Origin: Nitrosomonadales bacterium
GTDB taxonomy: Bacteria > Pseudomonadota > Gammaproteobacteria > Burkholderiales > Gallionellaceae
Length of the DNA stretch: 64,000 bases
Assembly (NCBI GenBank): GCA_016235045.1
Contig: JACRME010000008.1
Location: forward strand, 434,001-498,000
Direction: 5' to 3'
In this document: one piece after another, positions 1 through 64,000 of the stretch
How the letters are laid out: every line of letters begins with the position of its first letter
Numbering within the stretch: the first letter of the stretch is position 1
Program-made: the position numbers and the translations under genes
The notes under the pieces: model-generated
Told to the model about the DNA's origin: nothing
The model's input: only the letters and a program-made list of their open reading frames with translations
Databases searched by the model: none

Positions 1-111
1 GGGCAGGGTGAAGGCCGACGGCGGCTTGTCTGCGGCTGCTTCGCCTGCGCCGGCGTCCGGCAACGTCATGCACATTACCAGCGCCAAGGTGAAGGCGACT
101 GCCCTGCTCAT
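1..111 (-). CDS. N-terminus of an exported protein of unknown function (partial)
   Basis: Only the first 37 codons lie in the window; the frame is open to the left edge. The N-terminus (MSRAVAFTLALVMCMTLP, then DAGAGEAAAD) reads as a Sec signal peptide with a likely cleavage near the AGA/GEA region, so the product is probably exported. The ATG overlaps the stop of the upstream prolyl isomerase gene as ATGA, which indicates translational coupling and membership of the same cytochrome operon. Nothing in the visible part identifies a family. Confidence 0.6.
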   Translation of the reverse strand, partial: MSRAVAFTLALVMCMTLPDAGAGEAAADKPPSAFTLP

Positions 112-1397
112 TGCGTGGCGACGGGTTGCGACGCGGCCTGCGTTGCCATGACGTTCCAGGTCACCGGATAGCGTTTCTCCAGTTCGCCCAGATAGGCAGG
201 CAGGTTCTGGTTGACCATCATCTGCTTCACGCGCTCGCGCACATCTCCAAACGGCTTCTGCTTGCCGATGCGGCGTTCCAGCACCACGATCAGGTGGAAA
301 CCGGATGGGGTGGAGACGACTTCGCTGATTTGTTCGTCTTTCAGGGTGGGCAGAACTTTCATCAGTTCGGGCACGCCGCGGCCTTCGGTGATCCAGCCGA
401 TATCGCCATTCTGTTTGCGGCCGACCGGATCGATGCTTTCGCTGCCGGCCAGGTCAAACAGGCTTTCCCCTTTGACGATGCGAGCACTCAGCGCTTCCGC
501 TTGTTCCCGGGTGGCGACGACGATTTGTCCAACGTGGTAGCTGACCGGGATGCGGCCGATTTCAGGGTGCTTGACATACCAGTTGCGCAGGGATTTCTCG
601 TTGGGAACCCATTCCCCGGTTTTCTTTTCGAGCATCATGGCGGGCAGGCGCTCCTCGACGTAGCGATCAATTTGGCTCGTTACGTTCGCGCCGTCGCGCT
701 CTGCGGCCATCGACACCAGCAGGACTTCGCTGCGATCCTTGAGTTGCTGCCTGACCCATTCCGGGTTGAGCCGTTTCTTCTGCATTTCGGCATCCACGAT
801 GTCGCCGTAGGTGATGCTGAACCCATCCCCTTCCATGAGGACGGTTGCCGGCTTGATGCCGGGTTTGATGCGTTGTTCATACGATTTGGCATGGCTGTCC
901 TGCTGCAGCCTGAGCATTTCGGCGCGCTTTACCGGTTGGAACTGGGTGGCCAGGTACGCCGATTTGGCGGCTTCGAACGCGTCGGCGTCGCCCTTGAATT
1001 GCTGCTTCATCGCTTCGAGCGTGTCGGCCGGAATGGCGATGCCCACGCGCAATTTGTTCATGTAGCCGCGGTAGAGCAGTCCTTGCCGGAAATCGGCCTT
1101 TTCGCGCTGGAATGACGGCGTTTTGTCCATGCCCAGGCGCCTGGCTTCCAGCGCCAACAGACGGGCCGCCACCAGCCGCCGCAGCATGTCGCCGCGCAGA
1201 CTGGCCTGTTCGTCCTCGCCCATGGTGTTGAACTGCGTATAAAACGGCGAACTGGAGACTGCCTGTTCCAATTCATGCGAGTTGATTGTTTCGTCCCCTA
1301 CCGTGGCCATCACCTGGTCGGCCGCACTTGCGTGGAGCGGCGAACACACCAGGGCAACGGTGAAGAGGCAGGTCAGCAACGTATTTCTGTTCCACAT
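108..1397 (-). CDS. SurA-like periplasmic peptidyl-prolyl cis-trans isomerase (parvulin)
   Basis: A 429-residue exported folding catalyst. It begins with a Sec signal peptide ending around HASAADQ, followed by a helical SurA-N-like region (residues about 30-270, including VGDETINSHELEQAV). A single parvulin/PpiC domain spans about 285-375, with the typical VSYHVGQIVV start and the GDIGWITEGRGVPEL segment. Classical SurA has two parvulin domains; only one is evident here. The start chosen is the ATG directly before the signal peptide rather than an upstream in-frame ATG at 1445 that would add 16 non-signal residues. Its place downstream of multiheme cytochrome genes suggests it assists folding of those exported cytochromes or an associated outer-membrane partner (inference). 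Confidence 0.85.
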   Translation of the reverse strand: MWNRNTLLTCLFTVALVCSPLHASAADQVMATVGDETINSHELEQAVSSSPFYTQFNTMGEDEQASLRGDMLRRLVAARLLALEARRLGMDKTPSFQREKADFRQGLLYRGYMNKLRVGIAIPADTLEAMKQQFKGDADAFEAAKSAYLATQFQPVKRAEMLRLQQDSHAKSYEQRIKPGIKPATVLMEGDGFSITYGDIVDAEMQKKRLNPEWVRQQLKDRSEVLLVSMAAERDGANVTSQIDRYVEERLPAMMLEKKTGEWVPNEKSLRNWYVKHPEIGRIPVSYHVGQIVVATREQAEALSARIVKGESLFDLAGSESIDPVGRKQNGDIGWITEGRGVPELMKVLPTLKDEQISEVVSTPSGFHLIVVLERRIGKQKPFGDVRERVKQMMVNQNLPAYLGELEKRYPVTWNVMATQAASQPVATQ

Positions 1398-1470
1398 AGC
1401 GTTTTGTCCGTTAATGGTCCGAGCGCCCGCCGGAGACGGGAGCAAACCGGTTTATCTTTCCGACATAGCA

Positions 1471-1494
1471 AATCGGGGGGTTGCCCCCCCGATT
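1471..1494 (-). terminator. Strong G/C hairpin after the seven-heme cytochrome gene
   Basis: A 10-bp perfect stem (AATCGGGGGG / CCCCCCGATT) with a tiny loop lies 25 bp beyond the cytochrome stop codon. On the minus strand it is not followed by a proper U tract, so it may act as an attenuator or mRNA-stabilising hairpin that lowers expression of the downstream prolyl isomerase gene rather than a full terminator. Confidence 0.5.
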
Positions 1495-1518
1495 CGTTGT
1501 TCCAATCAACTATGCTGC

Positions 1519-3888
1519 TTAGTCTTTTGGTATTGCACCGCCAAGGTCTTTGGCGCTGCCGTGCATCCATGTTACAGCCAATTCGAAGTCGTTCAGGATC
1601 GGCTTGCCATCCCAGACATGCTCCTTCTTCTTGGCGATCAGCGGTACGCCGGCCTTATTGGTCTCGTGGCAGGAAGCACACTTCAGCGGGCCGTGAGAGT
1701 TATCGGGATTGTACTGCGCAGCCTGCTTGTACGAAGTGTAGTCGGTGTTCGAGGTGACCGGATACAGGCCGTGGATGGATTCATGGCAGGACTGGCAGCT
1801 CAAACCGGCGTGACCCTTGGAGTAGCGCATCACGCTGTACTTGCCCGGCTGGTTGATCGGGTATGCCTTGCCGCCCTGACCTTCGACGAACGGGGCAGCG
1901 TGGCAGTCCGCGCAGTGCGGTGCACCCGGAGACAGCCAGTAGTCGCGGCCATGCGTTGCCGCATCGTACGGCACGGCGGTGGCGCCGGTCGCACCTGCAG
2001 GCAGCTTCAGGGTCTTGACGTCCACAGCCGGGTTGGCGGAAACGATGGACACGCTGACGTCGCCGTCTTCATCCTTGCTGACCAGCGGGCCATTGCCTTG
2101 CAGCGCGATGACGGCGATGTCCGGAACCAGGCGTTTGGCTGCCCATGTTTCCAGGATGCCGGACGAACCCGGTGTGTCTTCGCCCTTGTCGTTCATCACG
2201 ACCTTGGGATCCAGGTACTTGGCTTTCAGCACATCGGTGGACACCCCGATTGCCTTGGCGATCTCATCCAGCGACTTGTTGCGGATGGTGGAGCCGGTCT
2301 GCTTGTAGGCATTGGTCAGGTTGTCGCGCTGATACAGTTCGCGCGAGAGCTGGTTGTGGCAGTTGGTGCACCACAAGCCCTTGCCGTCTTCCTTGGTGCC
2401 GATCTTGGATACGTTGCTCTGCATCCACTTGCCGACGGAATTCAGGTGCTCCGGCGATTCGACACCGTCTTTATCCTTGTTGCGGTTGGCATGCACGTCG
2501 CGACCGACATAGCAGCCGCCGGATGCATCGCGGTTGTCGCCGTTGGCGTAGGCGTTCTTGCCTTCCGGAGTGATCGGATAGTTGGCCATCTTGCCGTCCT
2601 GGCGGTGAGCCGGGTGGCAACCCTGGCAGGATGCGGTGCGGCCTTGGGAGTCCGGCAAGGGAGCCTTGGCCTGGTGCACGGTGTGGATCGCCTGGGTCAG
2701 CGCAGAGATGGTGACATCTGCGCCGGTCTTGGGATCCTTGAAGGTCTTCGACTGCAATACGCCGATGACGTTGTCCGCGTGGCACTTCTGGCACAACACC
2801 GGATCGCGTCCCAGGCGGTTATCCAGGGAACGGCTGTTGGGGTTGTAGTTCTTCATGAAGTCGGTGCCGGTGCGGTCGTCGTGCATCTGCAGGATCGAAA
2901 CCGAGGTGGCTTTCAGGTTGGCGATCCAGTCGCTGGCGCCCAGACCTTTCCAGAATGCCTTTTCCTGCTGGTACAGCGTGAACTTGTCGCCGTTGGCGGT
3001 CTTGTTGCTATGGCAGTTGGCGCAGTTGGGAATGTCGATCGGGCTGGTGCCGACGAAGGTGACCGGTTTGCCGGAGTGCGAGTCGATCACGGGCGCGCCG
3101 GTCTTCTCGTCCACCAGGCTGACCCAGGCTTCCTGGAACGGCTGGATGTCGGCTTCGGTCAGCGTCAGCGGGTCTTGCACCGAGCGGTCGTTGAATGGCG
3201 TCAGCGGCAAGCCGAGCGCGTCCCAGATGCCGGGGTTGGTCAGCATGATGGGAACGTTGTCGAGCACGGAAGACTTGGTGTACACGATGGTGCCCACGTC
3301 GCCGGTGTAGTGCAGGTAACCGCCCTTCATCGGGCTGGGAACAGCCGCACCTGCCGGGCCGTTGTCGCGCGGAACCGGAATCTGGACGCCGACAAACAGT
3401 TTTTCCTTGTCTGCGCTGGTGCCCTTGGGATTGGTGCCCTTCAGGTCCTTGTACACATAGAGGTGGCTGAAATAGGCGTTGGCGACGTTTTCGTTCGCCG
3501 AGTACTTGCCGTCGCCGTTAACGTCATACGGAACGTCCCAGTATTTCAGCTTGGCGCCTTCGGCATAGGTGTTGTCGATATGGCCATAAGCCAGGCGGAA
3601 ACGCTTTTTGCCGTCCACCAGCACGCCGGGTTCCTTTGGATCGGATTCCAGCAGCTCGGGGAATTTGTTGGGGCCGGTCGACGTCTTGATGACCTGGCTC
3701 TGCACCGAGTTGTAGGGCGGCAATACGCAGCAATAGCTGAAATCGAAGCCGGTACAGTGCATGCCGAGTTCGTAGTTGATGGTGATGTTGTAATCGTTTT
3801 TCGGCTTGGTAACCGAAGGCGCAGCCAAGGCCGCACCGATTACGAAGGAACATAACAGCGTTCCGGCGAACAATATTCTATTCTTCAC
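1519..3888 (-). CDS. Secreted seven-heme c-type cytochrome
   Basis: A 789-residue exported protein with seven CXXCH heme sites at about residues 289, 366, 421, 507, 659, 698 and 737. The start is GTG, supported by an AGGGAGG ribosome-binding site 6 nt upstream. A signal peptide (LLCSFVIGAALAAPS) comes first. A heme-free N-terminal domain of about 260 residues follows; it contains an unusual conserved-looking stretch (GMHCTGFDFSYCCVLPP, residues 42-58) with three non-heme cysteines, and an EF-hand-type loop DVNGDGKYSANE at 122-133. Extra histidines are available as axial ligands. The neighbours are a NapC-type quinol dehydrogenase and a diheme cytochrome, so it is probably the terminal carrier or oxidoreductase of a periplasmic or cell-surface electron-transfer chain. 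The exact family was not recognised and the substrate (Fe, other metal, N or S compound) cannot be told from sequence. Confidence 0.85.
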   Translation of the reverse strand: MKNRILFAGTLLCSFVIGAALAAPSVTKPKNDYNITINYELGMHCTGFDFSYCCVLPPYNSVQSQVIKTSTGPNKFPELLESDPKEPGVLVDGKKRFRLAYGHIDNTYAEGAKLKYWDVPYDVNGDGKYSANENVANAYFSHLYVYKDLKGTNPKGTSADKEKLFVGVQIPVPRDNGPAGAAVPSPMKGGYLHYTGDVGTIVYTKSSVLDNVPIMLTNPGIWDALGLPLTPFNDRSVQDPLTLTEADIQPFQEAWVSLVDEKTGAPVIDSHSGKPVTFVGTSPIDIPNCANCHSNKTANGDKFTLYQQEKAFWKGLGASDWIANLKATSVSILQMHDDRTGTDFMKNYNPNSRSLDNRLGRDPVLCQKCHADNVIGVLQSKTFKDPKTGADVTISALTQAIHTVHQAKAPLPDSQGRTASCQGCHPAHRQDGKMANYPITPEGKNAYANGDNRDASGGCYVGRDVHANRNKDKDGVESPEHLNSVGKWMQSNVSKIGTKEDGKGLWCTNCHNQLSRELYQRDNLTNAYKQTGSTIRNKSLDEIAKAIGVSTDVLKAKYLDPKVVMNDKGEDTPGSSGILETWAAKRLVPDIAVIALQGNGPLVSKDEDGDVSVSIVSANPAVDVKTLKLPAGATGATAVPYDAATHGRDYWLSPGAPHCADCHAAPFVEGQGGKAYPINQPGKYSVMRYSKGHAGLSCQSCHESIHGLYPVTSNTDYTSYKQAAQYNPDNSHGPLKCASCHETNKAGVPLIAKKKEHVWDGKPILNDFELAVTWMHGSAKDLGGAIPKD

Positions 3889-4061
3889 GAAAACCTCCCT
3901 GATTGTTATCGGTTAAACAATTCCAGGCGGGGCGGAGGTTTGGAATGCTCTGCCTGAGCCTAAGCCTGGTGTGGTTCGTTGCGCGATGTTTATTCGCGAG
4001 TTCCTGCTGCTTCCATTCCATCCCCTGTTCTTGAAGCTGGTATACGGGGAGTACGAATTAC

Positions 4062-4637
4062 TTAATGTATCCGGGGCAATTTGTGCACGACCCCTTTATG
4101 GCAATCGATACAGGTTTTGCCCGCCGCTTCGGCTTCGGCATGCTTGCTTTGCGCGCCTTTGTCCTGCTCTGCCAGATCCATCGCCGCCAGGCTGTGACAG
4201 TTGCGGCAGCCGATCGAGTTCGATTCTTTCATGCGCGCCCATTCGCGCTTGGCCATTTCCCCGCGCTGGGCATCGAATTTCTCGCGCGTGCTGAAATCGC
4301 CGGTTATTTCCGCCCAGACATCCTGGGCGGCGATCAGCTTGCGGTACATTTCGGAATACCAGTTCTTCTTCGGCACGTGGCAGTCGGAACAGACGGCGCG
4401 CACGCCTGATTTGTTGGAGTAATGCAGCGATTCCTTGTACTCCGCATAGTTGTAACTCATGCTGTGGCAGGAAGTGCAAAATTCCAGCGAGTTGGTCGCC
4501 TCGACTGCCGTGGTGAATCCGCCCACCCCGATCATCAGCCCAGCCACCAGCATGAGCAGCACAATGGCCACGCGTACGAGCAGGTGACTGCGCTTGAAGC
4601 GTTCGAACACTCCGCCTTGTCCGGATTCAGTTTTCAT
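4062..4637 (-). CDS. Tetraheme NapC/NirT (CymA-like) membrane-anchored cytochrome c
   Basis: A 191-residue protein with a single N-terminal membrane anchor (residues about 20-45, VRVAIVLLMLVAGLMIGVGG) and four CXXCH sites (CTSCH, CSDCH, CRNCH, CIDCH) in the spacing of the NapC/NirT family. Members sit on the periplasmic face of the inner membrane and exchange electrons between the quinone pool and periplasmic cytochromes. Lying between a diheme cytochrome and a seven-heme cytochrome, it is the likely quinone connection of this chain. In iron oxidisers the same family (CymA) is proposed to run electrons into the quinone pool; the direction here is inference. Confidence 0.92.
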   Translation of the reverse strand: MKTESGQGGVFERFKRSHLLVRVAIVLLMLVAGLMIGVGGFTTAVEATNSLEFCTSCHSMSYNYAEYKESLHYSNKSGVRAVCSDCHVPKKNWYSEMYRKLIAAQDVWAEITGDFSTREKFDAQRGEMAKREWARMKESNSIGCRNCHSLAAMDLAEQDKGAQSKHAEAEAAGKTCIDCHKGVVHKLPRIH

Positions 4638-4675
4638 CGCGGACAGCCCTATCGGTCATTTGGTAGCGCATCGAT

Positions 4676-5308
4676 TCAGTGATAACTGCCGTAAAACTGA
4701 ATCAAGGCATCGATATCCTCTGGCGTGACCTCGTCGAGCTTGGCCTTCATTTTCTTCGGTATCGGCCGCTTGCCCGCAACGAATTCGTCCAGGGCCTGGT
4801 GCAGATACGGCATCCATTGCCCGGCCATCATGCCGGCATCGTCCTTGGCCTGGGTGGCGCCCTCGGAATGGCATTTTTCGCAATACATGTCGTGAATTTC
4901 CTTGCCCTTTGCGGCCAGCGCCGGATCGAATTGCTGCTTGGCGCGCACGAATTTCTTTTTGGACAAATACACGGCAATCTGGCGGACATCGCTGTCTTTG
5001 AGATCCTTGGCGATCTGGCACATGCTGCTCTTCTTGCCCTTGTCGGGCCCGCTGCGATATTTGGTATCGGGACAGTCTCTTTCGTGATCGCGGTACGCCT
5101 TGATGTTGTTGACCAGGAATTCGACCGAATAGCCGCCGATGATGGGCACATCCGACTCGGTACTGGCCCCGTCTTTGCCGTGGCAGTACGTGCAGGTCTT
5201 CAACTGGCTATCCAGGCTGGCGGATAGCGCAGCGAACGGCACGAGGCCGAACAGAATGCTCAGGAATAGGAAATTAAAACAGGACTGCCTGTTGCGCTTT
5301 TTCAACAT
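4676..5308 (-). CDS. Diheme c-type cytochrome (cytochrome c4-like)
   Basis: A 210-residue periplasmic protein with a signal peptide (FLFLSILFGLVPFAALSAS) and two class-I cytochrome c modules: CTYCH near residue 38 and CEKCH near residue 143, each followed by a possible distal Met (for example the GMMAGQWMPYL region in the second half). Two-domain layout and length match the cytochrome c4 family, soluble carriers that pass electrons to terminal oxidases or between periplasmic complexes. It is the promoter-proximal gene of the cytochrome cluster; the 213-bp gap upstream (5309-5521) is the probable promoter region. It should act as the soluble shuttle for the NapC-type and seven-heme proteins downstream. 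Confidence 0.85.
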   Translation of the reverse strand: MLKKRNRQSCFNFLFLSILFGLVPFAALSASLDSQLKTCTYCHGKDGASTESDVPIIGGYSVEFLVNNIKAYRDHERDCPDTKYRSGPDKGKKSSMCQIAKDLKDSDVRQIAVYLSKKKFVRAKQQFDPALAAKGKEIHDMYCEKCHSEGATQAKDDAGMMAGQWMPYLHQALDEFVAGKRPIPKKMKAKLDEVTPEDIDALIQFYGSYH

Positions 5309-5521
5309 CGACTCCCCAAAGTGAAAAGCATTTCAATTAGATTTTAAGAATGCGCCCACTCTTTTTTTGCCGATTTGAACGCCAATCGGACAATTTGGTC
5401 GAGTCGCAATCCCACGGGACGCATTACAAGTGACAGACGGATTAGCGTCTATCACCCGCAAGGAGTGTGGTTTATGGCCCGAAAGTGTTATATGCCGAGG
5501 GGGCTTTCGGGGAATTGCCGG

Positions 5522-6718
5522 CTAATTGACGCTGACGCGGCCGAACTTGCGCTTGCCGACTTGCGCCACGACGACCGCGCCCGCCTTGAGCTGCAGCGCC
5601 TTGTCGCTGACCTTTTCGCCGTCGAGCTTGACGCCGCCCTGCTCGATCATGCGAAGCGCTTCGGACGTGCTGGCAACCAGGCCGGCCTGTTTGAGCAGAT
5701 TGGCGATTCCGATAAGGCCCGCCGTACTGGCAACGGCGATTTCGGGCATGTCGTCCGGCAACACCCCTTTCTGGAATCGCGCCTCGAATTCCGCCAGCGC
5801 CTCCTCGGCCGCCTTTAGCGAGTGGAAACGGGCGACGATTTCCTGCGCCAACAGCACCTTGATGTCGCGCGGGTTGCGCCCGCCGTTCACTTCCTCGCGG
5901 AAGTTGGCGATCTGCGCCAGACTGCGGAACGAGAGCAGTTCCAGGTAACGCCACATCAGGTCGTCGGAAACGGACATGAGCTTGCCGAACATGTCGGTCG
6001 GCGTGTCGGTAATGCCGACGTAATTGCCCAGCGACTTGGACATCTTGTTGACGCCGTCCAGACCTTCCAGCAGCGGCATGGTAAGCACGCACTGCGCCGG
6101 CTGGCCGAAGTGCCTTTGCAACTCGCGCCCCATGAGCAGGTTGAATTTCTGGTCGGTGCCGCCGAGTTCGATGTCGGCCTTGAGCGCCACCGAGTCGTAG
6201 CCTTGCACCAGCGGGTAGATGAATTCGTGGATGGCGATAGATTGGTTGGCCTTGTAGCGTTTGCCGAAGTCGTCGCGTTCCAGCATCTGCGCCACGGTAT
6301 GGGTCGCCGCCAACCGGATCAGGTCGACCGCGTTGAATTTATCCATCCAGGCAGAGTTGAACACGACTTCGGTCCTGGCCGGGTCGAGCACCTTGAACAC
6401 CTGGTCTTTGTAACTCTCCGCATTGGCAAGCACCTGCTCGCGCGACAAAGGCGGGCGGGTAGTGTTCTTGCCGGTGGGGTCGCCGATCATGCCGGTAAAG
6501 TCGCCGATCAGGAACAGGGCGTGGTGACCGAGGTCCTGCAACTGGCGCATTTTGTTGAGCAGCACGGTGTGGCCCAGGTGCAGATCGGGCGCGGTGGGGT
6601 CAAACCCCGCCTTTATTCGAAGCGGACGACCCAGTTCGAGTTTCTTGATCAGTTCGGATTCGAGCAGCAATTCGTCGCTGCCGCGTTTGATTTGATTGAG
6701 GATTTCTTGTTGACTCAT
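5522..6718 (-). CDS. tyrS: Tyrosyl-tRNA synthetase
   Basis: Charges tRNA-Tyr with tyrosine in the cytoplasm. The 398-residue protein has the class-I signature HLGHT near residue 47, the KMSKS motif ([10 protein letters not shown]) near 230, and a C-terminal S4 RNA-binding domain ([18 protein letters not shown]). The start chosen ([10 protein letters not shown]) fits the family; an in-frame extension to 6901 would add 61 residues of non-homologous sequence and overlap the divergent endopeptidase gene. It is divergent from that gene with about 158 bp between the two starts. Confidence 0.97.
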
Positions 6719-6876
6719 ATCGAAAAGCCGTTTGTGTGTGTCTTGTCCGACGCCTCGGCGAGTTTTGAGGCAGTGCCGCTTTCTGTTAAAGTGCGCGCCA
6801 TAACTTAATAAGTCCTTGTGTTTGCCGATAAAGATTAACGGGCATTCGCAAGGATCAGCCGTCTTGGGAGGCGCGA

Positions 6877-8175
6877 ATGTTACCGCAAAACACCTTGTCA
6901 CACGCGCACAAAATGAAGCTGCGATGGTTCGTCACCTTGTCTAGCCTGCCTTTGCTGGGGGTGGTTACTGCCTTCGGGATCATGCCGCAGACGGATGCCG
7001 TTTCGCACGAACAAAAATCAGTTGTCGAAGACATCGCCCTGCCCGCCTCTGCCATTGCGGTCGGCAACGCCACCACGTTCTGGCGCAGCGAGCGCATCCA
7101 GCGCGGCGACACCGTTGCTGAATTGCTGCTGCGACTGAATGTCGACGACCAGGCGGCAAGCGATTACTTGCGCAAGAGCAAAGCCGCCGAAGGACTGCGC
7201 CAGTTGTCCGTAGGCAAGGAAGTCCAGGCCGAGACGGATGTTGACGGTGCGCTGGTGGCTTTGCGCTATCTGGGCAACGACGCGAACCAGGTGATTGTCG
7301 AAAGGAACGGCAACCGGTTCCAGACCCGCATCCTGCCTGCCCTGACCGAAAAACGTGTGCAAATCCGCACCGGCGAGATCAAATCCAATCTTTTTGCCGC
7401 GACCGATGAATCCGGCCTGCCCGACCCGGCGGCCAATCAGTTATCGGACATTTTCGGCGGCGACATCGATTTCCACCGCGATCTGCGCAAGGGCGACAAG
7501 TTCACGGTGATTTACGAGATGAACTATGTCAACGGCGAACCGGCACGCACGGGGCGTATTCTCTCCGCCGAGTTCGTCAACCACGGCCGCGCTTTCCGCG
7601 CCGCCTATTTCCAGACTACCCAATTCACCGGCGACTATTACTCCCCGGAAGGCAAGAGCATGCGCAAGGCCTTCCTGCGCTCCCCCATCGAGTTTTCGCG
7701 CGTCAGCTCCGGTTTCAGCCGCTCGCGTTTCCATCCGGTGCTGAACAAGTGGCGCGCGCATAAGGGCGTGGACTACGCCGCCCCCACCGGCACCAAGGTC
7801 AAGGTCACCAGCGACGGCGTCGTCTCCTTCGTCGGCAAGCAGGGCGGTTACGGCAATGTGGTGATGGTCAACCACCAGGGGCATTTCACCACGGTATACG
7901 GGCATTTGTCGCGCTTCGCGGGCGGCATCCACAAGGGGCAACGACTGGGACAAGGACAGATCGTCGGCTATGTCGGCATGACCGGTTTGGCCAGCGGCCC
8001 CCACTTGCACTATGAGTTCAAGCAGAGCGGCGTCCAGCGCGACCCGCTGAAAGTGGCGCTGCCGGACGGCAAGCCGATCAGCGCAGTGCAAAAAGAGGTC
8101 TTTGCGGAAACGACACGCGATCTGTTCGGGCAACTGGATACGTTCCGCAACACGCGCATAGCCAAGCTGGATTAG
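6877..8175 (+). CDS. M23 family murein DD-endopeptidase (MepM/OapA-like)
   Basis: A 432-residue envelope hydrolase expected to cut peptide cross-links in peptidoglycan. It has an N-terminal membrane anchor or signal (residues about 14-35), an OapA/LysM-like middle region ([20 protein letters not shown]), and a C-terminal LytM/M23 zinc peptidase domain (about 285-400). The metal-binding motifs HKGVDYA and GPHLHYEF are intact, so the enzyme should be active. A GGGAGG ribosome-binding site precedes the ATG. The next gene, anmK, begins on the base after its stop, so murein cutting and anhydro-MurNAc recycling are translationally coupled. Confidence 0.93.
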
Positions 8176-9276
8176 GTGAACGCAACAGCCGACTTATATA
8201 TTGGCATCATGTCCGGCACCAGCCTGGACGGCATCGATGCCGCATTGGTCGATCTTTCGCAACCTTCCCCCCGCCTGGTTGCCAGCCATTACCAGCCCTA
8301 TGCCGAGCCGCTGAAAGAGGCGTTGCTCGCCCTGCATCAGGTCACGCACAACGAACTGCACCTGTCGCAACTCATCGCCAACCGCCTTGCCCGCGAATAC
8401 GCCGATGCCACCCGGATATTGTTGAAGAATGCCAAAGTTGGCGCCGGATCCGTGCAGGCCATCGGCTGCCATGGCCAGACCGTACGCCACCGCCCGGAGC
8501 ATGGCTACACCCTGCAACTCAACAATGCCGCACTGTTGGCCGAACTGACCGGCATCCACGTGGTGAGCGATTTCCGCAGTCGCGATATTGCCGCCGGCGG
8601 TCAGGGCGCGCCGCTGGTTCCGGCCTTTCACGACAGGATATTGCGTCATGCCGGAATCCATCGCACCATTCTCAACATTGGCGGCATCGCCAATCTGACC
8701 GATCTTGCCCCGGGCCGGGATACATTGGGATTCGATACCGGCCCCGGCAACCTGTTGATGGATGCCTGGATTGCCAGGCACCAGGGCAAACCATACGACA
8801 AGGACGGCGCATGGGCCGCCAGCGGCAGGATCGTTCACACCCTGCTGCAAAGGTTGCTGGCCGATTCGTATTTTGCCGCTGCTCCACCCAAGAGCACCGG
8901 GCGCGACCTGTTCAATCTGGATTGGCTGAAAAGGCATTTGAACGGCGAAGAAGCGCCGGAAGACGTGCAGGCCACCTTGCTTGCGCTCACCGGCGACAGC
9001 ATTGCCGCTGCCGTGCAGCGCTTCTGTGAGGGAACCCGGGAAATCTACCTGTGCGGCGGCGGCGCGCACAACGAGATGCTGTTTTCACACCTGCAGCGCG
9101 CGTTACCGCAATGCCGCCTGCAGAAGACCGAGGCACTCGGAGTCGCGGCCGACTGGATGGAAGCCATCGCCTTCGCCTGGCTGGCGCAACAGGCCATGCA
9201 CCTGCGTCCGGGCAACCTGCCGGCCGTTACCGGCGCCAAACACCCCTGCGTGCTGGGCGCGATCTATCCCGCATAA
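8176..9276 (+). CDS. anmK: Anhydro-N-acetylmuramic acid kinase
   Basis: Converts 1,6-anhydro-N-acetylmuramic acid to MurNAc-6-phosphate during cell-wall recycling. The 366-residue length, the N-terminal GIMSGTSLDGIDAAL phosphate-binding signature, the GFDTGPGNLLMD segment and the C-terminal LCGGGAHN motif are all diagnostic for the ASKHA-fold AnmK family. The start is GTG directly abutting the TAG stop of the M23 peptidase gene; there is no separate ribosome-binding site, so translation probably depends on coupling. A bidirectional terminator follows. Confidence 0.96.
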   Translation: MNATADLYIGIMSGTSLDGIDAALVDLSQPSPRLVASHYQPYAEPLKEALLALHQVTHNELHLSQLIANRLAREYADATRILLKNAKVGAGSVQAIGCHGQTVRHRPEHGYTLQLNNAALLAELTGIHVVSDFRSRDIAAGGQGAPLVPAFHDRILRHAGIHRTILNIGGIANLTDLAPGRDTLGFDTGPGNLLMDAWIARHQGKPYDKDGAWAASGRIVHTLLQRLLADSYFAAAPPKSTGRDLFNLDWLKRHLNGEEAPEDVQATLLALTGDSIAAAVQRFCEGTREIYLCGGGAHNEMLFSHLQRALPQCRLQKTEALGVAADWMEAIAFAWLAQQAMHLRPGNLPAVTGAKHPCVLGAIYPA

Positions 9277-9281
9277 AAACA

Positions 9282-9305
9282 AACGGGGCGCTTCCGCGCC
9301 CCGTT
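9282..9305. terminator. Bidirectional intrinsic terminator between anmK and erpA
   Basis: A 10-bp G/C-rich stem (AACGGGGCGC / GCGCCCCGTT) with loop TTCC sits between two convergent genes. On the minus strand it is followed by a T-rich run (TGTTTTTA), so it is strongest for erpA. Confidence 0.85.
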
Positions 9306-9329
9306 CTTCAAACAATTTCCAACTCTCGT

Positions 9330-9680
9330 TTATACCGAGAACGACGATCCGCAACCGCAAGTCGTGGTGGCATTCGGGTTCTTGATGACGAACTGCGAAC
9401 CTTCCAAACCTTCGGTGTAGTCGATCTCTGCGCCAACCAGATACTGGAAGCTCATCGGATCGATCAGCAATTGCACACCGTTTTTGCTCATCACGGTGTC
9501 GTCTTCGTTGGCCACTTCATCGAAAGTGAAACCATACTGGAAGCCGGAACAACCGCCGCCGCTGACGAAAACGCGCAGCTTCAATTCGGCATTGCCTTCT
9601 TCCTCGATCAATTGCTTCACTTTATTCGCTGCACTGTCGGTAAACAGCAGCGGATCCTGCATTTCAGTTACTGTATTCAT
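9330..9680 (-). CDS. erpA: Iron-sulfur cluster insertion protein ErpA
   Basis: An A-type carrier that hands [4Fe-4S]/[2Fe-2S] clusters to apo-proteins such as isoprenoid-pathway enzymes and respiratory complexes. The 116-residue protein carries the three invariant cysteines in CSGFQYGF and the C-terminal [10 protein letters not shown]. The N-terminal region ([16 protein letters not shown]) is typical of ErpA rather than IscA. It has no isc operon around it and stands alone before the bactofilin gene in the same direction, as ErpA usually does. Confidence 0.95.
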
Positions 9681-9704
9681 ATTGCCTCCTTAAAACCGGT
9701 TGAT

Positions 9705-10112
9705 TTATGACTCGGCTGTTCCAAGTTTGAACGCCACCACTTTGTCTTCGGCTTCAGCCAAGTGGATCAGTTTGCCTTCTACGATCGCCCCCAACTGTAT
9801 TTCCAGGGTTCTGTAGTGAACATCGCCTGTGACCTTGGCCTTGCTCTGCAGTTCCAGATATTCCGCGACATGCACCGGACCCACCACCGTTCCGTTCACC
9901 ACCAGATGGGTAACCTTGATCTCGCCGTCCACGCGCGCCTGCTCGCTCAGCACCAAAGTGCTCGGCTTGCTCGGATCGGCGATGACGTTGCCCTTGATTT
10001 CACCGTCCACCCGCAGGCCGCCCGCGAAATGGACGTTACCCTCGATCCTGGTTCCGGCCCCCACGAGCGAGTCGATGCGGTTCTGCGGTTTGGTTTGCCG
10101 ATTGCTGAACAT
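9705..10112 (-). CDS. Bactofilin (polymer-forming cytoskeletal protein)
   Basis: A 135-residue member of the bactofilin/DUF583 family, self-polymerising beta-helical scaffold proteins. The repeated short beta-strand pattern (GTRIEGNVHFAGGLRVDGEIKGNV and the following turns; motif around residues 18-115) gives the right-handed beta-helix. Short charged tails lie at both ends (MFSNRQTKPQ and LGTAES). It sits 13 bp downstream of a DUF6776-type membrane protein gene and probably shares its transcript. The proximity of an M23 peptidase is a common bactofilin association, although here it is on the other strand. Confidence 0.92.
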   Translation of the reverse strand: MFSNRQTKPQNRIDSLVGAGTRIEGNVHFAGGLRVDGEIKGNVIADPSKPSTLVLSEQARVDGEIKVTHLVVNGTVVGPVHVAEYLELQSKAKVTGDVHYRTLEIQLGAIVEGKLIHLAEAEDKVVAFKLGTAES

Positions 10113-10125
10113 GCTTGTTCCTCCT

Positions 10126-10887
10126 TTAGGATACTGGTTGCAGGCCGATTGTCCGTGTGATCCTGGGTTCCTGCATCCCCCTCTCGAACACTCGCACCTC
10201 GACGCTTTCGAGCGCCATTTCCGGCGGCAACTTAATAACCTTATCCACTCGCTGGTAATATTTGAAGCTTAATTGATACGACGCGACATCCTGCGGCGAG
10301 TCCGCCTGCGGGAATTGTAGCACTACTTTATTGCCGTCTTGTTCCCCGTTCACCACCAGCAACATGGCGCCCTTGAATTCCCTGCCGCGCTGCTGGACGC
10401 TCTGCACCAGCAGCATGCGCAAATGATATTCGCCCGGCAGGGAATCCGGTTCGATCTTGAGGCGATGGATGGACAATTCCGCCTCGCGCGTGCCGGTCAA
10501 CGGCAGATTTTCGAAGAACAGCAGATCCTCCTTGAGGCGCGCGTTCTCGTCATTCAGGCTCTTGACCTGCGCGCTGACTTCGACATCGGAAGCACGCTCG
10601 ATCTGCCCCTGGCGTTCAAAGGCTGCAATCTGGTTGGTGAGCTTGGCATTCTCTTCCTGCAGCGACTGCACCTGATCGCGCAACTCGCTCAGTTCCTTTT
10701 CTGCCTGGCTGCGATGAAAGCCGGCCAGTTCCAGGCCCGAATCGTATGCCCACATGACTGCCATCCCAATGACCACCAGGAAGGGCAAAGCGATCGCCCA
10801 GCGCACATACCAGGGCACATGCGGGCGCACTGCAAGCCGCGGCGCGGAGATGCTGAACTTGCGGCGGAAACTGCGCATCATCTTCAT
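10126..10887 (-). CDS. Membrane-anchored coiled-coil protein (DUF6776-like)
   Basis: A 253-residue protein of unknown function: a basic N-terminal cytoplasmic tail, one transmembrane helix at about 28-48 (WAIALPFLVVIGMAVMWAY), a coiled coil at about 58-118 (heptads in EKELSELRDQVQSLQEENAKL and following), and a C-terminal beta-rich periplasmic domain. Its ATG lies 2 nt after the argC stop and it precedes the bactofilin gene, an order seen repeatedly in betaproteobacteria. It may be the membrane partner that positions the bactofilin; that role is inference. The start is the ATG in MKMMRSFRRK; a longer reading would overlap argC. Confidence 0.8.
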   Translation of the reverse strand: MKMMRSFRRKFSISAPRLAVRPHVPWYVRWAIALPFLVVIGMAVMWAYDSGLELAGFHRSQAEKELSELRDQVQSLQEENAKLTNQIAAFERQGQIERASDVEVSAQVKSLNDENARLKEDLLFFENLPLTGTREAELSIHRLKIEPDSLPGEYHLRMLLVQSVQQRGREFKGAMLLVVNGEQDGNKVVLQFPQADSPQDVASYQLSFKYYQRVDKVIKLPPEMALESVEVRVFERGMQEPRITRTIGLQPVS

Positions 10888-10889
10888 GA

Positions 10890-11921
10890 TCAGGGGAGCA
10901 ACGGAACCACGTTCAGACCGCTGGCCTCGGGCAGGCCGAACATGATATTCATGTTCTGTACCGCTTGCCCGGCCGCACCTTTCACCAGGTTGTCGATCAC
11001 CGACAACACCACCACCGTATCGCCGCCTTGCGGCCGGTGCACCGCGATGCGGCACAGGTTGGAACCGCGCACGCTGCGCGTCTCCGGCATGCTGCCTGCC
11101 GGCAGCACGTCGACGAAAGCTTCGTCGGCATAGCGTTGTTCGAACAATGCCTGCAAATCCGCGTCCTTGTTCTTGAGCCGCCCGTACAGCGTGGCATGGA
11201 TGCCGCGTATCAGCGGGGTCAGGTGCGGCACGAAGGTCAGCCCGACCGGCTTGCCCGATACATTGGTCAGTCCCTGCCTGATTTCCGGCAAATGCCGGTG
11301 CCCGGCCACGCCGTAGGCCTTGAAATTGTCCGACGCTTCGGCGAACAGGGTGGGTATCTCGGCCTTGCGGCCCGCGCCGGAGACGCCGGATTTGGCGTCG
11401 GCGATCAACGATCCTTCCTCGACCAGCCCAGCTTCAATCAGGGGGATAAAGCCCAGTTGCACCGCCGTCGGATAGCAGCCTGGATTCGCCACCAGCCGCG
11501 CCTGCTTGATCTTGTCCCGGTTCACTTCAGGCAGGCCGTACACCGCCTCCGCCACCAGCTCGGGGCAGGCATGGGTCATTCCGTACCATTTTTCCCACAC
11601 GGCGATGTCCTTGATGCGGAAGTCTGCCGCGAGGTCGATCACCCGCACGCCGGCGTCCAGCAATGCCCTTGTCTGTTGCATGGCAATACCGTTGGGGGTG
11701 GCGAAAAACACGACGTCGCACTGGTCGAGATGCGCCTCGTCGGGATGGGTGAAAGACAGGTTCACATAACCGCGCAGGCTGGGAAACATCTGGCTGACCG
11801 GCGTGCCCGCGTCGGCGCGCGAGGTGATCGCGTGCAACTGCACTTGGGGATGCCCGGCCAACAGCCTCAGCAATTCGACACCGGTATAACCTGTCCCGCC
11901 TACGATTCCGACCTTCAGCAC
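10890..11921 (-). CDS. argC: N-acetyl-gamma-glutamyl-phosphate reductase
   Basis: Third step of arginine biosynthesis: NADPH-dependent reduction of N-acetylglutamyl phosphate to the semialdehyde. The 343-residue protein shows the N-terminal Rossmann motif [17 protein letters not shown] and the catalytic cysteine in NPGCYPTA near residue 148. The start is GTG with a GGAAGG ribosome-binding site. It lies between the rplM-rpsI operon upstream and the DUF6776-bactofilin pair downstream, a usual betaproteobacterial order. Confidence 0.96.
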
Positions 11922-11959
11922 GATTTATCCTTCCAACAAAACATGCGAATAATAAATGA

Positions 11960-11983
11960 AAAGGCCGCCCTTTGGCGGCCTTT
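11960..11983 (-). terminator. Intrinsic terminator of rplM-rpsI
   Basis: A 10-bp stem (AAAGGCCGCC / GGCGGCCTTT) with a CTTT loop lies 17 bp past the rpsI stop; on the minus strand it runs into TTTTCATTTATT. Confidence 0.9.
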
Positions 11984-12000
11984 CCGGTACTGCAACAAGC

Positions 12001-12393
12001 TTAACGCTTGGAGAATTGCTTCCTGCGGCGCGCCTTGCGCAGACCGACCTTCTTGCGCTCGACTTCGCGTGCATCGCGAGTGACCAGACCGGCCTTGCTC
12101 AGGGTGGGCTTCAGGCTGGCATCGTATTCGATCAGGGCGCGGGTGATACCGTGGCGCACTGCACCGGCCTGGCCGGATTCGCCGCCGCCGGACACGTTCA
12201 CCATGATGTCGAACTTGCCAACCATCTCGGTCAGTTCCAAAGGCTGACGCACGACCATGCGGCCTGTCTCGCGCGAGAAGAACACGTCGATTGGCTTGTC
12301 GTTGACAGTGATGTCGCCCTTGCCGGGCTTGATGAACACACGTGCCACCGCGCTCTTGCGACGACCCGTTCCGTAGTTATAAGTTACGCTCAT
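12001..12393 (-). CDS. rpsI: 30S ribosomal protein S9
   Basis: Small-subunit ribosomal protein whose basic C-terminal tail contacts P-site tRNA. The 130-residue length, the [15 protein letters not shown] start, and the invariant tail [17 protein letters not shown] are diagnostic. It begins 2 nt after rplM, the universal L13-S9 operon arrangement. Confidence 0.99.
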
Positions 12394-12395
12394 GA

Positions 12396-12833
12396 TTAAG
12401 CTTTCAACAGATCGATGGGTTTCGGTTGCTGCGCGCTGTGCGGATGAGTCGCACCGCCGTAGACCTTGAGCTTGCTCAACATCGCATAGCCCAGCGGACC
12501 TTTCGGCAACATGCCGCGCACGGCCTTTTGCAGCACGCGCTGAGGATGGCGCTGTTGCAGCTTGAGGAAGTTGGTCTCGTAGATACCGCCGGGATAGCCG
12601 GTGTGGCGGTAGTACATCTTGTCCTGTGCCTTGTTGCCGGTCACGCGCAGCTTGTCTGCATTGACCACCACGACGAAATCGCCGGTGTCGACGTGCGGTG
12701 TGTAGATGGCCTTGTGCTTGCCGCGCAAGCGGATAGCGATCTGGCTGGCCAAACGGCCCAGGATCTTGTCGGCGGCATCAACCAGCAGCCAGTCGTGCTG
12801 GACTTCGTGCGGCTTTGCGGAAAATGTTTTCAT
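12396..12833 (-). CDS. rplM: 50S ribosomal protein L13
   Basis: Large-subunit assembly protein, 145 residues from [15 protein letters not shown], matching the family length of about 142. Signature segments include [12 protein letters not shown] and the [10 protein letters not shown] stretch. An in-frame upstream ATG at 12896 would add 21 unrelated residues and is rejected. The 177-bp stretch 12834-13010 upstream holds the operon promoter and nothing else recognisable. Confidence 0.99.
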
Positions 12834-13010
12834 GGCATTTCCTAAAACTAAAAATGGATAACAGACTGCGAAGGGCGCGCATTCTATGTCAGGCATCTAC
12901 CCCTGTCAAACGAAACTCCTGCCCGGGCCGACCCTGTCGCGGGGCGGCATTTCAGGCGACGATCGCCCGTCATTTTACGCCACACCATCGCAACCCCATG
13001 TTGCAAAAGC

Positions 13011-13856
13011 CTAAAGTTTCAACATGCGCGTTGTTTGCGATAAATCGGACAAGTCGATTACGCGGTAACGCATGCGGTCTTCGCCATCGTTATCGGTACA
13101 GGTCGTCGAACTGCCGTCCAATGCCAGTTGGATGCCGTATTTGCGGGCATCGCCGCTGCAATCCAGGCCGTAATGCATGTGCCCGAACAGCACCCCCTGC
13201 ACCCTGTCGCGCGCCACCTGGCAGAACGAATAGGCATCTTTCAAGCGCCGGAAGGGACGCGTCAATTGGGCAAACAGGTGATACAGCGACTTGCCGTCGC
13301 CGACATCCGGCATCACGCTGTACCCAAACGAAAAAGGGTGGTGGTGCATATAGATGAAGGCCTGCCTCCCCGCCACGGCCGGACTGTCCAGCATATGGTT
13401 CAGCGCCCACAACTGGTTTCCGCCAAGGCGCCCCTCGGCGAACAGGCGATCGAGGAACTTCAACTCCTCCGCGTTCGAATCCAGGCCGATGAAAACGTAA
13501 CCCGCTCCGACTTCGCTCAACACCGGAAAGCTTGCCGGCTTGCCCTGAAAGATGTAATCGCCGAATGCTTGCTGAAACGCAAGCGCGTCTTCGTTGCTCA
13601 CCGACACCGCATTGCCGTAATCGTGGTTGCCCGGGCTCAGCAGCACGCGGTAGCGCGCCGCGAGACGGTCCAGCAACACCCGCGCCGCCCGCCGGTTTGC
13701 TTCCGTCGCGCTGTCGATCAGGTCGCCGGTATGCACGACCACGCAATTTCCCGGCGCATCCGGCGGGTTTTTGAGCAGGTCTTCCACCACCCGTTCGAAT
13801 CGCAGCGCGTTGTCGCCGCGACCGATGTGCGTGTCGCTGATATGGATCAATTTCAT
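13011..13856 (-). CDS. Calcineurin-like metallophosphoesterase
   Basis: A 281-residue dimetal phosphohydrolase with all family motifs: DTHIGRGD (residues 8-15), GDLID near 44, GNHDYG near 79, the HHHPF segment near 172, and GHMHYG near 217. The layout resembles class III cyclic-nucleotide phosphodiesterases (CpdA) and related enzymes, but members of this fold also cleave glycerophosphodiesters and UDP-diacylglucosamine, so the substrate is open. It is a single gene upstream of the ribosomal operon and downstream of the glycerolipid operon, with 111 bp to the FGGY kinase; a link to phosphodiester turnover is possible. Confidence 0.85.
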   Translation of the reverse strand: MKLIHISDTHIGRGDNALRFERVVEDLLKNPPDAPGNCVVVHTGDLIDSATEANRRAARVLLDRLAARYRVLLSPGNHDYGNAVSVSNEDALAFQQAFGDYIFQGKPASFPVLSEVGAGYVFIGLDSNAEELKFLDRLFAEGRLGGNQLWALNHMLDSPAVAGRQAFIYMHHHPFSFGYSVMPDVGDGKSLYHLFAQLTRPFRRLKDAYSFCQVARDRVQGVLFGHMHYGLDCSGDARKYGIQLALDGSSTTCTDNDGEDRMRYRVIDLSDLSQTTRMLKL

Positions 13857-13967
13857 GGTGAGCGCCCCTGGAACAAGGAAAGCGCAACGTAGCCAGCGGC
13901 CCCGGCACCGTCAATATGCCAAACGGCCTAGATACGGACTAGTACTTGGCCTGACATAAACAGATTT

Positions 13968-15443
13968 TCAGCGAAGCAGCAGCCCATCCAGCCAATCGCT
14001 CCAGCGCCGATATTTTTCGGCGAGGCGCGAATGCCGCACCCGGATAAGTTCTGCCTGTCTCGACCCGGTCGACGTCATGCCTGACGCAAGTTGCGCGGCA
14101 CCGGTCAGGCTGGCATCCGTCTGCAACAAGCGGAAAGTGGCCAAAGGCACGCATTGCGCAATGCCTTGCTGCAAACAGGGCAAACCCGACAACCCGCCGG
14201 AAAGATAGACGCGCTCAACGCCGAACTCGCGCCGGAAGTCTTCCAGTATCCGTGCCACGCGGAAAATGATGCCCTCTTGCAGCAGCAGCGCGATGCGTTG
14301 CGCCGGCAGATGCGCAACCGGTTCGGAAAAGGCAATGCCCAAATCGCTGCGGAAAAACGGCGCCCCCAGTCCGCTCGGCTCGGCCAGGCAGAAAATTCCG
14401 TCGCTGCCCAAGTCCTCGGCGCTACATGCCTCGGCCGGATAAGGCGCCAGGGCGGCAGCAATGGAGTTGAGCGTGCCTTCGCAGGCAAAATGCGTGTGCC
14501 GCGCGCCGTCCTGCCACACCAGCGTTTGCAGATAACCCTGCGGCGCATGCCCGCCCGGGGGCAAGTTGCATGCGACGAATCCGCCCGTGCCCAGATTGAC
14601 CAGCGCTTCCGGCTGGCCTGCGGCGATGCTGGCCACCAGTGCAGCCGACTGGTCGCCCACGCTGGCTTGCAGGATCAGGCCATTCCCGAGAGTCAGCCCC
14701 AACCCGGCCGACGGCACGATGCGGGGCAATATTTGCTGCGGAATGCCGAACAATTCGCACAATGCGGGCGACCACTGCCTGCTCCCGATATCCATCAGCA
14801 AGGTGCGTGCGGCCATCGAGACATCGACCACATGCTGCTTGCCGCCCGTCCAGCGCCAGATCAGAAAAGTGTCCAGCGTACCCAGCAGCCATTCGCCGCT
14901 TTGCAGCCGTTCTTGCCATGCCGGATGTTCGCGCAGTGTTACCTGCAACTTGGGCGCCAGGTAATACTGCGTTAGCGGCAACCCGGCAAGTTCGCGAATT
15001 TCGGCTTGCCTGTCGCGCAAAGCGGCACAACTTGCCGCGCCCCTGTCGTCCTGCCAGGAAACGAGCGGCGTAACCGGCTTGCCACCGGCGCGTTCCCAGA
15101 TCAGGAACGAAGAGCGCTGGCTGCACAGGCCGAACGGCGGGCGCACTTCCGCAACGTTACCGACAAAGTCGGCAGTTTGCGGGAGGAAGTGCGATGCGCC
15201 CGCTCCCGCACCTGAGGGCTGCGCCCCACCGTGTCGCGGGCGCACTTCCGCCTGCGCCAGGCACTCGGCCAGCACTTCATCTGCCGCCTGCGCATAGGCC
15301 AGCGCATCGCTTTCGTAACGCCCGCCGTCTGCAGATATTGCGGGGGCACGGCGCGAGACGGTGCAGGCAAGCGTACCGTCCTGCGCCAGCATTCCCGCCT
15401 TGATCGCCGTCGTTCCCAGGTCGAGCGCGACAGCCGCCATCAT
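13968..15443 (-). CDS. FGGY-family carbohydrate kinase, probably acting on glycerol; contains a 33-residue insert
   Basis: A 491-residue ASKHA-fold kinase. The N-terminal phosphate loop (ALDLGTTAIKAGML) and the C-terminal adenosine motif (YLSGGLSGLPCLQQGIA) are present. The gene follows glpD with an ATGA overlap, and with ugpQ and a lipase-like gene upstream the natural reading is a glycerol kinase, although FGGY kinases act on many polyols and the DLGTT motif differs from the DQGTT of classical GlpK. Residues about 65-97 are foreign to the family: they are encoded by a 99-bp in-frame element with a 15-bp direct repeat at its ends. Whether the enzyme still folds is uncertain. Confidence 0.82.
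   Translation of the reverse strand: MMAAVALDLGTTAIKAGMLAQDGTLACTVSRRAPAISADGGRYESDALAYAQAADEVLAECLAQAEVRPRHGGAQPSGAGAGASHFLPQTADFVGNVAEVRPPFGLCSQRSSFLIWERAGGKPVTPLVSWQDDRGAASCAALRDRQAEIRELAGLPLTQYYLAPKLQVTLREHPAWQERLQSGEWLLGTLDTFLIWRWTGGKQHVVDVSMAARTLLMDIGSRQWSPALCELFGIPQQILPRIVPSAGLGLTLGNGLILQASVGDQSAALVASIAAGQPEALVNLGTGGFVACNLPPGGHAPQGYLQTLVWQDGARHTHFACEGTLNSIAAALAPYPAEACSAEDLGSDGIFCLAEPSGLGAPFFRSDLGIAFSEPVAHLPAQRIALLLQEGIIFRVARILEDFRREFGVERVYLSGGLSGLPCLQQGIAQCVPLATFRLLQTDASLTGAAQLASGMTSTGSRQAELIRVRHSRLAEKYRRWSDWLDGLLLR
15138..15251. repeat. 99-bp in-frame palindromic insert with 15-bp direct-repeat ends inside the FGGY kinase gene
   Basis: The 15-mer CGGGCGCACTTCCGC occurs at 15138-15152 and again at 15237-15251, an offset of exactly 99 bp (33 codons). 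The inserted unit folds into two hairpins: an imperfect one at about 15142-15193 with inner stem CCGAC/GTCGG, and a second closed by TGCGCCCGC / GCGGGCGCA. This resembles a REP/MITE-type element that landed in frame, leaving a target duplication, or a duplication generated around such a palindrome. Confidence 0.8.
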
Positions 15444-16999
15444 GGGAGGCAGTCCCCCACCTCCTGCGCAATCCTGTCTTCATTCCAACCCAGCACCGGC
15501 AGCAGCAGTTCGGCGAAGTGGCGCAACTCGGCTGCGTCCAGCTTCGCCAGGATCAACAGCGGCATGCGGCGACGCAACAGGTCGGGCAGGTGCACCACCA
15601 TCTCGTCGCGCGCGCACAGCAGCAGGTCGGCATAGATGAACGGCAGATCGGACACGATGCGCACCGCCAGTTGCGGCGTTTCCCCGACGATATGGAACAC
15701 CTGCTCGATGCGTGCGCCGTGACGCCGCAGCAGCCACTTCGCGCTCTCCGCATCGATGCCGAGTTGTTGCGCTTGCGCGGTCTTTTTTTCCGACCACTTT
15801 GCAAAATCCTGCCGCGGCTTCCACGGAAGATCGCGCCCGTTTGTCGCACAGCCGGTTGCCACGCCCAGGCGCGCGCACACCGTATCGACAATGACCGCCG
15901 CATCTTCGCGTGCCGAGGTGAGCTTGCCACCGATGGCGTGATGCACCCCGTTGTCCGCCGTCTTCAACTCCCAGTCGCGGCTGACCGCGGAAGGATGGGC
16001 GGCGTCGCTTTGCTTCATCACGCGCACGCCGGCATAACTGCCGACGACATCCTGCTTCGTCCAGGCTGTCTTGAGATAACGATTGGCGGCGGCAAGCAGG
16101 TAGTCCACGTCTTCCGCCCCGACCGCCACGCTGTCGATATCGCCGCGATAGTCCGTGTCGGTGGTGCCCAGCAAAGTGCGCCCGTACCACGGGATGATGA
16201 AAAACACCCGGCCGTCCGATTTCGCCGTGAGCAATATGGCCTCGCCGGTCTTCAGGGCCGGCAGCACCAGATGGATGCCCTTGCTCAGGCGGCACCAGGC
16301 GCGGCCCGGTCCGGTCGCCGTCGTCCACTGCCCGGCGGTGCTGACATATTGCCTGGCATGCACTAGCACCGCTTCATCCGTGACGCCATCCTGCACCGTC
16401 GCGCCGCACACCCTGCCGCGGTCTTCCTGCCACGCGACGAGTCTGGCGTAATTCACGCACACCGCGCCGAGCGCCATCGCCCCCGCCACCAGTTCCAGCA
16501 CCAGCCGCGCATCGTCGGTCTGCGCATCGCCGTAAGTGAAGCCGCCTCTCAGCGTCGTATCCTCCAGAAACGGAAAATGTTCCGAGAAATGGGCGTGGTC
16601 GAAATGATGGTGCTGCATGGGTTCGCCGGGGAATCCGGCCAGCGCGTCGTACAGTGTCAGCCCGGCCTTCAGCTTCAAAGTGCCGTTGCGGCTGTCGGCA
16701 TACACCGGCACGCCGAAACGCAGCGGCCACACGCGATGCGGGGCCGCCCGCAGCAACATGCGCCGTTCCCGCAAGGCCTTGCGCACCAGCTTGAAATCGT
16801 AGGTTTCCAGATAGCGCAGGCCGCCGTGGATCAGTTTGCTGGATGAAGACGACGTGGCGCTTGCCCAATCGCCCTGCTCCACCAGCGCGACCTTCAGCCC
16901 GCGCAGCGCCGCATCGTAAGCCGTCCAGGCGCCATAGATGCCGCCGCCGCACACCAGCAGGTCGAACTCGTCGCGCAGCGCAGTGAAATCGCGCTTCAT
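15440..16999 (-). CDS. glpD: Glycerol-3-phosphate dehydrogenase (FAD-dependent, GlpD type)
   Basis: Membrane-associated flavoenzyme that oxidises sn-glycerol-3-phosphate to dihydroxyacetone phosphate and feeds electrons to quinone. The 519-residue protein has the FAD dinucleotide motif LLVCGGGIYGAWTAYDAA near residue 15, the GlpD signature SSSSSKLIHGGLRYLE at about 48-63, and the GTTDTDYRG segment near 287. The start MKRDFTALRDEF overlaps the ugpQ stop (ATGA), and its own stop overlaps the kinase start in the same way. Longer readings upstream run into the ugpQ frame and are rejected. Confidence 0.95.
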   Translation of the reverse strand: MKRDFTALRDEFDLLVCGGGIYGAWTAYDAALRGLKVALVEQGDWASATSSSSSKLIHGGLRYLETYDFKLVRKALRERRMLLRAAPHRVWPLRFGVPVYADSRNGTLKLKAGLTLYDALAGFPGEPMQHHHFDHAHFSEHFPFLEDTTLRGGFTYGDAQTDDARLVLELVAGAMALGAVCVNYARLVAWQEDRGRVCGATVQDGVTDEAVLVHARQYVSTAGQWTTATGPGRAWCRLSKGIHLVLPALKTGEAILLTAKSDGRVFFIIPWYGRTLLGTTDTDYRGDIDSVAVGAEDVDYLLAAANRYLKTAWTKQDVVGSYAGVRVMKQSDAAHPSAVSRDWELKTADNGVHHAIGGKLTSAREDAAVIVDTVCARLGVATGCATNGRDLPWKPRQDFAKWSEKKTAQAQQLGIDAESAKWLLRRHGARIEQVFHIVGETPQLAVRIVSDLPFIYADLLLCARDEMVVHLPDLLRRRMPLLILAKLDAAELRHFAELLLPVLGWNEDRIAQEVGDCLP

Positions 17000-17739
17000 T
17001 TGCCCCTCATCTGCAGCGCCTTTTGCGGCACGTCGCTGATCAGCACATCCACGCCCAGGGCCAGCGCGCGGGCGATCTCGGCGTCGGTATCGCAGGTATA
17101 GACGGCGATGCGCTTGCCGCGCTCGCGCACCAGTTTCATCATATCCACGTCCAGCGTGGAAATATGCACGCACACACCGTACAGGAAAGGCTGCTCGTCC
17201 AGCGCACGCTGCGCGTCGCGCACGGTGTGTTCCGGCTCCAGGTTCAGCACCAGCGGAAACTGCTCGGCAAAACGATGTGCGTAGATCAGGCTGTCCAGAT
17301 TGAAGGACGAGATAATGATGCGGTCATCCGTCATCGCCCCCACCAGCGCCAGCGTCTTCCTGACCTTGAGTTCCTGCCGCACCTGCATTTCCCAGTCGCG
17401 ATTCTTGATCTCCAGCAGCAAACGGCAGCGCGGGCGATAGGCCGAGATGAATTCCTGCAGACTCATCACCCCTTCGGGCGCAACCGACGCCGCAAAGTGC
17501 GCGGCAAAATTCATCGCCTGCAATTGCGCATAATCGTAATCGTCGATGTGATTGCCGGGCAGCTTCAGCTTCTTCAGGTCGCGGTCGTGCCACAGCACAG
17601 CCACCTCGTCGCGGCTGAGCTGAATATCGGTTTCGATGCCATCGATGGGGTAGGTCAGCGCCTTGTCGAACGCGCTGCGCGTATTTTCCGCCGCCTCCTT
17701 GTTGGCGCCGCGATGGGCGAAGATCATGGTTTTATTCAT
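16996..17739 (-). CDS. ugpQ: Glycerophosphodiester phosphodiesterase (UgpQ type, cytosolic)
   Basis: Hydrolyses glycerophosphodiesters from phospholipid turnover to glycerol-3-phosphate and an alcohol. The 247-residue TIM-barrel protein shows the family motifs: FAHRGANKEAAENT (residues 7-20, catalytic His-Arg), DGIETDIQLSRDE (33-45), and VLWHDRDLKKL (48-58). No signal peptide, so it is cytoplasmic. It is coupled by ATGA overlaps to the hydrolase upstream and to glpD downstream, so its product passes straight to the dehydrogenase. Confidence 0.94.
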   Translation of the reverse strand: MNKTMIFAHRGANKEAAENTRSAFDKALTYPIDGIETDIQLSRDEVAVLWHDRDLKKLKLPGNHIDDYDYAQLQAMNFAAHFAASVAPEGVMSLQEFISAYRPRCRLLLEIKNRDWEMQVRQELKVRKTLALVGAMTDDRIIISSFNLDSLIYAHRFAEQFPLVLNLEPEHTVRDAQRALDEQPFLYGVCVHISTLDVDMMKLVRERGKRIAVYTCDTDAEIARALALGVDVLISDVPQKALQMRGK

Positions 17740-18875
17740 GGCAACCCCGCGATGAAATTTTGCATGGATGCTTCCAGCGCGGCGTAGTGCGGGTTATAGG
17801 TCAGCCGGCGCACAACCCCGTGGCGGAGATTCTGCTCGGTCGCCTCGCCCAGCCAAGTGTCGGGCCCGCGCGCGCAGCAGGCGTGGTAACTGGTCTTGTC
17901 GTTTTCGTAATAATGCAGGCAGTTCACATAGTCGCCATTGGCCCCGTAATGTTCATCCTCCGGCGGTATGACGATCGCGGTGTGCGCGCTGCTCAAGATG
18001 TGTTGTCCGGGCACTGCACTGTTCACCCATTCGATATTTTGATGATCGGGCTTTTGCGTCGCGTACCACACCAGCCTGTTTCCGGCATGCCGTGCACGAT
18101 CCATAAAGCCCAGGGTCGCCGACGCGGACACCGTGACATCGTCCGCGCTGGCGGCGGCGAAAAGCGGTATCTTCAGCCCTGCCCGCGGCAAGGCCTGCGT
18201 CAGCGCATACATTTGCGCGGCGGCGTTCTTGCAGAAGGATTCGTATTTGTACTTGTCGCGATCCTGCATCACGTTTAGCCACGCCTCCTTCGGCACCCAC
18301 CTGCTGTAAAACCGGTGCAGGTTCGCCCACTTGGCGCGAATGTCGATTTCGAATGCCGGGGAAAACAGGAACAGACCGCGCACGCGCTTGTCTTTCGCGC
18401 TTTGCAGCACGCTCAATGCAGCACCAGCCGAAAGACCGCCGAGATACAACTCATCCACTTCTTCCGCCAGCCTGCTGGCACCAAAGTTCACCGCCTTCCT
18501 CCACTCCTTCCAGCGTACTTTGAGCAAATCTCCGGGCTGGGTGCCGTGTCCCGGCAGCAGCGGAGCCATGACGCGAAAACCCATGCGCTGAAAAAACGCG
18601 GCCAGATGGCGCATTTGGTACGGCGAATCGGTCAGGCCGTGGGTAAGCAATATGCCGCGCCTGTAGGGCTTATCGTTCCCCTTTTCAAAACTGCCTGTCG
18701 GCAGAAGTTCGAATGGCGAATTTCCGGCAATGATTTGCTCCCCGTCGTTCTTCCATTCGTGGGCCTGCCGCAGCATCTCCTGCGTGCGCTGCACATAGGC
18801 CGCAAACGACATCCCGCCACCGACAAAGTGTGTATTCAACCCCGATGGCCGATGCCGCAAGCCAAGTATATCCAT
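17736..18875 (-). CDS. Alpha/beta hydrolase, probably a monoacylglycerol lipase-like esterase
   Basis: A 379-residue hydrolase with oxyanion-hole region LLTHGLTDSP, nucleophile elbow GLSAG, a probable catalytic Asp in AASADDVTV and His in SSAHTAIV. The start is the ATG of MDILGLRHRP, preceded by a GGAGG ribosome-binding site; a longer reading to 18935 would start at TTG and crowd the divergent EAL gene. It is first in the operon hydrolase-ugpQ-glpD-FGGY kinase, all joined by ATGA overlaps, so it probably releases glycerol or lysolipid from glycerolipids. The substrate is inferred from context only. Confidence 0.8.
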   Translation of the reverse strand: MDILGLRHRPSGLNTHFVGGGMSFAAYVQRTQEMLRQAHEWKNDGEQIIAGNSPFELLPTGSFEKGNDKPYRRGILLTHGLTDSPYQMRHLAAFFQRMGFRVMAPLLPGHGTQPGDLLKVRWKEWRKAVNFGASRLAEEVDELYLGGLSAGAALSVLQSAKDKRVRGLFLFSPAFEIDIRAKWANLHRFYSRWVPKEAWLNVMQDRDKYKYESFCKNAAAQMYALTQALPRAGLKIPLFAAASADDVTVSASATLGFMDRARHAGNRLVWYATQKPDHQNIEWVNSAVPGQHILSSAHTAIVIPPEDEHYGANGDYVNCLHYYENDKTSYHACCARGPDTWLGEATEQNLRHGVVRRLTYNPHYAALEASMQNFIAGLP

Positions 18876-18947
18876 CAATCCTCCGTCATATTCGCGTAAC
18901 AACCCGGCGCTATCGTCCTCTTCCCAATTAGGCAAGCAGGAGCACCC

Positions 18948-20816
18948 ATGCCCGGCATTCTACCTGTCGCGAAGTATCGCACCACAGCCCGCGCGGAGTT
19001 TTTGGCGAAACAGGCCCTGTCGCGCACCGCGGAACCCGTTATGACGCCACTACGCAATATCATCGAGCAGCGGCGCTTGAGCGCGCTGTTCCAGCCCATC
19101 ATCGATCTCAAGAGCGGCGAGTTCCTGGGTTTCGAGGGCTTGATCCGCGGCCCGGCGGACAGCCCCCTGCATTCCCCGATCAACCTGTTCGGCGCGGCCG
19201 CGCAACAAGGCTTGCAATTGGAACTGGAAATGCTGACGCGCCATACCGTGCTCGAATCGTTTGCCAAACTCAACCTGCCCGGCAACCTGTTCCTCAACGT
19301 CAGCCCGGCGACCATGACCCATCCCAGTTTCAAGAACGGCCAGACGCTGGCTTTCATGGAGCAACTGGGCATCGAACCGGAACGGGTGATCATCGAAATC
19401 ACCGAGAACCAGCCGACTTTCGATTTCGAGGGCATGCGCAGCGCGCTGCTGCATTACCGCTCGATGGGATTCAAGATCGCCATCGACGACCTGGGCGAAG
19501 GCTTCTCCAGCCTGCGCCTGTGGTCGGAACTGCGCCCCGAGTTCATCAAGATCGACATGCATTTCGTGCAGGGCGTGGACCGCGACCCGATCAAGCTGCA
19601 GTTCCTGAAGTCCATCCAGCATATCGCCGAGAGTTGCGGCACCCATGTCATCGCCGAGGGCGTGGAGACCGAGGCCGAATTGCGCGTCGTGAAGGACATC
19701 GGCATCATGCTCGGCCAAGGCTATTTTATCGCCCGCCCCAGCCCCACGCCGCCGTTGCTGGCCTCCACCGAAACCGGTCGCATCATCAACTCGTCCAACA
19801 TCGCCATCTTCCCCATGGCGGAATTGAACCAGCGCTCGCAGACGACGGCGCACAAGTTGCTGACCTACGTCGAGCCGGTGCATCCGGCCGCGCTCAACGA
19901 TCACGTGTTCGAGCGCTTCGGCGCCAATCCCGCATTGCGCATCATCCCCGTCGTGAAAAGCGGCAAGCCGCTGGGCATCATCAACCGCTACCAGTTCATC
20001 GACCGGTTTGCCAAACCCTTCCAGCGCGAACTGATGGGCAGAAAGGCGTGCGAGGGGCTGATCCAGGGCGAACCGCTGCTGGTGGAAAAGAACATGCCCA
20101 TCGAGGAGTTGAGCCACTTCCTGGCCGAGGCGGACAGCCGCCATTTTGCCGACGGTTTCATCATCACCGAAAATGGACGCTACATCGGCGTCGCTTCCGG
20201 ACAGGATCTGCTGCGCGAATTGACGCAGATGCAACTGGAAGCCGCGCGCTATGCCAACCCGCTCACGCTGCTGCCGGGCAACGTGCCGATCAACGAGCAC
20301 ATCGAGCGCCTGCTGCATGCCAACACCTCGTTCGTCGCCTGCTACTGCGACCTCGACCACTTCAAGCCCTTCAACGACAACTACAGCTACCGCAGGGGTG
20401 ACGAGATGATCCAGCTCACCGGCCGCATCCTGAATTGGGCGTGCGACCCCAAGCTTGACTTCATCGGCCATATCGGCGGCGACGACTTCATCCTGCTGCT
20501 GCAAAGCCGCGACTGGAAGACGCGCTGCGAGCAGGCGCTGCGCTCGTTCGAGCAGGCTGCAAAACTGATGTTCCGGGAGGAGCATCTGGCCGCGGGCGGA
20601 TACAGCAGCGAAGCGCGCGACGGCACGATCAGGTTCCACCCGCTCACCAGCCTGTCCATCGGCGCCATCCAGGTGGCGCCCGGACAGTTCATGTCGCATC
20701 ACGAAGTATCCGCCGCCATGAGCGACGCCAAGAAGATGGCGAAGAAAACCAGCGGCAATTACCTGTTTATCGAGCAGCGCGGCGCGGCTGCCACACAAGG
20801 AGGTCAAGTCCCATGA
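18948..20816 (+). CDS. c-di-GMP signalling protein: EAL - CBS pair - GGDEF
   Basis: A 622-residue cytoplasmic protein without membrane segments. Residues about 32-275 form an EAL phosphodiesterase domain with the catalytic residues apparently intact: FEGLIRG, NVSPATM, EITENQ, IDDLGEG, KIDMHF, EGVET and GQGYF. A CBS-domain pair lies at about 290-420, a possible nucleotide sensor. Residues about 430-610 form a GGDEF domain (CDLDHFKPFND) whose signature reads GGDDF at 510-514, so cyclase activity is possible but uncertain. The ATG has an AGGAG site 5 nt upstream; another in-frame ATG at 19041 lacks one. Its stop overlaps a 41-codon frame leading to the ornithine-lipid genes. Confidence 0.92.
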   Translation: MPGILPVAKYRTTARAEFLAKQALSRTAEPVMTPLRNIIEQRRLSALFQPIIDLKSGEFLGFEGLIRGPADSPLHSPINLFGAAAQQGLQLELEMLTRHTVLESFAKLNLPGNLFLNVSPATMTHPSFKNGQTLAFMEQLGIEPERVIIEITENQPTFDFEGMRSALLHYRSMGFKIAIDDLGEGFSSLRLWSELRPEFIKIDMHFVQGVDRDPIKLQFLKSIQHIAESCGTHVIAEGVETEAELRVVKDIGIMLGQGYFIARPSPTPPLLASTETGRIINSSNIAIFPMAELNQRSQTTAHKLLTYVEPVHPAALNDHVFERFGANPALRIIPVVKSGKPLGIINRYQFIDRFAKPFQRELMGRKACEGLIQGEPLLVEKNMPIEELSHFLAEADSRHFADGFIITENGRYIGVASGQDLLRELTQMQLEAARYANPLTLLPGNVPINEHIERLLHANTSFVACYCDLDHFKPFNDNYSYRRGDEMIQLTGRILNWACDPKLDFIGHIGGDDFILLLQSRDWKTRCEQALRSFEQAAKLMFREEHLAAGGYSSEARDGTIRFHPLTSLSIGAIQVAPGQFMSHHEVSAAMSDAKKMAKKTSGNYLFIEQRGAAATQGGQVP

Positions 20817-20938
20817 AAAAACCAGCCGCAGAAAAAGTCGCCTGCAGCATCCGCACCCTGCTGCTCACGCAGGGCTTCGGCAGGACGCTGGAATATTTCT
20901 GCACGTTCTCGGCGTTTTCCGTGCTGTCGGCGGATTGA
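20813..20938 (+). CDS. Small open frame (41 aa) coupled to the EAL gene
   Basis: The ATG overlaps the EAL-gene stop (ATGA) and has a near-perfect AAGGAGG site 8 nt upstream, much stronger than the site of the following acyltransferase gene. The 41-residue product is basic at its start (MKKPAAEKVACSIRTLLL) and then amphipathic/hydrophobic (FGRTLEYFCTFSAFSVLSAD). It ends a few bases before a palindromic repeat, so it could be a real microprotein or the 5' stub of a gene cut off by that repeat. No family recognised. Confidence 0.5.
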   Translation: MKKPAAEKVACSIRTLLLTQGFGRTLEYFCTFSAFSVLSAD

Positions 20939-20943
20939 CCAAT

Positions 20944-21006
20944 GGGAGCGCCAACCTCCCCGTCGGCAATTTTGAACAATCTTGCCGACGGGACGTCGGC
21001 GCTCCC
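20944..21006. repeat. Dispersed palindromic repeat, family A copy 1
   Basis: Outer arms GGGAGCGCC / GGCGCTCCC and inner arms CGTCGGCAA / TTGCCGACG enclose a 12-nt loop. A diverged copy lies at 25147-25206. No coding potential; a REP-like element that could form a stable mRNA hairpin between the EAL gene and olsA. Confidence 0.85.
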
Positions 21007-21046
21007 GTAAAACGCATTCAACCTGCTCAATAACCAGGAACACATT

Positions 21047-21862
21047 TTGACCCGAAGACTGATCGCCCTGTTCCGCGCCGCGCGTCTCGCATTGCATATC
21101 GGCTACGGCCTGGTGCTGGCGGTGGCCTATCCGTGGTTCGGCATGAACATCCGGCGCCGCATCCTGCAAAACTGGTCTGCCAGCCTGCTGCACATCTTCA
21201 ACGTGCGCATCGACATCGCCGGCGACGATCCGCTGCACCGATTGCGCCAAGGCCTCATCGTCACCAACCATATTTCATGGCTGGATGTGTTCGTGCTGAA
21301 TGCGGTGGTGCCGATGCGCTTCGTGGCCAAATCCGAGGTGCGGCGCTGGCCGGTGATCGGCTGGTTGTGCGCGCGGGCGCAGACCCTGTTCATCGAACGC
21401 GGCAAGGCGCGCTCTGCGGCGCGCATCAATGTGCAACTGGTGGAGCTGCTGCAGCGCGGCGAATGTCTGGCCGTCTTTCCCGAGGGCACCACCACCGACG
21501 GCACCGCGGTCGCGCATTTCCATTCCTCGCTGCTGCAGCCCGCCATCGACGCCGGGTCGCTGGTGCATCCCGTCGCCATCCGTTATCTGGATGCCGACGG
21601 CGGGCACAGCACCGCCGCCGCCTACATCGACGACCTGTCCTTCGGCGCGTCGATGTGGAGCATCCTCGGCACGCCGCAACTGCATGTGCGCCTCATCGCC
21701 ACGCCGCCGCTGAATGCCGGCGAACTGGACCGGCGCAGCCTGACGCAAAAATCGCACGACCGCATCAGCAGCGCGCTGCGCATGGCTGCTTCACCGAACT
21801 TTCATATTCCCGTAACCCCCGCGCAACATTCGGAAAGTAACCTGCTCCCGTCAACCCGATAG
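21047..21862 (+). CDS. olsA: PlsC-family acyltransferase, probable lyso-ornithine-lipid O-acyltransferase
   Basis: A 271-residue membrane-associated acyltransferase with an N-terminal hydrophobic helix (about 12-30) and the PlsC motifs NHISWLD (NHX4D catalytic pair, about 75-81) and FPEGTT (about 144-149). By itself it could be a lysophosphatidic-acid acyltransferase. The gene directly after it, 10 bp away, encodes an OlsB-like N-acyltransferase, so it is more likely OlsA, which adds the second acyl chain to lyso-ornithine lipid. The start is TTG with an AGGAA site; no better in-frame ATG exists upstream. Confidence 0.78.
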   Translation: MTRRLIALFRAARLALHIGYGLVLAVAYPWFGMNIRRRILQNWSASLLHIFNVRIDIAGDDPLHRLRQGLIVTNHISWLDVFVLNAVVPMRFVAKSEVRRWPVIGWLCARAQTLFIERGKARSAARINVQLVELLQRGECLAVFPEGTTTDGTAVAHFHSSLLQPAIDAGSLVHPVAIRYLDADGGHSTAAAYIDDLSFGASMWSILGTPQLHVRLIATPPLNAGELDRRSLTQKSHDRISSALRMAASPNFHIPVTPAQHSESNLLPSTR

Positions 21863-21872
21863 GAGAGCAGTA

Positions 21873-22637
21873 ATGTTAGACCTGATCCGGCAGCAAGCAG
21901 TCGAAGCGCAGCGCAAGCTCACCTTCAGCCTCGCCCATAGCGTGACCGAAATTGCCGAAGCCCAGCGCATCCGTTACAAGGTGTTCGGCGAGGAAATGGG
22001 CGCGAATCTGCCCAGCGCCGAACTGGGACTGGATATCGACCGCTTCGACGAATTCTGCGACCACCTGCTGGTACGCGACCATGCCAACAACAAAGTGGTC
22101 GGCACCTACCGCATCCTGCCGCCGGAGCAGTCGTACAATTCCGGCGGCTACTATTCCGAAACCGAGTTCGACCTGTCGCGCCTGATGCATTTGCGCGACC
22201 GCATGGCGGAAGTGGGCCGTTCCTGCGTGCATCCCGACTACCGCGACGGCGCCACCATCACCCAACTGTGGAGCGGGCTGGCGGATTACATCGGCAAGCG
22301 CGGCCACGAGTACATGATCGGCTGCGCCAGCGTAAGCATGAGCGACGGCGGCCACTACGCCGCCAGCGTGTACAACAAGGTGCACAAGCTCCACGCCGCC
22401 CCGGCCGAGTACCGCGTGTTCCCGCATTGCCGCCTGCCGCTGGAATCGCTGAACCAGAATCTGGACGTGATCGTCCCGCCGCTGATCAAGGGCTATCTGC
22501 GCCTGGGCGCCTACGTTGCTGGCGAACCTGCCTGGGATCCCGATTTCAACTGCGCCGACCTGTTCATCCTGATGCCGGTGGCGCGCATGAACGCGCGCTA
22601 CGCCAAACACTTCATGAGGAAGTCGGCGCAATCGTAA
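21873..22637 (+). CDS. olsB: L-ornithine N-alpha-acyltransferase (OlsB-like, GNAT fold)
   Basis: First step of ornithine-lipid synthesis: transfers a 3-hydroxyacyl chain from acyl-ACP to the alpha-amino group of ornithine, giving lyso-ornithine lipid. The 254-residue protein matches the family in length and motifs: AQRIRYKVFGEEMGA (about 31-45), DRFDEFCDHLLV, the GTYRILP strand, and EVGRSCVHPDYR (about 114-125). The gene starts 10 bp after olsA with an AGGAGAG site and is followed by a terminator, so the pair forms a complete pathway for a phosphorus-free membrane lipid. Confidence 0.88.
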   Translation: MLDLIRQQAVEAQRKLTFSLAHSVTEIAEAQRIRYKVFGEEMGANLPSAELGLDIDRFDEFCDHLLVRDHANNKVVGTYRILPPEQSYNSGGYYSETEFDLSRLMHLRDRMAEVGRSCVHPDYRDGATITQLWSGLADYIGKRGHEYMIGCASVSMSDGGHYAASVYNKVHKLHAAPAEYRVFPHCRLPLESLNQNLDVIVPPLIKGYLRLGAYVAGEPAWDPDFNCADLFILMPVARMNARYAKHFMRKSAQS

Positions 22638-22665
22638 GCCCGGCCAAATTCACGTTCCCCCTGTT

Positions 22666-22699
22666 AACGCGCATGTTTTATGATGCGCGTTCTTTTTTC
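22666..22699 (+). terminator. Intrinsic terminator after olsB
   Basis: Perfect 9-bp stem (AACGCGCAT / ATGCGCGTT) with an 8-nt loop, followed by CTTTTTTC on the plus strand, 28 bp past the olsB stop. Confidence 0.88.
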
Positions 22700-22721
22700 G
22701 TACATTGCAAGGAAAGACCCG

Positions 22722-23090
22722 ATGGAAAGTCCCTATAAAGGCAAGACCGGCATGGTTCGATTGTGGAACGCCTTCGGCTATTCCCTGGCCGGATTCCGCG
22801 CCGCCTACAAACACGAAGACGCCTTCCGCCAGGAAGTGCTGCTCGCCGTCATCCTCATCCCGCTGGCCCTGTGGTTGCCGGCGGGCTATCTCGGCAAGGC
22901 GCTGATGATCGCCAGCGTGCTGCTGGTGATCATGATCGAACTGCTCAACTCCGCCATCGAGGCCACCGTCGACCGCATTTCGCTGGAAAACCACGACCTC
23001 GCCAAACGGGCCAAGGACATCGGCAGTTCGGCGGTGCTGGTGAGCCTGGTCAATGTGGTGGTGGTGTGGGTGCTGGTTTTATTTAGTTGA
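22722..23090 (+). CDS. dgkA: Diacylglycerol kinase (prokaryotic DgkA)
   Basis: Small integral membrane kinase that phosphorylates diacylglycerol to phosphatidic acid, recycling DAG from lipid turnover. The 122-residue protein has three membrane helices and the conserved core IELLNSAIEATVDRI with the following EHxLAK-type segment (SLENHDLAKRAKDIGSSAV). The start is the ATG of MESPYKGKTG with an AAGGAAA site; a longer reading begins within the olsB terminator. Confidence 0.96.
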   Translation: MESPYKGKTGMVRLWNAFGYSLAGFRAAYKHEDAFRQEVLLAVILIPLALWLPAGYLGKALMIASVLLVIMIELLNSAIEATVDRISLENHDLAKRAKDIGSSAVLVSLVNVVVVWVLVLFS

Positions 23091-23101
23091 AATCAACCCT
23101 T

Positions 23102-23225
23102 TTAGCCACAGAAGACACAGAGGACACAGAGAAATTGGATGAGCGGCCTCCCAAATTTGCGGGCTATTCGTCAACACGAAAAACCCCTTAACGTTCTCTG
23201 TGTGCTCTGTGATCTGTGTGGCTAA
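23102..23225. repeat. Long inverted repeat, family C copy 1
   Basis: Two arms of about 32 bp (23102-23133 and 23194-23225) rich in the CACAGAG motif (TTAGCCACAGAAGACACAGA on the left, its near-complement on the right) surround 60 bp of non-coding sequence. A second copy is at 33766-33904. It fills most of the 208-bp gap between dgkA and the glycosyltransferase. Confidence 0.85.
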
Positions 23226-23298
23226 TTTGCCTTTTTCTTTCCCTCATTCATAAAACCTTCAAGTAGCCTTAATCAAATATTCATGCGCGCGCGACAAG

Positions 23299-24522
23299 AT
23301 GCGCCGCATGAATACACCTGACGAAAATTCCAGCACATCGGCGCCGCTGAACATCGCGCTGGTCACCGAAACCTACCTGCCCGAGGTGAACGGCGTCGCC
23401 ATCACCATCGGTCGCATGGTGCAGGGCCTGCGCAAGCGCGGGCACCGCATCCACCTGGTGCGCCCGCGCCAGTTCAAACAGGATGTGGCGGCGAAAGAGG
23501 ATGACTACGAGGAGACGCTGGTGACCGGCATGCCGATTCCCGGCTACCCCGAGCTGAAATCCGGCCTGCCGGCCAAAGGCCTGCTGCTGCGCCTGTGGAA
23601 ACTGAAACGCCCGGACATCGTGCACATCGCCACCGAGGGTCCGCTGGGCTGGTCGGCTTTGTCTGCCGCGCGCAAACTCGGCATTCCGGTGAGCACCGAT
23701 TTCCACACCAACTTCCACAGCTACACCGCGCACTACGGCGTCGGCCTGCTGAAAAAACCAATCGCCGCCTACCTGCGCCACTTCCATAACAAGGCGGCAT
23801 GCACGCTGGTACCCACCGCTTCCCTGCAGCAGCAACTGGAATTCGAAGGCTACAAGAACGTGCTGGTCGTGTCGCGCGGCGTGGATTCGGAATTGTTCCA
23901 TCCGGCCAAGCGCAGCGCCGAACTGCGCGCCACCTGGAATGCGGACGACGCTACGCCGGTGGTCATGCTGGTAAGCCGCATCGCGCCGGAGAAGAACCTG
24001 CATGTGGTCATCCAGGCATTCGAGCAGATGCGAAAGGTCAACCCGCTGGCACGCTTGGTGATGGTGGGCGACGGTCCCGCGCGCGCCGAACTGGAAAAGC
24101 AGCATCCGCAGGTGATCTTTGCGGGAATGCAAACCGGCGAGCCGCTGGCGCAGCACTACGCCTCCGGCGACATTTTCCTCTACCCCAGCCTGACCGAGAC
24201 CTACGGCAACGTCACCATCGAGGCGATGGCCAGCGGACTGGCCACGGTTGCCTACGACTATGCCGCCGCGCGCCAGCACATGCGCCACGACGTGAACGGT
24301 TTGCTGGTGCCGTTTGCCGACACCGATGACTTCGTGACCCAGTCCAGGGGATTGATCGCGGATATGGATCGCGTGCAGCGCCTGCGTCTTGCCGCACGGC
24401 AGACGGTTGAAGCGCTGACCTGGGAGCACATCATGGGCGAAATGGAAGCCGTGTTGCTCGACACCGTGCGCAAACAGGGAGAACAATATGTCCAACCTGA
24501 ACTTTCAACTGCAACAGATTAG
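23299..24522 (+). CDS. Family 4 glycosyltransferase (MgtA-like)
   Basis: A 407-residue GT-B enzyme. The N-terminal acceptor domain starts with NIALVTETYLPEVNGVA, and the C-terminal nucleotide-sugar domain has the GT4 signature region LYPSLTETYGNVTIEAMASG (about 295-314) with the E-x7-E pattern. Close relatives are GDP-mannose-dependent alpha-mannosyltransferases and diacylglycerol glucosyltransferases, so glycolipid synthesis is plausible; the sugar and acceptor are not certain. The 3' end overlaps the PAP2 phosphatase gene by 35 bp, so the two are co-translated. The start is the ATG at 23299 or the one at 23308; neither has a strong ribosome-binding site. Confidence 0.85.
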   Translation: MRRMNTPDENSSTSAPLNIALVTETYLPEVNGVAITIGRMVQGLRKRGHRIHLVRPRQFKQDVAAKEDDYEETLVTGMPIPGYPELKSGLPAKGLLLRLWKLKRPDIVHIATEGPLGWSALSAARKLGIPVSTDFHTNFHSYTAHYGVGLLKKPIAAYLRHFHNKAACTLVPTASLQQQLEFEGYKNVLVVSRGVDSELFHPAKRSAELRATWNADDATPVVMLVSRIAPEKNLHVVIQAFEQMRKVNPLARLVMVGDGPARAELEKQHPQVIFAGMQTGEPLAQHYASGDIFLYPSLTETYGNVTIEAMASGLATVAYDYAAARQHMRHDVNGLLVPFADTDDFVTQSRGLIADMDRVQRLRLAARQTVEALTWEHIMGEMEAVLLDTVRKQGEQYVQPELSTATD

Positions 24523-25018
24523 CCGCTGGGACGCGGAGCTCTGCGCGTTCTGCAACCGGCGCAGCCGCAATTTCACGGTGCGCAACCTGTTCCGTTTTGC
24601 CAGCCGCCTGGGCGACGGCGTGTTCTGGTATGTGTTGATGATCGTGCTGTTGCTGGAAGACGGCGCAGCAGCCCTGCCCGCGGTGTTGCACATGATCGCG
24701 GTCGGCCTCGCCGGCACGGCGGCATACAAATTCATCAAGGGCAAGACCCTGCGCCCGCGCCCGTTCAACGTGTATCCGGCCATCGTCTGCGTCGGCAAGA
24801 CACTGGACCAGTTCAGCTTCCCCTCCGGCCACACCCTGCACGCGGTCGCGTTCGGCATCGTGGCCGTTGCCTACTACCCCGCCCTGCTCTGGCTGGTGGC
24901 TCCCTTCGCCGTGCTGGTCGCGCTATCGCGCCCCATACTCGGCCTGCACTACCCCAGCGATGTGCTGGCGGGTGCGGCGCTGGGTGCGGCGATCGCGGGG
25001 CTCTCGCTCGCCTTCTAA
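24488..25018 (+). CDS. PAP2-family membrane phosphatase
   Basis: A 176-residue integral membrane lipid-phosphate phosphatase. The three catalytic motifs are present: KFIKGKTLRPRP (motif 1, about 80-91), FPSGHT (motif 2, about 114-119), and SRPILGLHYPSD (motif 3, about 146-157). Such enzymes dephosphorylate phosphatidic acid, undecaprenyl pyrophosphate or similar lipids. The gene starts inside the end of the glycosyltransferase gene with a GGGAG site, suggesting it supplies or recycles that enzyme's lipid substrate. Confidence 0.9.
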   Translation: MSNLNFQLQQISRWDAELCAFCNRRSRNFTVRNLFRFASRLGDGVFWYVLMIVLLLEDGAAALPAVLHMIAVGLAGTAAYKFIKGKTLRPRPFNVYPAIVCVGKTLDQFSFPSGHTLHAVAFGIVAVAYYPALLWLVAPFAVLVALSRPILGLHYPSDVLAGAALGAAIAGLSLAF

Positions 25019-25024
25019 GCAATC

Positions 25025-25104
25025 GTAGGGTGGGCACGTTTTCTGTGCCCACGCAGCCGTGCAAAGGGTGTTTCAGCGTGGGCACAAAAACGTGCCCACC
25101 CTAC
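25025..25104. repeat. Dispersed palindromic repeat, family B copy 1
   Basis: Ends GTAGGGTGGGCACGT / ACGTGCCCACCCTAC are exact inverted copies; the interior contains further GTGCCCACGC / GCGTGGGCAC arms. A second copy lies at 27540-27618. Non-coding, 6 bp after the PAP2 stop, possibly doubling as a terminator hairpin. Confidence 0.88.
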
Positions 25105-25146
25105 AACTACAACTACTCGCATTTTCGGGAAGCAAGTTGCCAGAGT

Positions 25147-25206
25147 GGGAGCGCCGACGTCTCGTCGGCATGTGCATGATCAGCCGGCGTGGACGTCGGC
25201 GCTCCC
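25147..25206. repeat. Dispersed palindromic repeat, family A copy 2
   Basis: Same outer arms as copy 1 (GGGAGCGCC / GGCGCTCCC), extended here to GGGAGCGCCGACGT / ACGTCGGCGCTCCC; the interior differs. It lies just after the stop of the phospholipase gene. Confidence 0.85.
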
Positions 25207-25209
25207 GGC

Positions 25210-26061
25210 TTACGCATTCGGGCTGAACACATCCTGCGGCAGCGGGATGCGGTGCCGCAACTGCATCGGCGAGATGAGCTCGATGCGGTTGCGCACTGCC
25301 GGATCGTCGGCATGCGGGTTGGCATCCCACACCGGCTCCTCGCCCGACAGGATGCGGTCGATGTGCGCCAGGCGCGCGCCGGTCTCGCTCAGGTAGTAAT
25401 TGAAACGGCGCTGCATCCCGGCATCGAGTGCGCGCGCGCCGTGGTAGCACAAATGCGCAAGGCGGCTGCTGCGCAGCAGGTTCTCCGCCCCCGCCAGCAT
25501 CGACACCCCGCGCGCAGCCAGCAGCCGGGAGCAGGCGAAATGCTGCGCCACGTATTCCGCCAATTCGTCCCGGTGCGTGCGCATCAATTCGCCCGGTTCG
25601 GCAAACAACTGCTGGCGGATATGCATATCCATCGCCCATTCGCAGGCCGCATGCGTCAGCACCGGCACATTGCCCCACATCTTTTCGTGCGCCGGGACAA
25701 AGTGGTTGTGCGCGATCACGTCGACCAGCAAGTGGCTGACGAAACCCAGCGACAGCGCGTATTCCTCGTCGCCCTGCGCGTCGTCCAGCAATTTCCGGGC
25801 GCGCTGCCACTGGTGCGTGGTGGAAAACGGTTCGCCCCAGGGACGTTCGCTCAACAATGCCAGGTCGGGCAGGCAAGCCCCGGCCAGCACCAGTCTGGGA
25901 AAGGATCTGATCGCGCGCCGGTAGCGCGGATCGCTGAGCGGCACCGCCCACAGCAGCAGTTGGGCGAAATAGACATGGGTGTATAGCCCCCAGGCGTGCG
26001 CATCGACGCTCCACAACAGCAGCGGAATGTACCAGCGCCAGTATTTGAGCAGGCTTTTCAT
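25210..26061 (-). CDS. Exported zinc-dependent phospholipase C-like protein
   Basis: A 283-residue protein with a signal peptide (WYIPLLLWSVDAHA) whose mature N-terminus begins WGLYTHVYFA, the position where the N-terminal Trp of the PF00882-type zinc phospholipase C fold binds metal. Other likely ligands are visible: LPDLAL, GFVSHLLVDVIAHNHFVP (H-x3-D and H-x-H), and HAACEWAMD. These enzymes cut phospholipids to diacylglycerol and the phosphorylated head group, or bind such substrates. Next to a DAG kinase, a PAP2 phosphatase and a GT4 enzyme it could feed DAG to lipid remodelling. Activity is inferred. Confidence 0.75.
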   Translation of the reverse strand: MKSLLKYWRWYIPLLLWSVDAHAWGLYTHVYFAQLLLWAVPLSDPRYRRAIRSFPRLVLAGACLPDLALLSERPWGEPFSTTHQWQRARKLLDDAQGDEEYALSLGFVSHLLVDVIAHNHFVPAHEKMWGNVPVLTHAACEWAMDMHIRQQLFAEPGELMRTHRDELAEYVAQHFACSRLLAARGVSMLAGAENLLRSSRLAHLCYHGARALDAGMQRRFNYYLSETGARLAHIDRILSGEEPVWDANPHADDPAVRNRIELISPMQLRHRIPLPQDVFSPNA

Positions 26062-26179
26062 CCCGCGCAGTGTCGCCGCGGCATGCGAAACTTTAATGAC
26101 ACGCAGATGATTCTATTGTGACGCTGCCGGCTTCGTCTGCTTCTGGGATAATGCGCTGCAACGATTTCGGAACCCAACC

Positions 26180-26929
26180 ATGTCCTGGCTGCTCACCAAC
26201 TTCCTCGGCGCCTTGCTGCTGCCGCCGCTCAACCTGTTGCTTTTGGCAGTGCTCGGGTTGTGGCTGTGGAACAGGCGTCCGCTTGCTGCGCGCCTTCTGC
26301 TCGGCACATCAATCTGCCTGTTGTGGTTGCTCTCCACCCCCTTCATTGCCGAAGCGTTGCTGCATGGATGGGAAGGCGACCCGTATGTCACCGACACCAG
26401 GAAACCGCTGGCCGATGCGATAGTCGTGCTGGGCGGCGGCACTTATTTCCATGCTCCGGAATATGGGGGCGATACCGTCGGCTTTGCCACATTGGAACGG
26501 CTGCGTTTTGCCGCCAAGCTACACCGCGAGACCGGCAAGCCTGTTCTGGTCACCGGCGGCGCCCCGCAAGGCAACAGCACTTCCGAAGCCGAGCAGATGA
26601 AGCAGGTACTGGCGCAGGAATTCAGCGTACCCGTGCAATGGGCGGAGGGCGCCTCGAACAACACACTGGAGAATGCGCGCCTGAGCCGGAAGCTGCTGAT
26701 GCAGGCCGGAATTTCCCGCATCTATCTTGTCACCCAAGCCTGGCACATGCCGCGCGCGGTGCAAGCCTTCCAGACAGCCGGCTTCCAGGTCGTTCCCGCC
26801 CCGACGGGGTATACCACCCGTTACCGGACCGATTTGTCGGCATTCGTCCCGAACGCCTATGCCTTGCTGCAAAGCAGGATATTCATGCACGAGTTGGTCG
26901 GAATGTTCTGGTATCAGCTAAAATCCTGA
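26180..26929 (+). CDS. ElyC/YdcF-family (DUF218) envelope protein
   Basis: A 249-residue inner-membrane protein with two N-terminal transmembrane helices (about 5-28 and 36-56) and a DUF218 domain at about 75-245. Family motifs are clear: ADAIVVLGGG (start), LVTGGAP, TSEAEQMK, NTLENARLS and VTQAWHMPRA. ElyC in Escherichia coli affects peptidoglycan synthesis and undecaprenyl-phosphate lipid-carrier metabolism; the same role is suggested. It is a lone gene in its direction here, divergent from the phospholipase with about 118 bp between them. Confidence 0.88.
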   Translation: MSWLLTNFLGALLLPPLNLLLLAVLGLWLWNRRPLAARLLLGTSICLLWLLSTPFIAEALLHGWEGDPYVTDTRKPLADAIVVLGGGTYFHAPEYGGDTVGFATLERLRFAAKLHRETGKPVLVTGGAPQGNSTSEAEQMKQVLAQEFSVPVQWAEGASNNTLENARLSRKLLMQAGISRIYLVTQAWHMPRAVQAFQTAGFQVVPAPTGYTTRYRTDLSAFVPNAYALLQSRIFMHELVGMFWYQLKS

Positions 26930-26944
26930 CCGCCTGTCTTTTCC

Positions 26945-27000
26945 GCTGGGAGCGAACCCGCTCCTTCCCCCTTGCAGGAGGAAGGTTGGGATGGAGGCAG
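26945..27000. repeat. Dispersed C/G-rich repeat, family D copy 1
   Basis: A CTCCTTCCCCC...GGAGGAAGGTTGGGATGGAGG element in the 189-bp gap between the elyC-like and osmC genes. The pyrimidine-rich left arm pairs with the purine-rich right arm, and the GAAGGTTGGGATGG tail is shared in form with the element at 31205-31255. Confidence 0.6.
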
Positions 27001-27118
27001 AGTTGTGGAAGAGGTGTTTGATACCTGGGTTGCCGGCGTACTCCTTGAGAGTAGTAGCGGAAACACAGTGTTTTCGTCGAGAATACGCAACAGCAAATTT
27101 CACCACGCGAGGTGTCAC

Positions 27119-27535
27119 ATGAAAGCACGCATCAAATGGGTAGAAGAGGTTTCCTTTCTCGGTGAAACCGAGAGCGGCCACGCGGTATTGATGGATGGTC
27201 CGCCGGCCGGCGGCGGACGCAATCTCGGCCCCAGGCCCATGGAAATGCTGCTGCTCGGCACCGGCGCTTGCACCGCTTATGACGTGGTGAACATCCTGAA
27301 GAAGTCGCGCCAGCAGATCACCGATTGCGTAGTGGACGTCCAGTCTGAGCGTGCCGATGCCGATCCCAAGGTATTCACCAAGATCCACCTGCATTTCGTC
27401 ATTACGGGAAAAGACCTCAAACGCGAACAAGTCGAGCGTGCCATCGACCTGTCGGCGAACAAATACTGCTCGGCGTCCATCATGCTGGGAAAGGTGGCGG
27501 AAGTGACGCACGATTACGAGATCGTGGAAGGATGA
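27119..27535 (+). CDS. OsmC-family protein (predicted peroxiredoxin)
   Basis: A 138-residue cytoplasmic protein with the OsmC/Ohr fold. The two redox cysteines are visible in GTGACTAYDVV (about Cys-51) and SANKYCSASIM (about Cys-115). This places it with the YhfA-like OsmC subgroup more than with organic-hydroperoxide Ohr. The start is the ATG of MKARIKWVEEV with a GAGGTG site; a longer in-frame reading would begin inside the repeat upstream. It stands alone between two repeat elements. Confidence 0.9.
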   Translation: MKARIKWVEEVSFLGETESGHAVLMDGPPAGGGRNLGPRPMEMLLLGTGACTAYDVVNILKKSRQQITDCVVDVQSERADADPKVFTKIHLHFVITGKDLKREQVERAIDLSANKYCSASIMLGKVAEVTHDYEIVEG

Positions 27536-27539
27536 CTCC

Positions 27540-27618
27540 GTAGGGTGGGCACGTTTCAGGTGCCCACGCGGAAACAAGTACTGCTACAGCGTGGGCACCC
27601 GAAACGTGCCCACCCTAC
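27540..27618. repeat. Dispersed palindromic repeat, family B copy 2
   Basis: GTAGGGTGGGCACGTTTC / GAAACGTGCCCACCCTAC ends in perfect inversion, with inner GTGCCCACGC / GCGTGGGCAC arms. It lies between convergent osmC and coq7, 4 bp after the osmC stop. Confidence 0.88.
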
Positions 27619-27630
27619 ATCAGGAACAAA

Positions 27631-28257
27631 TCAAACCCAATACACCGTCTTCGTCATTACCTTCGACATCCCCCGCATCGCCAGCTTCACCGGCAACGGC
27701 AGTTCTGCCGCACCCAGTTCCACCGCCATATCGGCGTGTCCGACCTCGTCTACATACATCTGCTGCGCCACGGCGCGGCTCTTGGCATCCTGCGGCGGCA
27801 GGCCATCCAGATGGCTTTGCAGGTGCGCGCCCACCTGGCGCTCGGTTTCGGCCAGGAAGCCCAGGTTCCACTTGTCCCCCAGCGCACCGGCCAGCGCCCC
27901 CAGCGCCAGCGATCCGGTATACCAGAACGGATTGAGCAGGCTCAGGCGGCCGCCCAACTCGTAAACGCGGTGCGAAGTCCAAGCCAGATGCTCGGTTTCC
28001 TCCCACGCCGCCTGCTTGAGCTTCTCCTGCACCCTGGCATCGCGCGCAGTCAGCGCCTGCCCCTGATACAAGGCCTGCGCGCAAATCTCGCCGGTGTGGT
28101 TGATGCGCATCAGCGCGGCGGCATGTTTCTTTTCCGCCTCGCTCAACGCCGCGTCGGCAATATCCGCATCGGGATACGGGCGCGCGGTCGGCGCTTTGGC
28201 AAACAGCGTGCGCAGGCCCTTGTCGAATTCAATAATCAAGCTGTCCAGATTCAGCAT
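27631..28257 (-). CDS. coq7: Ubiquinone biosynthesis hydroxylase Coq7 (DMQ hydroxylase)
   Basis: Di-iron monooxygenase hydroxylating the benzoquinol ring at C6 (demethoxyubiquinone step) in aerobic ubiquinone synthesis. The 208-residue protein shows the ferritin-like di-iron ligands: [28 protein letters not shown] and [10 protein letters not shown]. The chosen start (MLNLDSLII) has a GAGGAAG site; an ATG seven codons upstream (28278) lacks one. Its presence shows the organism makes ubiquinone with an oxygen-dependent step. Confidence 0.95.
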
Positions 28258-28318
28258 GGCTTCCTCACTGTTCGTCATACGGGCAATTTAGGCATTCGAT
28301 GCAGCACTGTCAAATAAA

Positions 28319-28342
28319 AACGGCCACCCGAAGGTGGCCGTT
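28319..28342 (-). terminator. Intrinsic terminator of porin 1
   Basis: 10-bp stem AACGGCCACC / GGTGGCCGTT with loop CGAA, followed on the minus strand by TTTTATTTTG. It is nearly the same sequence as the terminator of porin 2 at 29692-29715. Confidence 0.92.
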
Positions 28343-28387
28343 CAGTTTGTTGCTCCGGTAAAACCGGATTACAGCAGAAGTCTGGAA

Positions 28388-29452
28388 TTAGAACTTCTTG
28401 TTCAGACCAACAGCGATCAAGGTAGCGCTACCACCATTGGTGGCAGGAGTTACCAGGTTAGCTGCTACACCGTATGCTGCTGTGGCATTGCTGTTGCTTA
28501 CCTTGTGATAGGCAACATAAGCGGTTGTGGTCTTGGACAGGCCTTGCAGATAAGCCAGAGTCATGCCGGAACCATTGTCGTCAGCAGTCGTGGTAGCGAT
28601 TGTGTTCTTGGCATAGCTGAATGCAACTGCGCCAGGACCAACCGGAGCTACGACACCGAAGGACATCGCTTTGTTGGTGTTGCCGGCATCGCCGGATGCA
28701 TCGGTTTTGGTGGTTTGGTATGTTGCCAGCAGCTTGGCAACGCCCAGATCATAAGAACCGCCCAAGGCTACGTCTGTTCTCTTCACTGCACCAGTAGAGT
28801 CGTTGCTTGTTCCGGCATATACGCCGCCAACTGCCAGAGGGCCGCCGGTGTAAGTAGCAGAAACCAAAGTTGCAGTAGTCTTCAGGCCAGCAGTCGTGCC
28901 AGAAGGCAGAGTCAGGTTGCCGTACACGTTATCAAACGATGTTGTGTAGTTCACAGCAACGACCACGCCACCCAGGTCCGGGGAGATGTAGGCCAGCGCG
29001 CGAGGAGCACGTGCGGCTACGGCAGCGGAACCAACCAGGAATTGACCTTTGGTCATGCTTTGCAGCGGAGACACGGCAGAACCGGAAGTCGGGTCGAACT
29101 TGACAGCCCAGTCATAGCCTGTGGTTTGCAGGTAGCCGGTTGCAACGGTACCGAAACCGCCAGCCAGTGCCAGCATTTCTTGACGAGCAGCACCAACGCC
29201 GTCGGATTGTTGAGCGTCCAAAGAATATTCGACTTTAACAACAGCCTTCATGCCGTTGTCCAGGTCTTCTGCGCTCGTCACGCCGATGCGCGAGCTGGAC
29301 AGACCGCCGGAGAGAGCCAGCATGTCGCTCTTGGTGCCGGTGGAAGAAACGCTAGCAACAGCAGCGTCAACGATACCGTATACAGTCACATCGGCGAAAG
29401 CCGGTGCAGAGAAAGCAGCAACCACAGCCAAAGCAATGAGTTTCTTTTGCAT
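28388..29452 (-). CDS. Outer-membrane porin 1 (general Gram-negative porin)
   Basis: A 354-residue beta-barrel porin. The signal peptide MQKKLIALAVVAAFSAPAFA is followed by DVTVYGIVDAAVA, the typical first strand of betaproteobacterial trimeric porins, and the C-terminus ends in the barrel-assembly signal GLNKKF with a terminal Phe. It should allow passive uptake of small hydrophilic solutes. A GAGGAG site lies upstream of the ATG. It is a paralogue of the next gene (same leader, same orientation), separated by 289 bp, each with its own terminator. Confidence 0.92.
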   Translation of the reverse strand: MQKKLIALAVVAAFSAPAFADVTVYGIVDAAVASVSSTGTKSDMLALSGGLSSSRIGVTSAEDLDNGMKAVVKVEYSLDAQQSDGVGAARQEMLALAGGFGTVATGYLQTTGYDWAVKFDPTSGSAVSPLQSMTKGQFLVGSAAVAARAPRALAYISPDLGGVVVAVNYTTSFDNVYGNLTLPSGTTAGLKTTATLVSATYTGGPLAVGGVYAGTSNDSTGAVKRTDVALGGSYDLGVAKLLATYQTTKTDASGDAGNTNKAMSFGVVAPVGPGAVAFSYAKNTIATTTADDNGSGMTLAYLQGLSKTTTAYVAYHKVSNSNATAAYGVAANLVTPATNGGSATLIAVGLNKKF

Positions 29453-29691
29453 TTGAATAATCTCCTCGAGTTTTGTATTCACTTTCGTATCGGGCCAATC
29501 CCTAGCGAAATGGATCGGTGGGATTCCCCCCCTAGTCCGAGGCGCAAAGTATCACCCCCCCATTTCTGTTTCAAATATTAAGAAATTGTTATGTATCTTT
29601 TTTGCCACACTCAATCAACAGCAGAATACTCGGGATTTTTCAATTGCTTGTATTCATTTCTTTAGTTTGTGGTTTTGATGTTGCAACGCAA

Positions 29692-29715
29692 AACGGACAC
29701 CCGAAGGTGTCCGTT
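29692..29715 (-). terminator. Intrinsic terminator of porin 2
   Basis: 10-bp stem AACGGACACC / GGTGTCCGTT with loop CGAA, then a short T run (GTTTTGC) on the minus strand. It separates the two porin units. Confidence 0.88.
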
Positions 29716-29741
29716 CGATTCTGCTACTGCTTTGAGGCTGA

Positions 29742-30848
29742 TTAGAACGTGTGCTTCATGCCCAGCGAGATCACGGAAGGCGAAGTGCCGAAGCCGGAAT
29801 TAGTGCTGCTGGCGCCCGAGCTTTGGGTAAAGGCGTAATTGATGCCTTTGCCGTTGCTGATCTTGCTATACAGGGCATACAGCTTTGTGCGCTTGCTCAA
29901 ACCGTGGTCGTAGCCGACGGCAACCATGGTCGCGCCGCTGTCTGCAACCTGGGCTGCGCCGGTTCCCAACACCCCAGCCTTGCCGTAAGCGAGCTTGGCT
30001 GCGCTATTGCCCATCTTGAGCATGCCGGACAGGTAGACCGCATTGTGACCGTACTGGTTTTCCTGCGCTGCACCCAGATTGTCGGAAGTCTTCTCGTATA
30101 CGGCGCCGACCGAGAACATGTCGTCGCTGAAACCGAAACCCAGTTTGGTCGCGGTTTCGTTGGCGCCGGACGCCACGTAGTCCAGCGAGTGCTTCTCGTA
30201 GCCGACGGCACCGTAGAAGGGTGCTGCGTCGAACATGACGCCCACGCTCAAGGCGCTGCCCGATTTGTCGGTACTCAGCTTGTTGGCCTCTTTCAGGTTG
30301 ACGGTTGCGATGGCAGCAGTCACGCCGCTCATGGACGGGCTGATATAAGCCAGCACGTTGCTTTGGCGGCCGTCGAACGCTGCGGCGGCAGAGGTACTGG
30401 ATACGCCGCCCAACAAGGCGCGGTTATCCGCGATGCTGTCGCCGAACACGTCCAGCTTGCGCGTGGTGAGTTTGTAGGGCGTGTCATGGATGCCCATCAG
30501 CACGGTGCCGAAGCTGCCTTTCAGGCCGGCGAAAGTGTTGCGGCTGGCAAACGTGTTTTTCGCAGCGTCGTCGAGATTGATTTGCTGTTCGATCTGCCAG
30601 ACGGCGGCCAGGTCGTCGCCCAGGTCTTCGGAACCCTTGAAGCCGAACTTGGAAACGTTGCTGGAAACCACGCGCTTGCTCATGCCGGTCACAGCGGTAG
30701 CGCCGTTGGCAGTGGTGGTGCCGTCGCCGGTATTGACCGAGTCGTAGGAGACATCGGCGGCGCCGTAGAAAGAGAAGTTCGCATTGTCGGCGAACGCAGG
30801 GGCGGAAATTGCGGAGGCGATTGCCAGCGCGATCAGTTTCTTTTGCAT
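29742..30848 (-). CDS. Outer-membrane porin 2 (general Gram-negative porin)
   Basis: A 368-residue paralogue of the downstream porin. The signal peptide MQKKLIALAIASAISAPAFA is nearly the same; the mature protein begins DNANFSFYGAADVSYDSV and ends SLGMKHTF with the required terminal Phe. Loop regions differ strongly from porin 1, so pore selectivity probably differs. An AAGGAG site is 9 nt before the ATG. The 503-bp region upstream holds its promoter. Confidence 0.92.
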   Translation of the reverse strand: MQKKLIALAIASAISAPAFADNANFSFYGAADVSYDSVNTGDGTTTANGATAVTGMSKRVVSSNVSKFGFKGSEDLGDDLAAVWQIEQQINLDDAAKNTFASRNTFAGLKGSFGTVLMGIHDTPYKLTTRKLDVFGDSIADNRALLGGVSSTSAAAAFDGRQSNVLAYISPSMSGVTAAIATVNLKEANKLSTDKSGSALSVGVMFDAAPFYGAVGYEKHSLDYVASGANETATKLGFGFSDDMFSVGAVYEKTSDNLGAAQENQYGHNAVYLSGMLKMGNSAAKLAYGKAGVLGTGAAQVADSGATMVAVGYDHGLSKRTKLYALYSKISNGKGINYAFTQSSGASSTNSGFGTSPSVISLGMKHTF

Positions 30849-31204
30849 CTTTCAAACTCCTTAAGTTAGGTTGGTTACGCGGCCAGTCAAGCCGGCCGTC
30901 GGAATCAGTGAAATTCCCCGAGGTGAGAATTCGACGCGGATTCTGCCGCGTAAATTTTCAAAACCCGGCCCGTAACAAAAAATTCACGAGACTGTCTCGA
31001 TTGAGCAACAGCGCGGCTTGTCGTCATAAAACTGCAACTGAATTGCGTTAGGAAAAATGAGTGGAAATGAGGTTGCCGGCAAACTCGAAAGCATGGTCGA
31101 CGCACCTTAAACCATGCTGTCAACGTGCCTATATCGCTTATTTAATGGAAATTTTTGTGGTTAATCTGGTAATGTAATAATGCAGTCGCGATTTTCTAAT
31201 GATC

Positions 31205-31255
31205 AAAAAAAGACCCCTCCCCCCAAAAGGGGAGAGTGGGATGGGGGAGGGGCAG
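31205..31255. repeat. Dispersed C/G-rich repeat, family D copy 2
   Basis: CCCCTCCCCCC / GGGGGAGGGG arms with an internal AAAAGGGGAGAGTGGGATGG segment. It matches the layout of the element at 26945-27000 (pyrimidine arm, short spacer, purine arm with the TGGGATGG core). Confidence 0.65.
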
Positions 31256-31306
31256 GAAAACGCTTACTGATGATCCCGGGCAAGTTGCTTGTCCGGTTGG
31301 AGATTA

Positions 31307-31338
31307 CGGCAGCCGGACTCATCTCGATCCGGCTGCCG
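31307..31338 (-). terminator. Hairpin downstream of ppsA
   Basis: Perfect 11-bp stem CGGCAGCCGGA / TCCGGCTGCCG with a 10-nt loop, 14 bp past the ppsA stop. The U tract on the minus strand is poor (TAATCT), so termination may be partial. Confidence 0.6.
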
Positions 31339-31351
31339 TGGTCGCCAAGTA

Positions 31352-33727
<2,376 letters not shown>

Positions 33728-33765
33728 GAACTTCTCCTGTTAAATTGAACTGCAAAATCAAAATC

Positions 33766-33904
33766 AGCCACAGAGATCACAGAGTACACAGAGAGAGAAT
33801 CGGAACATCCAGCTATCGCGCTTTGAATAACGCGCTTCGTATCAATGATCCACTCTGCATGTTACAGCCGTTCTCTCTGTGATCTCTGTGTCCTCTGTGG
33901 CAAA
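33766..33904. repeat. Long inverted repeat, family C copy 2
   Basis: Arms of about 34 bp (33766-33799 and 33871-33904) with the same CACAGAG/CTCTGTG theme as copy 1 at 23102-23225 (AGCCACAGAGATCACAGAG on the left). It separates the end of the rnf operon from ppsA and is the only hairpin there, so it may also end the rnf transcript. Confidence 0.85.
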
Positions 33905-33912
33905 TTGCTTGT

Positions 33913-34098
33913 TCAGTGTTCCTCGCGCTTGCACTGGTCGGTGCCGCACTTGTGGTTACCGCAACCGCAGCCTTCGCCTTCCTCGCGCAATGCGCCGAAC
34001 TCGGGATGACGCGCGGCAAACCGGCGCGCGGCGGCGCGCACCAGCAGCCAACCCGCCAGCAATCCGAGCACGATCAGCACGGTCTGCAGGTAGATCAT
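33913..34098 (-). CDS. Small membrane-anchored cysteine-rich protein at the end of the rnf operon
   Basis: A 61-residue protein not assigned to a family. Residues 2-20 form one hydrophobic helix (IYLQTVLIVLGLLAGWLLV), followed by a basic stretch (RAAARRFAARH) and a tail with four cysteines and one His: CGCGNHKCGTDQC at 44-56. The ATG overlaps the rnfA stop (ATGA), so it is translated with the complex. The tail could hold a metal or Fe-S cluster, or help insert clusters into the Rnf subunits. Small Cys-tailed membrane proteins (for example FeoB-associated ones) have a comparable layout; a role with Rnf is inference from position. Confidence 0.75.
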   Translation of the reverse strand: MIYLQTVLIVLGLLAGWLLVRAAARRFAARHPEFGALREEGEGCGCGNHKCGTDQCKREEH

Positions 34099-34679
34099 TC
34101 CCCCGCCCCCAATCCGGCGAAGCCCATGAAGGTCAGCGACAGCAACCCCGCCAGGATCAGCGACAGCGCCGTGCCTTGCACCAGCGTCGGCACGTTGGCC
34201 AGTTGCAAACGCTCGCGCAGCGAGGCCATCAGCACCAGCGCCAGGGTGAAGCCGGCGCCGCCCGCAAGCGCAAACACCAACGATTGCGTGAAGTTGTATT
34301 CGCGCGCGGTCTGGAACAGCGCCACCGCCAGCACCGCGCAGTTGGTGGTGATCAGCGGAAGGAAGATGCCGAGCGCGCGAAACAGCGCGGGGCTGTATTT
34401 CTTCATCACCATCTCCACCAGTTGCACCGAGGAGGCGATCACCACGATGTAGGAGATCAGGCGCAGGAATTCGAGATGGAAAGTGTTCAGCAGCAGGTTC
34501 AGCGTATAGGCGCACACCGACGCGACCAGCATCACGAACGTGGTCGCCACGCCCATCGGGAACGCGGTGCCCAACCGGCTCGATACACCGAGGAAAGGGC
34601 ACAGCCCGAGGAACATGGCCAGCACGAAGTTGTTGGTCAGCAGCGTGCCGATGAATATCTGGCTCAGGGAATCAGTCAT
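34095..34679 (-). CDS. rnfA: Electron transport complex subunit RnfA
   Basis: Integral membrane subunit (194 residues, six helices) of the ion-pumping ferredoxin:NAD+ oxidoreductase. RnfA and RnfE together bind a membrane-embedded [2Fe-2S] cluster through conserved cysteines; here FLGLCPFLGVS (about Cys-27) and TTNCAVLAVAL (about Cys-111) supply them. The start used (MTDSLSQIF) has a GGAGG site at a good distance; an ATG two codons earlier (34685) lies too close to it. It overlaps rnfE by 8 bp. Confidence 0.95.
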   Translation of the reverse strand: MTDSLSQIFIGTLLTNNFVLAMFLGLCPFLGVSSRLGTAFPMGVATTFVMLVASVCAYTLNLLLNTFHLEFLRLISYIVVIASSVQLVEMVMKKYSPALFRALGIFLPLITTNCAVLAVALFQTAREYNFTQSLVFALAGGAGFTLALVLMASLRERLQLANVPTLVQGTALSLILAGLLSLTFMGFAGLGAGE

Positions 34680-35316
34680 GGGCATGCCCTCCTTCCGTTA
34701 CGGGCTTTTTGCGGAACAGGGCGAACAGCAGCAGCCAGCCGCCCAGCACGAAGAAACCACCCGGCGGCAGCACCATCACCACCCAGGGCTGGAAGTGTTC
34801 GCCGAACAGTGAAATACCGAACAGCTTGCCCGCACCGAGGATCTCGCGCGTGCCACCCAGCGCGAGCAGTCCGATGGCGAAACCGACGCCCATGCCCAGT
34901 GCGTTGACCACGGCTTTCAGCGGGGGGTTCTTGGAAGCGTGCGCTTCGGCGCGACCGAGGATGATGCAGTTCACCACGATCAACTGGATGAACGCGCCCA
35001 GCGCCTCGTACAGCGCCAGACTGGCCGCCTGGATCAGGTAATCGACCAGCGTCACGAAGGTGGCGATGATCACGATGTAGGTGGCGATGCGCACTTCCTT
35101 GGGCACCAGATGGCGGATCAGCGATACCAGCAGGCAGGAACTGACCAGCACGAACAGGGTGGCCACGCCCATCGACAGGCCGTTGACGGCGGACACGGTG
35201 ACTGCCAGCGTCGGGCACATGCCCAGCACCATCACGAACACCGGATTCTGGCGCCACACGCCTTCCATGAAAGTGTCGAAGGTGATTCCTTCGTCGGCTT
35301 GATTGGGCAGGCTCAT
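34672..35316 (-). CDS. rnfE: Electron transport complex subunit RnfE
   Basis: A 214-residue membrane subunit homologous to RnfA and inserted in opposite topology. Conserved cysteines appear in VLGMCPTLAVT and VVNCIILGRAEA. The MSLPNQADEG start overlaps the rnfG stop (ATGA). The C-terminus ends in a His/Asp-containing tail (EGGHAHD). Confidence 0.95.
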   Translation of the reverse strand: MSLPNQADEGITFDTFMEGVWRQNPVFVMVLGMCPTLAVTVSAVNGLSMGVATLFVLVSSCLLVSLIRHLVPKEVRIATYIVIIATFVTLVDYLIQAASLALYEALGAFIQLIVVNCIILGRAEAHASKNPPLKAVVNALGMGVGFAIGLLALGGTREILGAGKLFGISLFGEHFQPWVVMVLPPGGFFVLGGWLLLFALFRKKPVTEGGHAHD

Positions 35317-35984
35317 GATTTCAACTCCGCAATATGGGGTACCAGCAGCGGCAGCAGTTTCTGCGCGCTGTCGTTGATGCCGCGACCGACCGCCTTCGAG
35401 GTCACGGTGGCGCCGGCGATGGCGTCGATCTGCCAGGGGCTGGTCTTGCTGCCGTGCTTGACCACTTTCACCGCATTGGCCAGCGCCGTCATCTCGGCAT
35501 TCACGCGCACATCCAGCGCCTCGAAGTTCTTTAAAAAGGCCTTGTCGGTGATGATCTTGTCGCCGATGCCGGGCGTCTCGCGCATGGACACCACGCCGAT
35601 ACCGATGATGCACTGGCACTGCGCGTCGTAACCGTACAGTATGCGCACCACGTCGGCATAACCCTTGCCCGCCGCCTCGGCGGCGATGCCCTTGAGCGCA
35701 CCGGCCTGATCGTAGGCGGCATAGAACTTGATGCCGCCTTCCGGCATCGCGCCGGTCAATGGCTGGATGCCTGCCGGGGTCGCGGCATATTCCTTCACGC
35801 TCGCCGCACCGGGCAGCACCTTGAACACGGCGCGCTCGACCATGATGCGCTTGTTCTCGGCGATGGCGGCCTGCGTACTCTCGAAGGCGCCGACGATGAG
35901 CACGCCGCAGATGCTGGCGACCAGCACCATGGTGGCGATCATCTTGCCGCTGGGCGTCGTCTGGGGTGTGATGGGCTCGCTCAT
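35313..35984 (-). CDS. rnfG: Electron transport complex subunit RnfG
   Basis: A 223-residue periplasm-facing flavoprotein with one N-terminal membrane helix (about 17-35). The FMN is attached covalently to a Thr in the motif AGATVTSKAV near residue 193. An ETPGIGDKI loop near 138, typical of RnfG/NqrC, is also present. The start overlaps the rnfD stop by ATGA. Confidence 0.95.
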   Translation of the reverse strand: MSEPITPQTTPSGKMIATMVLVASICGVLIVGAFESTQAAIAENKRIMVERAVFKVLPGAASVKEYAATPAGIQPLTGAMPEGGIKFYAAYDQAGALKGIAAEAAGKGYADVVRILYGYDAQCQCIIGIGVVSMRETPGIGDKIITDKAFLKNFEALDVRVNAEMTALANAVKVVKHGSKTSPWQIDAIAGATVTSKAVGRGINDSAQKLLPLLVPHIAELKS

Positions 35985-37021
35985 TTGTTCTTCCCTTGCT
36001 GGCGAGTACCGAACACGCGCGGCTGCGTATACAGGTCAATAAACGGGGTCAGCGCGTTGCCGAGCAGGATGGCGTACATGACACCTTCCGTCAGTCCGCC
36101 GAAATAACGGATCATCACCGTCACCACGCCGATCACCGCGCCGTAGATCCACACGCCCAGCGGCGTCACCGGCGAAGTCGCCATGTCGGTCGCCATGTAC
36201 ACCGCGCCCAGCATCAGCCCGCCGGACAGCAGCACGAAGGTCGGCGCGGGATAGTGGGTCGGGTCGTACAGCTGGAACAGCCAGGCCGTGAGCGCGGCCG
36301 AGGCCAGCACCGCCACGGGAATGCGCCAGTCCATGAACTTGCGCGCGGCCAGATACAGGCCGCACACCAGGATGAGGATGGCCGAGGTTTCGCCTGCGGA
36401 AGCCGTCACAGCACCCGTCAGCAGATCATGCGTCGACGCAATCACGTTCTCGAATTTCCAGCGCGCCAGCGGCGTTGCGCCGGTGAACGCATCGACGGCC
36501 TGCAGCTTGACCCATTCGACGACATCGGGCGGCATCATCAGCGGCGCGGTCAGCGTGGTCGGCACAAACTCGCTGAAGCGCTGCGCCGAGAACGCAGGTA
36601 CCCAGGTCGTGATCGCGACCGGGAACGCGGCCTGCACGAAGGCGCGGCCGATCAATGCCGGGTTGAACACGTTGAAGCCCAGTCCGCCGAACAGCGCCTT
36701 GCCGATGGCTATCGCGACGAAACCGGCGACGACGCCCATCCACAGCGGGAAGGACGGCGGCAGCGTGAGCGCCAGCAGCACACCGGTGATGGTCGCGCTC
36801 CAATCGCCCAGCGTGCTGGCCTGCCCGGCGGAGCGGTTGAGCAAACGCTCGGTGAGCAGGCAGGTCGCCGTAATGGTGAGCAGCAAGGCCAGCGCGGACA
36901 GGCCGTACTGCCAGACCGAGAAGGCGCAGACCGGCAGCAACGACAGCACCACATGCTTCATGATGGTGGGGACATTGCGTTCGCTGATTTGATGCGGTGA
37001 GGTACGGAGTTCCATGCTCAT
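35981..37021 (-). CDS. rnfD: Electron transport complex subunit RnfD
   Basis: A 346-residue integral membrane subunit, homologous to NqrB, with about ten helices. It carries covalent FMN on Thr in DAFTGATPLA (about residue 180) and the GFNVFNPALIGRAF motif near 114. Two nearby ATGs (37021 and 37015) are both possible; the first overlaps the rnfC stop as ATGA. Confidence 0.95.
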   Translation of the reverse strand: MSMELRTSPHQISERNVPTIMKHVVLSLLPVCAFSVWQYGLSALALLLTITATCLLTERLLNRSAGQASTLGDWSATITGVLLALTLPPSFPLWMGVVAGFVAIAIGKALFGGLGFNVFNPALIGRAFVQAAFPVAITTWVPAFSAQRFSEFVPTTLTAPLMMPPDVVEWVKLQAVDAFTGATPLARWKFENVIASTHDLLTGAVTASAGETSAILILVCGLYLAARKFMDWRIPVAVLASAALTAWLFQLYDPTHYPAPTFVLLSGGLMLGAVYMATDMATSPVTPLGVWIYGAVIGVVTVMIRYFGGLTEGVMYAILLGNALTPFIDLYTQPRVFGTRQQGKNK

Positions 37022-38418
37022 GCTGCGGTCTTTTCTCTATTAACAGCTTTGGCGATGCGGAACTGCTGCACCAGCGGAATATGCGACGGGCAGACATAGC
37101 TGCAGCAGCCGCACTCGAAACAGCGGTCCAGGTTGTAGCGCTCGGCCATCTCCTCATATTCGCGCTTGGCCGCCAGCAATCCGAGTTGCGAGGGATTGAG
37201 GAACTTGGGGCACACGTTGAGGCACTCGCCGCACTTGATGCAGGCGTAGACCTGCGGCGTCACCTCCGGCAGTTGCGCTTCGGCGAAGGCGAGCACGCCC
37301 GAAGTCCCTTTGGTGACCGGCACATCCAGCGACGAGATGGTCATGCCCATCATCGGGCCGCCGAGGATGATTTCTTTCGCGCTGCTGCGCGCACCGACCT
37401 GTTCCAGCAGGAAGCGCAACGGCGTGCCGATGGGCACGATGTAATTGCCGGGGCGTTCCACCGCCGGACCGGCCACGGTCAGCACGCGCTCGACCATGCC
37501 TTCCCCTGCGGGCAGCAAACGGCCGAGATAGGCCAGCGTCATCACGTTGTTCACCAGCACGCCGATGGCGGCGGGACGCTGACCGGCGGGAATCTCGCGA
37601 CCGAGCAGCGCATAGATGATGGTGTCTTCCGCGCCCTGCGGATATTTGGTTTCCAGCGCCTGCACCGTGATCGTGCCATCGGCAGGCAATGCGGCCCGGA
37701 TCGCGGCGATGGCGTCCGGCTTGTTGTCCTCGACGCCGATGATGGTGCGCGGCGCGCCGCTGGCCTTCATCGCATAGCGGATACCGCGAATCAAATCCTG
37801 CGTGCGCTCCACCATGATGCGATGGTCGCAGGTGAGGAAGGGTTCGCATTCCGCGCCGTTCACCACCATGGTGTCTATCTTCGTCTCCGGCGGCACGCTG
37901 AGCTTGACATGGGCGGGGAAGGTCGCGCCCCCCAGGCCGGAGATGCCGGTGTCCTGGATGGCGGCCAGCAATGCCTTCTTGTCCATGGCGTCGACATCGC
38001 GCGGTTCGCGCACCCGCACTTCCTGGCCGTCGGCCTGGTACACGCGGAGGGTGATGGCATCCACCATCTTGCCGTTGGCGGAGGGCATCAGGCCGATGGC
38101 CTCCACCACGCCTGTCGCCGGTGCGTGCACCGGCAGCGAGACGAAACCGTCCGCCGTGGCGATGACCTGGCCGCGCAGCACTTCCTGGCCGACGTTCACG
38201 CAACACACGGCGGGTTTGCCGATATGCTGCGACAGCGGCACGACCAGACGCGGCGCAAAAGGCAGGCGCTTGATCGGCAGGCTGCCAGTCTCCTTGTGAT
38301 AGGCCGGGTGGATGCCGTGCTCGAACGTGGCCTTCTTGGAAAAGAGGGAAGCGAACAGCGAGAACGGGAACATCCATCCCGCGCCCCTGGAGCGATCTTT
38401 CCCCGGGGGGAGACTCAT
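37018..38418 (-). CDS. rnfC: Electron transport complex subunit RnfC
   Basis: Peripheral subunit (about 466 residues) that binds NADH/FMN and exchanges electrons with RnfB. Motifs: FEHGIHPAYHK near the N-terminus, GLGGATFPAHVKL (flavin/NADH site), NGAECEPFLTCD, and two [4Fe-4S] motifs near the C-terminus, CIKCGECLNVCP and CFECGCCSYVCP. The start is uncertain: the family usually begins like MFPFSLFASLF (ATG at 38373), while ATG 38418 and GTG 38478 (2 nt after the nifJ stop) are also in frame. The chosen ATG keeps an AGAAGG stretch upstream. Confidence 0.9.
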   Translation of the reverse strand: MSLPPGKDRSRGAGWMFPFSLFASLFSKKATFEHGIHPAYHKETGSLPIKRLPFAPRLVVPLSQHIGKPAVCCVNVGQEVLRGQVIATADGFVSLPVHAPATGVVEAIGLMPSANGKMVDAITLRVYQADGQEVRVREPRDVDAMDKKALLAAIQDTGISGLGGATFPAHVKLSVPPETKIDTMVVNGAECEPFLTCDHRIMVERTQDLIRGIRYAMKASGAPRTIIGVEDNKPDAIAAIRAALPADGTITVQALETKYPQGAEDTIIYALLGREIPAGQRPAAIGVLVNNVMTLAYLGRLLPAGEGMVERVLTVAGPAVERPGNYIVPIGTPLRFLLEQVGARSSAKEIILGGPMMGMTISSLDVPVTKGTSGVLAFAEAQLPEVTPQVYACIKCGECLNVCPKFLNPSQLGLLAAKREYEEMAERYNLDRCFECGCCSYVCPSHIPLVQQFRIAKAVNREKTAA

Positions 38419-38480
38419 GCCCTTCTCGCTTTCATCTTCATCTTTCACCAGCAAGTCGTTGACCTTCACGCCGCTCACCT

Positions 38481-41400
38481 TCAGTTGAACTTGGCCGCAC
38501 GCGCCTTCAGTTTTTCCAGGTTCGGCTCGTTCGCATTCCACGGCGTGCCGGGATGGATGACGCCGGCCGTGCACTTCTCCGCCGCCTTGACGATGTCGAG
38601 GAAGGTGCCCGCAGTCGGGTTCAGCACCACGGCCTTCTTCTGGTCGTTATAGCCGAAGATTTTGGCGTTGATGTTCATGCATTCGTCGCACGCAGTGCAT
38701 TCCGGCGTGTCGATCCAGGCGGCTTCGAAACCGCCAGCCGCGGCCGGTGCCGCACCCGCAGCAGGCTGGGCCGCAACCGGCGCACCGCCCAGACCGGACG
38801 ACAGTTGCTGGATCAGCTCCTGGCGCACGCGGTTGGCGATGGCCGTCTCGTCGGCTTGCGCGCCACCGGCGCTGGTCAAATCCTTGAGTTGGTGCCAGAA
38901 CTGCAACCGCTCTTCGCAGGAACGTACCATCTCCACCGAGGTCAGCACGCGCATCAGACGCTGTTTCTTGTCCACCGCCCAGATGAAGGGGAATTTGCCT
39001 TCGCGCTCGTCCTCGGACAGCTTGAGGAAATCGCCCAGCAGCACTTGCTCGTCGTTCCAGGTTTCCGGCGGCGCCTTCTTGAACTGCTTGGCGAAGCGGC
39101 CTTCGCCCAGGGCGAAGTCGGCGAACGTCATCGGCAGCGACATCGACTGCTTGTCGCCCTTCTCGTCCACATAGGCGAGATCGTAGCTCGGCCAGTCGGC
39201 CTCCAGCGCCGGGTTGCCTTCCAGCGTGGCGCTTGCGGAGAAGGTCACGCCCAGGTCCGGGTTGTAGCGGAACAGCGGGAAGGCGCGCGCCTCCGTCGCC
39301 ATCTTGCTGCGCGCCACCGCGCTGTCGTCGCCCACGCCGTGTTCCGGCGGGCATACCGCATAGGCGTTGAACAATGCCGGACGGCGAGTGTTGAGGCCGT
39401 CGATGAAGCTTTCCAGCATGTGTGTGATATTGGCCTGCGACACCTGCGCCACGAACGCGGTGCGGTGCGCCATGCCGATCACGCTGATCTCCTTGCGCTT
39501 CTCGCTCTTGCCGTGCTGGCTGGCGCCGTACGGCGACATGTCGGCCACCTGGCCGATGAAGCCGGAGGTGCAGGCCTGGCCGCCGGTGTTGGAATACACC
39601 TGCGTGTCGACGATCAGGATCTTGACCGGCTTGCCCGACATCAATGCGCGCGACAGGTTCTGGAAGCCGATGTCGAACATCGCGCCGTCGCCGCCCATGG
39701 CCAGCACCGGCGGACACAGGTGCCACTCTTCATCGGTGAGCTGTTCCCAGTTGAAGCGCGCGAAGAACGCGTCGTTCTCGGCGGGCTCGTAGCCGCCCGC
39801 CAGTTCCATCTCGACCTGGCGCACGGTCTTGAAACCTTCCACCATCGCGCACATGTGGCCTTCGAAGATACCCATCGCCACCGAGGGCGAATCCTGGAAC
39901 AGGTGCGACGTCCACGGGAACGGATAGGGGTTGAACGGATAGGTCGATGCCCACACCGAGGTGCAACCGGTGGAGTTGATGATGCCCATCTCGGCGCGGC
40001 CGTTCTTGCTCGGGCCTTCCATGTAGCGCCAGCGCAGGTCTTTGAGTTTTTCCAGCATCTGGCTCACGCGGCGCAGCCATTGCGGGTCGATGGGCTGGCC
40101 GGGGTGCTTCTGCAAAATGCTCTCGGACAGGTTGGCCAGCGTCAGGTCGCGCCCGCTGTGCGCCTGCACCGCCTGCATCAGCGCCTGGGTGTCGGTGAGG
40201 TCGACGCTGGAGCTGAGTTTCAGGCGCACATGGTTCTCCAGGTCGGAGATCATCTTGTCCAGCTTGGCCAGGAATTTTTTCACGCGCGGCTGCATCAGCG
40301 CGGTGACGGTGCTGGTGAACAGGTGGATGGTGGACTTTTCGCCGCAGCCCAGGCAGGCGCCGTCGCCGCTGACCATGGACAGGTAGTTGTGCTTGTCCAG
40401 CAGCAGCGTCTCCAGCGCGCCAACCTTCTCGTCGAGGTCGTCGATGCGGCTGAACTGCGCCGGCGTGGTCGGCAGGTCGAGCCAGAAATTCCAGTCGTCG
40501 CGCAACGTCTGGATGCTTTCCTTGGTCTGGGTGACCATCTCCAGGGCGTTGTCGGCGCAGACTTCCACGCACAGCGCGCAGCCTTTGCAGGTGTAGGGGT
40601 TGACGGTGATGGAGAACAGGCCGCCAGCGCCCTTTTCCTTCTTCTCTTTTTGCGTCCAGTAGGGCTTGGTGGTGGCGAACTTGAAGCTGCCGATCTCGGC
40701 GCGCAACAGGTTCAATTCGGCTTCCAGCTTGCTGCGGTCTTCGCCCTGCGTCGCATCTTCCGCGAACGCCTCGGTGATGGCGTTGGCCAGCAGCGCGCGC
40801 ACGTCGAGGCCGTCCTTGTCCAGCGCGCCGCGCAGTTTTTTGTCGATGGCGCGGCTGAACTTGCGCAGGAAGCGCGTCGGGCGCCCGCCGATCTCGATCT
40901 TCTGGATGGCGGTGTTGAGTACGTCGGCAGAGGTGGAGACCAGGCCGGGAATGGCGCTGTCCGGACACACGGTATAGCACTCGCCGCAGGCGGTGCAGTT
41001 CTCGGCCTTCCATTCCGGATGCTCGAAACGCACGCCGGTCATGTCGCGGTACACGCCGGTCACGGCCGGGATGATGGACAAGCCCATGAACGGATCGACC
41101 AGGTTGTCCGAACCCTGCCCCTTCATATAGAAGCTGCCGGTCTGTTCCCAGAAACGGTGCACATCGGAGATGCCGCCGTCGCCTTCGGGCAGGCGCTTGA
41201 GCATGACGGGCAGCGATGGCGCGGCCTTGGCCGCCGCCTGGGTGCGCTGACCAACCTTCATCAGTTCCGGATTGATCTCGTGCAACTCTTCATAGCCGCG
41301 ACGCACCACGCGCAGGTTGTCCTCGACCACGCGCTTGCCCTTCTTGCCGAACTTGTCTTCGAGCTGCTTCTCGATGGCGGTGAACAGAGTCTCTTCGCTC

Positions 41401-43397
41401 AACCCGGCACGCTCCTTCACGTCGGAAGCACGGAAGAACGCGCCCTGGAAGGCGTTGCCCTGCATGCGCAACTGCAGGTCGACGTTGCTGGATTCCTCGC
41501 GCGCGATCTTGAACGCGTCGAGATAGAACACGCGCAGCTTCTTGTCCGCGATGTATTTCTGGATGTGCATCGGGAACGAAGCCCACAGCGCCTCGGCGCT
41601 GTCCAGATTGCTCTGGATGATGAACACGCCGCCCTGGCTCAGGCCGTCCACGGCATTGGTGTGCCCGAACACTTGCGGGTCCGGCGACATCACCACGTCG
41701 ACGTTGGTGTACTCGCAGTTGATGCGGATGGGTTCCGGCGCGGCGGACAGATAATAAGTCGTCGGCTGGCCCTTCTTTTCCGAACCATATTTCGGGTTGG
41801 CCTTGATGTCCCAGCCCAGCAGTTCGAACAGCGTCATCGCCAGGTTCTTGCCGGTGGTCACCATGCCCCAGCCGCCGATGGAGTGCATGCGCACCGCGAT
41901 GGCGTTCTTGGGCATCAGGTTGGGGTTCTCAGAACCGCGCAGCGCCATCTCCTTGATGCGCGGATAAGCCTCTTTCAGTTTCTGCTGGTGGATCTCCTGT
42001 TTCGGCGTGGCCGACTCGTCGCGCAGGAAGTCCACCGACAGGTAATAGAACTTGCGGTGCGCGGCGCCCGGCAGCATGTTCTCGACGGCGGCGATCAGGC
42101 CTTCCGGCTGCAGGTCGCGCGAGCCCAGGCCGTAACAGCCGGAATACAGCGACGGCATGTCCTTGGCGCTTTCATAGGTCGCGTAATCGGCATAGGAATT
42201 CTCGCGCGCGTTCTCGACGCATTTGGTGATCGTGGAACGCACTTCGCGCATCAGCGGCAGATCTTCGGACAGCGGCTGGTCGGTGCGCTCCAGCACCGCC
42301 ACGCCTTTCTTGCCCTTGAGCACCTTGCCCAGCAGGTCGCCGGGGAAGGGACGGAACATGGTGAGATTGATCACGCCCACCTTGATCTTGCGGTTCTCGC
42401 GCAGCCAGTCGGCGACGGCCTCCGCCTGCACCGTCATGCTGCCCATGCCAAGGATGATGTACTCGGCGTCATCGCAGCGATAGGCGGCGACGCGGTTATA
42501 GCGGCGTCCGGTCAGCGCATGGAACTCGTCCATGCACTGGTCGGCCAGCGCGGGAATATGGGCAAAGAAATACGGCCGCTGCGCCGCCACGGCCTGCATG
42601 TAGGCATCCTGATTGGCGACGATGCCGGTCTGCATGGGGTTGTCCACGTCCCAGATGGACGGGATGCGGCGGCGCTTGGGGCCGTACAGCATCTTCTGCG
42701 CCGGGGTGGGCGTGTCGATGATGTCGTCGGCGCAACCCAGGTATTCGGCGACCAGTTCGCGTTCCGGCACCATCATTGGCTCGATCAGGTGCGTGGTGAG
42801 GAAACCGTCCTGCCCGACCATGGCCGGGGTGAGCGCCAGTTCGGCGGTCTTGCGCGCGATCATGTTGAGGTCGGCGGCTTCCTGCGCATTCTTGGCGAAC
42901 ACCTGGATGAAGCCGGTATCGTCGGCACAGTGGTAGTCGTCATGCGCGCAGTGCACGTTGAGCGAGGCCTTGGTGATGGCGCGGCAGCCGAGGTTCAGCA
43001 CATAAGTCAAACGCTTGCCGACGGCGGCATACAGCGATTCGTGCATGAAGGCCAGGCCCTGCGCCGAGGTGAAATTCACCGCGCGCATGCCGGTCATGGA
43101 CATGCCGGCGGTGACGCCCGCAGCGGCGTGTTCGGATTCCGGCTCGACGAAGATCAGCGGCTGGCCTGCGGTATTGAGGTGACCCTTGGCGACTTCTTCC
43201 GCCCAGTATTCGCCCATCTGCGTGGACGGCGTGATCGGATAGGCGCCCGCACCATGCGAGGCTTCGCGTTCCACCATGATCACGGCGGTGTTGCCGTCGA
43301 TGGCGTCGCGCGTGCCGGGGTACTTGTACTGGGTGTGACCGCCCTTGGAACTGGTGTCGGCACCGGTCAATTTGAATTGCTTGAGTTTGTTCAGCAT
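38481..43397 (-). CDS. nifJ: Giant pyruvate:ferredoxin (flavodoxin) oxidoreductase with an extra C-terminal ferredoxin domain
   Basis: A 1,638-residue single-chain enzyme interconverting pyruvate + CoA and acetyl-CoA + CO2 with ferredoxin. Order: pyruvate-binding domain I (about 20-270, REASHGAGAYPITPSTQMG), domain II/III (to about 490), gamma domain (about 497-690, with the EKR motif KYGSEKKGQPTTYYLS), two [4Fe-4S] motifs (CTACGECYTVCP near 800, CKGCALCVEVC near 935), and the TPP domain (ACLGCGEKST near 1014, GDGAMFDIGF near 1232, YSNTGGQ). The usual NifJ is about 1,170-1,200 residues. The extra length comes from insertions in the TPP part plus a C-terminal extension: an Ala/Pro linker and a mono-cluster ferredoxin-like domain with Cys 1567, 1570, 1573 and 1609. 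The start at MLNKLKQFKL has an AAGGAAT site. It sits between rnfB and rnfC. Confidence 0.93.
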   Translation of the reverse strand: MLNKLKQFKLTGADTSSKGGHTQYKYPGTRDAIDGNTAVIMVEREASHGAGAYPITPSTQMGEYWAEEVAKGHLNTAGQPLIFVEPESEHAAAGVTAGMSMTGMRAVNFTSAQGLAFMHESLYAAVGKRLTYVLNLGCRAITKASLNVHCAHDDYHCADDTGFIQVFAKNAQEAADLNMIARKTAELALTPAMVGQDGFLTTHLIEPMMVPERELVAEYLGCADDIIDTPTPAQKMLYGPKRRRIPSIWDVDNPMQTGIVANQDAYMQAVAAQRPYFFAHIPALADQCMDEFHALTGRRYNRVAAYRCDDAEYIILGMGSMTVQAEAVADWLRENRKIKVGVINLTMFRPFPGDLLGKVLKGKKGVAVLERTDQPLSEDLPLMREVRSTITKCVENARENSYADYATYESAKDMPSLYSGCYGLGSRDLQPEGLIAAVENMLPGAAHRKFYYLSVDFLRDESATPKQEIHQQKLKEAYPRIKEMALRGSENPNLMPKNAIAVRMHSIGGWGMVTTGKNLAMTLFELLGWDIKANPKYGSEKKGQPTTYYLSAAPEPIRINCEYTNVDVVMSPDPQVFGHTNAVDGLSQGGVFIIQSNLDSAEALWASFPMHIQKYIADKKLRVFYLDAFKIAREESSNVDLQLRMQGNAFQGAFFRASDVKERAGLSEETLFTAIEKQLEDKFGKKGKRVVEDNLRVVRRGYEELHEINPELMKVGQRTQAAAKAAPSLPVMLKRLPEGDGGISDVHRFWEQTGSFYMKGQGSDNLVDPFMGLSIIPAVTGVYRDMTGVRFEHPEWKAENCTACGECYTVCPDSAIPGLVSTSADVLNTAIQKIEIGGRPTRFLRKFSRAIDKKLRGALDKDGLDVRALLANAITEAFAEDATQGEDRSKLEAELNLLRAEIGSFKFATTKPYWTQKEKKEKGAGGLFSITVNPYTCKGCALCVEVCADNALEMVTQTKESIQTLRDDWNFWLDLPTTPAQFSRIDDLDEKVGALETLLLDKHNYLSMVSGDGACLGCGEKSTIHLFTSTVTALMQPRVKKFLAKLDKMISDLENHVRLKLSSSVDLTDTQALMQAVQAHSGRDLTLANLSESILQKHPGQPIDPQWLRRVSQMLEKLKDLRWRYMEGPSKNGRAEMGIINSTGCTSVWASTYPFNPYPFPWTSHLFQDSPSVAMGIFEGHMCAMVEGFKTVRQVEMELAGGYEPAENDAFFARFNWEQLTDEEWHLCPPVLAMGGDGAMFDIGFQNLSRALMSGKPVKILIVDTQVYSNTGGQACTSGFIGQVADMSPYGASQHGKSEKRKEISVIGMAHRTAFVAQVSQANITHMLESFIDGLNTRRPALFNAYAVCPPEHGVGDDSAVARSKMATEARAFPLFRYNPDLGVTFSASATLEGNPALEADWPSYDLAYVDEKGDKQSMSLPMTFADFALGEGRFAKQFKKAPPETWNDEQVLLGDFLKLSEDEREGKFPFIWAVDKKQRLMRVLTSVEMVRSCEERLQFWHQLKDLTSAGGAQADETAIANRVRQELIQQLSSGLGGAPVAAQPAAGAAPAAAGGFEAAWIDTPECTACDECMNINAKIFGYNDQKKAVVLNPTAGTFLDIVKAAEKCTAGVIHPGTPWNANEPNLEKLKARAAKFN

Positions 43398-43410
43398 GGT
43401 GGGATTCCTT

Positions 43411-44292
43411 CTAGACTTCTGCCGGAGCAGGTAAGGGTTCAATACGGATGATTTTCTTTGCGGCTTTTCCTTTGACGATGCGGTCGCCCTCCAACCACAC
43501 TATCGCGCCCGTGGGGCAGCGTTCGATGGCTTTGCGATCCGCACTGTTGTTCTTTTCGTAATCGATCACGGCCAGATTGCGCACCAGACTGATCAGTCCG
43601 GGGGCGCCATCGACCACGCAGCGTCCGCACGCCGTGCAGGCCACTTCGCAGGCGGCCTCGGCGGCATCGCCGTCGTCTTCGTTGCGGCAGGCCAGCCACA
43701 GCTTGTGCGACACGCCGTGGATGGAGAACAGGTTCTTCGGGCAGATGTCGACGCAGTCGCCGCAGGCCGTGCATTTGGCGCCGTCCACCACCGGCAGGCC
43801 GTTCTTGTCCATGGTGATGGCATCGAAGTCGCACACGTCGGCGCAGTCGCCCAGTCCCAGGCAGCCCCAAGCGCAGCTCTTGCCGCCGCCCCCGGCCACG
43901 GTCGCGGCGCGGCAGGAAGAAAGTCCGGCGTATTTTGCGCGCAGGGTGGCAACATGCTTGCCGCCGGCGCAGGCCAACCGCGCCACGCGCTTTTCGACAT
44001 CGCCCAGGGCGACGCCCAGCAGTGCGGCGATATTCTTGTTTTGATCGGGAGAATTGACAGTGCAGCGGCCGGGCTCGATCTGGCCCGCCACGGCCTGCTC
44101 GGCGAAATTATGGCAGCCCGCCGTACCGCAGGCGCCGCAATTGGAATGGGGGAGGAGTTCTTCGACCTGCTCGATGCGGGGATCTTCAAAGACGTAGAGC
44201 TTCTTGCTCGCGAGCGCCAGCACAAGCGCAAGCAGGCCGCCCAAGACGGCCATGAAAGCTCCTGTGATCAATACGCTGTACAAAATGCTCAT
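43411..44292 (-). CDS. rnfB: Electron transport complex subunit RnfB, long multi-cluster form
   Basis: A 293-residue ferredoxin-like subunit that accepts electrons from, or delivers them to, soluble ferredoxin. It has one N-terminal membrane helix (about 8-30), the RnfB-specific cluster CGACGTAGC...C (Cys 52, 55, 60, 77), and then many more cysteines: 108, 127, 140, 144, 150, 154, 174, 177, 180, 184, 202, 215, 219, 222, 225 and 259. Typical proteobacterial RnfB is about 190 residues with three clusters; this one resembles the longer forms of anaerobes. The ATG has a GGGGAG site. It is the first gene of the operon, 13 nt before nifJ. Confidence 0.93.
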   Translation of the reverse strand: MSILYSVLITGAFMAVLGGLLALVLALASKKLYVFEDPRIEQVEELLPHSNCGACGTAGCHNFAEQAVAGQIEPGRCTVNSPDQNKNIAALLGVALGDVEKRVARLACAGGKHVATLRAKYAGLSSCRAATVAGGGGKSCAWGCLGLGDCADVCDFDAITMDKNGLPVVDGAKCTACGDCVDICPKNLFSIHGVSHKLWLACRNEDDGDAAEAACEVACTACGRCVVDGAPGLISLVRNLAVIDYEKNNSADRKAIERCPTGAIVWLEGDRIVKGKAAKKIIRIEPLPAPAEV

Positions 44293-44477
44293 CACTCTCC
44301 CCTGCTTCAATAAATTTCGCGCAGACAGCCGCTATATCGGCTCTGCCTGTCGCTACTCTTATATCTACGCCCCACTAAGCGTATCTACTATTACTACTAC
44401 ACCCTAATAAACAATATGCTGCTGTTTTTATATGATCGAAGAGTAAACCGGGCTACAATCATTTCGCGAATCAATTG

Positions 44478-44505
44478 TTTCAATCATAATTATAATTAAT
44501 TGAAA
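44478..44505. promoter_or_regulatory. Candidate LysR operator between rnfB and the divergent regulator gene
   Basis: Perfect inverted repeat TTTCAAT-N14-ATTGAAA in a very AT-rich stretch (44463-44506), about 32 bp before the regulator ATG and in the 244-bp divergent promoter region of rnfB and lysR. Size and place suit a LysR-type binding site. Confidence 0.55.
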
Positions 44506-44536
44506 TTTGCCTGATTTGGAACGCTTGGAGGATGGA

Positions 44537-45484
44537 ATGAACACTGAAAAACAGAGTTATTACAAGAACAATCGTCTTAAACAAATGAGGGCTTTTTGCG
44601 AGGTCGTCCACACCGGCAGCATTACCTTGGCAGCACAGAAATTGTTCCTGAGCCAACCTTCCGTTACTTTACAAATCCAGGCGATGGAGCGTGAACTGGG
44701 CGTCACCGTATTCGAACGGCGCGGGCCTGTACTCAAGCTTACCCCGGATGGGGAAACATTGTACGCCTTAGCGAAGCCGTTGGTGGAAGGAATCGACGGT
44801 TTGCAGGAAAATTTTGCCGCACAGCACGGCAAACTGGACTCGGGCGAGTTGAATATCTGTGCAGGAGAATCAACTATTCTGTACATCCTGCCGGAGCCGG
44901 TGCGCCGTTTCGTGACTGCGCATCCGCGCATCCAGCTCAAGATCCACAACGAAACCGGACGCGACGGCTTGAAAATGCTGCGCGCCGACGAGATCGACCT
45001 CGTGGTCGGTTCCATGCTGGACGTGCCCGATGACATCACCTACCAACCGGTGGTGACCTACGACCCCGTGCTCATCGCCCCGCTCGGCCATCCGCTGGCG
45101 CACCACCCCAATGTCACGCTCGAAGAGATCAGCCAGTACGGCCTGATCCTGCCGCCGCGCCACCTCTCCACCTGGCGCATGGTCAAATACGTGTTCCAGC
45201 AGCACAACCTGACTTTCTCGGTGACGCTGGAAGCGGGCGGCTGGGAAATCATCAAAAAATACGTGGAACTGGGCATGGGCATTTCCATCGTCACCGACAT
45301 CTGCCTCACCGGCTGCGAGAAACTGGTGCGAATCCCGCTCACCCAGTATTTCCCGCAACGCGGTTATGGACTGGTTTTGCGCAAGGGCCGTTTCCTGTCG
45401 CCACAGGCGCGGCGCTTCGTGGAAATCCTGTACGAGGTTTACGGCATGGCGTCCGTGCCCGCCGAACTCAACGCTCAAGATTGA
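44537..45484 (+). CDS. LysR-family transcriptional regulator (CysB/CbbR-like)
   Basis: A 315-residue regulator with an N-terminal winged helix-turn-helix (about 12-70, FCEVVHTGSITLAAQKLFLSQPSVTLQIQAMERELG) and a periplasmic-binding-protein-like effector domain (about 98-300). It is divergent from rnfB, so it probably controls the rnf-nifJ operon and itself; the effector may be a C2/C3 metabolite. The ATG with a GGAGG site is preferred over an upstream in-frame TTG. Its last codons overlap a fragment of the ppsR 3' end (see the duplication at 45470-45545). A partial second copy of its 3' part lies at 46314-46451. Confidence 0.9.
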   Translation: MNTEKQSYYKNNRLKQMRAFCEVVHTGSITLAAQKLFLSQPSVTLQIQAMERELGVTVFERRGPVLKLTPDGETLYALAKPLVEGIDGLQENFAAQHGKLDSGELNICAGESTILYILPEPVRRFVTAHPRIQLKIHNETGRDGLKMLRADEIDLVVGSMLDVPDDITYQPVVTYDPVLIAPLGHPLAHHPNVTLEEISQYGLILPPRHLSTWRMVKYVFQQHNLTFSVTLEAGGWEIIKKYVELGMGISIVTDICLTGCEKLVRIPLTQYFPQRGYGLVLRKGRFLSPQARRFVEILYEVYGMASVPAELNAQD

Positions 45485-45545
45485 GCGCCTGCATCAACTG
45501 CACGGCCAGTTCCTCGATTGAGCGCGAGGTGGTGTCGAACCATTT
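45470..45545 (-). pseudogene. Duplicated fragment of the 3' end of ppsR
   Basis: These 76 bp match 46550-46625, the true ppsR 3' end, with only a few differences. Read on the minus strand they still encode the PpsR C-terminus (KWFDTTSRSIEELAVQLMQ), ending in TGA in place of TAA. The fragment overlaps the final codons of the LysR gene and marks the left border of the VapBC insertion. Confidence 0.9.
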
Positions 45546-45575
45546 ACTTGCATAACTCCCGCGCATGTATATACT

Positions 45576-45591
45576 TCATGTTGTTACATGA
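45576..45591. promoter_or_regulatory. Candidate VapBC autoregulatory operator
   Basis: Perfect palindrome TCATGT-TGTT-ACATGA ending 12 bp before the vapB ATG, next to a TATATAC stretch that could be a -10 element. Toxin-antitoxin complexes usually repress their own promoter at such sites. Confidence 0.5.
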
Positions 45592-45603
45592 AAGGAATTG
45601 ATC

Positions 45604-45831
45604 ATGCGTACTGCAAAAGTATTCAAAAGCGGGAATTCGCAGGCTGTGAGGATACCGGCCGAGTTCCAGTTCGATACCGACGAGGTGGAGATTTTCCGCA
45701 GGGACGATGAATTGATACTGCGCAAAAAAGCCAAATCGCTGGAACAGGCGTTTCACCTGCTTGGCTCGCTACCTGCCGATTTTATGGTCGAGCGCAAAGA
45801 CGACCTTCCACAAGAGCGCACGGGGCTGTAA
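45604..45831 (+). CDS. vapB: VapB-type antitoxin (AbrB/SpoVT DNA-binding fold)
   Basis: A 75-residue antitoxin with the swapped-hairpin AbrB motif at the N-terminus (MRTAKVFKSGNSQAVRIPAEF) and a C-terminal tail (LGSLPADFMVERKDDLPQ) that should wrap the toxin. The ATG has an AAGGAA site; the TTG two codons upstream is less likely. The stop is 4 nt before the toxin start, the usual antitoxin-toxin coupling. Confidence 0.93.
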   Translation: MRTAKVFKSGNSQAVRIPAEFQFDTDEVEIFRRDDELILRKKAKSLEQAFHLLGSLPADFMVERKDDLPQERTGL

Positions 45832-45835
45832 TTCC

Positions 45836-46243
45836 ATGCCGCGCTACCTGCTCGACACCAACATCTGCGTCTATATCAAGAACCATCGCCCGGCGGAAGT
45901 GCTGGCACGCTTTACCAAACTCCCCCCCGGCAAAGTCGCCATGTCCGCCGTCACCTACGGCGAGTTATGTTTCGGTGCTGAGAAAAGCACCAAGCGCAAA
46001 GAAGCGCAGCGAATACTGGAACAACTGACTGCGCTGATTCCGGTGTTGCCTCTGGATGCGACCGTTTCCACTCACTATGGAGAAATCCGCCAGCACCTTC
46101 AATCCAGCGGCAAACCTATCGGCAATAACGACTTGTGGATTGCTTCCCACGCACTTGCCAACAAGCTCATTCTGGTCACCAATAACGTGGCGGAATTTGA
46201 GCGTGTGCCGGGATTGCGAGTTGAAAACTGGGTTAGTCAATAG
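45836..46243 (+). CDS. vapC: VapC-type toxin (PIN-domain ribonuclease)
   Basis: A 135-residue PIN-domain endoribonuclease, likely cutting tRNA or rRNA when free of antitoxin. The acidic active site is visible: LLDTNICVY (Asp-7), TYGELCFGAEKS (Glu-42), and NNDLWIASHAL (Asp-99). It belongs to the VapC/FitB type of about 130 residues. The module lies between two copies of lysR/ppsR 3' ends, so it is a recent insertion; the toxin appears intact. Confidence 0.94.
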   Translation: MPRYLLDTNICVYIKNHRPAEVLARFTKLPPGKVAMSAVTYGELCFGAEKSTKRKEAQRILEQLTALIPVLPLDATVSTHYGEIRQHLQSSGKPIGNNDLWIASHALANKLILVTNNVAEFERVPGLRVENWVSQ

Positions 46244-46313
46244 ATCGTTCGTGCGATGCCAGCCTGATAGGTTGGCGAAGTCGAATAACAATCCGAACCC
46301 GGCCCATTTTTTT

Positions 46314-46451
46314 GGCATTACTATCGTCACCGATATCTGCCTCACCGGCAGCGAGAAACTGGTGCGTATCCCGCTCACCCAGTATTTCCCGCAACGCGAT
46401 TATGGCTTGGTTTTGCGCAAGGGCCGTTTCCTGTCGCCGCAGGCGCGGCGC
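46314..46451 (+). pseudogene. Duplicated internal fragment of the LysR regulator gene
   Basis: 138 bp aligned without gaps to 45278-45415 of the LysR gene (offset 1,036 bp) with about a dozen base differences. In frame it encodes TIVTDICLTGSEKLVRIPL and onwards, the effector-domain end of the regulator, then leaves the homologous frame at 46452. It has no start and no helix-turn-helix, so it is a non-functional remnant at the right border of the VapBC insertion. The following 94 bp (46452-46545) are of unknown origin. Confidence 0.9.
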
Positions 46452-46547
46452 CAAAATCCGCCGCGTTGATTATGTTGCGGCAAACCTGCGAAGGTTAAGA
46501 CATCGCATTGATCTGCGGCCAGGGCTCGGGTAGCGCATCTCCGATGC

Positions 46548-47363
46548 TTAACGCTCAAGATTGAGCGCCTGCATCAACTGCACAGCCAGTTCCTCGATGG
46601 AGCGCGAGGTGGTGTCGAACCATTTGATGCCCTCGCGCCGCATCAGTTTTTCCGCTGCCGCGACTTCATAGCGGCAGTTTTCCAATGACGCATATTTGCT
46701 GTTAGGACGGCGCTCGGTGCGGATGCGTTGCAATTGTTCGGGGTTGATGGTCAGGCCGTACAGCTTGTCGCGAAAAGGCTGCAATCGCGACGGTAATTGG
46801 TCGCGCTCGAAGTCTTCCGGGATCAGCGGGTAGTTGGCGGCCTTCAACGAGAATTGCAGCGAGAGGTACAGACTGGTCGGCGTCTTGCCGCTGCGCGACA
46901 CGCCGACGAGGATGATATCGGCACTCTTCAGGTCGGCATCCGATGCACCGTCGTCGTGTGCCAGCGCGAAATTCACCGCCGCGATGCGCGAACTGTATTC
47001 GGGATTGGACTGGCTGTGCGAGCGCCCCACGGCGCGCGAGTAGCGGCAACCCAACTCCTGCTCCAGCGGCACGACGAACGCGTCGAACAAGTCGATGAAC
47101 AGCGCATCGGCCCGGTGCAGCAAGGCGCTGTATTCGGTATTGGTCAGCGTCATGATGACGATGGGGCGCGCGCCTTCGCGCTGGCCGACTTCGTTGATGC
47201 GCGCCACGCAATCCCTGATCTTTTCCTCGCTGTCCAGGAAGGGAAAGCGCAAATGGCGGAACTCGATGCCTTCGAACTGGGCGAGCAAGCCGTGGCCCAG
47301 GGTTTCCGAGGTGATGCCGGTGCCGTCCGACACGTAGATGACGGTGCGTTTAGGGATAGTCAT
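46548..47363 (-). CDS. ppsR: PEP synthase regulatory protein (bifunctional kinase/pyrophosphorylase)
   Basis: A 271-residue DUF299-family enzyme that inactivates PEP synthase by ADP-dependent threonine phosphorylation and reactivates it by phosphorolysis. The P-loop-like GVSRSGKTPTSLYL (about 153-166) and the N-terminal YVSDGTGITSETLG motif are typical. It pairs functionally with ppsA at 31352-33727. Its 3' end is duplicated at 45470-45545, beside the toxin-antitoxin insertion, but the gene itself is complete. Confidence 0.96.
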   Translation of the reverse strand: MTIPKRTVIYVSDGTGITSETLGHGLLAQFEGIEFRHLRFPFLDSEEKIRDCVARINEVGQREGARPIVIMTLTNTEYSALLHRADALFIDLFDAFVVPLEQELGCRYSRAVGRSHSQSNPEYSSRIAAVNFALAHDDGASDADLKSADIILVGVSRSGKTPTSLYLSLQFSLKAANYPLIPEDFERDQLPSRLQPFRDKLYGLTINPEQLQRIRTERRPNSKYASLENCRYEVAAAEKLMRREGIKWFDTTSRSIEELAVQLMQALNLER

Positions 47364-47383
47364 GTTCCGCCCGGCGGCGATGT

Positions 47384-47695
47384 TCAGCTCGGGACGCAGG
47401 CCAGATTCTGCGCGTGGCAGACATAGCCCTTGGCGTAGATCAGCGCGATCCAGATCCAGAACAGCACGAAGAAACTGACCAGGCCGATATGCTGTTCGGC
47501 GATGAACTTCGGCGTGATCTTGCGCACGCCCTTGTAGATGGGACCGGTGACGACCTCGAACAGCCGGTAGACGAAATTGTTGTCTTTCGCCTTGCCGGAC
47601 AGCACACCGATCAAACCTTGGGCGAGCAATGCCAGGGCGGCGACCTCGACCAGCGCTTTCAGTACGCTGACGATGAACAGTTCGGGAGATGACAT
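47384..47695 (-). CDS. Small integral membrane protein of unknown function (weakly YggT-like)
   Basis: A 103-residue protein with two hydrophobic helices (about 7-33 and 68-88) and, between them, a YRLFEVVTGPIYKGVRKITP segment that recalls the YggT-family loop. No firm family assignment. It lies just upstream of ppsR in the same direction, 20 bp away, so they probably share a transcript. The ATG is the first in frame not running into the divergent TPR gene; no clear ribosome-binding site. Confidence 0.7.
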   Translation of the reverse strand: MSSPELFIVSVLKALVEVAALALLAQGLIGVLSGKAKDNNFVYRLFEVVTGPIYKGVRKITPKFIAEQHIGLVSFFVLFWIWIALIYAKGYVCHAQNLACVPS

Positions 47696-47809
47696 GATTT
47701 TGTGATTGGATTGAACAAGCCCGGATTTTATCACCTCACGGCGATTATGCTTGCGGCGACGGGGTTCCATGCGCAGAATGTGGCCTGCCTTCAACCACGG
47801 ATCACCTCA

Positions 47810-48400
47810 ATGAATTTCGAGAAATGGCAACACCTGCTGCGCGCGCGCTACTTTCAGTTCATGAACAAGGAGGAGGCGGCGCTGGACGAATACCGGCTGA
47901 CGCTGGCGGCAGCGCCCGAATTCACCCGCGCCAACCTTGCCATGGCGTTCATCCACGCCAAGCGCAACGACTTCGGCAGGGCGGCGCAACAATTCCGCGA
48001 GGTGTTGCGCGCCGAACCGGACAACGCCGAGATGCTCTTCAATCTGGGCTACGCCTGCGACAAGCAGGGCGAGCAGGACGAAGCGATCCGCTCGTTCGAA
48101 GCGGCCGTCCGCCTGAATCCGCAATTCGACCGCGCCTGGTACGGTCTGGGCATCTGCCAGGCCAAGCTCGGCAATCATGCCGAAGCGGCCAAGGCATTGC
48201 ACGAAGCCGCGACGCTGCAACCCATGAATCCCCACGCCTGGTACGCGCTGGGGATGGCCCACCATCACCTGAACCAGCCCGAGCGCGTAACCGAGATCAT
48301 CATGCACCTGCACCGTTTCGACCCGATCATGACGCGGCACCTGATCCAGGATACCGGACGCTCCGATCTGGCGCATCTGGTGGCCGATCTGGCGGTCTGA
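47810..48400 (+). CDS. TPR-repeat protein
   Basis: A 196-residue soluble protein built of about four tetratricopeptide repeats from residue 20 to 165, for example AEMLFNLGYACDKQGEQDEA and AWYGLGICQAKLGNHAEAA. No signal peptide from the chosen ATG (MNFEKWQHLL); a longer in-frame reading from 47702 or 47747 would add an unconvincing leader. TPR domains scaffold protein-protein contacts; no partner can be named from context. Confidence 0.82.
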   Translation: MNFEKWQHLLRARYFQFMNKEEAALDEYRLTLAAAPEFTRANLAMAFIHAKRNDFGRAAQQFREVLRAEPDNAEMLFNLGYACDKQGEQDEAIRSFEAAVRLNPQFDRAWYGLGICQAKLGNHAEAAKALHEAATLQPMNPHAWYALGMAHHHLNQPERVTEIIMHLHRFDPIMTRHLIQDTGRSDLAHLVADLAV

Positions 48401-48444
48401 GTCCGCATTCGGAAGACTGCCCCTCTTCTTTTTTACCCCAAAAC

Positions 48445-48472
48445 AAAGAGGCCTGCTTGCGCAGGCCTCTTT
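48445..48472. terminator. Bidirectional terminator between the TPR gene and the symporter gene
   Basis: Perfect 12-bp stem AAAGAGGCCTGC / GCAGGCCTCTTT with loop TTGC between convergent genes; on the minus strand it is followed by TGTTTTGGGG. Confidence 0.9.
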
Positions 48473-48494
48473 GACTTACTACGACGACTTCAGC

Positions 48495-50582
48495 TTATGC
48501 CGCCTTGGTGTCGATATCGCCTTCCAGGTTCGGGTAACGAACGTGGTCGACCAACTCCTGTATTTCCTTGCTCGGCGCTGCAGTCAGCAGACTGCCCACG
48601 ATCACGCCGATGAAACCGGCTGTCATGCCGAACAGACCTCCGGAGATCGGGTTGATGTCCCACCACAGCGGCGCATTGATCCCGAAGAACGGATAGGTCA
48701 TGTACATGTAGTACATGCAGGTACCGAGTCCGCCCGCCATGCCGAGAATCGCGCCCCACTTGTTGGCCCGCTTCCAGAACACGCCCAGGGCGAGTGCCGG
48801 GAAGAACGCGGATGCCGCCAGCGAGAACGCCGCACCGACCAGGAACAGGATGTCGCCCGGCTTCAGCGAAGTCACCCAGGCTGCGAACACGGCCACCACC
48901 AGCAACAGACCCTTGGAAATGGCCAGACGACGGGTCGTCGGCGCATGCGGGTCGATCATCTTGTAGTAGACGTCGTGCGACAACGCGTTGGCGATGGTCA
49001 ACAGCAGACCGTCGGCAGTGGACAGCGCGGCAGCCAGACCGCCCGCAGCCACCAGACCGGTGATCACATACGGCAGACCCGCGATTTCCGGCGTCGCCAG
49101 CACGATCAGGTCACCACCGATGGTGATCTCGGCCAATTGCACGATACCGTCCTTGTTGATGTCGGTAACGCTCATCAGACTCTTGTCCACAGCAGCCCAG
49201 GACGCGACCCAACTTGGCAGTTCGGAGAAACTCGATCCGACCAGCAAGGTGTAAACGTCAAACTTGGCCAATACCGCCAGCGCAGGCGCGGTGAAGTAGA
49301 GCAGGAAGATGAAGAACAGCGACCAGAACACCGACTTGCGCGCTTCCTTCACCGACGGCGTGGTGTAGTAACGCATCAGGATGTGCGGCAATGCGGCCGT
49401 ACCCACCATCAGGCACAGTACCAGTGCCAGGAAGTTCTTGCGCTTCTTGTCGATGGCCGCCTGATCCTTGCCGGCGAACGGCTCGGCGTGCGAAGCGATC
49501 GGAGCAGTCTTGGCTTTGGCACCGGCTGCTGCTTTCGTCCATGCCGCTTTCGCTGCTGCCGCATCGGCCGGGAAGTCGGTCACCGCCTTGTCGGCTGCGG
49601 CCACGGCCGCCGGATCGGCATCCTTGGTCGCCTTCAGCGTGGCTGCGGCTGTCTCCAGCTTGGCCTTCTCTTCTGCCAGATAGGTCGCGCCACCGGTTTC
49701 CAGTGCCTTCAGCTTGGCTTCAGAGGCTTCCTGACGCATCTTGAAGATCGCGCGCACTTCGGCTTCCTTGGCGCCGTCCGGTGTGGTCGGATCGTTCAGC
49801 ACGACTTCGCGTGCTGTGACTTTTTCCAACACATAACCGTAAGCGATCTGCGGAACCGGGTTGCCGGTATGTTTAACCGACAGCCACACCACCGGGATCA
49901 TGTACGCCACGATCAGGATGATGTACTGCGCCACTTGCGTCCAAGTAACGGCACGCATGCCGCCGAGGAAGGAACACACCAGGATGCCGCCCAGACCGGC
50001 GAACACACCGATGCCGAACTCCAGACCGGTGAAACGGCTGGTGATCAGGCCCACGCCGTAGATCTGCGCGATCACATAAGTGAAGGAGCACAGGATCGCC
50101 GCGAACACGCCGATGGAACGGGGGATGTTGCCGCCGTAACGGGCGCCGAGGAAGTCGGGGATGGTGAACTGGCCGAACTTGCGCAGGTACGGTGCCAGCA
50201 GCAGCGCCACCAGGCAGTAACCGCCGGTCCAACCCAACACGAAGGCGAGGCCGTCATAGCCGGACAGGTACAAGGTACCGGCCATACCGATGAAGGACGC
50301 AGCCGACATCCAGTCCGCGCCGGTTGCCATGCCGTTGAACAGCGCCGGGACGCGGCGTCCGGCCACGTAGTATTCCGACACGTCCGCGGTGCGGGACATC
50401 ACGCCGATACCTGCATACAGCAGCACGGTCGCAGCCAGGAAGATGTAGCCGAGGATCTTGTTCGGCACGCCCATCTGTTCGAGGATGGCGACGATGATGA
50501 TGAAAGCGACGAATCCTCCGGTATAGAAGGAATAGTAGCGCTTAAGCGAAGCGAAAAATTGCGATTGGGATTGGGTAGCCAT
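48495..50582 (-). CDS. Large sodium:solute symporter (VC_2705-type, acetate/carboxylate transporter family)
   Basis: A 695-residue SSS-family transporter related to ActP. The LeuT-fold core is clear (YYVAGRRVPALFNGMATGADWMS and the AALSTADGLLLTIANALSHDV signature). It is larger than ActP (about 550) because of an Ala/Lys-rich hydrophilic, probably coiled-coil insert at about 260-375, and an external loop with an EF-hand-like motif DINKDGIVQLAE at 474-485. The small DUF4212 subunit gene overlaps by one base (TAATG), as usual for this subfamily. The substrate is probably acetate or another short carboxylate. It is divergent from a two-component system that likely regulates it. Confidence 0.92.
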   Translation of the reverse strand: MATQSQSQFFASLKRYYSFYTGGFVAFIIIVAILEQMGVPNKILGYIFLAATVLLYAGIGVMSRTADVSEYYVAGRRVPALFNGMATGADWMSAASFIGMAGTLYLSGYDGLAFVLGWTGGYCLVALLLAPYLRKFGQFTIPDFLGARYGGNIPRSIGVFAAILCSFTYVIAQIYGVGLITSRFTGLEFGIGVFAGLGGILVCSFLGGMRAVTWTQVAQYIILIVAYMIPVVWLSVKHTGNPVPQIAYGYVLEKVTAREVVLNDPTTPDGAKEAEVRAIFKMRQEASEAKLKALETGGATYLAEEKAKLETAAATLKATKDADPAAVAAADKAVTDFPADAAAAKAAWTKAAAGAKAKTAPIASHAEPFAGKDQAAIDKKRKNFLALVLCLMVGTAALPHILMRYYTTPSVKEARKSVFWSLFFIFLLYFTAPALAVLAKFDVYTLLVGSSFSELPSWVASWAAVDKSLMSVTDINKDGIVQLAEITIGGDLIVLATPEIAGLPYVITGLVAAGGLAAALSTADGLLLTIANALSHDVYYKMIDPHAPTTRRLAISKGLLLVVAVFAAWVTSLKPGDILFLVGAAFSLAASAFFPALALGVFWKRANKWGAILGMAGGLGTCMYYMYMTYPFFGINAPLWWDINPISGGLFGMTAGFIGVIVGSLLTAAPSKEIQELVDHVRYPNLEGDIDTKAA

Positions 50583-50845
50583 TAGTCGTCTCCTTCATGC
50601 ACGCCGTACTTCTGGTCGAGCTTGTTCATGTAGTTGGCGTAAAACCAGATGATCACCACGTAGATCACCAGCGAACCCTGTGCCGCCATATAGAACGGGA
50701 ATGGGAAACCGATGATGGTGATGGATTGAAGTTCACGGGCGAAATACCCGATGACGAAGGTGGCGACGAACCAGATCGCCAGCAGTATCCCCGTTACGCG
50801 GAGATTTTTCTGCCAATACTCTTTATGCTTCTCGGTAAGTTGCAT
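50582..50845 (-). CDS. DUF4212 small subunit of the sodium:solute symporter
   Basis: An 87-residue membrane protein with two helices (about 17-38 and 50-70) and the family layout KEYWQKNLRVTGILLAIWF at the N-terminus. Members are always encoded just before a VC_2705-type symporter. The ATG has a GGGGAGG site; a longer frame to 50893 lacks one. Confidence 0.93.
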   Translation of the reverse strand: MQLTEKHKEYWQKNLRVTGILLAIWFVATFVIGYFARELQSITIIGFPFPFYMAAQGSLVIYVVIIWFYANYMNKLDQKYGVHEGDD

Positions 50846-51075
50846 GTTTCCTCCCCTGAAGTAATAAGATAAATCGCTTGCGCGAAATACCATACCGGCA
50901 ATTCAAAAAACGACGGAGACGCAGTGCCGTTTACCCGATCATGCCGGTCTGCGGCTTGGACAAATCGCGTCCTCCACTTAGAATAGCCCCACTGTGGACG
51001 GGTGTGATATTCCACTACCCATCCGTCCCACAACCGAAACATAATGCGCCATCCTTACAGACAACTTACAGAACC

Positions 51076-51759
51076 ATGCGCATCCTGATTGCCGAAGACG
51101 ACGAAGTGCTATCCGATGGCCTGTGTCGTTCCATGCGCCAATCGGGCTATGCCGTCGACTGCGTCAAGGATGGACAGGCGGCCAACACCATCCTCAGCGG
51201 CGAGCAACCGTTCGACCTGGTCATCCTCGATCTGGGGTTGCCCAAGGTGGAGGGTTTCAGCGTATTGAAAAGCCTGCGCGAAAAGAACCGCCAGGTGCCG
51301 GTGATCATCCTTACCGCGCGCGATGCGGAAGAAGACCGCGTCAAGGGACTCGACCTGGGTGCGGACGACTACATGATCAAGCCGTTCAGCCTGCCGGAAC
51401 TGGAAGCGCGCGTGCGCGCGCTGATCCGGCGCGGACAATGCGGCGTCAACCCGACCTATGTATGCGGCACGCTGACGTTCGACAGCGTCGGGCGGCGCGC
51501 GACGATCAACGGCGAGACGCTGGAACTCACCACGCGCGAGTTGAGCGTGCTGGAAGCGTTGATGTCGCGCATCGGCTGGGTCATCAGCAAGGAACAGTTG
51601 CTCGAACGCCTGTACAGCTATTCCGAGGAAGCCAGCAGCAACGCCATCGAAGTCTATATCCACCGCCTGCGCAAAAAGATCGAGCCCGCCGGGGTGACCA
51701 TACGCACCATACGGGGTCTCGGCTACATCATCGACAAGGTCTCGGAAACGAATGGCTAA
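51076..51759 (+). CDS. OmpR-family response regulator (TctD/QseB-like)
   Basis: A 227-residue regulator. The receiver domain (1-115) contains the acidic pocket EDDE, the phosphorylation site LVILDLGLPKVEG (Asp-51), the switch Thr in IILTARDA, and Lys in MIKPFS. A winged-helix DNA-binding domain follows (about 130-222, ending TIRGLGYII). It overlaps the kinase gene by 8 bp and lies divergent from the symporter genes, 230 bp away, so carboxylate-responsive control of that transporter is likely. Confidence 0.95.
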   Translation: MRILIAEDDEVLSDGLCRSMRQSGYAVDCVKDGQAANTILSGEQPFDLVILDLGLPKVEGFSVLKSLREKNRQVPVIILTARDAEEDRVKGLDLGADDYMIKPFSLPELEARVRALIRRGQCGVNPTYVCGTLTFDSVGRRATINGETLELTTRELSVLEALMSRIGWVISKEQLLERLYSYSEEASSNAIEVYIHRLRKKIEPAGVTIRTIRGLGYIIDKVSETNG

Positions 51760-53215
51760 CACCCCGGAAGCGGACGCAGACATCCCCTCCCTGCGCGTCC
51801 ACCTCATCAACTGGCTGCTGACTCCCCTGTTCGTGTTGTGGTTGTTCAGCACCATCGCCGGCTATGTCGCCACCCTGAACTACGCCAACAAGCCGTACGA
51901 CCAGGTGCTGCTGCAGCGCGCGCAGGCGGTCGGCGCGCAACTCAGGCTGGGAGGCGGCAAGGTGCGCCTGGATCTGGATCTGAAACTGCCCGATGGCACT
52001 TCGGCCACCTCGCCGGACAAGGTTTTCTACACCGTCAGCGACATCGACGGCAAAAAACTCGCCGGCAACGCCAACCTCAGCCGCCCGCTGGCCTTTCGCG
52101 GCGGCAAGATCGGACCGCTGTTCGGCAACGGCGAACGCGACGGCGAGAAGACGCGCAACGTGAGCCTGGTTTTCTTTAACCCCGACAACGACAAGCTGTA
52201 CCAGTTATTCATGTCGGAAACCATTCACCAGCGGCAGGCACTGATCCGCGGCATCCTCGCCAACATCGTGATCCCGCAACTGCTGCTGATCCTGATCGCG
52301 GTGGCCGCCATCTGGTATGCGCTGAAACAGGGACTGGCGCCGCTGGAGCGGCTGCGGCGCGAAGTGTCGAACCGGAAGCGCGACGACCTGAGCCAACTCG
52401 ACAGCGGCCGCGCGCCGGAAGAAGTGCGGCCGCTGATCGACGCGGTGAACAACCTGCTCGACCGCCTGAAACAGGCGATGCAGGCGCAAAAACGTTTCGT
52501 CGCCGATGCCGCACACCAGTTGCGCACCCCCATTGCAGGCCTGAAGACCCAGGCCGAACTGGCGCTGCGCACGGAAGACCCGGAACAGAAACAGCAGGCG
52601 CTCCAGCATATCCTCACCAGCACGCGGCACGGCATCCGCCTGGTCAATCAACTGATGGCGCTGGCGCGCAACGAACCGGGCGGCCAGGGCACGGAAAATT
52701 TCGTCGCGCTGAAGCTCAACCTGTTGGCGCAGGAATGCACCGCAAACTGGATACCGGCGGCGCTGGAAAAGAACATCGACCTTGGCTTCGACGGCGATCC
52801 CGCGGAACAGGAAGTGCTCGGCGATGCGGGCAGCCTGACCGAGATGCTCAATAACCTGATCGACAACGCCATCCGTTACACCCAGCCCGGCGGGCACATC
52901 ACCGTCAGCGTCGATGCGACGGCTCAGGGCAGCGTGCTGAGCGTGGAGGACAACGGCCCCGGCATCGACCCGCAACACCGCGAGCGCGTGTTCGAACGTT
53001 TCTACCGCGTGCTCGGCACCGGCCAGAGCGGCAGCGGACTCGGCCTCGCCATCGTCGCCGAAGTCGCCAAGCGCCACCACGCCACGCTCAGACTGGACGC
53101 GGGCAGCGGCGGCAAGGGAACGCTGATCAGCATCCGGTTCCCGCGCCGTCCGCCACCGGCGCCGACGCTTTCCGATGACCCGAGAACAAGCCCCGCGTTT
53201 TACGGCGGGGCCTAG
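51752..53215 (+). CDS. Sensor histidine kinase (TctE/QseC-like)
   Basis: A 487-residue inner-membrane kinase: helix 1 (about 18-42), a 2CSK_N-type periplasmic sensor (about 45-165), helix 2 (about 170-190), a short HAMP-like linker, the H-box FVADAAHQLRTPIAGL (His near 258), N-box NLIDNAIRYTQ, G1 VEDNGPGID, and G2 GSGLGLAIV. All catalytic elements are intact. The gene's last 20 bp contain a CCCCGC/GCGGGG hairpin that may help end transcription against the convergent antiporter gene 17 bp away. Confidence 0.95.
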   Translation: MANTPEADADIPSLRVHLINWLLTPLFVLWLFSTIAGYVATLNYANKPYDQVLLQRAQAVGAQLRLGGGKVRLDLDLKLPDGTSATSPDKVFYTVSDIDGKKLAGNANLSRPLAFRGGKIGPLFGNGERDGEKTRNVSLVFFNPDNDKLYQLFMSETIHQRQALIRGILANIVIPQLLLILIAVAAIWYALKQGLAPLERLRREVSNRKRDDLSQLDSGRAPEEVRPLIDAVNNLLDRLKQAMQAQKRFVADAAHQLRTPIAGLKTQAELALRTEDPEQKQQALQHILTSTRHGIRLVNQLMALARNEPGGQGTENFVALKLNLLAQECTANWIPAALEKNIDLGFDGDPAEQEVLGDAGSLTEMLNNLIDNAIRYTQPGGHITVSVDATAQGSVLSVEDNGPGIDPQHRERVFERFYRVLGTGQSGSGLGLAIVAEVAKRHHATLRLDAGSGGKGTLISIRFPRRPPPAPTLSDDPRTSPAFYGGA

Positions 53216-53232
53216 TGCCGCCGAACCACTCT

Positions 53233-55320
53233 CTACCGACCTGATACGCGCTGCTGTTTAAGCTCGCCGTAGAGCACGGTTTTCACGGCCGGCGTAATGA
53301 CCTCGCTGCTCTCCAGTTCTTCCAGCGCCAGCGTTTGCGACAGGAACAGTTCCTGTTCCAGTATCTCGATCTGGCGTAGCGCCAGCGCGGGGTGATGCTG
53401 CTGCAATACCTTCACTTTCTCCAGCGCCTCCTCCTTGAATCCCCGGTATTGCCCAAGGATGTCGGCAAAGGCCTTGTCCGCCTCCAGCAGCTTGAGTCCT
53501 TCATGCGCGGCCAGTCGCGACAGCAGCAGGATGACCTGCTGCGCACAAATGGCCATGGCGCGGTAGTAGAGATGCTGGTCCGCCGGATCGGTCAGCCTGT
53601 CCGTGGGAAGACGCAGGAATTGTCCCGGGCGCAGCCAATGCCGTTTCCCGTGCCACTTTCCCTGAGCCAGGATGCCGGGGAGCCCCCGTTCAAGGTAGCC
53701 GAGTTGACGCTCGAATTTGCCCAGCACCCGGCGATAGCCGGTCTCGGACAATTCGCCCAGCGCAAACAGCTCTTTCAGCGTGCGCTTTTCTATCCCGATG
53801 GCGTGGATGCGCAGAACGCGGGCGAACATCGCGGCGAAATCGCGCGTGCCGCTGGCGAGTTCGCGGTAGGCCTGAAGGTACAGGTCTCCGTATTTTTCCT
53901 GCAACGCCGCGAGCGCGCCTCTGTCGACCTGCGGCTGGTCATGCAGCGCGGCCAGCCGCAACAGTGTCTGCGCATGGATGTAGAGTTTGCCCTCGCGGTA
54001 TTCCATCGGCTCCAGCCCCTGCAACTCGTTGATGCGGAAACGCCGGATTGCGCCGTTGATGGTGGTCGCCTTGATGAACAGCGTGAAATAGATGCAGCCG
54101 ATGGTCAGCGCAAGGATGAACTCCTTGATGGTGTAAGTCTGCTGCCAGTCGGGATGGTTCAGCGAGTCCGGGATCAGCAGCACCATGGTCACCGCGAGTG
54201 CGCCGCGCAGACTGCCCCAGGCCATGAGGTGCTGCCAGGAACGCGGGATGGGCAGTTCAAACCGGACGGCATTCAGCAGGCCGATGACGGGATAGACGGA
54301 GAATGCCCGTGCGACCACCACCACCACGATGATCACGGCCAGCGCGGGCAGGATGTCGGTCACGCCGACCGGCAGGGTGGTAAACAGCAGGCCGAGCAGG
54401 ATGAACACCAGCGAGTTGGCGACGAAAGCGGCGTAAGCCCAGAAGCGGCCGATATATTCCTGCACCTCGGGCATGATCTTGAAGCGGCCGTAGCTGCCGA
54501 TGATGAGCGAGGCGATGACCGTGGCGAGGATGGAAGAGATATGGACAGGCTCGCCCCACAACGTGAGCGAATTCGAGATGAATTCGGACAGCAAAAAAGT
54601 GGCGTGCGCGGCGAGCATGGTCAGCGTGATCTGCAAGTGCTCGTGGCGCGCGAACTGCAGCAGGCGCGTGAACACCCAGCCCATCAGGAAACCGAACACG
54701 GTGCCGCCGAGCAGCATGGAAAAGAAGATGAACACGCCGTGCAGCAGCGAGCCAGCGCCGTGGAATCCCGCGCTCACCGATTCCAGCACGACCAGGAACA
54801 GCGCCAGCGCGGTGGCATCGTTGAACAGGCTCTCGCCCTCGAAGATCAGCACCAGCCGCCGCGGCGCGCCGAAATCCTTGAACAGCGCGAGAATGGCGAC
54901 CGGATCGGTGGCCGAGATCAGCGCGCCGAACAGCAGCACGACAACGAAGGGGATCTCCAACCCGATCGCGCGCAAACCCCAATAACCAACGACGGCGATG
55001 AAGAAGGCCGACAGCAGCAAGCCGACGATGGCGAGCGCGGAGATGGCGCCGATGTTCTCGCCTATCCGGCGGATGTTCATGCTGAAGGCCGACTCGAAGA
55101 TCAGGATGGGCAGGAAGATGAAGAACAGCAACTCGGATGTAAGCTGAAAACTGGTGATGTAGGAAAACAGCGGCAACTTGCTCAAGGGAATGAGCAGGAA
55201 ACCGACCAGCACCAGCACCACGGAATAAGGCAGGCGCAGCTTCGGCGCGGCCATATGCGCAAAAATGGAAAGGAACAGCAGCGTGATGAGAGACAGGATG
55301 ATCTGAACGGTCGAACTCAT
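53233..55320 (-). CDS. CPA1-family Na+/H+ antiporter
   Basis: A 695-residue cation/proton antiporter. The N-terminal 410 residues hold about 12 membrane helices with CPA1 motifs: FFIFLPILIFESAFSM, GALISATDPVAILAL (ion-binding ATDP), and LIFEGESLFNDATALALF. The C-terminal 280 residues are a soluble helical regulatory domain. It exports Na+ in exchange for H+, balancing sodium taken up by the neighbouring symporter; that link is inference. It is followed by a CPA2-type antiporter in the opposite position of the same strand. Confidence 0.93.
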   Translation of the reverse strand: MSSTVQIILSLITLLFLSIFAHMAAPKLRLPYSVVLVLVGFLLIPLSKLPLFSYITSFQLTSELLFFIFLPILIFESAFSMNIRRIGENIGAISALAIVGLLLSAFFIAVVGYWGLRAIGLEIPFVVVLLFGALISATDPVAILALFKDFGAPRRLVLIFEGESLFNDATALALFLVVLESVSAGFHGAGSLLHGVFIFFSMLLGGTVFGFLMGWVFTRLLQFARHEHLQITLTMLAAHATFLLSEFISNSLTLWGEPVHISSILATVIASLIIGSYGRFKIMPEVQEYIGRFWAYAAFVANSLVFILLGLLFTTLPVGVTDILPALAVIIVVVVVARAFSVYPVIGLLNAVRFELPIPRSWQHLMAWGSLRGALAVTMVLLIPDSLNHPDWQQTYTIKEFILALTIGCIYFTLFIKATTINGAIRRFRINELQGLEPMEYREGKLYIHAQTLLRLAALHDQPQVDRGALAALQEKYGDLYLQAYRELASGTRDFAAMFARVLRIHAIGIEKRTLKELFALGELSETGYRRVLGKFERQLGYLERGLPGILAQGKWHGKRHWLRPGQFLRLPTDRLTDPADQHLYYRAMAICAQQVILLLSRLAAHEGLKLLEADKAFADILGQYRGFKEEALEKVKVLQQHHPALALRQIEILEQELFLSQTLALEELESSEVITPAVKTVLYGELKQQRVSGR

Positions 55321-55400
55321 CTGGGGTGTCCTGGATAGGTTGGCAACACGGCAACTGTCCGCCGGGACATTCTACGCCGCGATGTCCGCACCCCGATAGC

Positions 55401-56621
55401 TCATTGCGCCCTGTCGACCGACCGGTAGAACCACTTGAGCAGGAATGGCGGCGACATGGTGGTGATCGCGATGACGATGAGCAATGCGGCATACAGTTCG
55501 CCGTCGAAGATGCCCTGGCTGAATCCGAGTTGCGCAAAGATCAGGCCCACCTCGCCGCGCGGCACCATGGAAAGCCCGACCGCCATCTGGTTGCGGCGCG
55601 ATTCGCGGATGCAGAAGCCGGAGATGAACTTGCCGAGGAAGGCGACCAGCAGCAGCAAGGCCGCCAGTTCCCAGATGAAGGCGGAATCCCAATTGATTGC
55701 ATTCAGGTTGAGCGACACGCCGACCATCACGAAGAACAGCGGTGAAAAAGTGTGGATGAGCGGGCGCATCTGTTCTTCGAGGCGATGCGCAAGCTTGGGG
55801 CTGGGCTTGAATTCGAGTGCGGGCCGTTTGCCCATCCACAGGCGGAAACCGAAATGCTGGCTGAAGGCCAGCCCCGCCGCGAAGCCGCCCATGATCTCGG
55901 GCGCGCCGACCGCGTGCGCCAGCCAGGAGAATAGCAGGATCAGCGACAGCGCCATGGTGAGCAGCAGACCCGGCGTGGCGGCGCGCTCGTCGAGATGCTC
56001 GATGAGCATCGAGGCCAGCTTGGCCACCAGCGGCGCGAGCAGCATGAACAGCAGGATATACAGCCCCACCTCGCTGACCGCGCGGGTCGAGACCTGATGC
56101 TCCACCGCAAACTGGTACAGCAGCGCCAGCACCAGCACGCCGAGGATATCGTCGAGCACCGCCGCCCCGATCACGATCTGCGCCTCGTCGGAATGGCGTT
56201 TGCCCAGGTCCTCCAGCACGCGCACGGTGATGCCGATGCTGGTGGCGGTGAGCGTGCCGCCGATGAACAACGCGGTGAGTTCCGGCAGGTTGAACAGCCA
56301 GGTGCTGACGGCGTAACCCAGCGCAAACGGCAGGGTGAAACCGGTCAGCGCGACGGCGACGGATTTGCCGCCGGAACGCGCCAGCCGCGACAGATCGGTA
56401 TCCATGCCCACCTCGAACAGCAGCAGGATGATGCCGATCTCGGCCAGCAGTTTCATGGTGGTGTCGGGCGACACCCAGCCCAGCAGCGAGGGGCCGATCA
56501 GCAGACCGGCCACCAGTTCGCCGATCACCGACGGGATGCCGAAACGCGCCGCCGTCTCCGACAGCAGGCGGGCTGCGATCAGGATGATGGCGAGGAAGAG
56601 GAAGAACTGGTGCAACTCCAT
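55401..56621 (-). CDS. CPA2-family cation:proton antiporter (KefB-like membrane domain)
   Basis: A 406-residue protein made only of the Na+/H+-exchanger membrane domain with about 12 helices (FLFLAIILIAARLLSE at the start; VIGELVAGLLIGPSLLG; GAAVLDDILGVLVLAL with the ion-binding Asp pair). No TrkA-N domain is attached, unlike KefB/KefC. It exchanges K+ or Na+ for H+. The start is the ATG of MELHQFFLFL; upstream in-frame codons to 56651 are discarded. It lies 80 bp before the CPA1 gene. Confidence 0.92.
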   Translation of the reverse strand: MELHQFFLFLAIILIAARLLSETAARFGIPSVIGELVAGLLIGPSLLGWVSPDTTMKLLAEIGIILLLFEVGMDTDLSRLARSGGKSVAVALTGFTLPFALGYAVSTWLFNLPELTALFIGGTLTATSIGITVRVLEDLGKRHSDEAQIVIGAAVLDDILGVLVLALLYQFAVEHQVSTRAVSEVGLYILLFMLLAPLVAKLASMLIEHLDERAATPGLLLTMALSLILLFSWLAHAVGAPEIMGGFAAGLAFSQHFGFRLWMGKRPALEFKPSPKLAHRLEEQMRPLIHTFSPLFFVMVGVSLNLNAINWDSAFIWELAALLLLVAFLGKFISGFCIRESRRNQMAVGLSMVPRGEVGLIFAQLGFSQGIFDGELYAALLIVIAITTMSPPFLLKWFYRSVDRAQ

Positions 56622-56686
56622 GTCGCCCCCGTGATTGGCATTCGATGGCAAGGCGGGTCAACTAACTACCGCCCGACCACATTGTA

Positions 56687-57043
56687 CTAGTCGCCGCCCC
56701 GTTCGCGCGCTTCCCGGCAATCGGCACAGAACGGCGTGCCCGGATCGGCCAGCAGGCGCGGCAAGGCAATGCCTTCACCGCACTGGCAGCAGGCGCCGAA
56801 GCTGCCGTTCTCCAGCCGCTTGAGCGCGGCCTGCAATTGCTGTTGGCGGCGTTGCAAAGCGGTGCGCTGGCTGGCAGCCATGGCCTGTTGCTGCATGGCA
56901 TCCATGCGCGACAAACGGCCGACGCTGGACTGGTCCAGCATCACCGTGCCCGCATTGGCGCCGGCTTCCGTCAGGTCGAGTTCGACCTGGGCCAGTTGCG
57001 CCGCGATCAGTTCGCGGAATCTGACGGTTTCTTGCGGGGACAT
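56687..57043 (-). CDS. TraR/DksA-family zinc-finger protein
   Basis: A 118-residue protein: an N-terminal coiled coil (about 1-78, RFRELIAAQLAQVELDL and on) then a C4 zinc finger, CCQCGEGI...FCADCRE (about 84-110). Shorter than DksA (about 150) but of the same plan; such proteins insert into the RNA polymerase secondary channel. It lacks a clear DksA-type Asp-Ala tip pair (DQSSVGR in its place), so its effect may differ. It follows the stress-protein gene by 16 bp. Confidence 0.88.
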   Translation of the reverse strand: MSPQETVRFRELIAAQLAQVELDLTEAGANAGTVMLDQSSVGRLSRMDAMQQQAMAASQRTALQRRQQQLQAALKRLENGSFGACCQCGEGIALPRLLADPGTPFCADCREARERGGD

Positions 57044-57059
57044 GGCTGCTCTTCCCTGA

Positions 57060-57923
57060 CTAACGCAGCAGCAGCGTCGGTATCTTGGCCGAGCGCAGCA
57101 GGTCGTTGGTCTTGCTGCCGAAGAACAGGCCGCGCAGCGGCGAATGGGCGTAGGCGCCCATGATCAGCATGTCGATGTCCTGTTCCTGGATGGTGCGGGC
57201 GACGATGCGTTCGGTATCGCCTGGCAGCAGTGTGGGGATCACTTCGAAACCGGCCGCTTCCAGGGTCGCCTTGGCCCACTCGACCTGCTTCGGGCCGTCC
57301 AGGCTCGGCTTGCCCGACATCAGCAGATGGATGGGCAGCCCGCGGAACAGCGGGCTGCCCGCCACCATCTCGATGCCCTTGCGTGCCAGCGCGCTGCCGT
57401 CGAAGGCGAACAGCACCCGGCGCGGCTCGCTGAAACCCTGGGTGACGGTGAGTATGGGTTTGTGCAGGGCGCGCACCACGCCTTCCACGCTGCGCCCGAG
57501 ATCGCGGTTGGTCGCTTCCGCCGACTCGCCGCGCCGTCCCAGCACGAACAGGCGCACTTCGTCCTCCTGTTCCGCCAGCGTTTCTTCCAGTATGCCGTGG
57601 CGCTGCTTCATGTCGGGGGATTCCACGCCTGCCGCCATGGCGCGCTCGCGCAAACGGTTGAGGAAGACGCGCCCTTTTTCATGCGCGGCTTTCAGCGTGA
57701 CGGCTTCCTGCTCGCTCAACTTGTTGAGCAGTGCTTCCTGCGAGCCGATGCCGATTGCGCCGCTGTGGTCCTCGCCAGAACCGATCTCCGGATGGCGGGT
57801 GATGACATGCAGGAACTTCAGCGGCGCATCCATGCGCCGGGCGGCCCAGATCGCGCAATCCGCCACGCAGTCGGCGATGCGCGACTGATCGACGCAGGCC
57901 AGTACCTTGTTTTCGTTTTTCAT
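57060..57923 (-). CDS. Tandem universal stress protein
   Basis: A 287-residue UspA-family protein with two Usp domains: about 1-150 (VLACVDQSRIADCVADCA) and about 160-287 (RVLFAFDGSALARKGIEMV). The second domain ends with GAYAHSPLRGLFFGSKTNDLL, a usable ATP-binding G-2X-G-9X-G(S/T) pattern. It starts 9 bp after the SulP transporter gene, a frequent pairing in which the stress protein may regulate the transporter. Confidence 0.93.
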   Translation of the reverse strand: MKNENKVLACVDQSRIADCVADCAIWAARRMDAPLKFLHVITRHPEIGSGEDHSGAIGIGSQEALLNKLSEQEAVTLKAAHEKGRVFLNRLRERAMAAGVESPDMKQRHGILEETLAEQEDEVRLFVLGRRGESAEATNRDLGRSVEGVVRALHKPILTVTQGFSEPRRVLFAFDGSALARKGIEMVAGSPLFRGLPIHLLMSGKPSLDGPKQVEWAKATLEAAGFEVIPTLLPGDTERIVARTIQEQDIDMLIMGAYAHSPLRGLFFGSKTNDLLRSAKIPTLLLR

Positions 57924-57932
57924 GCTTATCTC

Positions 57933-59411
57933 CTAGTGTCCCGGCAGCAGATCTTCGGCGCCGTCCTTGTCGTGCACGGCGAATTTATCCACCATGGTGG
58001 CGCTGGCTTCGTTGAGGCCGATCACTTCGACCTCGGTGTCTTCGCGGCGGAATTTGATCACCGCCTTGTCCAGTGCGCTGACCGCGGTGACATCCCAGAA
58101 GTGGGCGCGGCTCACGTCGATGCGCACTTTCTCGATCACTTCCTTGAAGTCGAAGGAGGCGACGAAACGGTCGGCGGAGGCGAAGAACACCTGCCCGATC
58201 ACCTGATAGGTGCGCATGCGGCCTTCGTCCTCCACCTTCGATCTGACGTGCATGAGCAGGCCCACCTTGTGGGCGAAGAAGAAACCCGACAGCAGCACGC
58301 CCACCAGCACGCCCTGCGCCAGGTCGTGCGTCGCCACCACCACGGCCACCGTCGCCAGCATCACCACGCTGTAGCTTCGCGGATGGCTCTTCAGGTCGCG
58401 GATGGAGACCCAGCTGAAAGTACCGATGGACACCATGATCATCACCGCCACCAGCGCGGCCATGGGAATCTGCGACACCCAGTCGCCGATGAACACCACC
58501 ATCAGCAGCAGGAACACGCCCGCCGCCAGCGTCGAGAGCCGCCCGCGCCCGCCGGATTTCACGTTGATCACCGACTGGCCGATCATGGCGCAACCGGCCA
58601 TGCCGCCGACGCAGCCGGAGGCGATGTTGGCGATGCCTTGTCCCACGCATTCGCGGTTCTTGTTGCTGTTCGAGTCGGTCAGGTCGTCGACGATGGAAGC
58701 GGTCATCAGCGATTCCAGCAGACCCACCACGGCCAGCGTGGCCGACACCGGGAAGATGATCTGCAGCGTTTCAAGATTGAGCGGCACGTCCGGCAATAGA
58801 AAGATCGGCAGACTATCCGGCAAAGCGCCCATATCGCCCACGGTGCGGATGTCGATGCCGAAGTAGATGGCGACAGCGGTCAGCACCACGATGGCGACCA
58901 ACGGCGAGGGCACGGCCTTGGTGATATACGGAAACAGATAAATGATGCCCAGCCCCGCCGCCACCATCCAGTACACCGCCATCGGCACGCCGGTCAGTTC
59001 CGGCAATTGCGCCATGAAGATCAGAATGGCCAGCGCATTGACGAAACCGATGACCACGGCGCGGCCGACGAAGCGCATCAGCGAGCCGAGCTGCAACCAG
59101 CCAGCAGCAATTTGCAATACACCGGTCAGGATGGTGGCGGCGAGCAGGTATTGCAGGCCGTGCTCTTTCACCAGCATCACCATCACCAGCGCCATCGCGC
59201 CGGTGGCGGCAGAGATCATGCCGGGACGGCCGCCGGTGAAGGCGATCACGCTGGCGATGCAGAAGGAGGCATACAACCCGACCTTGGGATCGACCCCGGC
59301 GATGATGGAAAAGGCGATGGCCTCGGGGATCAGCGCCAGCGCGACCACGAGACCGGCCAGCAGATCGTTGCGGATGTTGGAGAGCCAGTCCTGGCGGAGT
59401 GTTTTCATCAT
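57933..59411 (-). CDS. SulP-family inorganic anion transporter with STAS domain
   Basis: A 492-residue transporter: about 12-14 helices (residues 15-395, starting [21 protein letters not shown]) and a C-terminal STAS domain (about 410-480, with [16 protein letters not shown]-type sequence). SulP proteins move sulfate or bicarbonate, often coupled to Na+ or H+. The compact length and the likely autotrophic host make a BicA-like bicarbonate role possible, but sulfate cannot be ruled out. The first two codons are both ATG. Confidence 0.9.
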
Positions 59412-59548
59412 ATGCTATTCCAGTTTGGGTGCCGACCAGTCGGCGGCAGTTGGTGAGAATGCAAGGACGACGGTTTGGCCGCCGGGAATACCGGTTTCTG
59501 CTTCCGGGAAAATATATTGACCATCGTGTGCTCCAAAAAATCAGCGCT

Positions 59549-59562
59549 GCCCGCGTGCGGGC
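59549..59562 (-). terminator. Weak hairpin downstream of the trehalose operon
   Basis: GCCCGC-GT-GCGGGC hairpin, followed on the minus strand after 7 nt by ATTTTTT, in the 275-bp gap between the GH15 and SulP genes. It could end the otsA-otsB-GH15 transcript although it lies about 125 bp past the stop. The rest of the gap shows no gene. Confidence 0.4.
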
Positions 59563-59686
59563 TGCGAGTACTGCGGATTCGAATTGAGATGTTGCAGCCT
59601 GTTTACTTCAGGCAAACAGAAAACCTGGGATTTACATCGGAAGCTGCCGGGAAGGTTGAGTCATGGCCGGATTATATCTCATGCGC

Positions 59687-61465
59687 CTAGAAAGCCTGAT
59701 CCCAGCGCACCGACAATCGGATGGCGGCGTTGATCATCCCCACCATGCTGTAGGTCTGCACGAAGTTGCCCCACTGCTCGCCGGTCCTGGGATCGATGTG
59801 CTCCGCCAGCAAGCCATGGCGATTGCGGTGCGACAACAGTTTCTCGAACAGTGCGCGCGCCTCGTCGCGGCGATCCAGCGCAGCCAGTGCGTTGACGTAC
59901 CAGAAGGTGCAGACGAGAAAGGCGTTCTCCGGTTCGCCGAAATCGTCCCTCTCGACGTAGCGGAAGATGAAATCGCCGCGCCGCAGATCCTTCTCCACGG
60001 CGTTGACCGTGGCGGCAAAGCGCGGGTCGGCTGCTTCCAGAAAACCCACTTCCGCCAGCAGCAACAGGCTGGCATCCATCGCATCGCCTTCGAAGGTGGA
60101 GACGAATGCGCCACGCTGCTCGTTCCACGCGCGGCGGCTGATGGTCTCGTGGATCAGGCGCGATTGTTCATCCCACCAGCTTGCACGTTCCTCCAGTCCC
60201 AGCCGCGCGGCGATCAGCGCGAGCCGGTGGCAGGCCGCCCAGCACATCACAGCGGAGAAGGTATGCACGCGCGCGCTGCCGCGCAGTTCCCACAGTCCGG
60301 CATCGGGCTGGTCGTAGCAGCGGATGGCCTGCTCGCCCAGCAGTTCGAGACGGCGGAACAATGCTTCGTCGCCGCGCCGCGTCAGCCGCTGGTCGAAGAA
60401 GATGTGGGTGGCGGCGAGGATGGCCGAACCGTAGACATCGTGCTGCACCTGGCGGTAAGCCAGGTTACCGACGCGCACCGGGCCCATGCCGCGATAACCG
60501 GCCAGTGCCGGGACGACCGCTTCTTCCAGTTCCGCCCGACCGTCGATTCCATATACCGGTTGCAGCGCCTCGCCGCCGGAATTGGCCGCGATGTTGACGA
60601 TGTAGCTGAGATAGCGCTCCATGGTGCGCGTCGCCCCCATGCGGTTGAGCGCATTGACCACGAAATAGCCGTCGCGCAGCCAGCAATAACGGTAGTCCCA
60701 GTTGCGCCCGCTGCCGGCCGCCTCGGGGATGGAGGTGGTCATGGCGGCGACGATGGCGCCGGTGTCGTCGAAAGCGTTGAGCTTGAGCGTGATGGCGGCG
60801 CGGATCACGGCCTCCTGCCATTCGTAGGGGATGCCGAGGGAGCGCACCCACTCGTGCCAGTACTGGACGGTCTCTTCAAAAAACCGCCGTCCCACTTCCC
60901 CGGCCGCTTCATGCACGGTCTCGTCCGCGCCGAGCAGCAGCGTGACGCTGTCCTCAAGGAAGAACGGGGTCTCCTGCAGCAGCGCGGTCAGCGAGGTATC
61001 GGTGGTCAGCCTGAGCGTGAGCGTCGGCGAAACATAGCGGATGTGATTGCTGCCCCAGGTGATCTCGGGCCGGGCCGCGCCGTTCTCGCACGCCGGACGC
61101 AGGCGCAGGGTGATGCGCGGGCTGCCGGAAAGTCGTTTGACGCGGCGCACCAGCATCATGGGACGGAACATGCGGCCGTACTGGCCGAAGCGCGGCGCAA
61201 AGTCCGTGATCTCGATGGCGCCGCCGTGTTTGTCGTACAGGCGCGTCAGCAATACCGCGGTGTTCTCCAGATAGTGTTGCTCGCTGCGCTCGCAGTCCGC
61301 CAGTTCGACGGCGTAGAAACCGTAGTCGTCGGTCTCCCTGAGCAGGGAGCAGAACACCGGGTCGCCGTCGAAACGCGGAAAGCAGCCCCAGGTGATGTTC
61401 GCGCGCGCATCCACCAGTGCGCCGATGGTGCAGTTGCCGATCAGGGCCTGATCCAGATTGTTCAT
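59687..61465 (-). CDS. GH15-family glycoside hydrolase (glucoamylase/trehalase-like)
   Basis: A 592-residue enzyme with the family's N-terminal beta-sandwich (about 1-230, starting DQALIGNCTIGALVDARANITWGCFPRFDGDPVF) and an (alpha/alpha)6 barrel (about 260-590). Catalytic-region motifs include NWDYRYCWLRDG and, in the second half, the FLVCTFWYVNALAALDR segment. In this gene order, after otsA and otsB, the likely substrate is trehalose, as shown for mycobacterial GH15 trehalases, but glucoamylase activity is possible. The ATG has a GAAGGAGG site and overlaps the otsB stop (ATGA). Confidence 0.9.
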   Translation of the reverse strand: MNNLDQALIGNCTIGALVDARANITWGCFPRFDGDPVFCSLLRETDDYGFYAVELADCERSEQHYLENTAVLLTRLYDKHGGAIEITDFAPRFGQYGRMFRPMMLVRRVKRLSGSPRITLRLRPACENGAARPEITWGSNHIRYVSPTLTLRLTTDTSLTALLQETPFFLEDSVTLLLGADETVHEAAGEVGRRFFEETVQYWHEWVRSLGIPYEWQEAVIRAAITLKLNAFDDTGAIVAAMTTSIPEAAGSGRNWDYRYCWLRDGYFVVNALNRMGATRTMERYLSYIVNIAANSGGEALQPVYGIDGRAELEEAVVPALAGYRGMGPVRVGNLAYRQVQHDVYGSAILAATHIFFDQRLTRRGDEALFRRLELLGEQAIRCYDQPDAGLWELRGSARVHTFSAVMCWAACHRLALIAARLGLEERASWWDEQSRLIHETISRRAWNEQRGAFVSTFEGDAMDASLLLLAEVGFLEAADPRFAATVNAVEKDLRRGDFIFRYVERDDFGEPENAFLVCTFWYVNALAALDRRDEARALFEKLLSHRNRHGLLAEHIDPRTGEQWGNFVQTYSMVGMINAAIRLSVRWDQAF

Positions 61466-62211
61466 GCTACCTCCTTCAATGCATCGCCCAGCCAGTGCCG
61501 CACCGCCGCCACATCGGGCAGGCGGTAACGCGCGCAACTGGGGCCCTTGCCGACCTTGATGGAGAGACCCTCCAGCCGGTTCACTTCGGCGAAGCCGTGC
61601 TCGTCGTTGAGGTCGTCGCCGATGAACACCGCGCGCCGCCCGATGAAGGGCGCTTCGGCCAGGTACTCTGCCACTGCCGTGCCTTTGTCGATACCGGAAG
61701 GTTTGATCTCGGCGACGCATTTTCCGTGTTGCACCTCAAGCCCGGCATCGGCAGCGTCAGCCAGTTCTTTCATCAGGCGCTGCACGTAATAGGCCAGTTG
61801 CGGCGCCTGCCGGTAATGCAGCGCCAGCGTCAATCCCTTGTCTTCCAGCAGCAGGCCGGAGTGCTGTGCCAGCACCGGCGCCAGCGCCTCCTTGATCGCG
61901 CACTTGGCCGCAGGTGGCGCCGCATGCATCCACAAGCGCCCGGCCGCATCGCGCCGCTCCAGGCCGTGCTGCCCGGCCAGCGGCAAATGCACCTCGGACA
62001 GGAGTTTTTCCAGATCGGAGATCGCGCGCCCGCTGACCAGCGCCAGCGCCCCGCCGCATTCGCGATACAGTCGTGCAATCAGATCCAACAGCGACGCATC
62101 GACCGTCACGGAATCCGGCGTGTCCGCGATATCGATCAAGGTGCCATCGACATCGAGGAAATACGCCCAGTCGAGTTGCGCCAGCGGCGGCGGGAAAGCG
62201 TTCACGCTCAT
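61462..62211 (-). CDS. otsB: Trehalose-6-phosphate phosphatase
   Basis: HAD-superfamily phosphatase removing the phosphate from trehalose-6-phosphate. The 249-residue protein has motif I FLDVDGTLIDI (about 18-28), motif II LALVSGR (about 56-62), and motif IV FIGDDLNDEHGF (about 197-208), all intact. The start overlaps the otsA stop by ATGA and carries a GGGAGGAG site. Confidence 0.95.
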   Translation of the reverse strand: MSVNAFPPPLAQLDWAYFLDVDGTLIDIADTPDSVTVDASLLDLIARLYRECGGALALVSGRAISDLEKLLSEVHLPLAGQHGLERRDAAGRLWMHAAPPAAKCAIKEALAPVLAQHSGLLLEDKGLTLALHYRQAPQLAYYVQRLMKELADAADAGLEVQHGKCVAEIKPSGIDKGTAVAEYLAEAPFIGRRAVFIGDDLNDEHGFAEVNRLEGLSIKVGKGPSCARYRLPDVAAVRHWLGDALKEVA

Positions 62212-64000
62212 CTCTCCTCCCTGCCGTTCCGCTCGCCCAATTTGCTGCGGCGGCGCATCGAGGCCGCGTGCAGCAGCATGCGTCCGGCCCAGCGGAACAC
62301 ATTGAACTCGGCCACCAGTCCGCGCATCAGGCGCATGCGGTCGCGCTGCTCTTCCGCAGGCATGGTCAGCGCCACATGCAGCGCCGCGGCGCATTGATCG
62401 GCATCGTAGGGATTGACGATCAGCGCCTCGGGCAATTCCCGCGCCGCCCCGGTGAACTGCGATAGGATGAGCACACCGCGATCGTCGTCGCGCGCCGCGA
62501 CGAATTCCTTGGCCACCAGGTTCATGCCGTCGTGCAGGCTGCTGACGAAGCACAGGTCGGCGGCGCGGAAATACTCGTACACCTCGCGCGGCTCGTGATG
62601 CTCGACCTTGAGCACGATGGGCGGCGGCCCGCGACGCTCGAACCGCTCGTTGATGCGTGCGGCCAATTCGCGCACCTGCGCCTCGTGATGCTGGTATTCG
62701 CCGATGCCGGTGCGCGTCGGCGCGGCGACCTGGACGAAGGTGAAACTGCCGACCCATTCGGGGTGCAATTCCAGCAGGCGCTCGATGGCGCGGAAGCGTT
62801 CCATGATGCCCTTGGTGTAATCGAGGCGGTCGATGCCGACACCCAGCTTGTGTTCGGGCGGGAGTTCGTTCAGTTGCCGGATGTCGTTGCGGCAATCGGC
62901 AATGGGCTTGCTCACCATCTCCGGCGCGGGCGGCCATTCGATCGAGATCGGATAGCGGCGCACGGCAGTGAGCTTGCCGCCGAAGGAAACGGTAAAGGAC
63001 TCGCGGTCGACCCGCGCCTCGATGAAGCGGTCCACCGTATCGACGAAATTGTTGCAGTGGAACTGGGTATGGAAGCCGAGGATGCTGCTGCCCAGCATGC
63101 CCGCCAATACTTCGTCGCGCCACGGACAGATGGCGAACGACTCGGGGTTGGGCCAGGGGATGTGCCAGAAGGTGATGATGGTGGCGTCCGGCAATTTCTC
63201 GCGGATCATTTTCGGCAGCAGCGCGAAGTGATAGTCCTGCACCAGCACGATGGGATTTTTCGTTTTGGATTCGCTCACCACCGCCTCGGCGAACTTCCGG
63301 TTCACCGCCACATACTGCGCCCAGTCGCTGGAGCGGAAGGTGGGCCGCACGTGGGCGATGTGGCAGAGCGGCCACATGCCTTCGTTGGAAAAACCGTAGT
63401 AATAACCCGCCTCCTCCTCCGGCGTCAGCCAGACGCGGCGGATCTGGTAGGCGGGATGATCCGGCGGTACTGCGACATGGTCATTCGCATCGACCGCCTC
63501 GCGATCCGCCGTGCCGCTGCCGTGCGCGATCCAGGTTCCCGAGCAGGCGCGCATGATCGGCTCCAGCGCGGTGACCAATCCGCTGGCCGGTTGCTGCACC
63601 TCGATGCGGTCGCCGCGGCGCTGGTGGATGTAGGGTTCGCGGTTGGACACAACGATGACATCCTCGCCGCGCAGCTCGGCGTGAAGGATGGCGCGCAGGG
63701 ACTCCGGCGACCACGTTACCTGATTCTCGTCGCGCGCTCGCACATCGGATTCCAGTTCGTTGATCAGGCGCTGCAGGTCGCGTGCGATGGGCTTGAACTC
63801 GGACTGTTTGGGTTGTGCATCCGCCCCCGGTTGCCGCAACAACCCTTCGCCGCGCAGCAACGCGCGCATGCCGGACATCCAGCCGCGCCAGGAAAGTTGC
63901 GCGATGACCACCGTGATCAGCGACACCACAGCGGCCAGTCCCATGAAGAAGTAGAAGAGATAGCGCTTGGTCTCTTCGCTGCGGCGCGTGATGAAGCTCA
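62208..64000 (-). CDS. otsA: Trehalose-6-phosphate synthase with N-terminal membrane extension (partial)
   Basis: GT20 enzyme forming trehalose-6-phosphate from UDP-glucose (or ADP/GDP-glucose) and glucose-6-phosphate. The stop is in the window; the frame remains open through the right edge, so the N-terminus is missing. The catalytic part starts near 63655 ([12 protein letters not shown]) and includes [34 protein letters not shown] and [11 protein letters not shown]. Upstream of it lie a membrane helix ([18 protein letters not shown]) and a linker of about 70 residues. OtsA of E. coli has no such segment; longer, membrane-anchored forms occur in betaproteobacteria. Confidence 0.93.

Follow-up and report, generated by a model that had tools for sequence, protein, structure and literature searches.

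Why should the gene of a pyruvate:ferredoxin oxidoreductase (PFOR) lie inside an rnf operon, between the genes of RnfB and RnfC, and which way would electrons run through such a pair? We analysed a window of 64,000 nucleotides from a Gallionellaceae genome (contig JACRME010000008.1), in which the order rnfB-nifJ-rnfC-rnfD-rnfG-rnfE-rnfA followed by a small cysteine-containing protein is as preliminarily described, on the minus strand from 44292 down to 33913 (Table 1). Junctions read from the sequence agree with the short spacing claimed for them (13 bp or less, or ATGA overlaps, with nifJ–rnfC the longest): rnfB–nifJ is 13 bp, nifJ–rnfC is 62 bp taking the rnfC ATG at 38418, rnfE/rnfA overlap by 8 or 14 bp, and rnfC/rnfD, rnfD/rnfG, rnfG/rnfE and rnfA/small protein share ATGA overlaps. 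All six Rnf subunits (RnfABCDGE) fall in this single cluster. Pfam domains are FeS and Fer4 in RnfB, POR_N, PFOR_II, POR and TPP_enzyme_C in NifJ, RnfC_N, Complex1_51K and SLBB in RnfC, and NQR2_RnfD_RnfE, FMN_bind and two Rnf-Nqr proteins in the remainder; a family match was sought for the small protein and none was found. The operon region holds no excess of promoter-like sites (1 against 2.1 in shuffles) or terminator-like sites (10 against 8.9).

Table 1. Features of the operon and its surroundings, in window coordinates
Feature	Position	Strand	Details
ppsA, phosphoenolpyruvate synthase	31352..33727	-	TIGR01418, 1146.9 bits
61-aa small protein	33913..34098	-	hydrophobic N-terminus and Cys-rich tail, read from sequence
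rnfA	34095..34685 (start 34685 or 34679)	-	PF02508
rnfE	34672..35316	-	PF02508
rnfG with FMN_bind domain	35313..35984	-	PF04205
rnfD	35981..37021	-	PF03116, 348.9 bits
rnfC	37018..38418	-	ATG at 38418, uncertain as the start; the frame stays open further upstream
long nifJ, pyruvate:ferredoxin oxidoreductase family	38481..43397	-	1638 aa
C-terminal tethered single-cluster ferredoxin domain	38484..38729	-	residues about 1557-1638; PF13370
Ala/Pro-rich flexible linker before tail	38730..38789	-	residues about 1537-1556
GDG of thiamine diphosphate motif	39684..39692	-	residues 1236-1238, partner N1270; 92/92
two [4Fe-4S] motifs of PFOR ferredoxin domain and insert between	40557..40997	-	residues 801-811, 937-947
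rnfB, anaerobe-type RnfB	43411..44292	-	293 aa
divergent LysR-type regulator	44507..45484	+	start uncertain
ppsR, regulator of PEP synthase	46548..47363	-	NF049928, 386.5 bits, cutoff 350

The rnfB-nifJ-rnfC order recurs far outside the window, and this conservation supports the functional PFOR–Rnf link that had been proposed. In 93 of 94 distinct loci of relatives the same long nifJ has rnfB upstream, so the arrangement is not chance; rnfC follows nifJ in 82/82 loci with enough sequence, and rnfA is present in 74/74. The one exception (G546) carries rnfB behind rnfA, and a further genome outside the 94 (G335) has rnfB–nifJ split over two pieces of contig, the following 10 kb lacking rnfC. The same operon across so many loci rules out its recent insertion into a single species. 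Among the carriers with a name are Rhodoferax, Rubrivivax, Rhodocyclus, Ectothiorhodospira, Thiothrix and Sedimenticola (strains such as Rhodoferax antarcticus ANT.BR and Rubrivivax gelatinosus DSM 1709), so the operon is not restricted to iron oxidisers. A wider spread over the phylum was rejected, since only 3 of 398 genomes reach a long-form score (the host and two further members of its order; next best, 586 bits). Split relatives of the long form (L166–L170 and the 3985-base piece L171) gave no rnf match in the stretches examined.

The designation nifJ/PFOR stands at the level of the superfamily, with POR_N, PFOR_II, POR, ferredoxin and TPP domains, the cluster ligands and the GDG...N motif all present, but the protein is no ordinary NifJ: it is long and divergent and carries a ferredoxin tail of its own. 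It is 26–33% identical to canonical NifJ of the order, scores 428.9 bits against the cutoff of 911.35 for the NifJ equivalog TIGR02176, and exceeds five canonical NifJs by inserts of about 79 and 71 residues and about 180 C-terminal residues; identity, score and inserts together rule out that an rnf operon took in an ordinary NifJ. All 92 of 92 long NifJ sequences retain sixteen cluster cysteines and the TPP motif without change, and likewise keep all eight cysteines of the two [4Fe-4S] motifs and the tail ligands C1567, C1570, C1573 and C1609. The linker is rich in Ala and Pro (median fraction 0.41 versus 0.16 over the whole protein), and in a structure model it is disordered, with low pLDDT, while the tail is a confident region whose best fold match is Desulfovibrio africanus ferredoxin I (TM by target 0.79, probability 1.00, E 0.06 only). 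A 1199-residue NifJ model (mean pLDDT 60) was left out of the results. The same tail terminates other proteins too, some of them within rnf operons, and four sister proteins have lost the thiamine diphosphate GDG motif. We infer that the long form acts on pyruvate solely from its closest solved enzymes and from ppsA lying nearby.

Sequence comparison places the operon's Rnf in a separate lineage. Its RnfB matches that of Acetobacterium at 183 bits and of Clostridium tetanomorphum at 172, against 43.5 for Azotobacter, and is clearly homologous to solved RnfB despite scores under the curated cutoffs (TIGR01944, 62.8 of 68.7; NF005503, 195.5 of 252); 20 cysteines are kept in 94 or 95 of 95 sequences. 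RnfC passes the TIGR01945 cutoff (496.5 bits versus 245.95), and the rnfA product most resembles RnfA from solved Rnf complexes. In an RnfC tree, the operon type and a sister type separate (100/100) from the two other types that these genomes encode. This operon is the host's third Rnf, the two further sets belonging to another lineage, and additional proteobacterial-type copies occur in 14/14 carrier genomes. Its predicted activity is that of an ion-translocating ferredoxin:NAD+ oxidoreductase.

Each half of the operon has known counterparts. Canonical NifJ/PFOR (Desulfovibrio africanus, Moorella thermoacetica; TIGR02176) shares the domain order, the two-cluster ferredoxin domain, the proximal cluster motifs and the TPP motif, but has neither inserts nor linker nor ferredoxin tail, and lies outside rnf operons in 6/6 loci examined, whereas the long form lies inside one in nearly all loci covered. 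The Rnf of Acetobacterium woodii and C. tetanomorphum, ordered rnfCDGEAB, has the same RnfB type, the same C-D-G-E-A succession and similar RnfC, D and A; here, in contrast, rnfB comes first, nifJ is inserted, the operon is from Gamma-/Betaproteobacteria, and RnfB lacks, throughout the family, one terminal [4Fe-4S] motif of C. tetanomorphum RnfB. Proteobacterial Rnf1 (nif-linked) and Rnf2/Rsx (rnfABCDGE) use the same subunits but run A-B-C-D-E in 17/17 loci without nifJ (rnfG lies between D and E in 12/17 and was not detected in 5/17), with RnfB only 23–29% identical and RnfC on another branch. Pyruvate:NADP+ oxidoreductase of Euglena and Cryptosporidium joins a PFOR core to a C-terminal flavoprotein reductase, and so resembles the long form in adding an electron-carrying C-terminal module for NAD(P)H coupling; in our case a ferredoxin forms the tail, and RnfC would supply the NAD site. 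The Riftia symbiont also has Rnf near ferredoxin-dependent 2-oxoacid enzymes, clustered with rTCA genes and with separate korABCD and Hdr-Flx genes; the accessible part of that account says nothing of a PFOR within the operon (PMC11636981).

The surrounding genes bear on direction. Clustering of neighbours yielded mostly frames taken for shadows, and only the LysR, ppsA, ppsR and PF00175 clusters were kept. The sole ppsA match in the host assembly lies directly downstream of the operon, after a gap of 185 bp. Among 72 loci with room for it, 17 have ppsA after rnfA (relatives near the host, L068 and Gammaproteobacteria such as L124–L127) and 55 have no adjoining ppsA. Part of the loci carry a divergent LysR-type relative upstream, and part a relative of the 61-aa protein behind rnfA. 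A cluster with the NAD-binding, reductase-like PF00175 domain (found in the two members scanned) occurs at 21 loci, mostly behind rnfA; it would suit exchange with the wider redox pool, which counts against a dedicated line.

Carrier metabolism was compared across 14 genomes. Pyruvate dehydrogenase (PDH) E1 and 2-oxoglutarate dehydrogenase (OGDH) E1 are each present in 14/14; PFOR should therefore not be needed for aerobic pyruvate oxidation. Among the 7 genomes that belong to the host's family or to family f43, no full isocitrate lyase was found, and the enzyme is present in the other 7; the host, whose assembly is 95% complete, gave one partial family match (55.6 bits, 338-aa frame) and no two-part match. 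No carrier has crotonyl-CoA reductase over the cutoff (host best, 72 bits versus 378.55). The pattern of pyruvate-synthase acetate assimilation, lacking both enzymes, is thereby seen in the host and not in 7/14 carriers. Because isocitrate lyase is present in those 7, and ppsA is absent from 5/14 (including G154, a member of the host's genus), PpsA-based acetate assimilation cannot be the general role. RuBisCO occurs in 12/14, and such hosts can make pyruvate from Calvin-cycle products, which counts against a pyruvate-synthase reading. The direction put forward in the preliminary description, an ion gradient pushing electrons from NADH to ferredoxin and on to pyruvate, fits the host's genes (a sole, adjoining ppsA; PDH and OGDH; no full isocitrate lyase; no crotonyl-CoA reductase over the cutoff) but sits poorly with G154, which has the operon and no ppsA. 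Judged by gene content, the operon in the host is probably an ion-gradient-driven pyruvate synthase.

Our main reading, to which we give a probability of about one half, is that a dedicated Rnf and its own PFOR form an electron line between NADH and pyruvate, joined by a tethered shuttle and mostly pyruvate-making in the host. Electrons would pass reversibly between NADH at RnfC, the ion-translocating membrane subunits with RnfB, and the iron-sulfur clusters carried by long NifJ, for a net reaction acetyl-CoA + CO2 + NADH + ion gradient <-> pyruvate + CoA + NAD+. The ferredoxin domain on its flexible tail would shuttle to RnfB, replacing or supplementing free ferredoxin, and flux in the host would run mostly towards pyruvate, supplying the adjoining PpsA. 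We infer both the physical coupling of NifJ to Rnf and the shuttle from sequence features. A bolder form, held tentatively and at somewhat under even odds, makes Rnf and long NifJ one membrane-bound, ion-translocating pyruvate:NAD+ oxidoreductase with a swinging Ala/Pro-rich ferredoxin arm and no need of free ferredoxin, and the giant PFOR of the sister line a non-catalytic electron scaffold for a separate 2-oxoacid:ferredoxin oxidoreductase.

The same coupled machine might run mainly in the opposite direction, PFOR oxidising pyruvate from glycogen or organic acids while Rnf reduces NAD+ and pumps ions, with an energy gain above that of PDH, chiefly under low oxygen or fermentation. This is a serious rival, if on the whole an unlikely one. 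Anaerobe Rnf is known to run forward from ferredoxin to NAD+ with ion pumping, and the RnfB here is of anaerobe type; two sister operons, one containing a second 2-oxoacid oxidoreductase (L163) and one succinyl-CoA synthetase-like genes (L165), also suit an oxidative branch, and a Gallionellaceae genome paper, in the part available, assigns PFOR to fermentation (PMC10734482). Universal PDH among the carriers speaks against it, as do the host's lack of full isocitrate lyase and of crotonyl-CoA reductase over the cutoff, and the ppsA beside the operon in distant lineages, at some loci with ppsR, points to pyruvate use for sugar synthesis.

Co-transcription without contact, in which PFOR and Rnf share soluble ferredoxin and the tail serves for storage or for protection against oxygen, seems to us improbable. 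Enzymes sharing a carrier often sit in one operon, the C-terminal extension of D. africanus PFOR is linked to oxygen tolerance, and a Redoxin-family gene lies between nifJ and rnfC in L115, which was scanned, with frames like it in L114 and L116; yet the tail makes up a whole ferredoxin domain whose ligands never vary, RnfB is without its last terminal cluster, and the same tail recurs on other proteins, some in rnf operons. The names NifJ and Rnf both derive from nitrogen fixation, and nifH over the cutoff in the host and 7 others (8/14 genomes) would accord with supply of reduced ferredoxin to nitrogenase, as would the NifJ role proposed, in the part of the paper available, for Rhodoferax antarcticus PFOR (PMC5374385). 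However, the other 6/14 lack nifH over the cutoff, and RnfC genes over the cutoff number three in the 8 genomes with nifH and two in the 6 without; this extra RnfC and the 6 genomes lacking nifH over the cutoff rule out nitrogen fixation as the general role. Another RnfC lies 10–23 kb from nifH in 4/8 (the host G000, G024, G071 and G067), the remaining four having none on the nifH contig, and in the tree the six extra RnfC sampled from genomes with nifH group on a branch to themselves (100/99), leaving nitrogenase supply a very slim chance.

No description of rnfB-nifJ-rnfC or of a tailed PFOR was recognised in the literature searched, which took in few subscription journals and no bioRxiv preprints. 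The main reading bears on assignments such as those of Gallionellaceae Rnf to nitrogen fixation and of PFOR to fermentation in the available part of PMC10734482, if those genomes hold the operon. Should PFOR and Rnf form a single unit, NADH and a membrane gradient would give aerobic and microaerophilic proteobacteria a means of turning acetyl-CoA and CO2 into pyruvate. Such synthesis is usually thought to require strongly reduced free ferredoxin; the unit would explain, in a form open to test, how potentials this low could be attained by sulfur oxidisers, by purple bacteria and perhaps by iron oxidisers, and would provide a model from nature for an electrically coupled carboxylase. The operon suggests that the membrane ion gradient drives (or harvests) pyruvate chemistry through one dedicated machine.

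Both the gene order rnfB–nifJ–rnfC–rnfD–rnfG–rnfE–rnfA–small Cys protein gene and the junctions claimed in the preliminary description are present in the window, within a 3.15 Mb assembly that is 95% complete; 3′ of rnfC, the minus strand carries rnfD, rnfG, rnfE, rnfA and the 61-aa protein gene in that order. The 61-aa protein has no family match, and relatives occur 3′ of rnfA in part of the loci. A palindromic intergenic repeat with a CACAGAG unit (8 pattern matches against 0.02 expected) has one copy between this gene and ppsA, the phosphoenolpyruvate (PEP) synthase gene, where it may separate their transcripts. The host's own genome (C29) also holds a second 2-oxoacid:ferredoxin oxidoreductase encoded by three genes (alpha, beta and gamma).

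Coordinates of the operon, its surroundings and selected features at other loci (L-numbers)
Feature	Stretch	Position	Strand or placement
rnfB	window	44292-43411	minus
nifJ (1638 aa)	window	43397-38481	minus
rnfC	window	38418-37018	minus
61-aa protein (hydrophobic N-terminus, Cys-rich tail)	window	33913-34098	minus
ppsA	window	33727-31352	minus, after 61-aa protein gene
LysR gene	window	44507-45484	divergent, upstream of rnfB
ppsR (PEP synthase regulator)	window	47363-46548	further upstream
Sodium:solute symporter	window	50582-48495	further upstream
CACAGAG repeat	window	33768-33900; 23106-23221	
Second oxidoreductase	L199 (host)	2811-5823	
~216-aa frame	L066	16485-17135	
NAD-binding gene	L113	19635-20504	
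NAD-binding gene	L099	19877-20734	
Tailed protein	L172	7245-9401	
Tailed protein	L173	6842-9091	
Tailed protein	L051	14363-16495	

The long NifJ, a divergent pyruvate:ferredoxin oxidoreductase (PFOR), occurs in 15 of 300 genomes of the order (host included; the G265 copy is broken by a contig end), and the proposed search for the rnfB–nifJ–rnfC order found rnfB in front and rnfC behind in 13/13 long-form loci fetched. Among the best 80 of 486 relatives, kept from the GTDB species collection, rnfB lies directly upstream of nifJ in all 80 and rnfC downstream in 74, the other six contigs stopping at most 169 bases past the nifJ match. A class sample of 369 genomes holds the long form in 21 (host included; 6 in pieces), with rnfB and/or rnfC adjoining it in 19/20 non-host loci; in a phylum sample of 398, the host and two further genomes of its order were the only ones in which it was found. 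Removal of near-copies from 101 loci (L033–L045, L174–L181 and the 80 named loci) left 94 distinct loci, in which rnfB is upstream of nifJ in 93, rnfC downstream in 82/82 having at least 1.5 kb and rnfA present in 74/74 having at least 6.5 kb. The exception within this set, genome G546 (L176), has the order nifJ-C-D-G-E-A-B, with rnfB 3′ of rnfA. Outside it, an N-terminal piece of nifJ in genome G335 adjoins rnfB, and rnfC was not found within 10 kb after the C-terminal piece, situated on a different contig. Six canonical NifJ loci (L046–L050 and L052), a small control chosen from the best canonical hits, have no adjoining rnf gene; a 25% rnfC match in L052 was discounted, lying within the NifJ frame over the ferredoxin part of the query. 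A PFOR relative of 1681–1698 aa, about 35–40% identical to the window NifJ over local matches, occurs at L202–L209, in a different part of the phylum (genus g464, family f251); the short flanks examined there gave no rnf match.

Long NifJ scores 428.9 bits against TIGR02176, below the cutoff of 911.35, and canonical NifJs of the order share 26–33% identity with it over local segments. The protein is longer than five canonical NifJs at three places, by ~79 residues from one ferredoxin cluster to the other, by ~71 from the CxxC of the proximal cluster to the TPP motif, and by ~180 at the C terminus. The 92 sequences compared (those of 91 full-length loci and of the window; L063, L064 and L109 were left out as cut off) all retain, without change, the 16 cysteines of four [4Fe-4S] sites and the GDG...N motif. 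Identity to the window protein lies between 54 and about 91%, with a median of 68%. We take C1015, C1018, C1145 and C1349 to form the proximal cluster, from the D. africanus enzyme.

The final ~80 residues have their match in PF13370, a family of single-cluster ferredoxins. When the C-terminal 259 residues are modelled, the tail forms a confident separate domain preceded by disorder (pLDDT 33 in the lowest block). Foldseek ranks Desulfovibrio africanus ferredoxin I first for this model (TM-score 0.79 by target, probability 1.00), with E = 0.06 over the whole query; none of the matches reached E 0.001. The linker, 18 to >46 residues long across the family, is rich in Ala/Pro, with a median fraction of 0.41 where the protein as a whole has 0.16. 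In other 2-oxoacid dehydrogenases, linkers of this kind bear swinging lipoyl domains, and by analogy the tail may act as a swinging ferredoxin. Proteins of 710–749 aa in L172, L173 and L051 carry the same tail, and the stretches examined around them gave no rnf match; the L172 protein adjoins a 2-oxoacid:acceptor oxidoreductase alpha subunit and an FAD/NAD oxidoreductase.

Further RnfC genes are over cutoff in 14/14 carriers searched, giving a total of three in the eight genomes with nifH over cutoff and two in the six without. The host, at 17 kb, is one of four among the eight with an RnfC 10–23 kb from nifH; in the remaining four, no RnfC lies on a contig with nifH. All 17 other-copy loci fetched keep the order A-B-C-D-E, and rnfG was detected in 12, where it separates D from E. 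In a tree of 54 RnfC proteins, these 17 split from the nifJ-linked and sister types (support 100/100). Within the 17, six from nifH carriers make up one branch and the remaining eleven a second (both 100/99); support for the nifJ-linked rows on their own is 94/84. Twenty RnfB cysteines are kept in 94 or 95 of 95 sequences, whereas, compared with C. tetanomorphum RnfB, the nifJ-linked RnfB lacks the four Cys of the terminal domain's second cluster.

Inserted and trailing genes vary. Sedimenticola L114–L116 carry a Redoxin/AhpC-TSA family gene between nifJ and rnfC (168 aa in L115, the one scanned; L114 and L116 have frames resembling it). A ~216-aa frame lies between rnfC and rnfD in L066 and L080, with no Pfam match in L066, the one scanned; L065, L067, L072, L077 and L084 have rnfC–rnfD gaps of similar size. 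An oxidoreductase NAD-binding gene follows rnfA in many loci, its cluster having members in 21, with PF00175 in both members scanned.

The sister line, L162–L165 from four further genomes, has the same rnf operon containing a 1511–1564-aa PFOR relative in which both ferredoxin clusters remain but the TPP motif, proximal CxxC and tail are lost; the RnfB of this line lacks the same terminal cluster. L163 has separate genes for 2-oxoacid oxidoreductase alpha and beta subunits, which both score slightly under curated cutoffs, and for a protein of 836 aa with the ferredoxin tail at its end. L162 and L164 likewise show an alpha-like match along with a tailed protein (811–840 aa across L162–L164), and beta-sized frames (317–323 aa, by size alone) occur in L162, L164 and L165. 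In L165 the tail match is a frame separate from a 750-aa frame; between the giant protein and rnfC lie two genes that carry succinyl-CoA synthetase domains. These four loci, whose frame starts are uncertain, suggest that the PFOR body has turned into a bridge carrying electrons between Rnf and a separate enzyme.

The operon could run toward pyruvate oxidation, a direction we favour less than synthesis in this host. Oxidation would suit an RnfB of anaerobe type (183 bits to Acetobacterium and 172 to C. tetanomorphum, against 43.5 to Azotobacter RnfB), and passages of PMC10734482 read Gallionellaceae PFOR as fermentation and assign Gallionellaceae Rnf to nitrogen fixation. Also counting against synthesis, isocitrate lyase is present in 7/14 carriers, ppsA is absent from 5/14 (including G154 of the host's genus) and RuBisCO is present in 12/14.

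For synthesis, ppsA lies 3′ of rnfA in 17/72 loci with room for it; the 17 come from relatives near the host, L068 and several Gammaproteobacteria, and the host's only ppsA is the one beside the operon. PDH E1 and OGDH E1 are each present in 14/14 carriers, full isocitrate lyase was not found in the other seven, host among them, and crotonyl-CoA reductase was over cutoff in 0/14. Parts of a review (PMC8307300) report no isocitrate lyase activity in several purple bacteria, including Rubrivivax gelatinosus, a carrier of the operon here (L117), and that acetyl-CoA uptake in Rhodospirillum rubrum can be served by NifJ. Synthesis, while unproven, has the edge in this host.

The full-text literature searched held no recognised account of a PFOR inside an rnf operon. 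This is a real, conserved Rnf variant with a dedicated, tailed PFOR, undescribed as far as we searched, in which PFOR and Rnf are likely to be functionally coupled and may plausibly form a physical complex.
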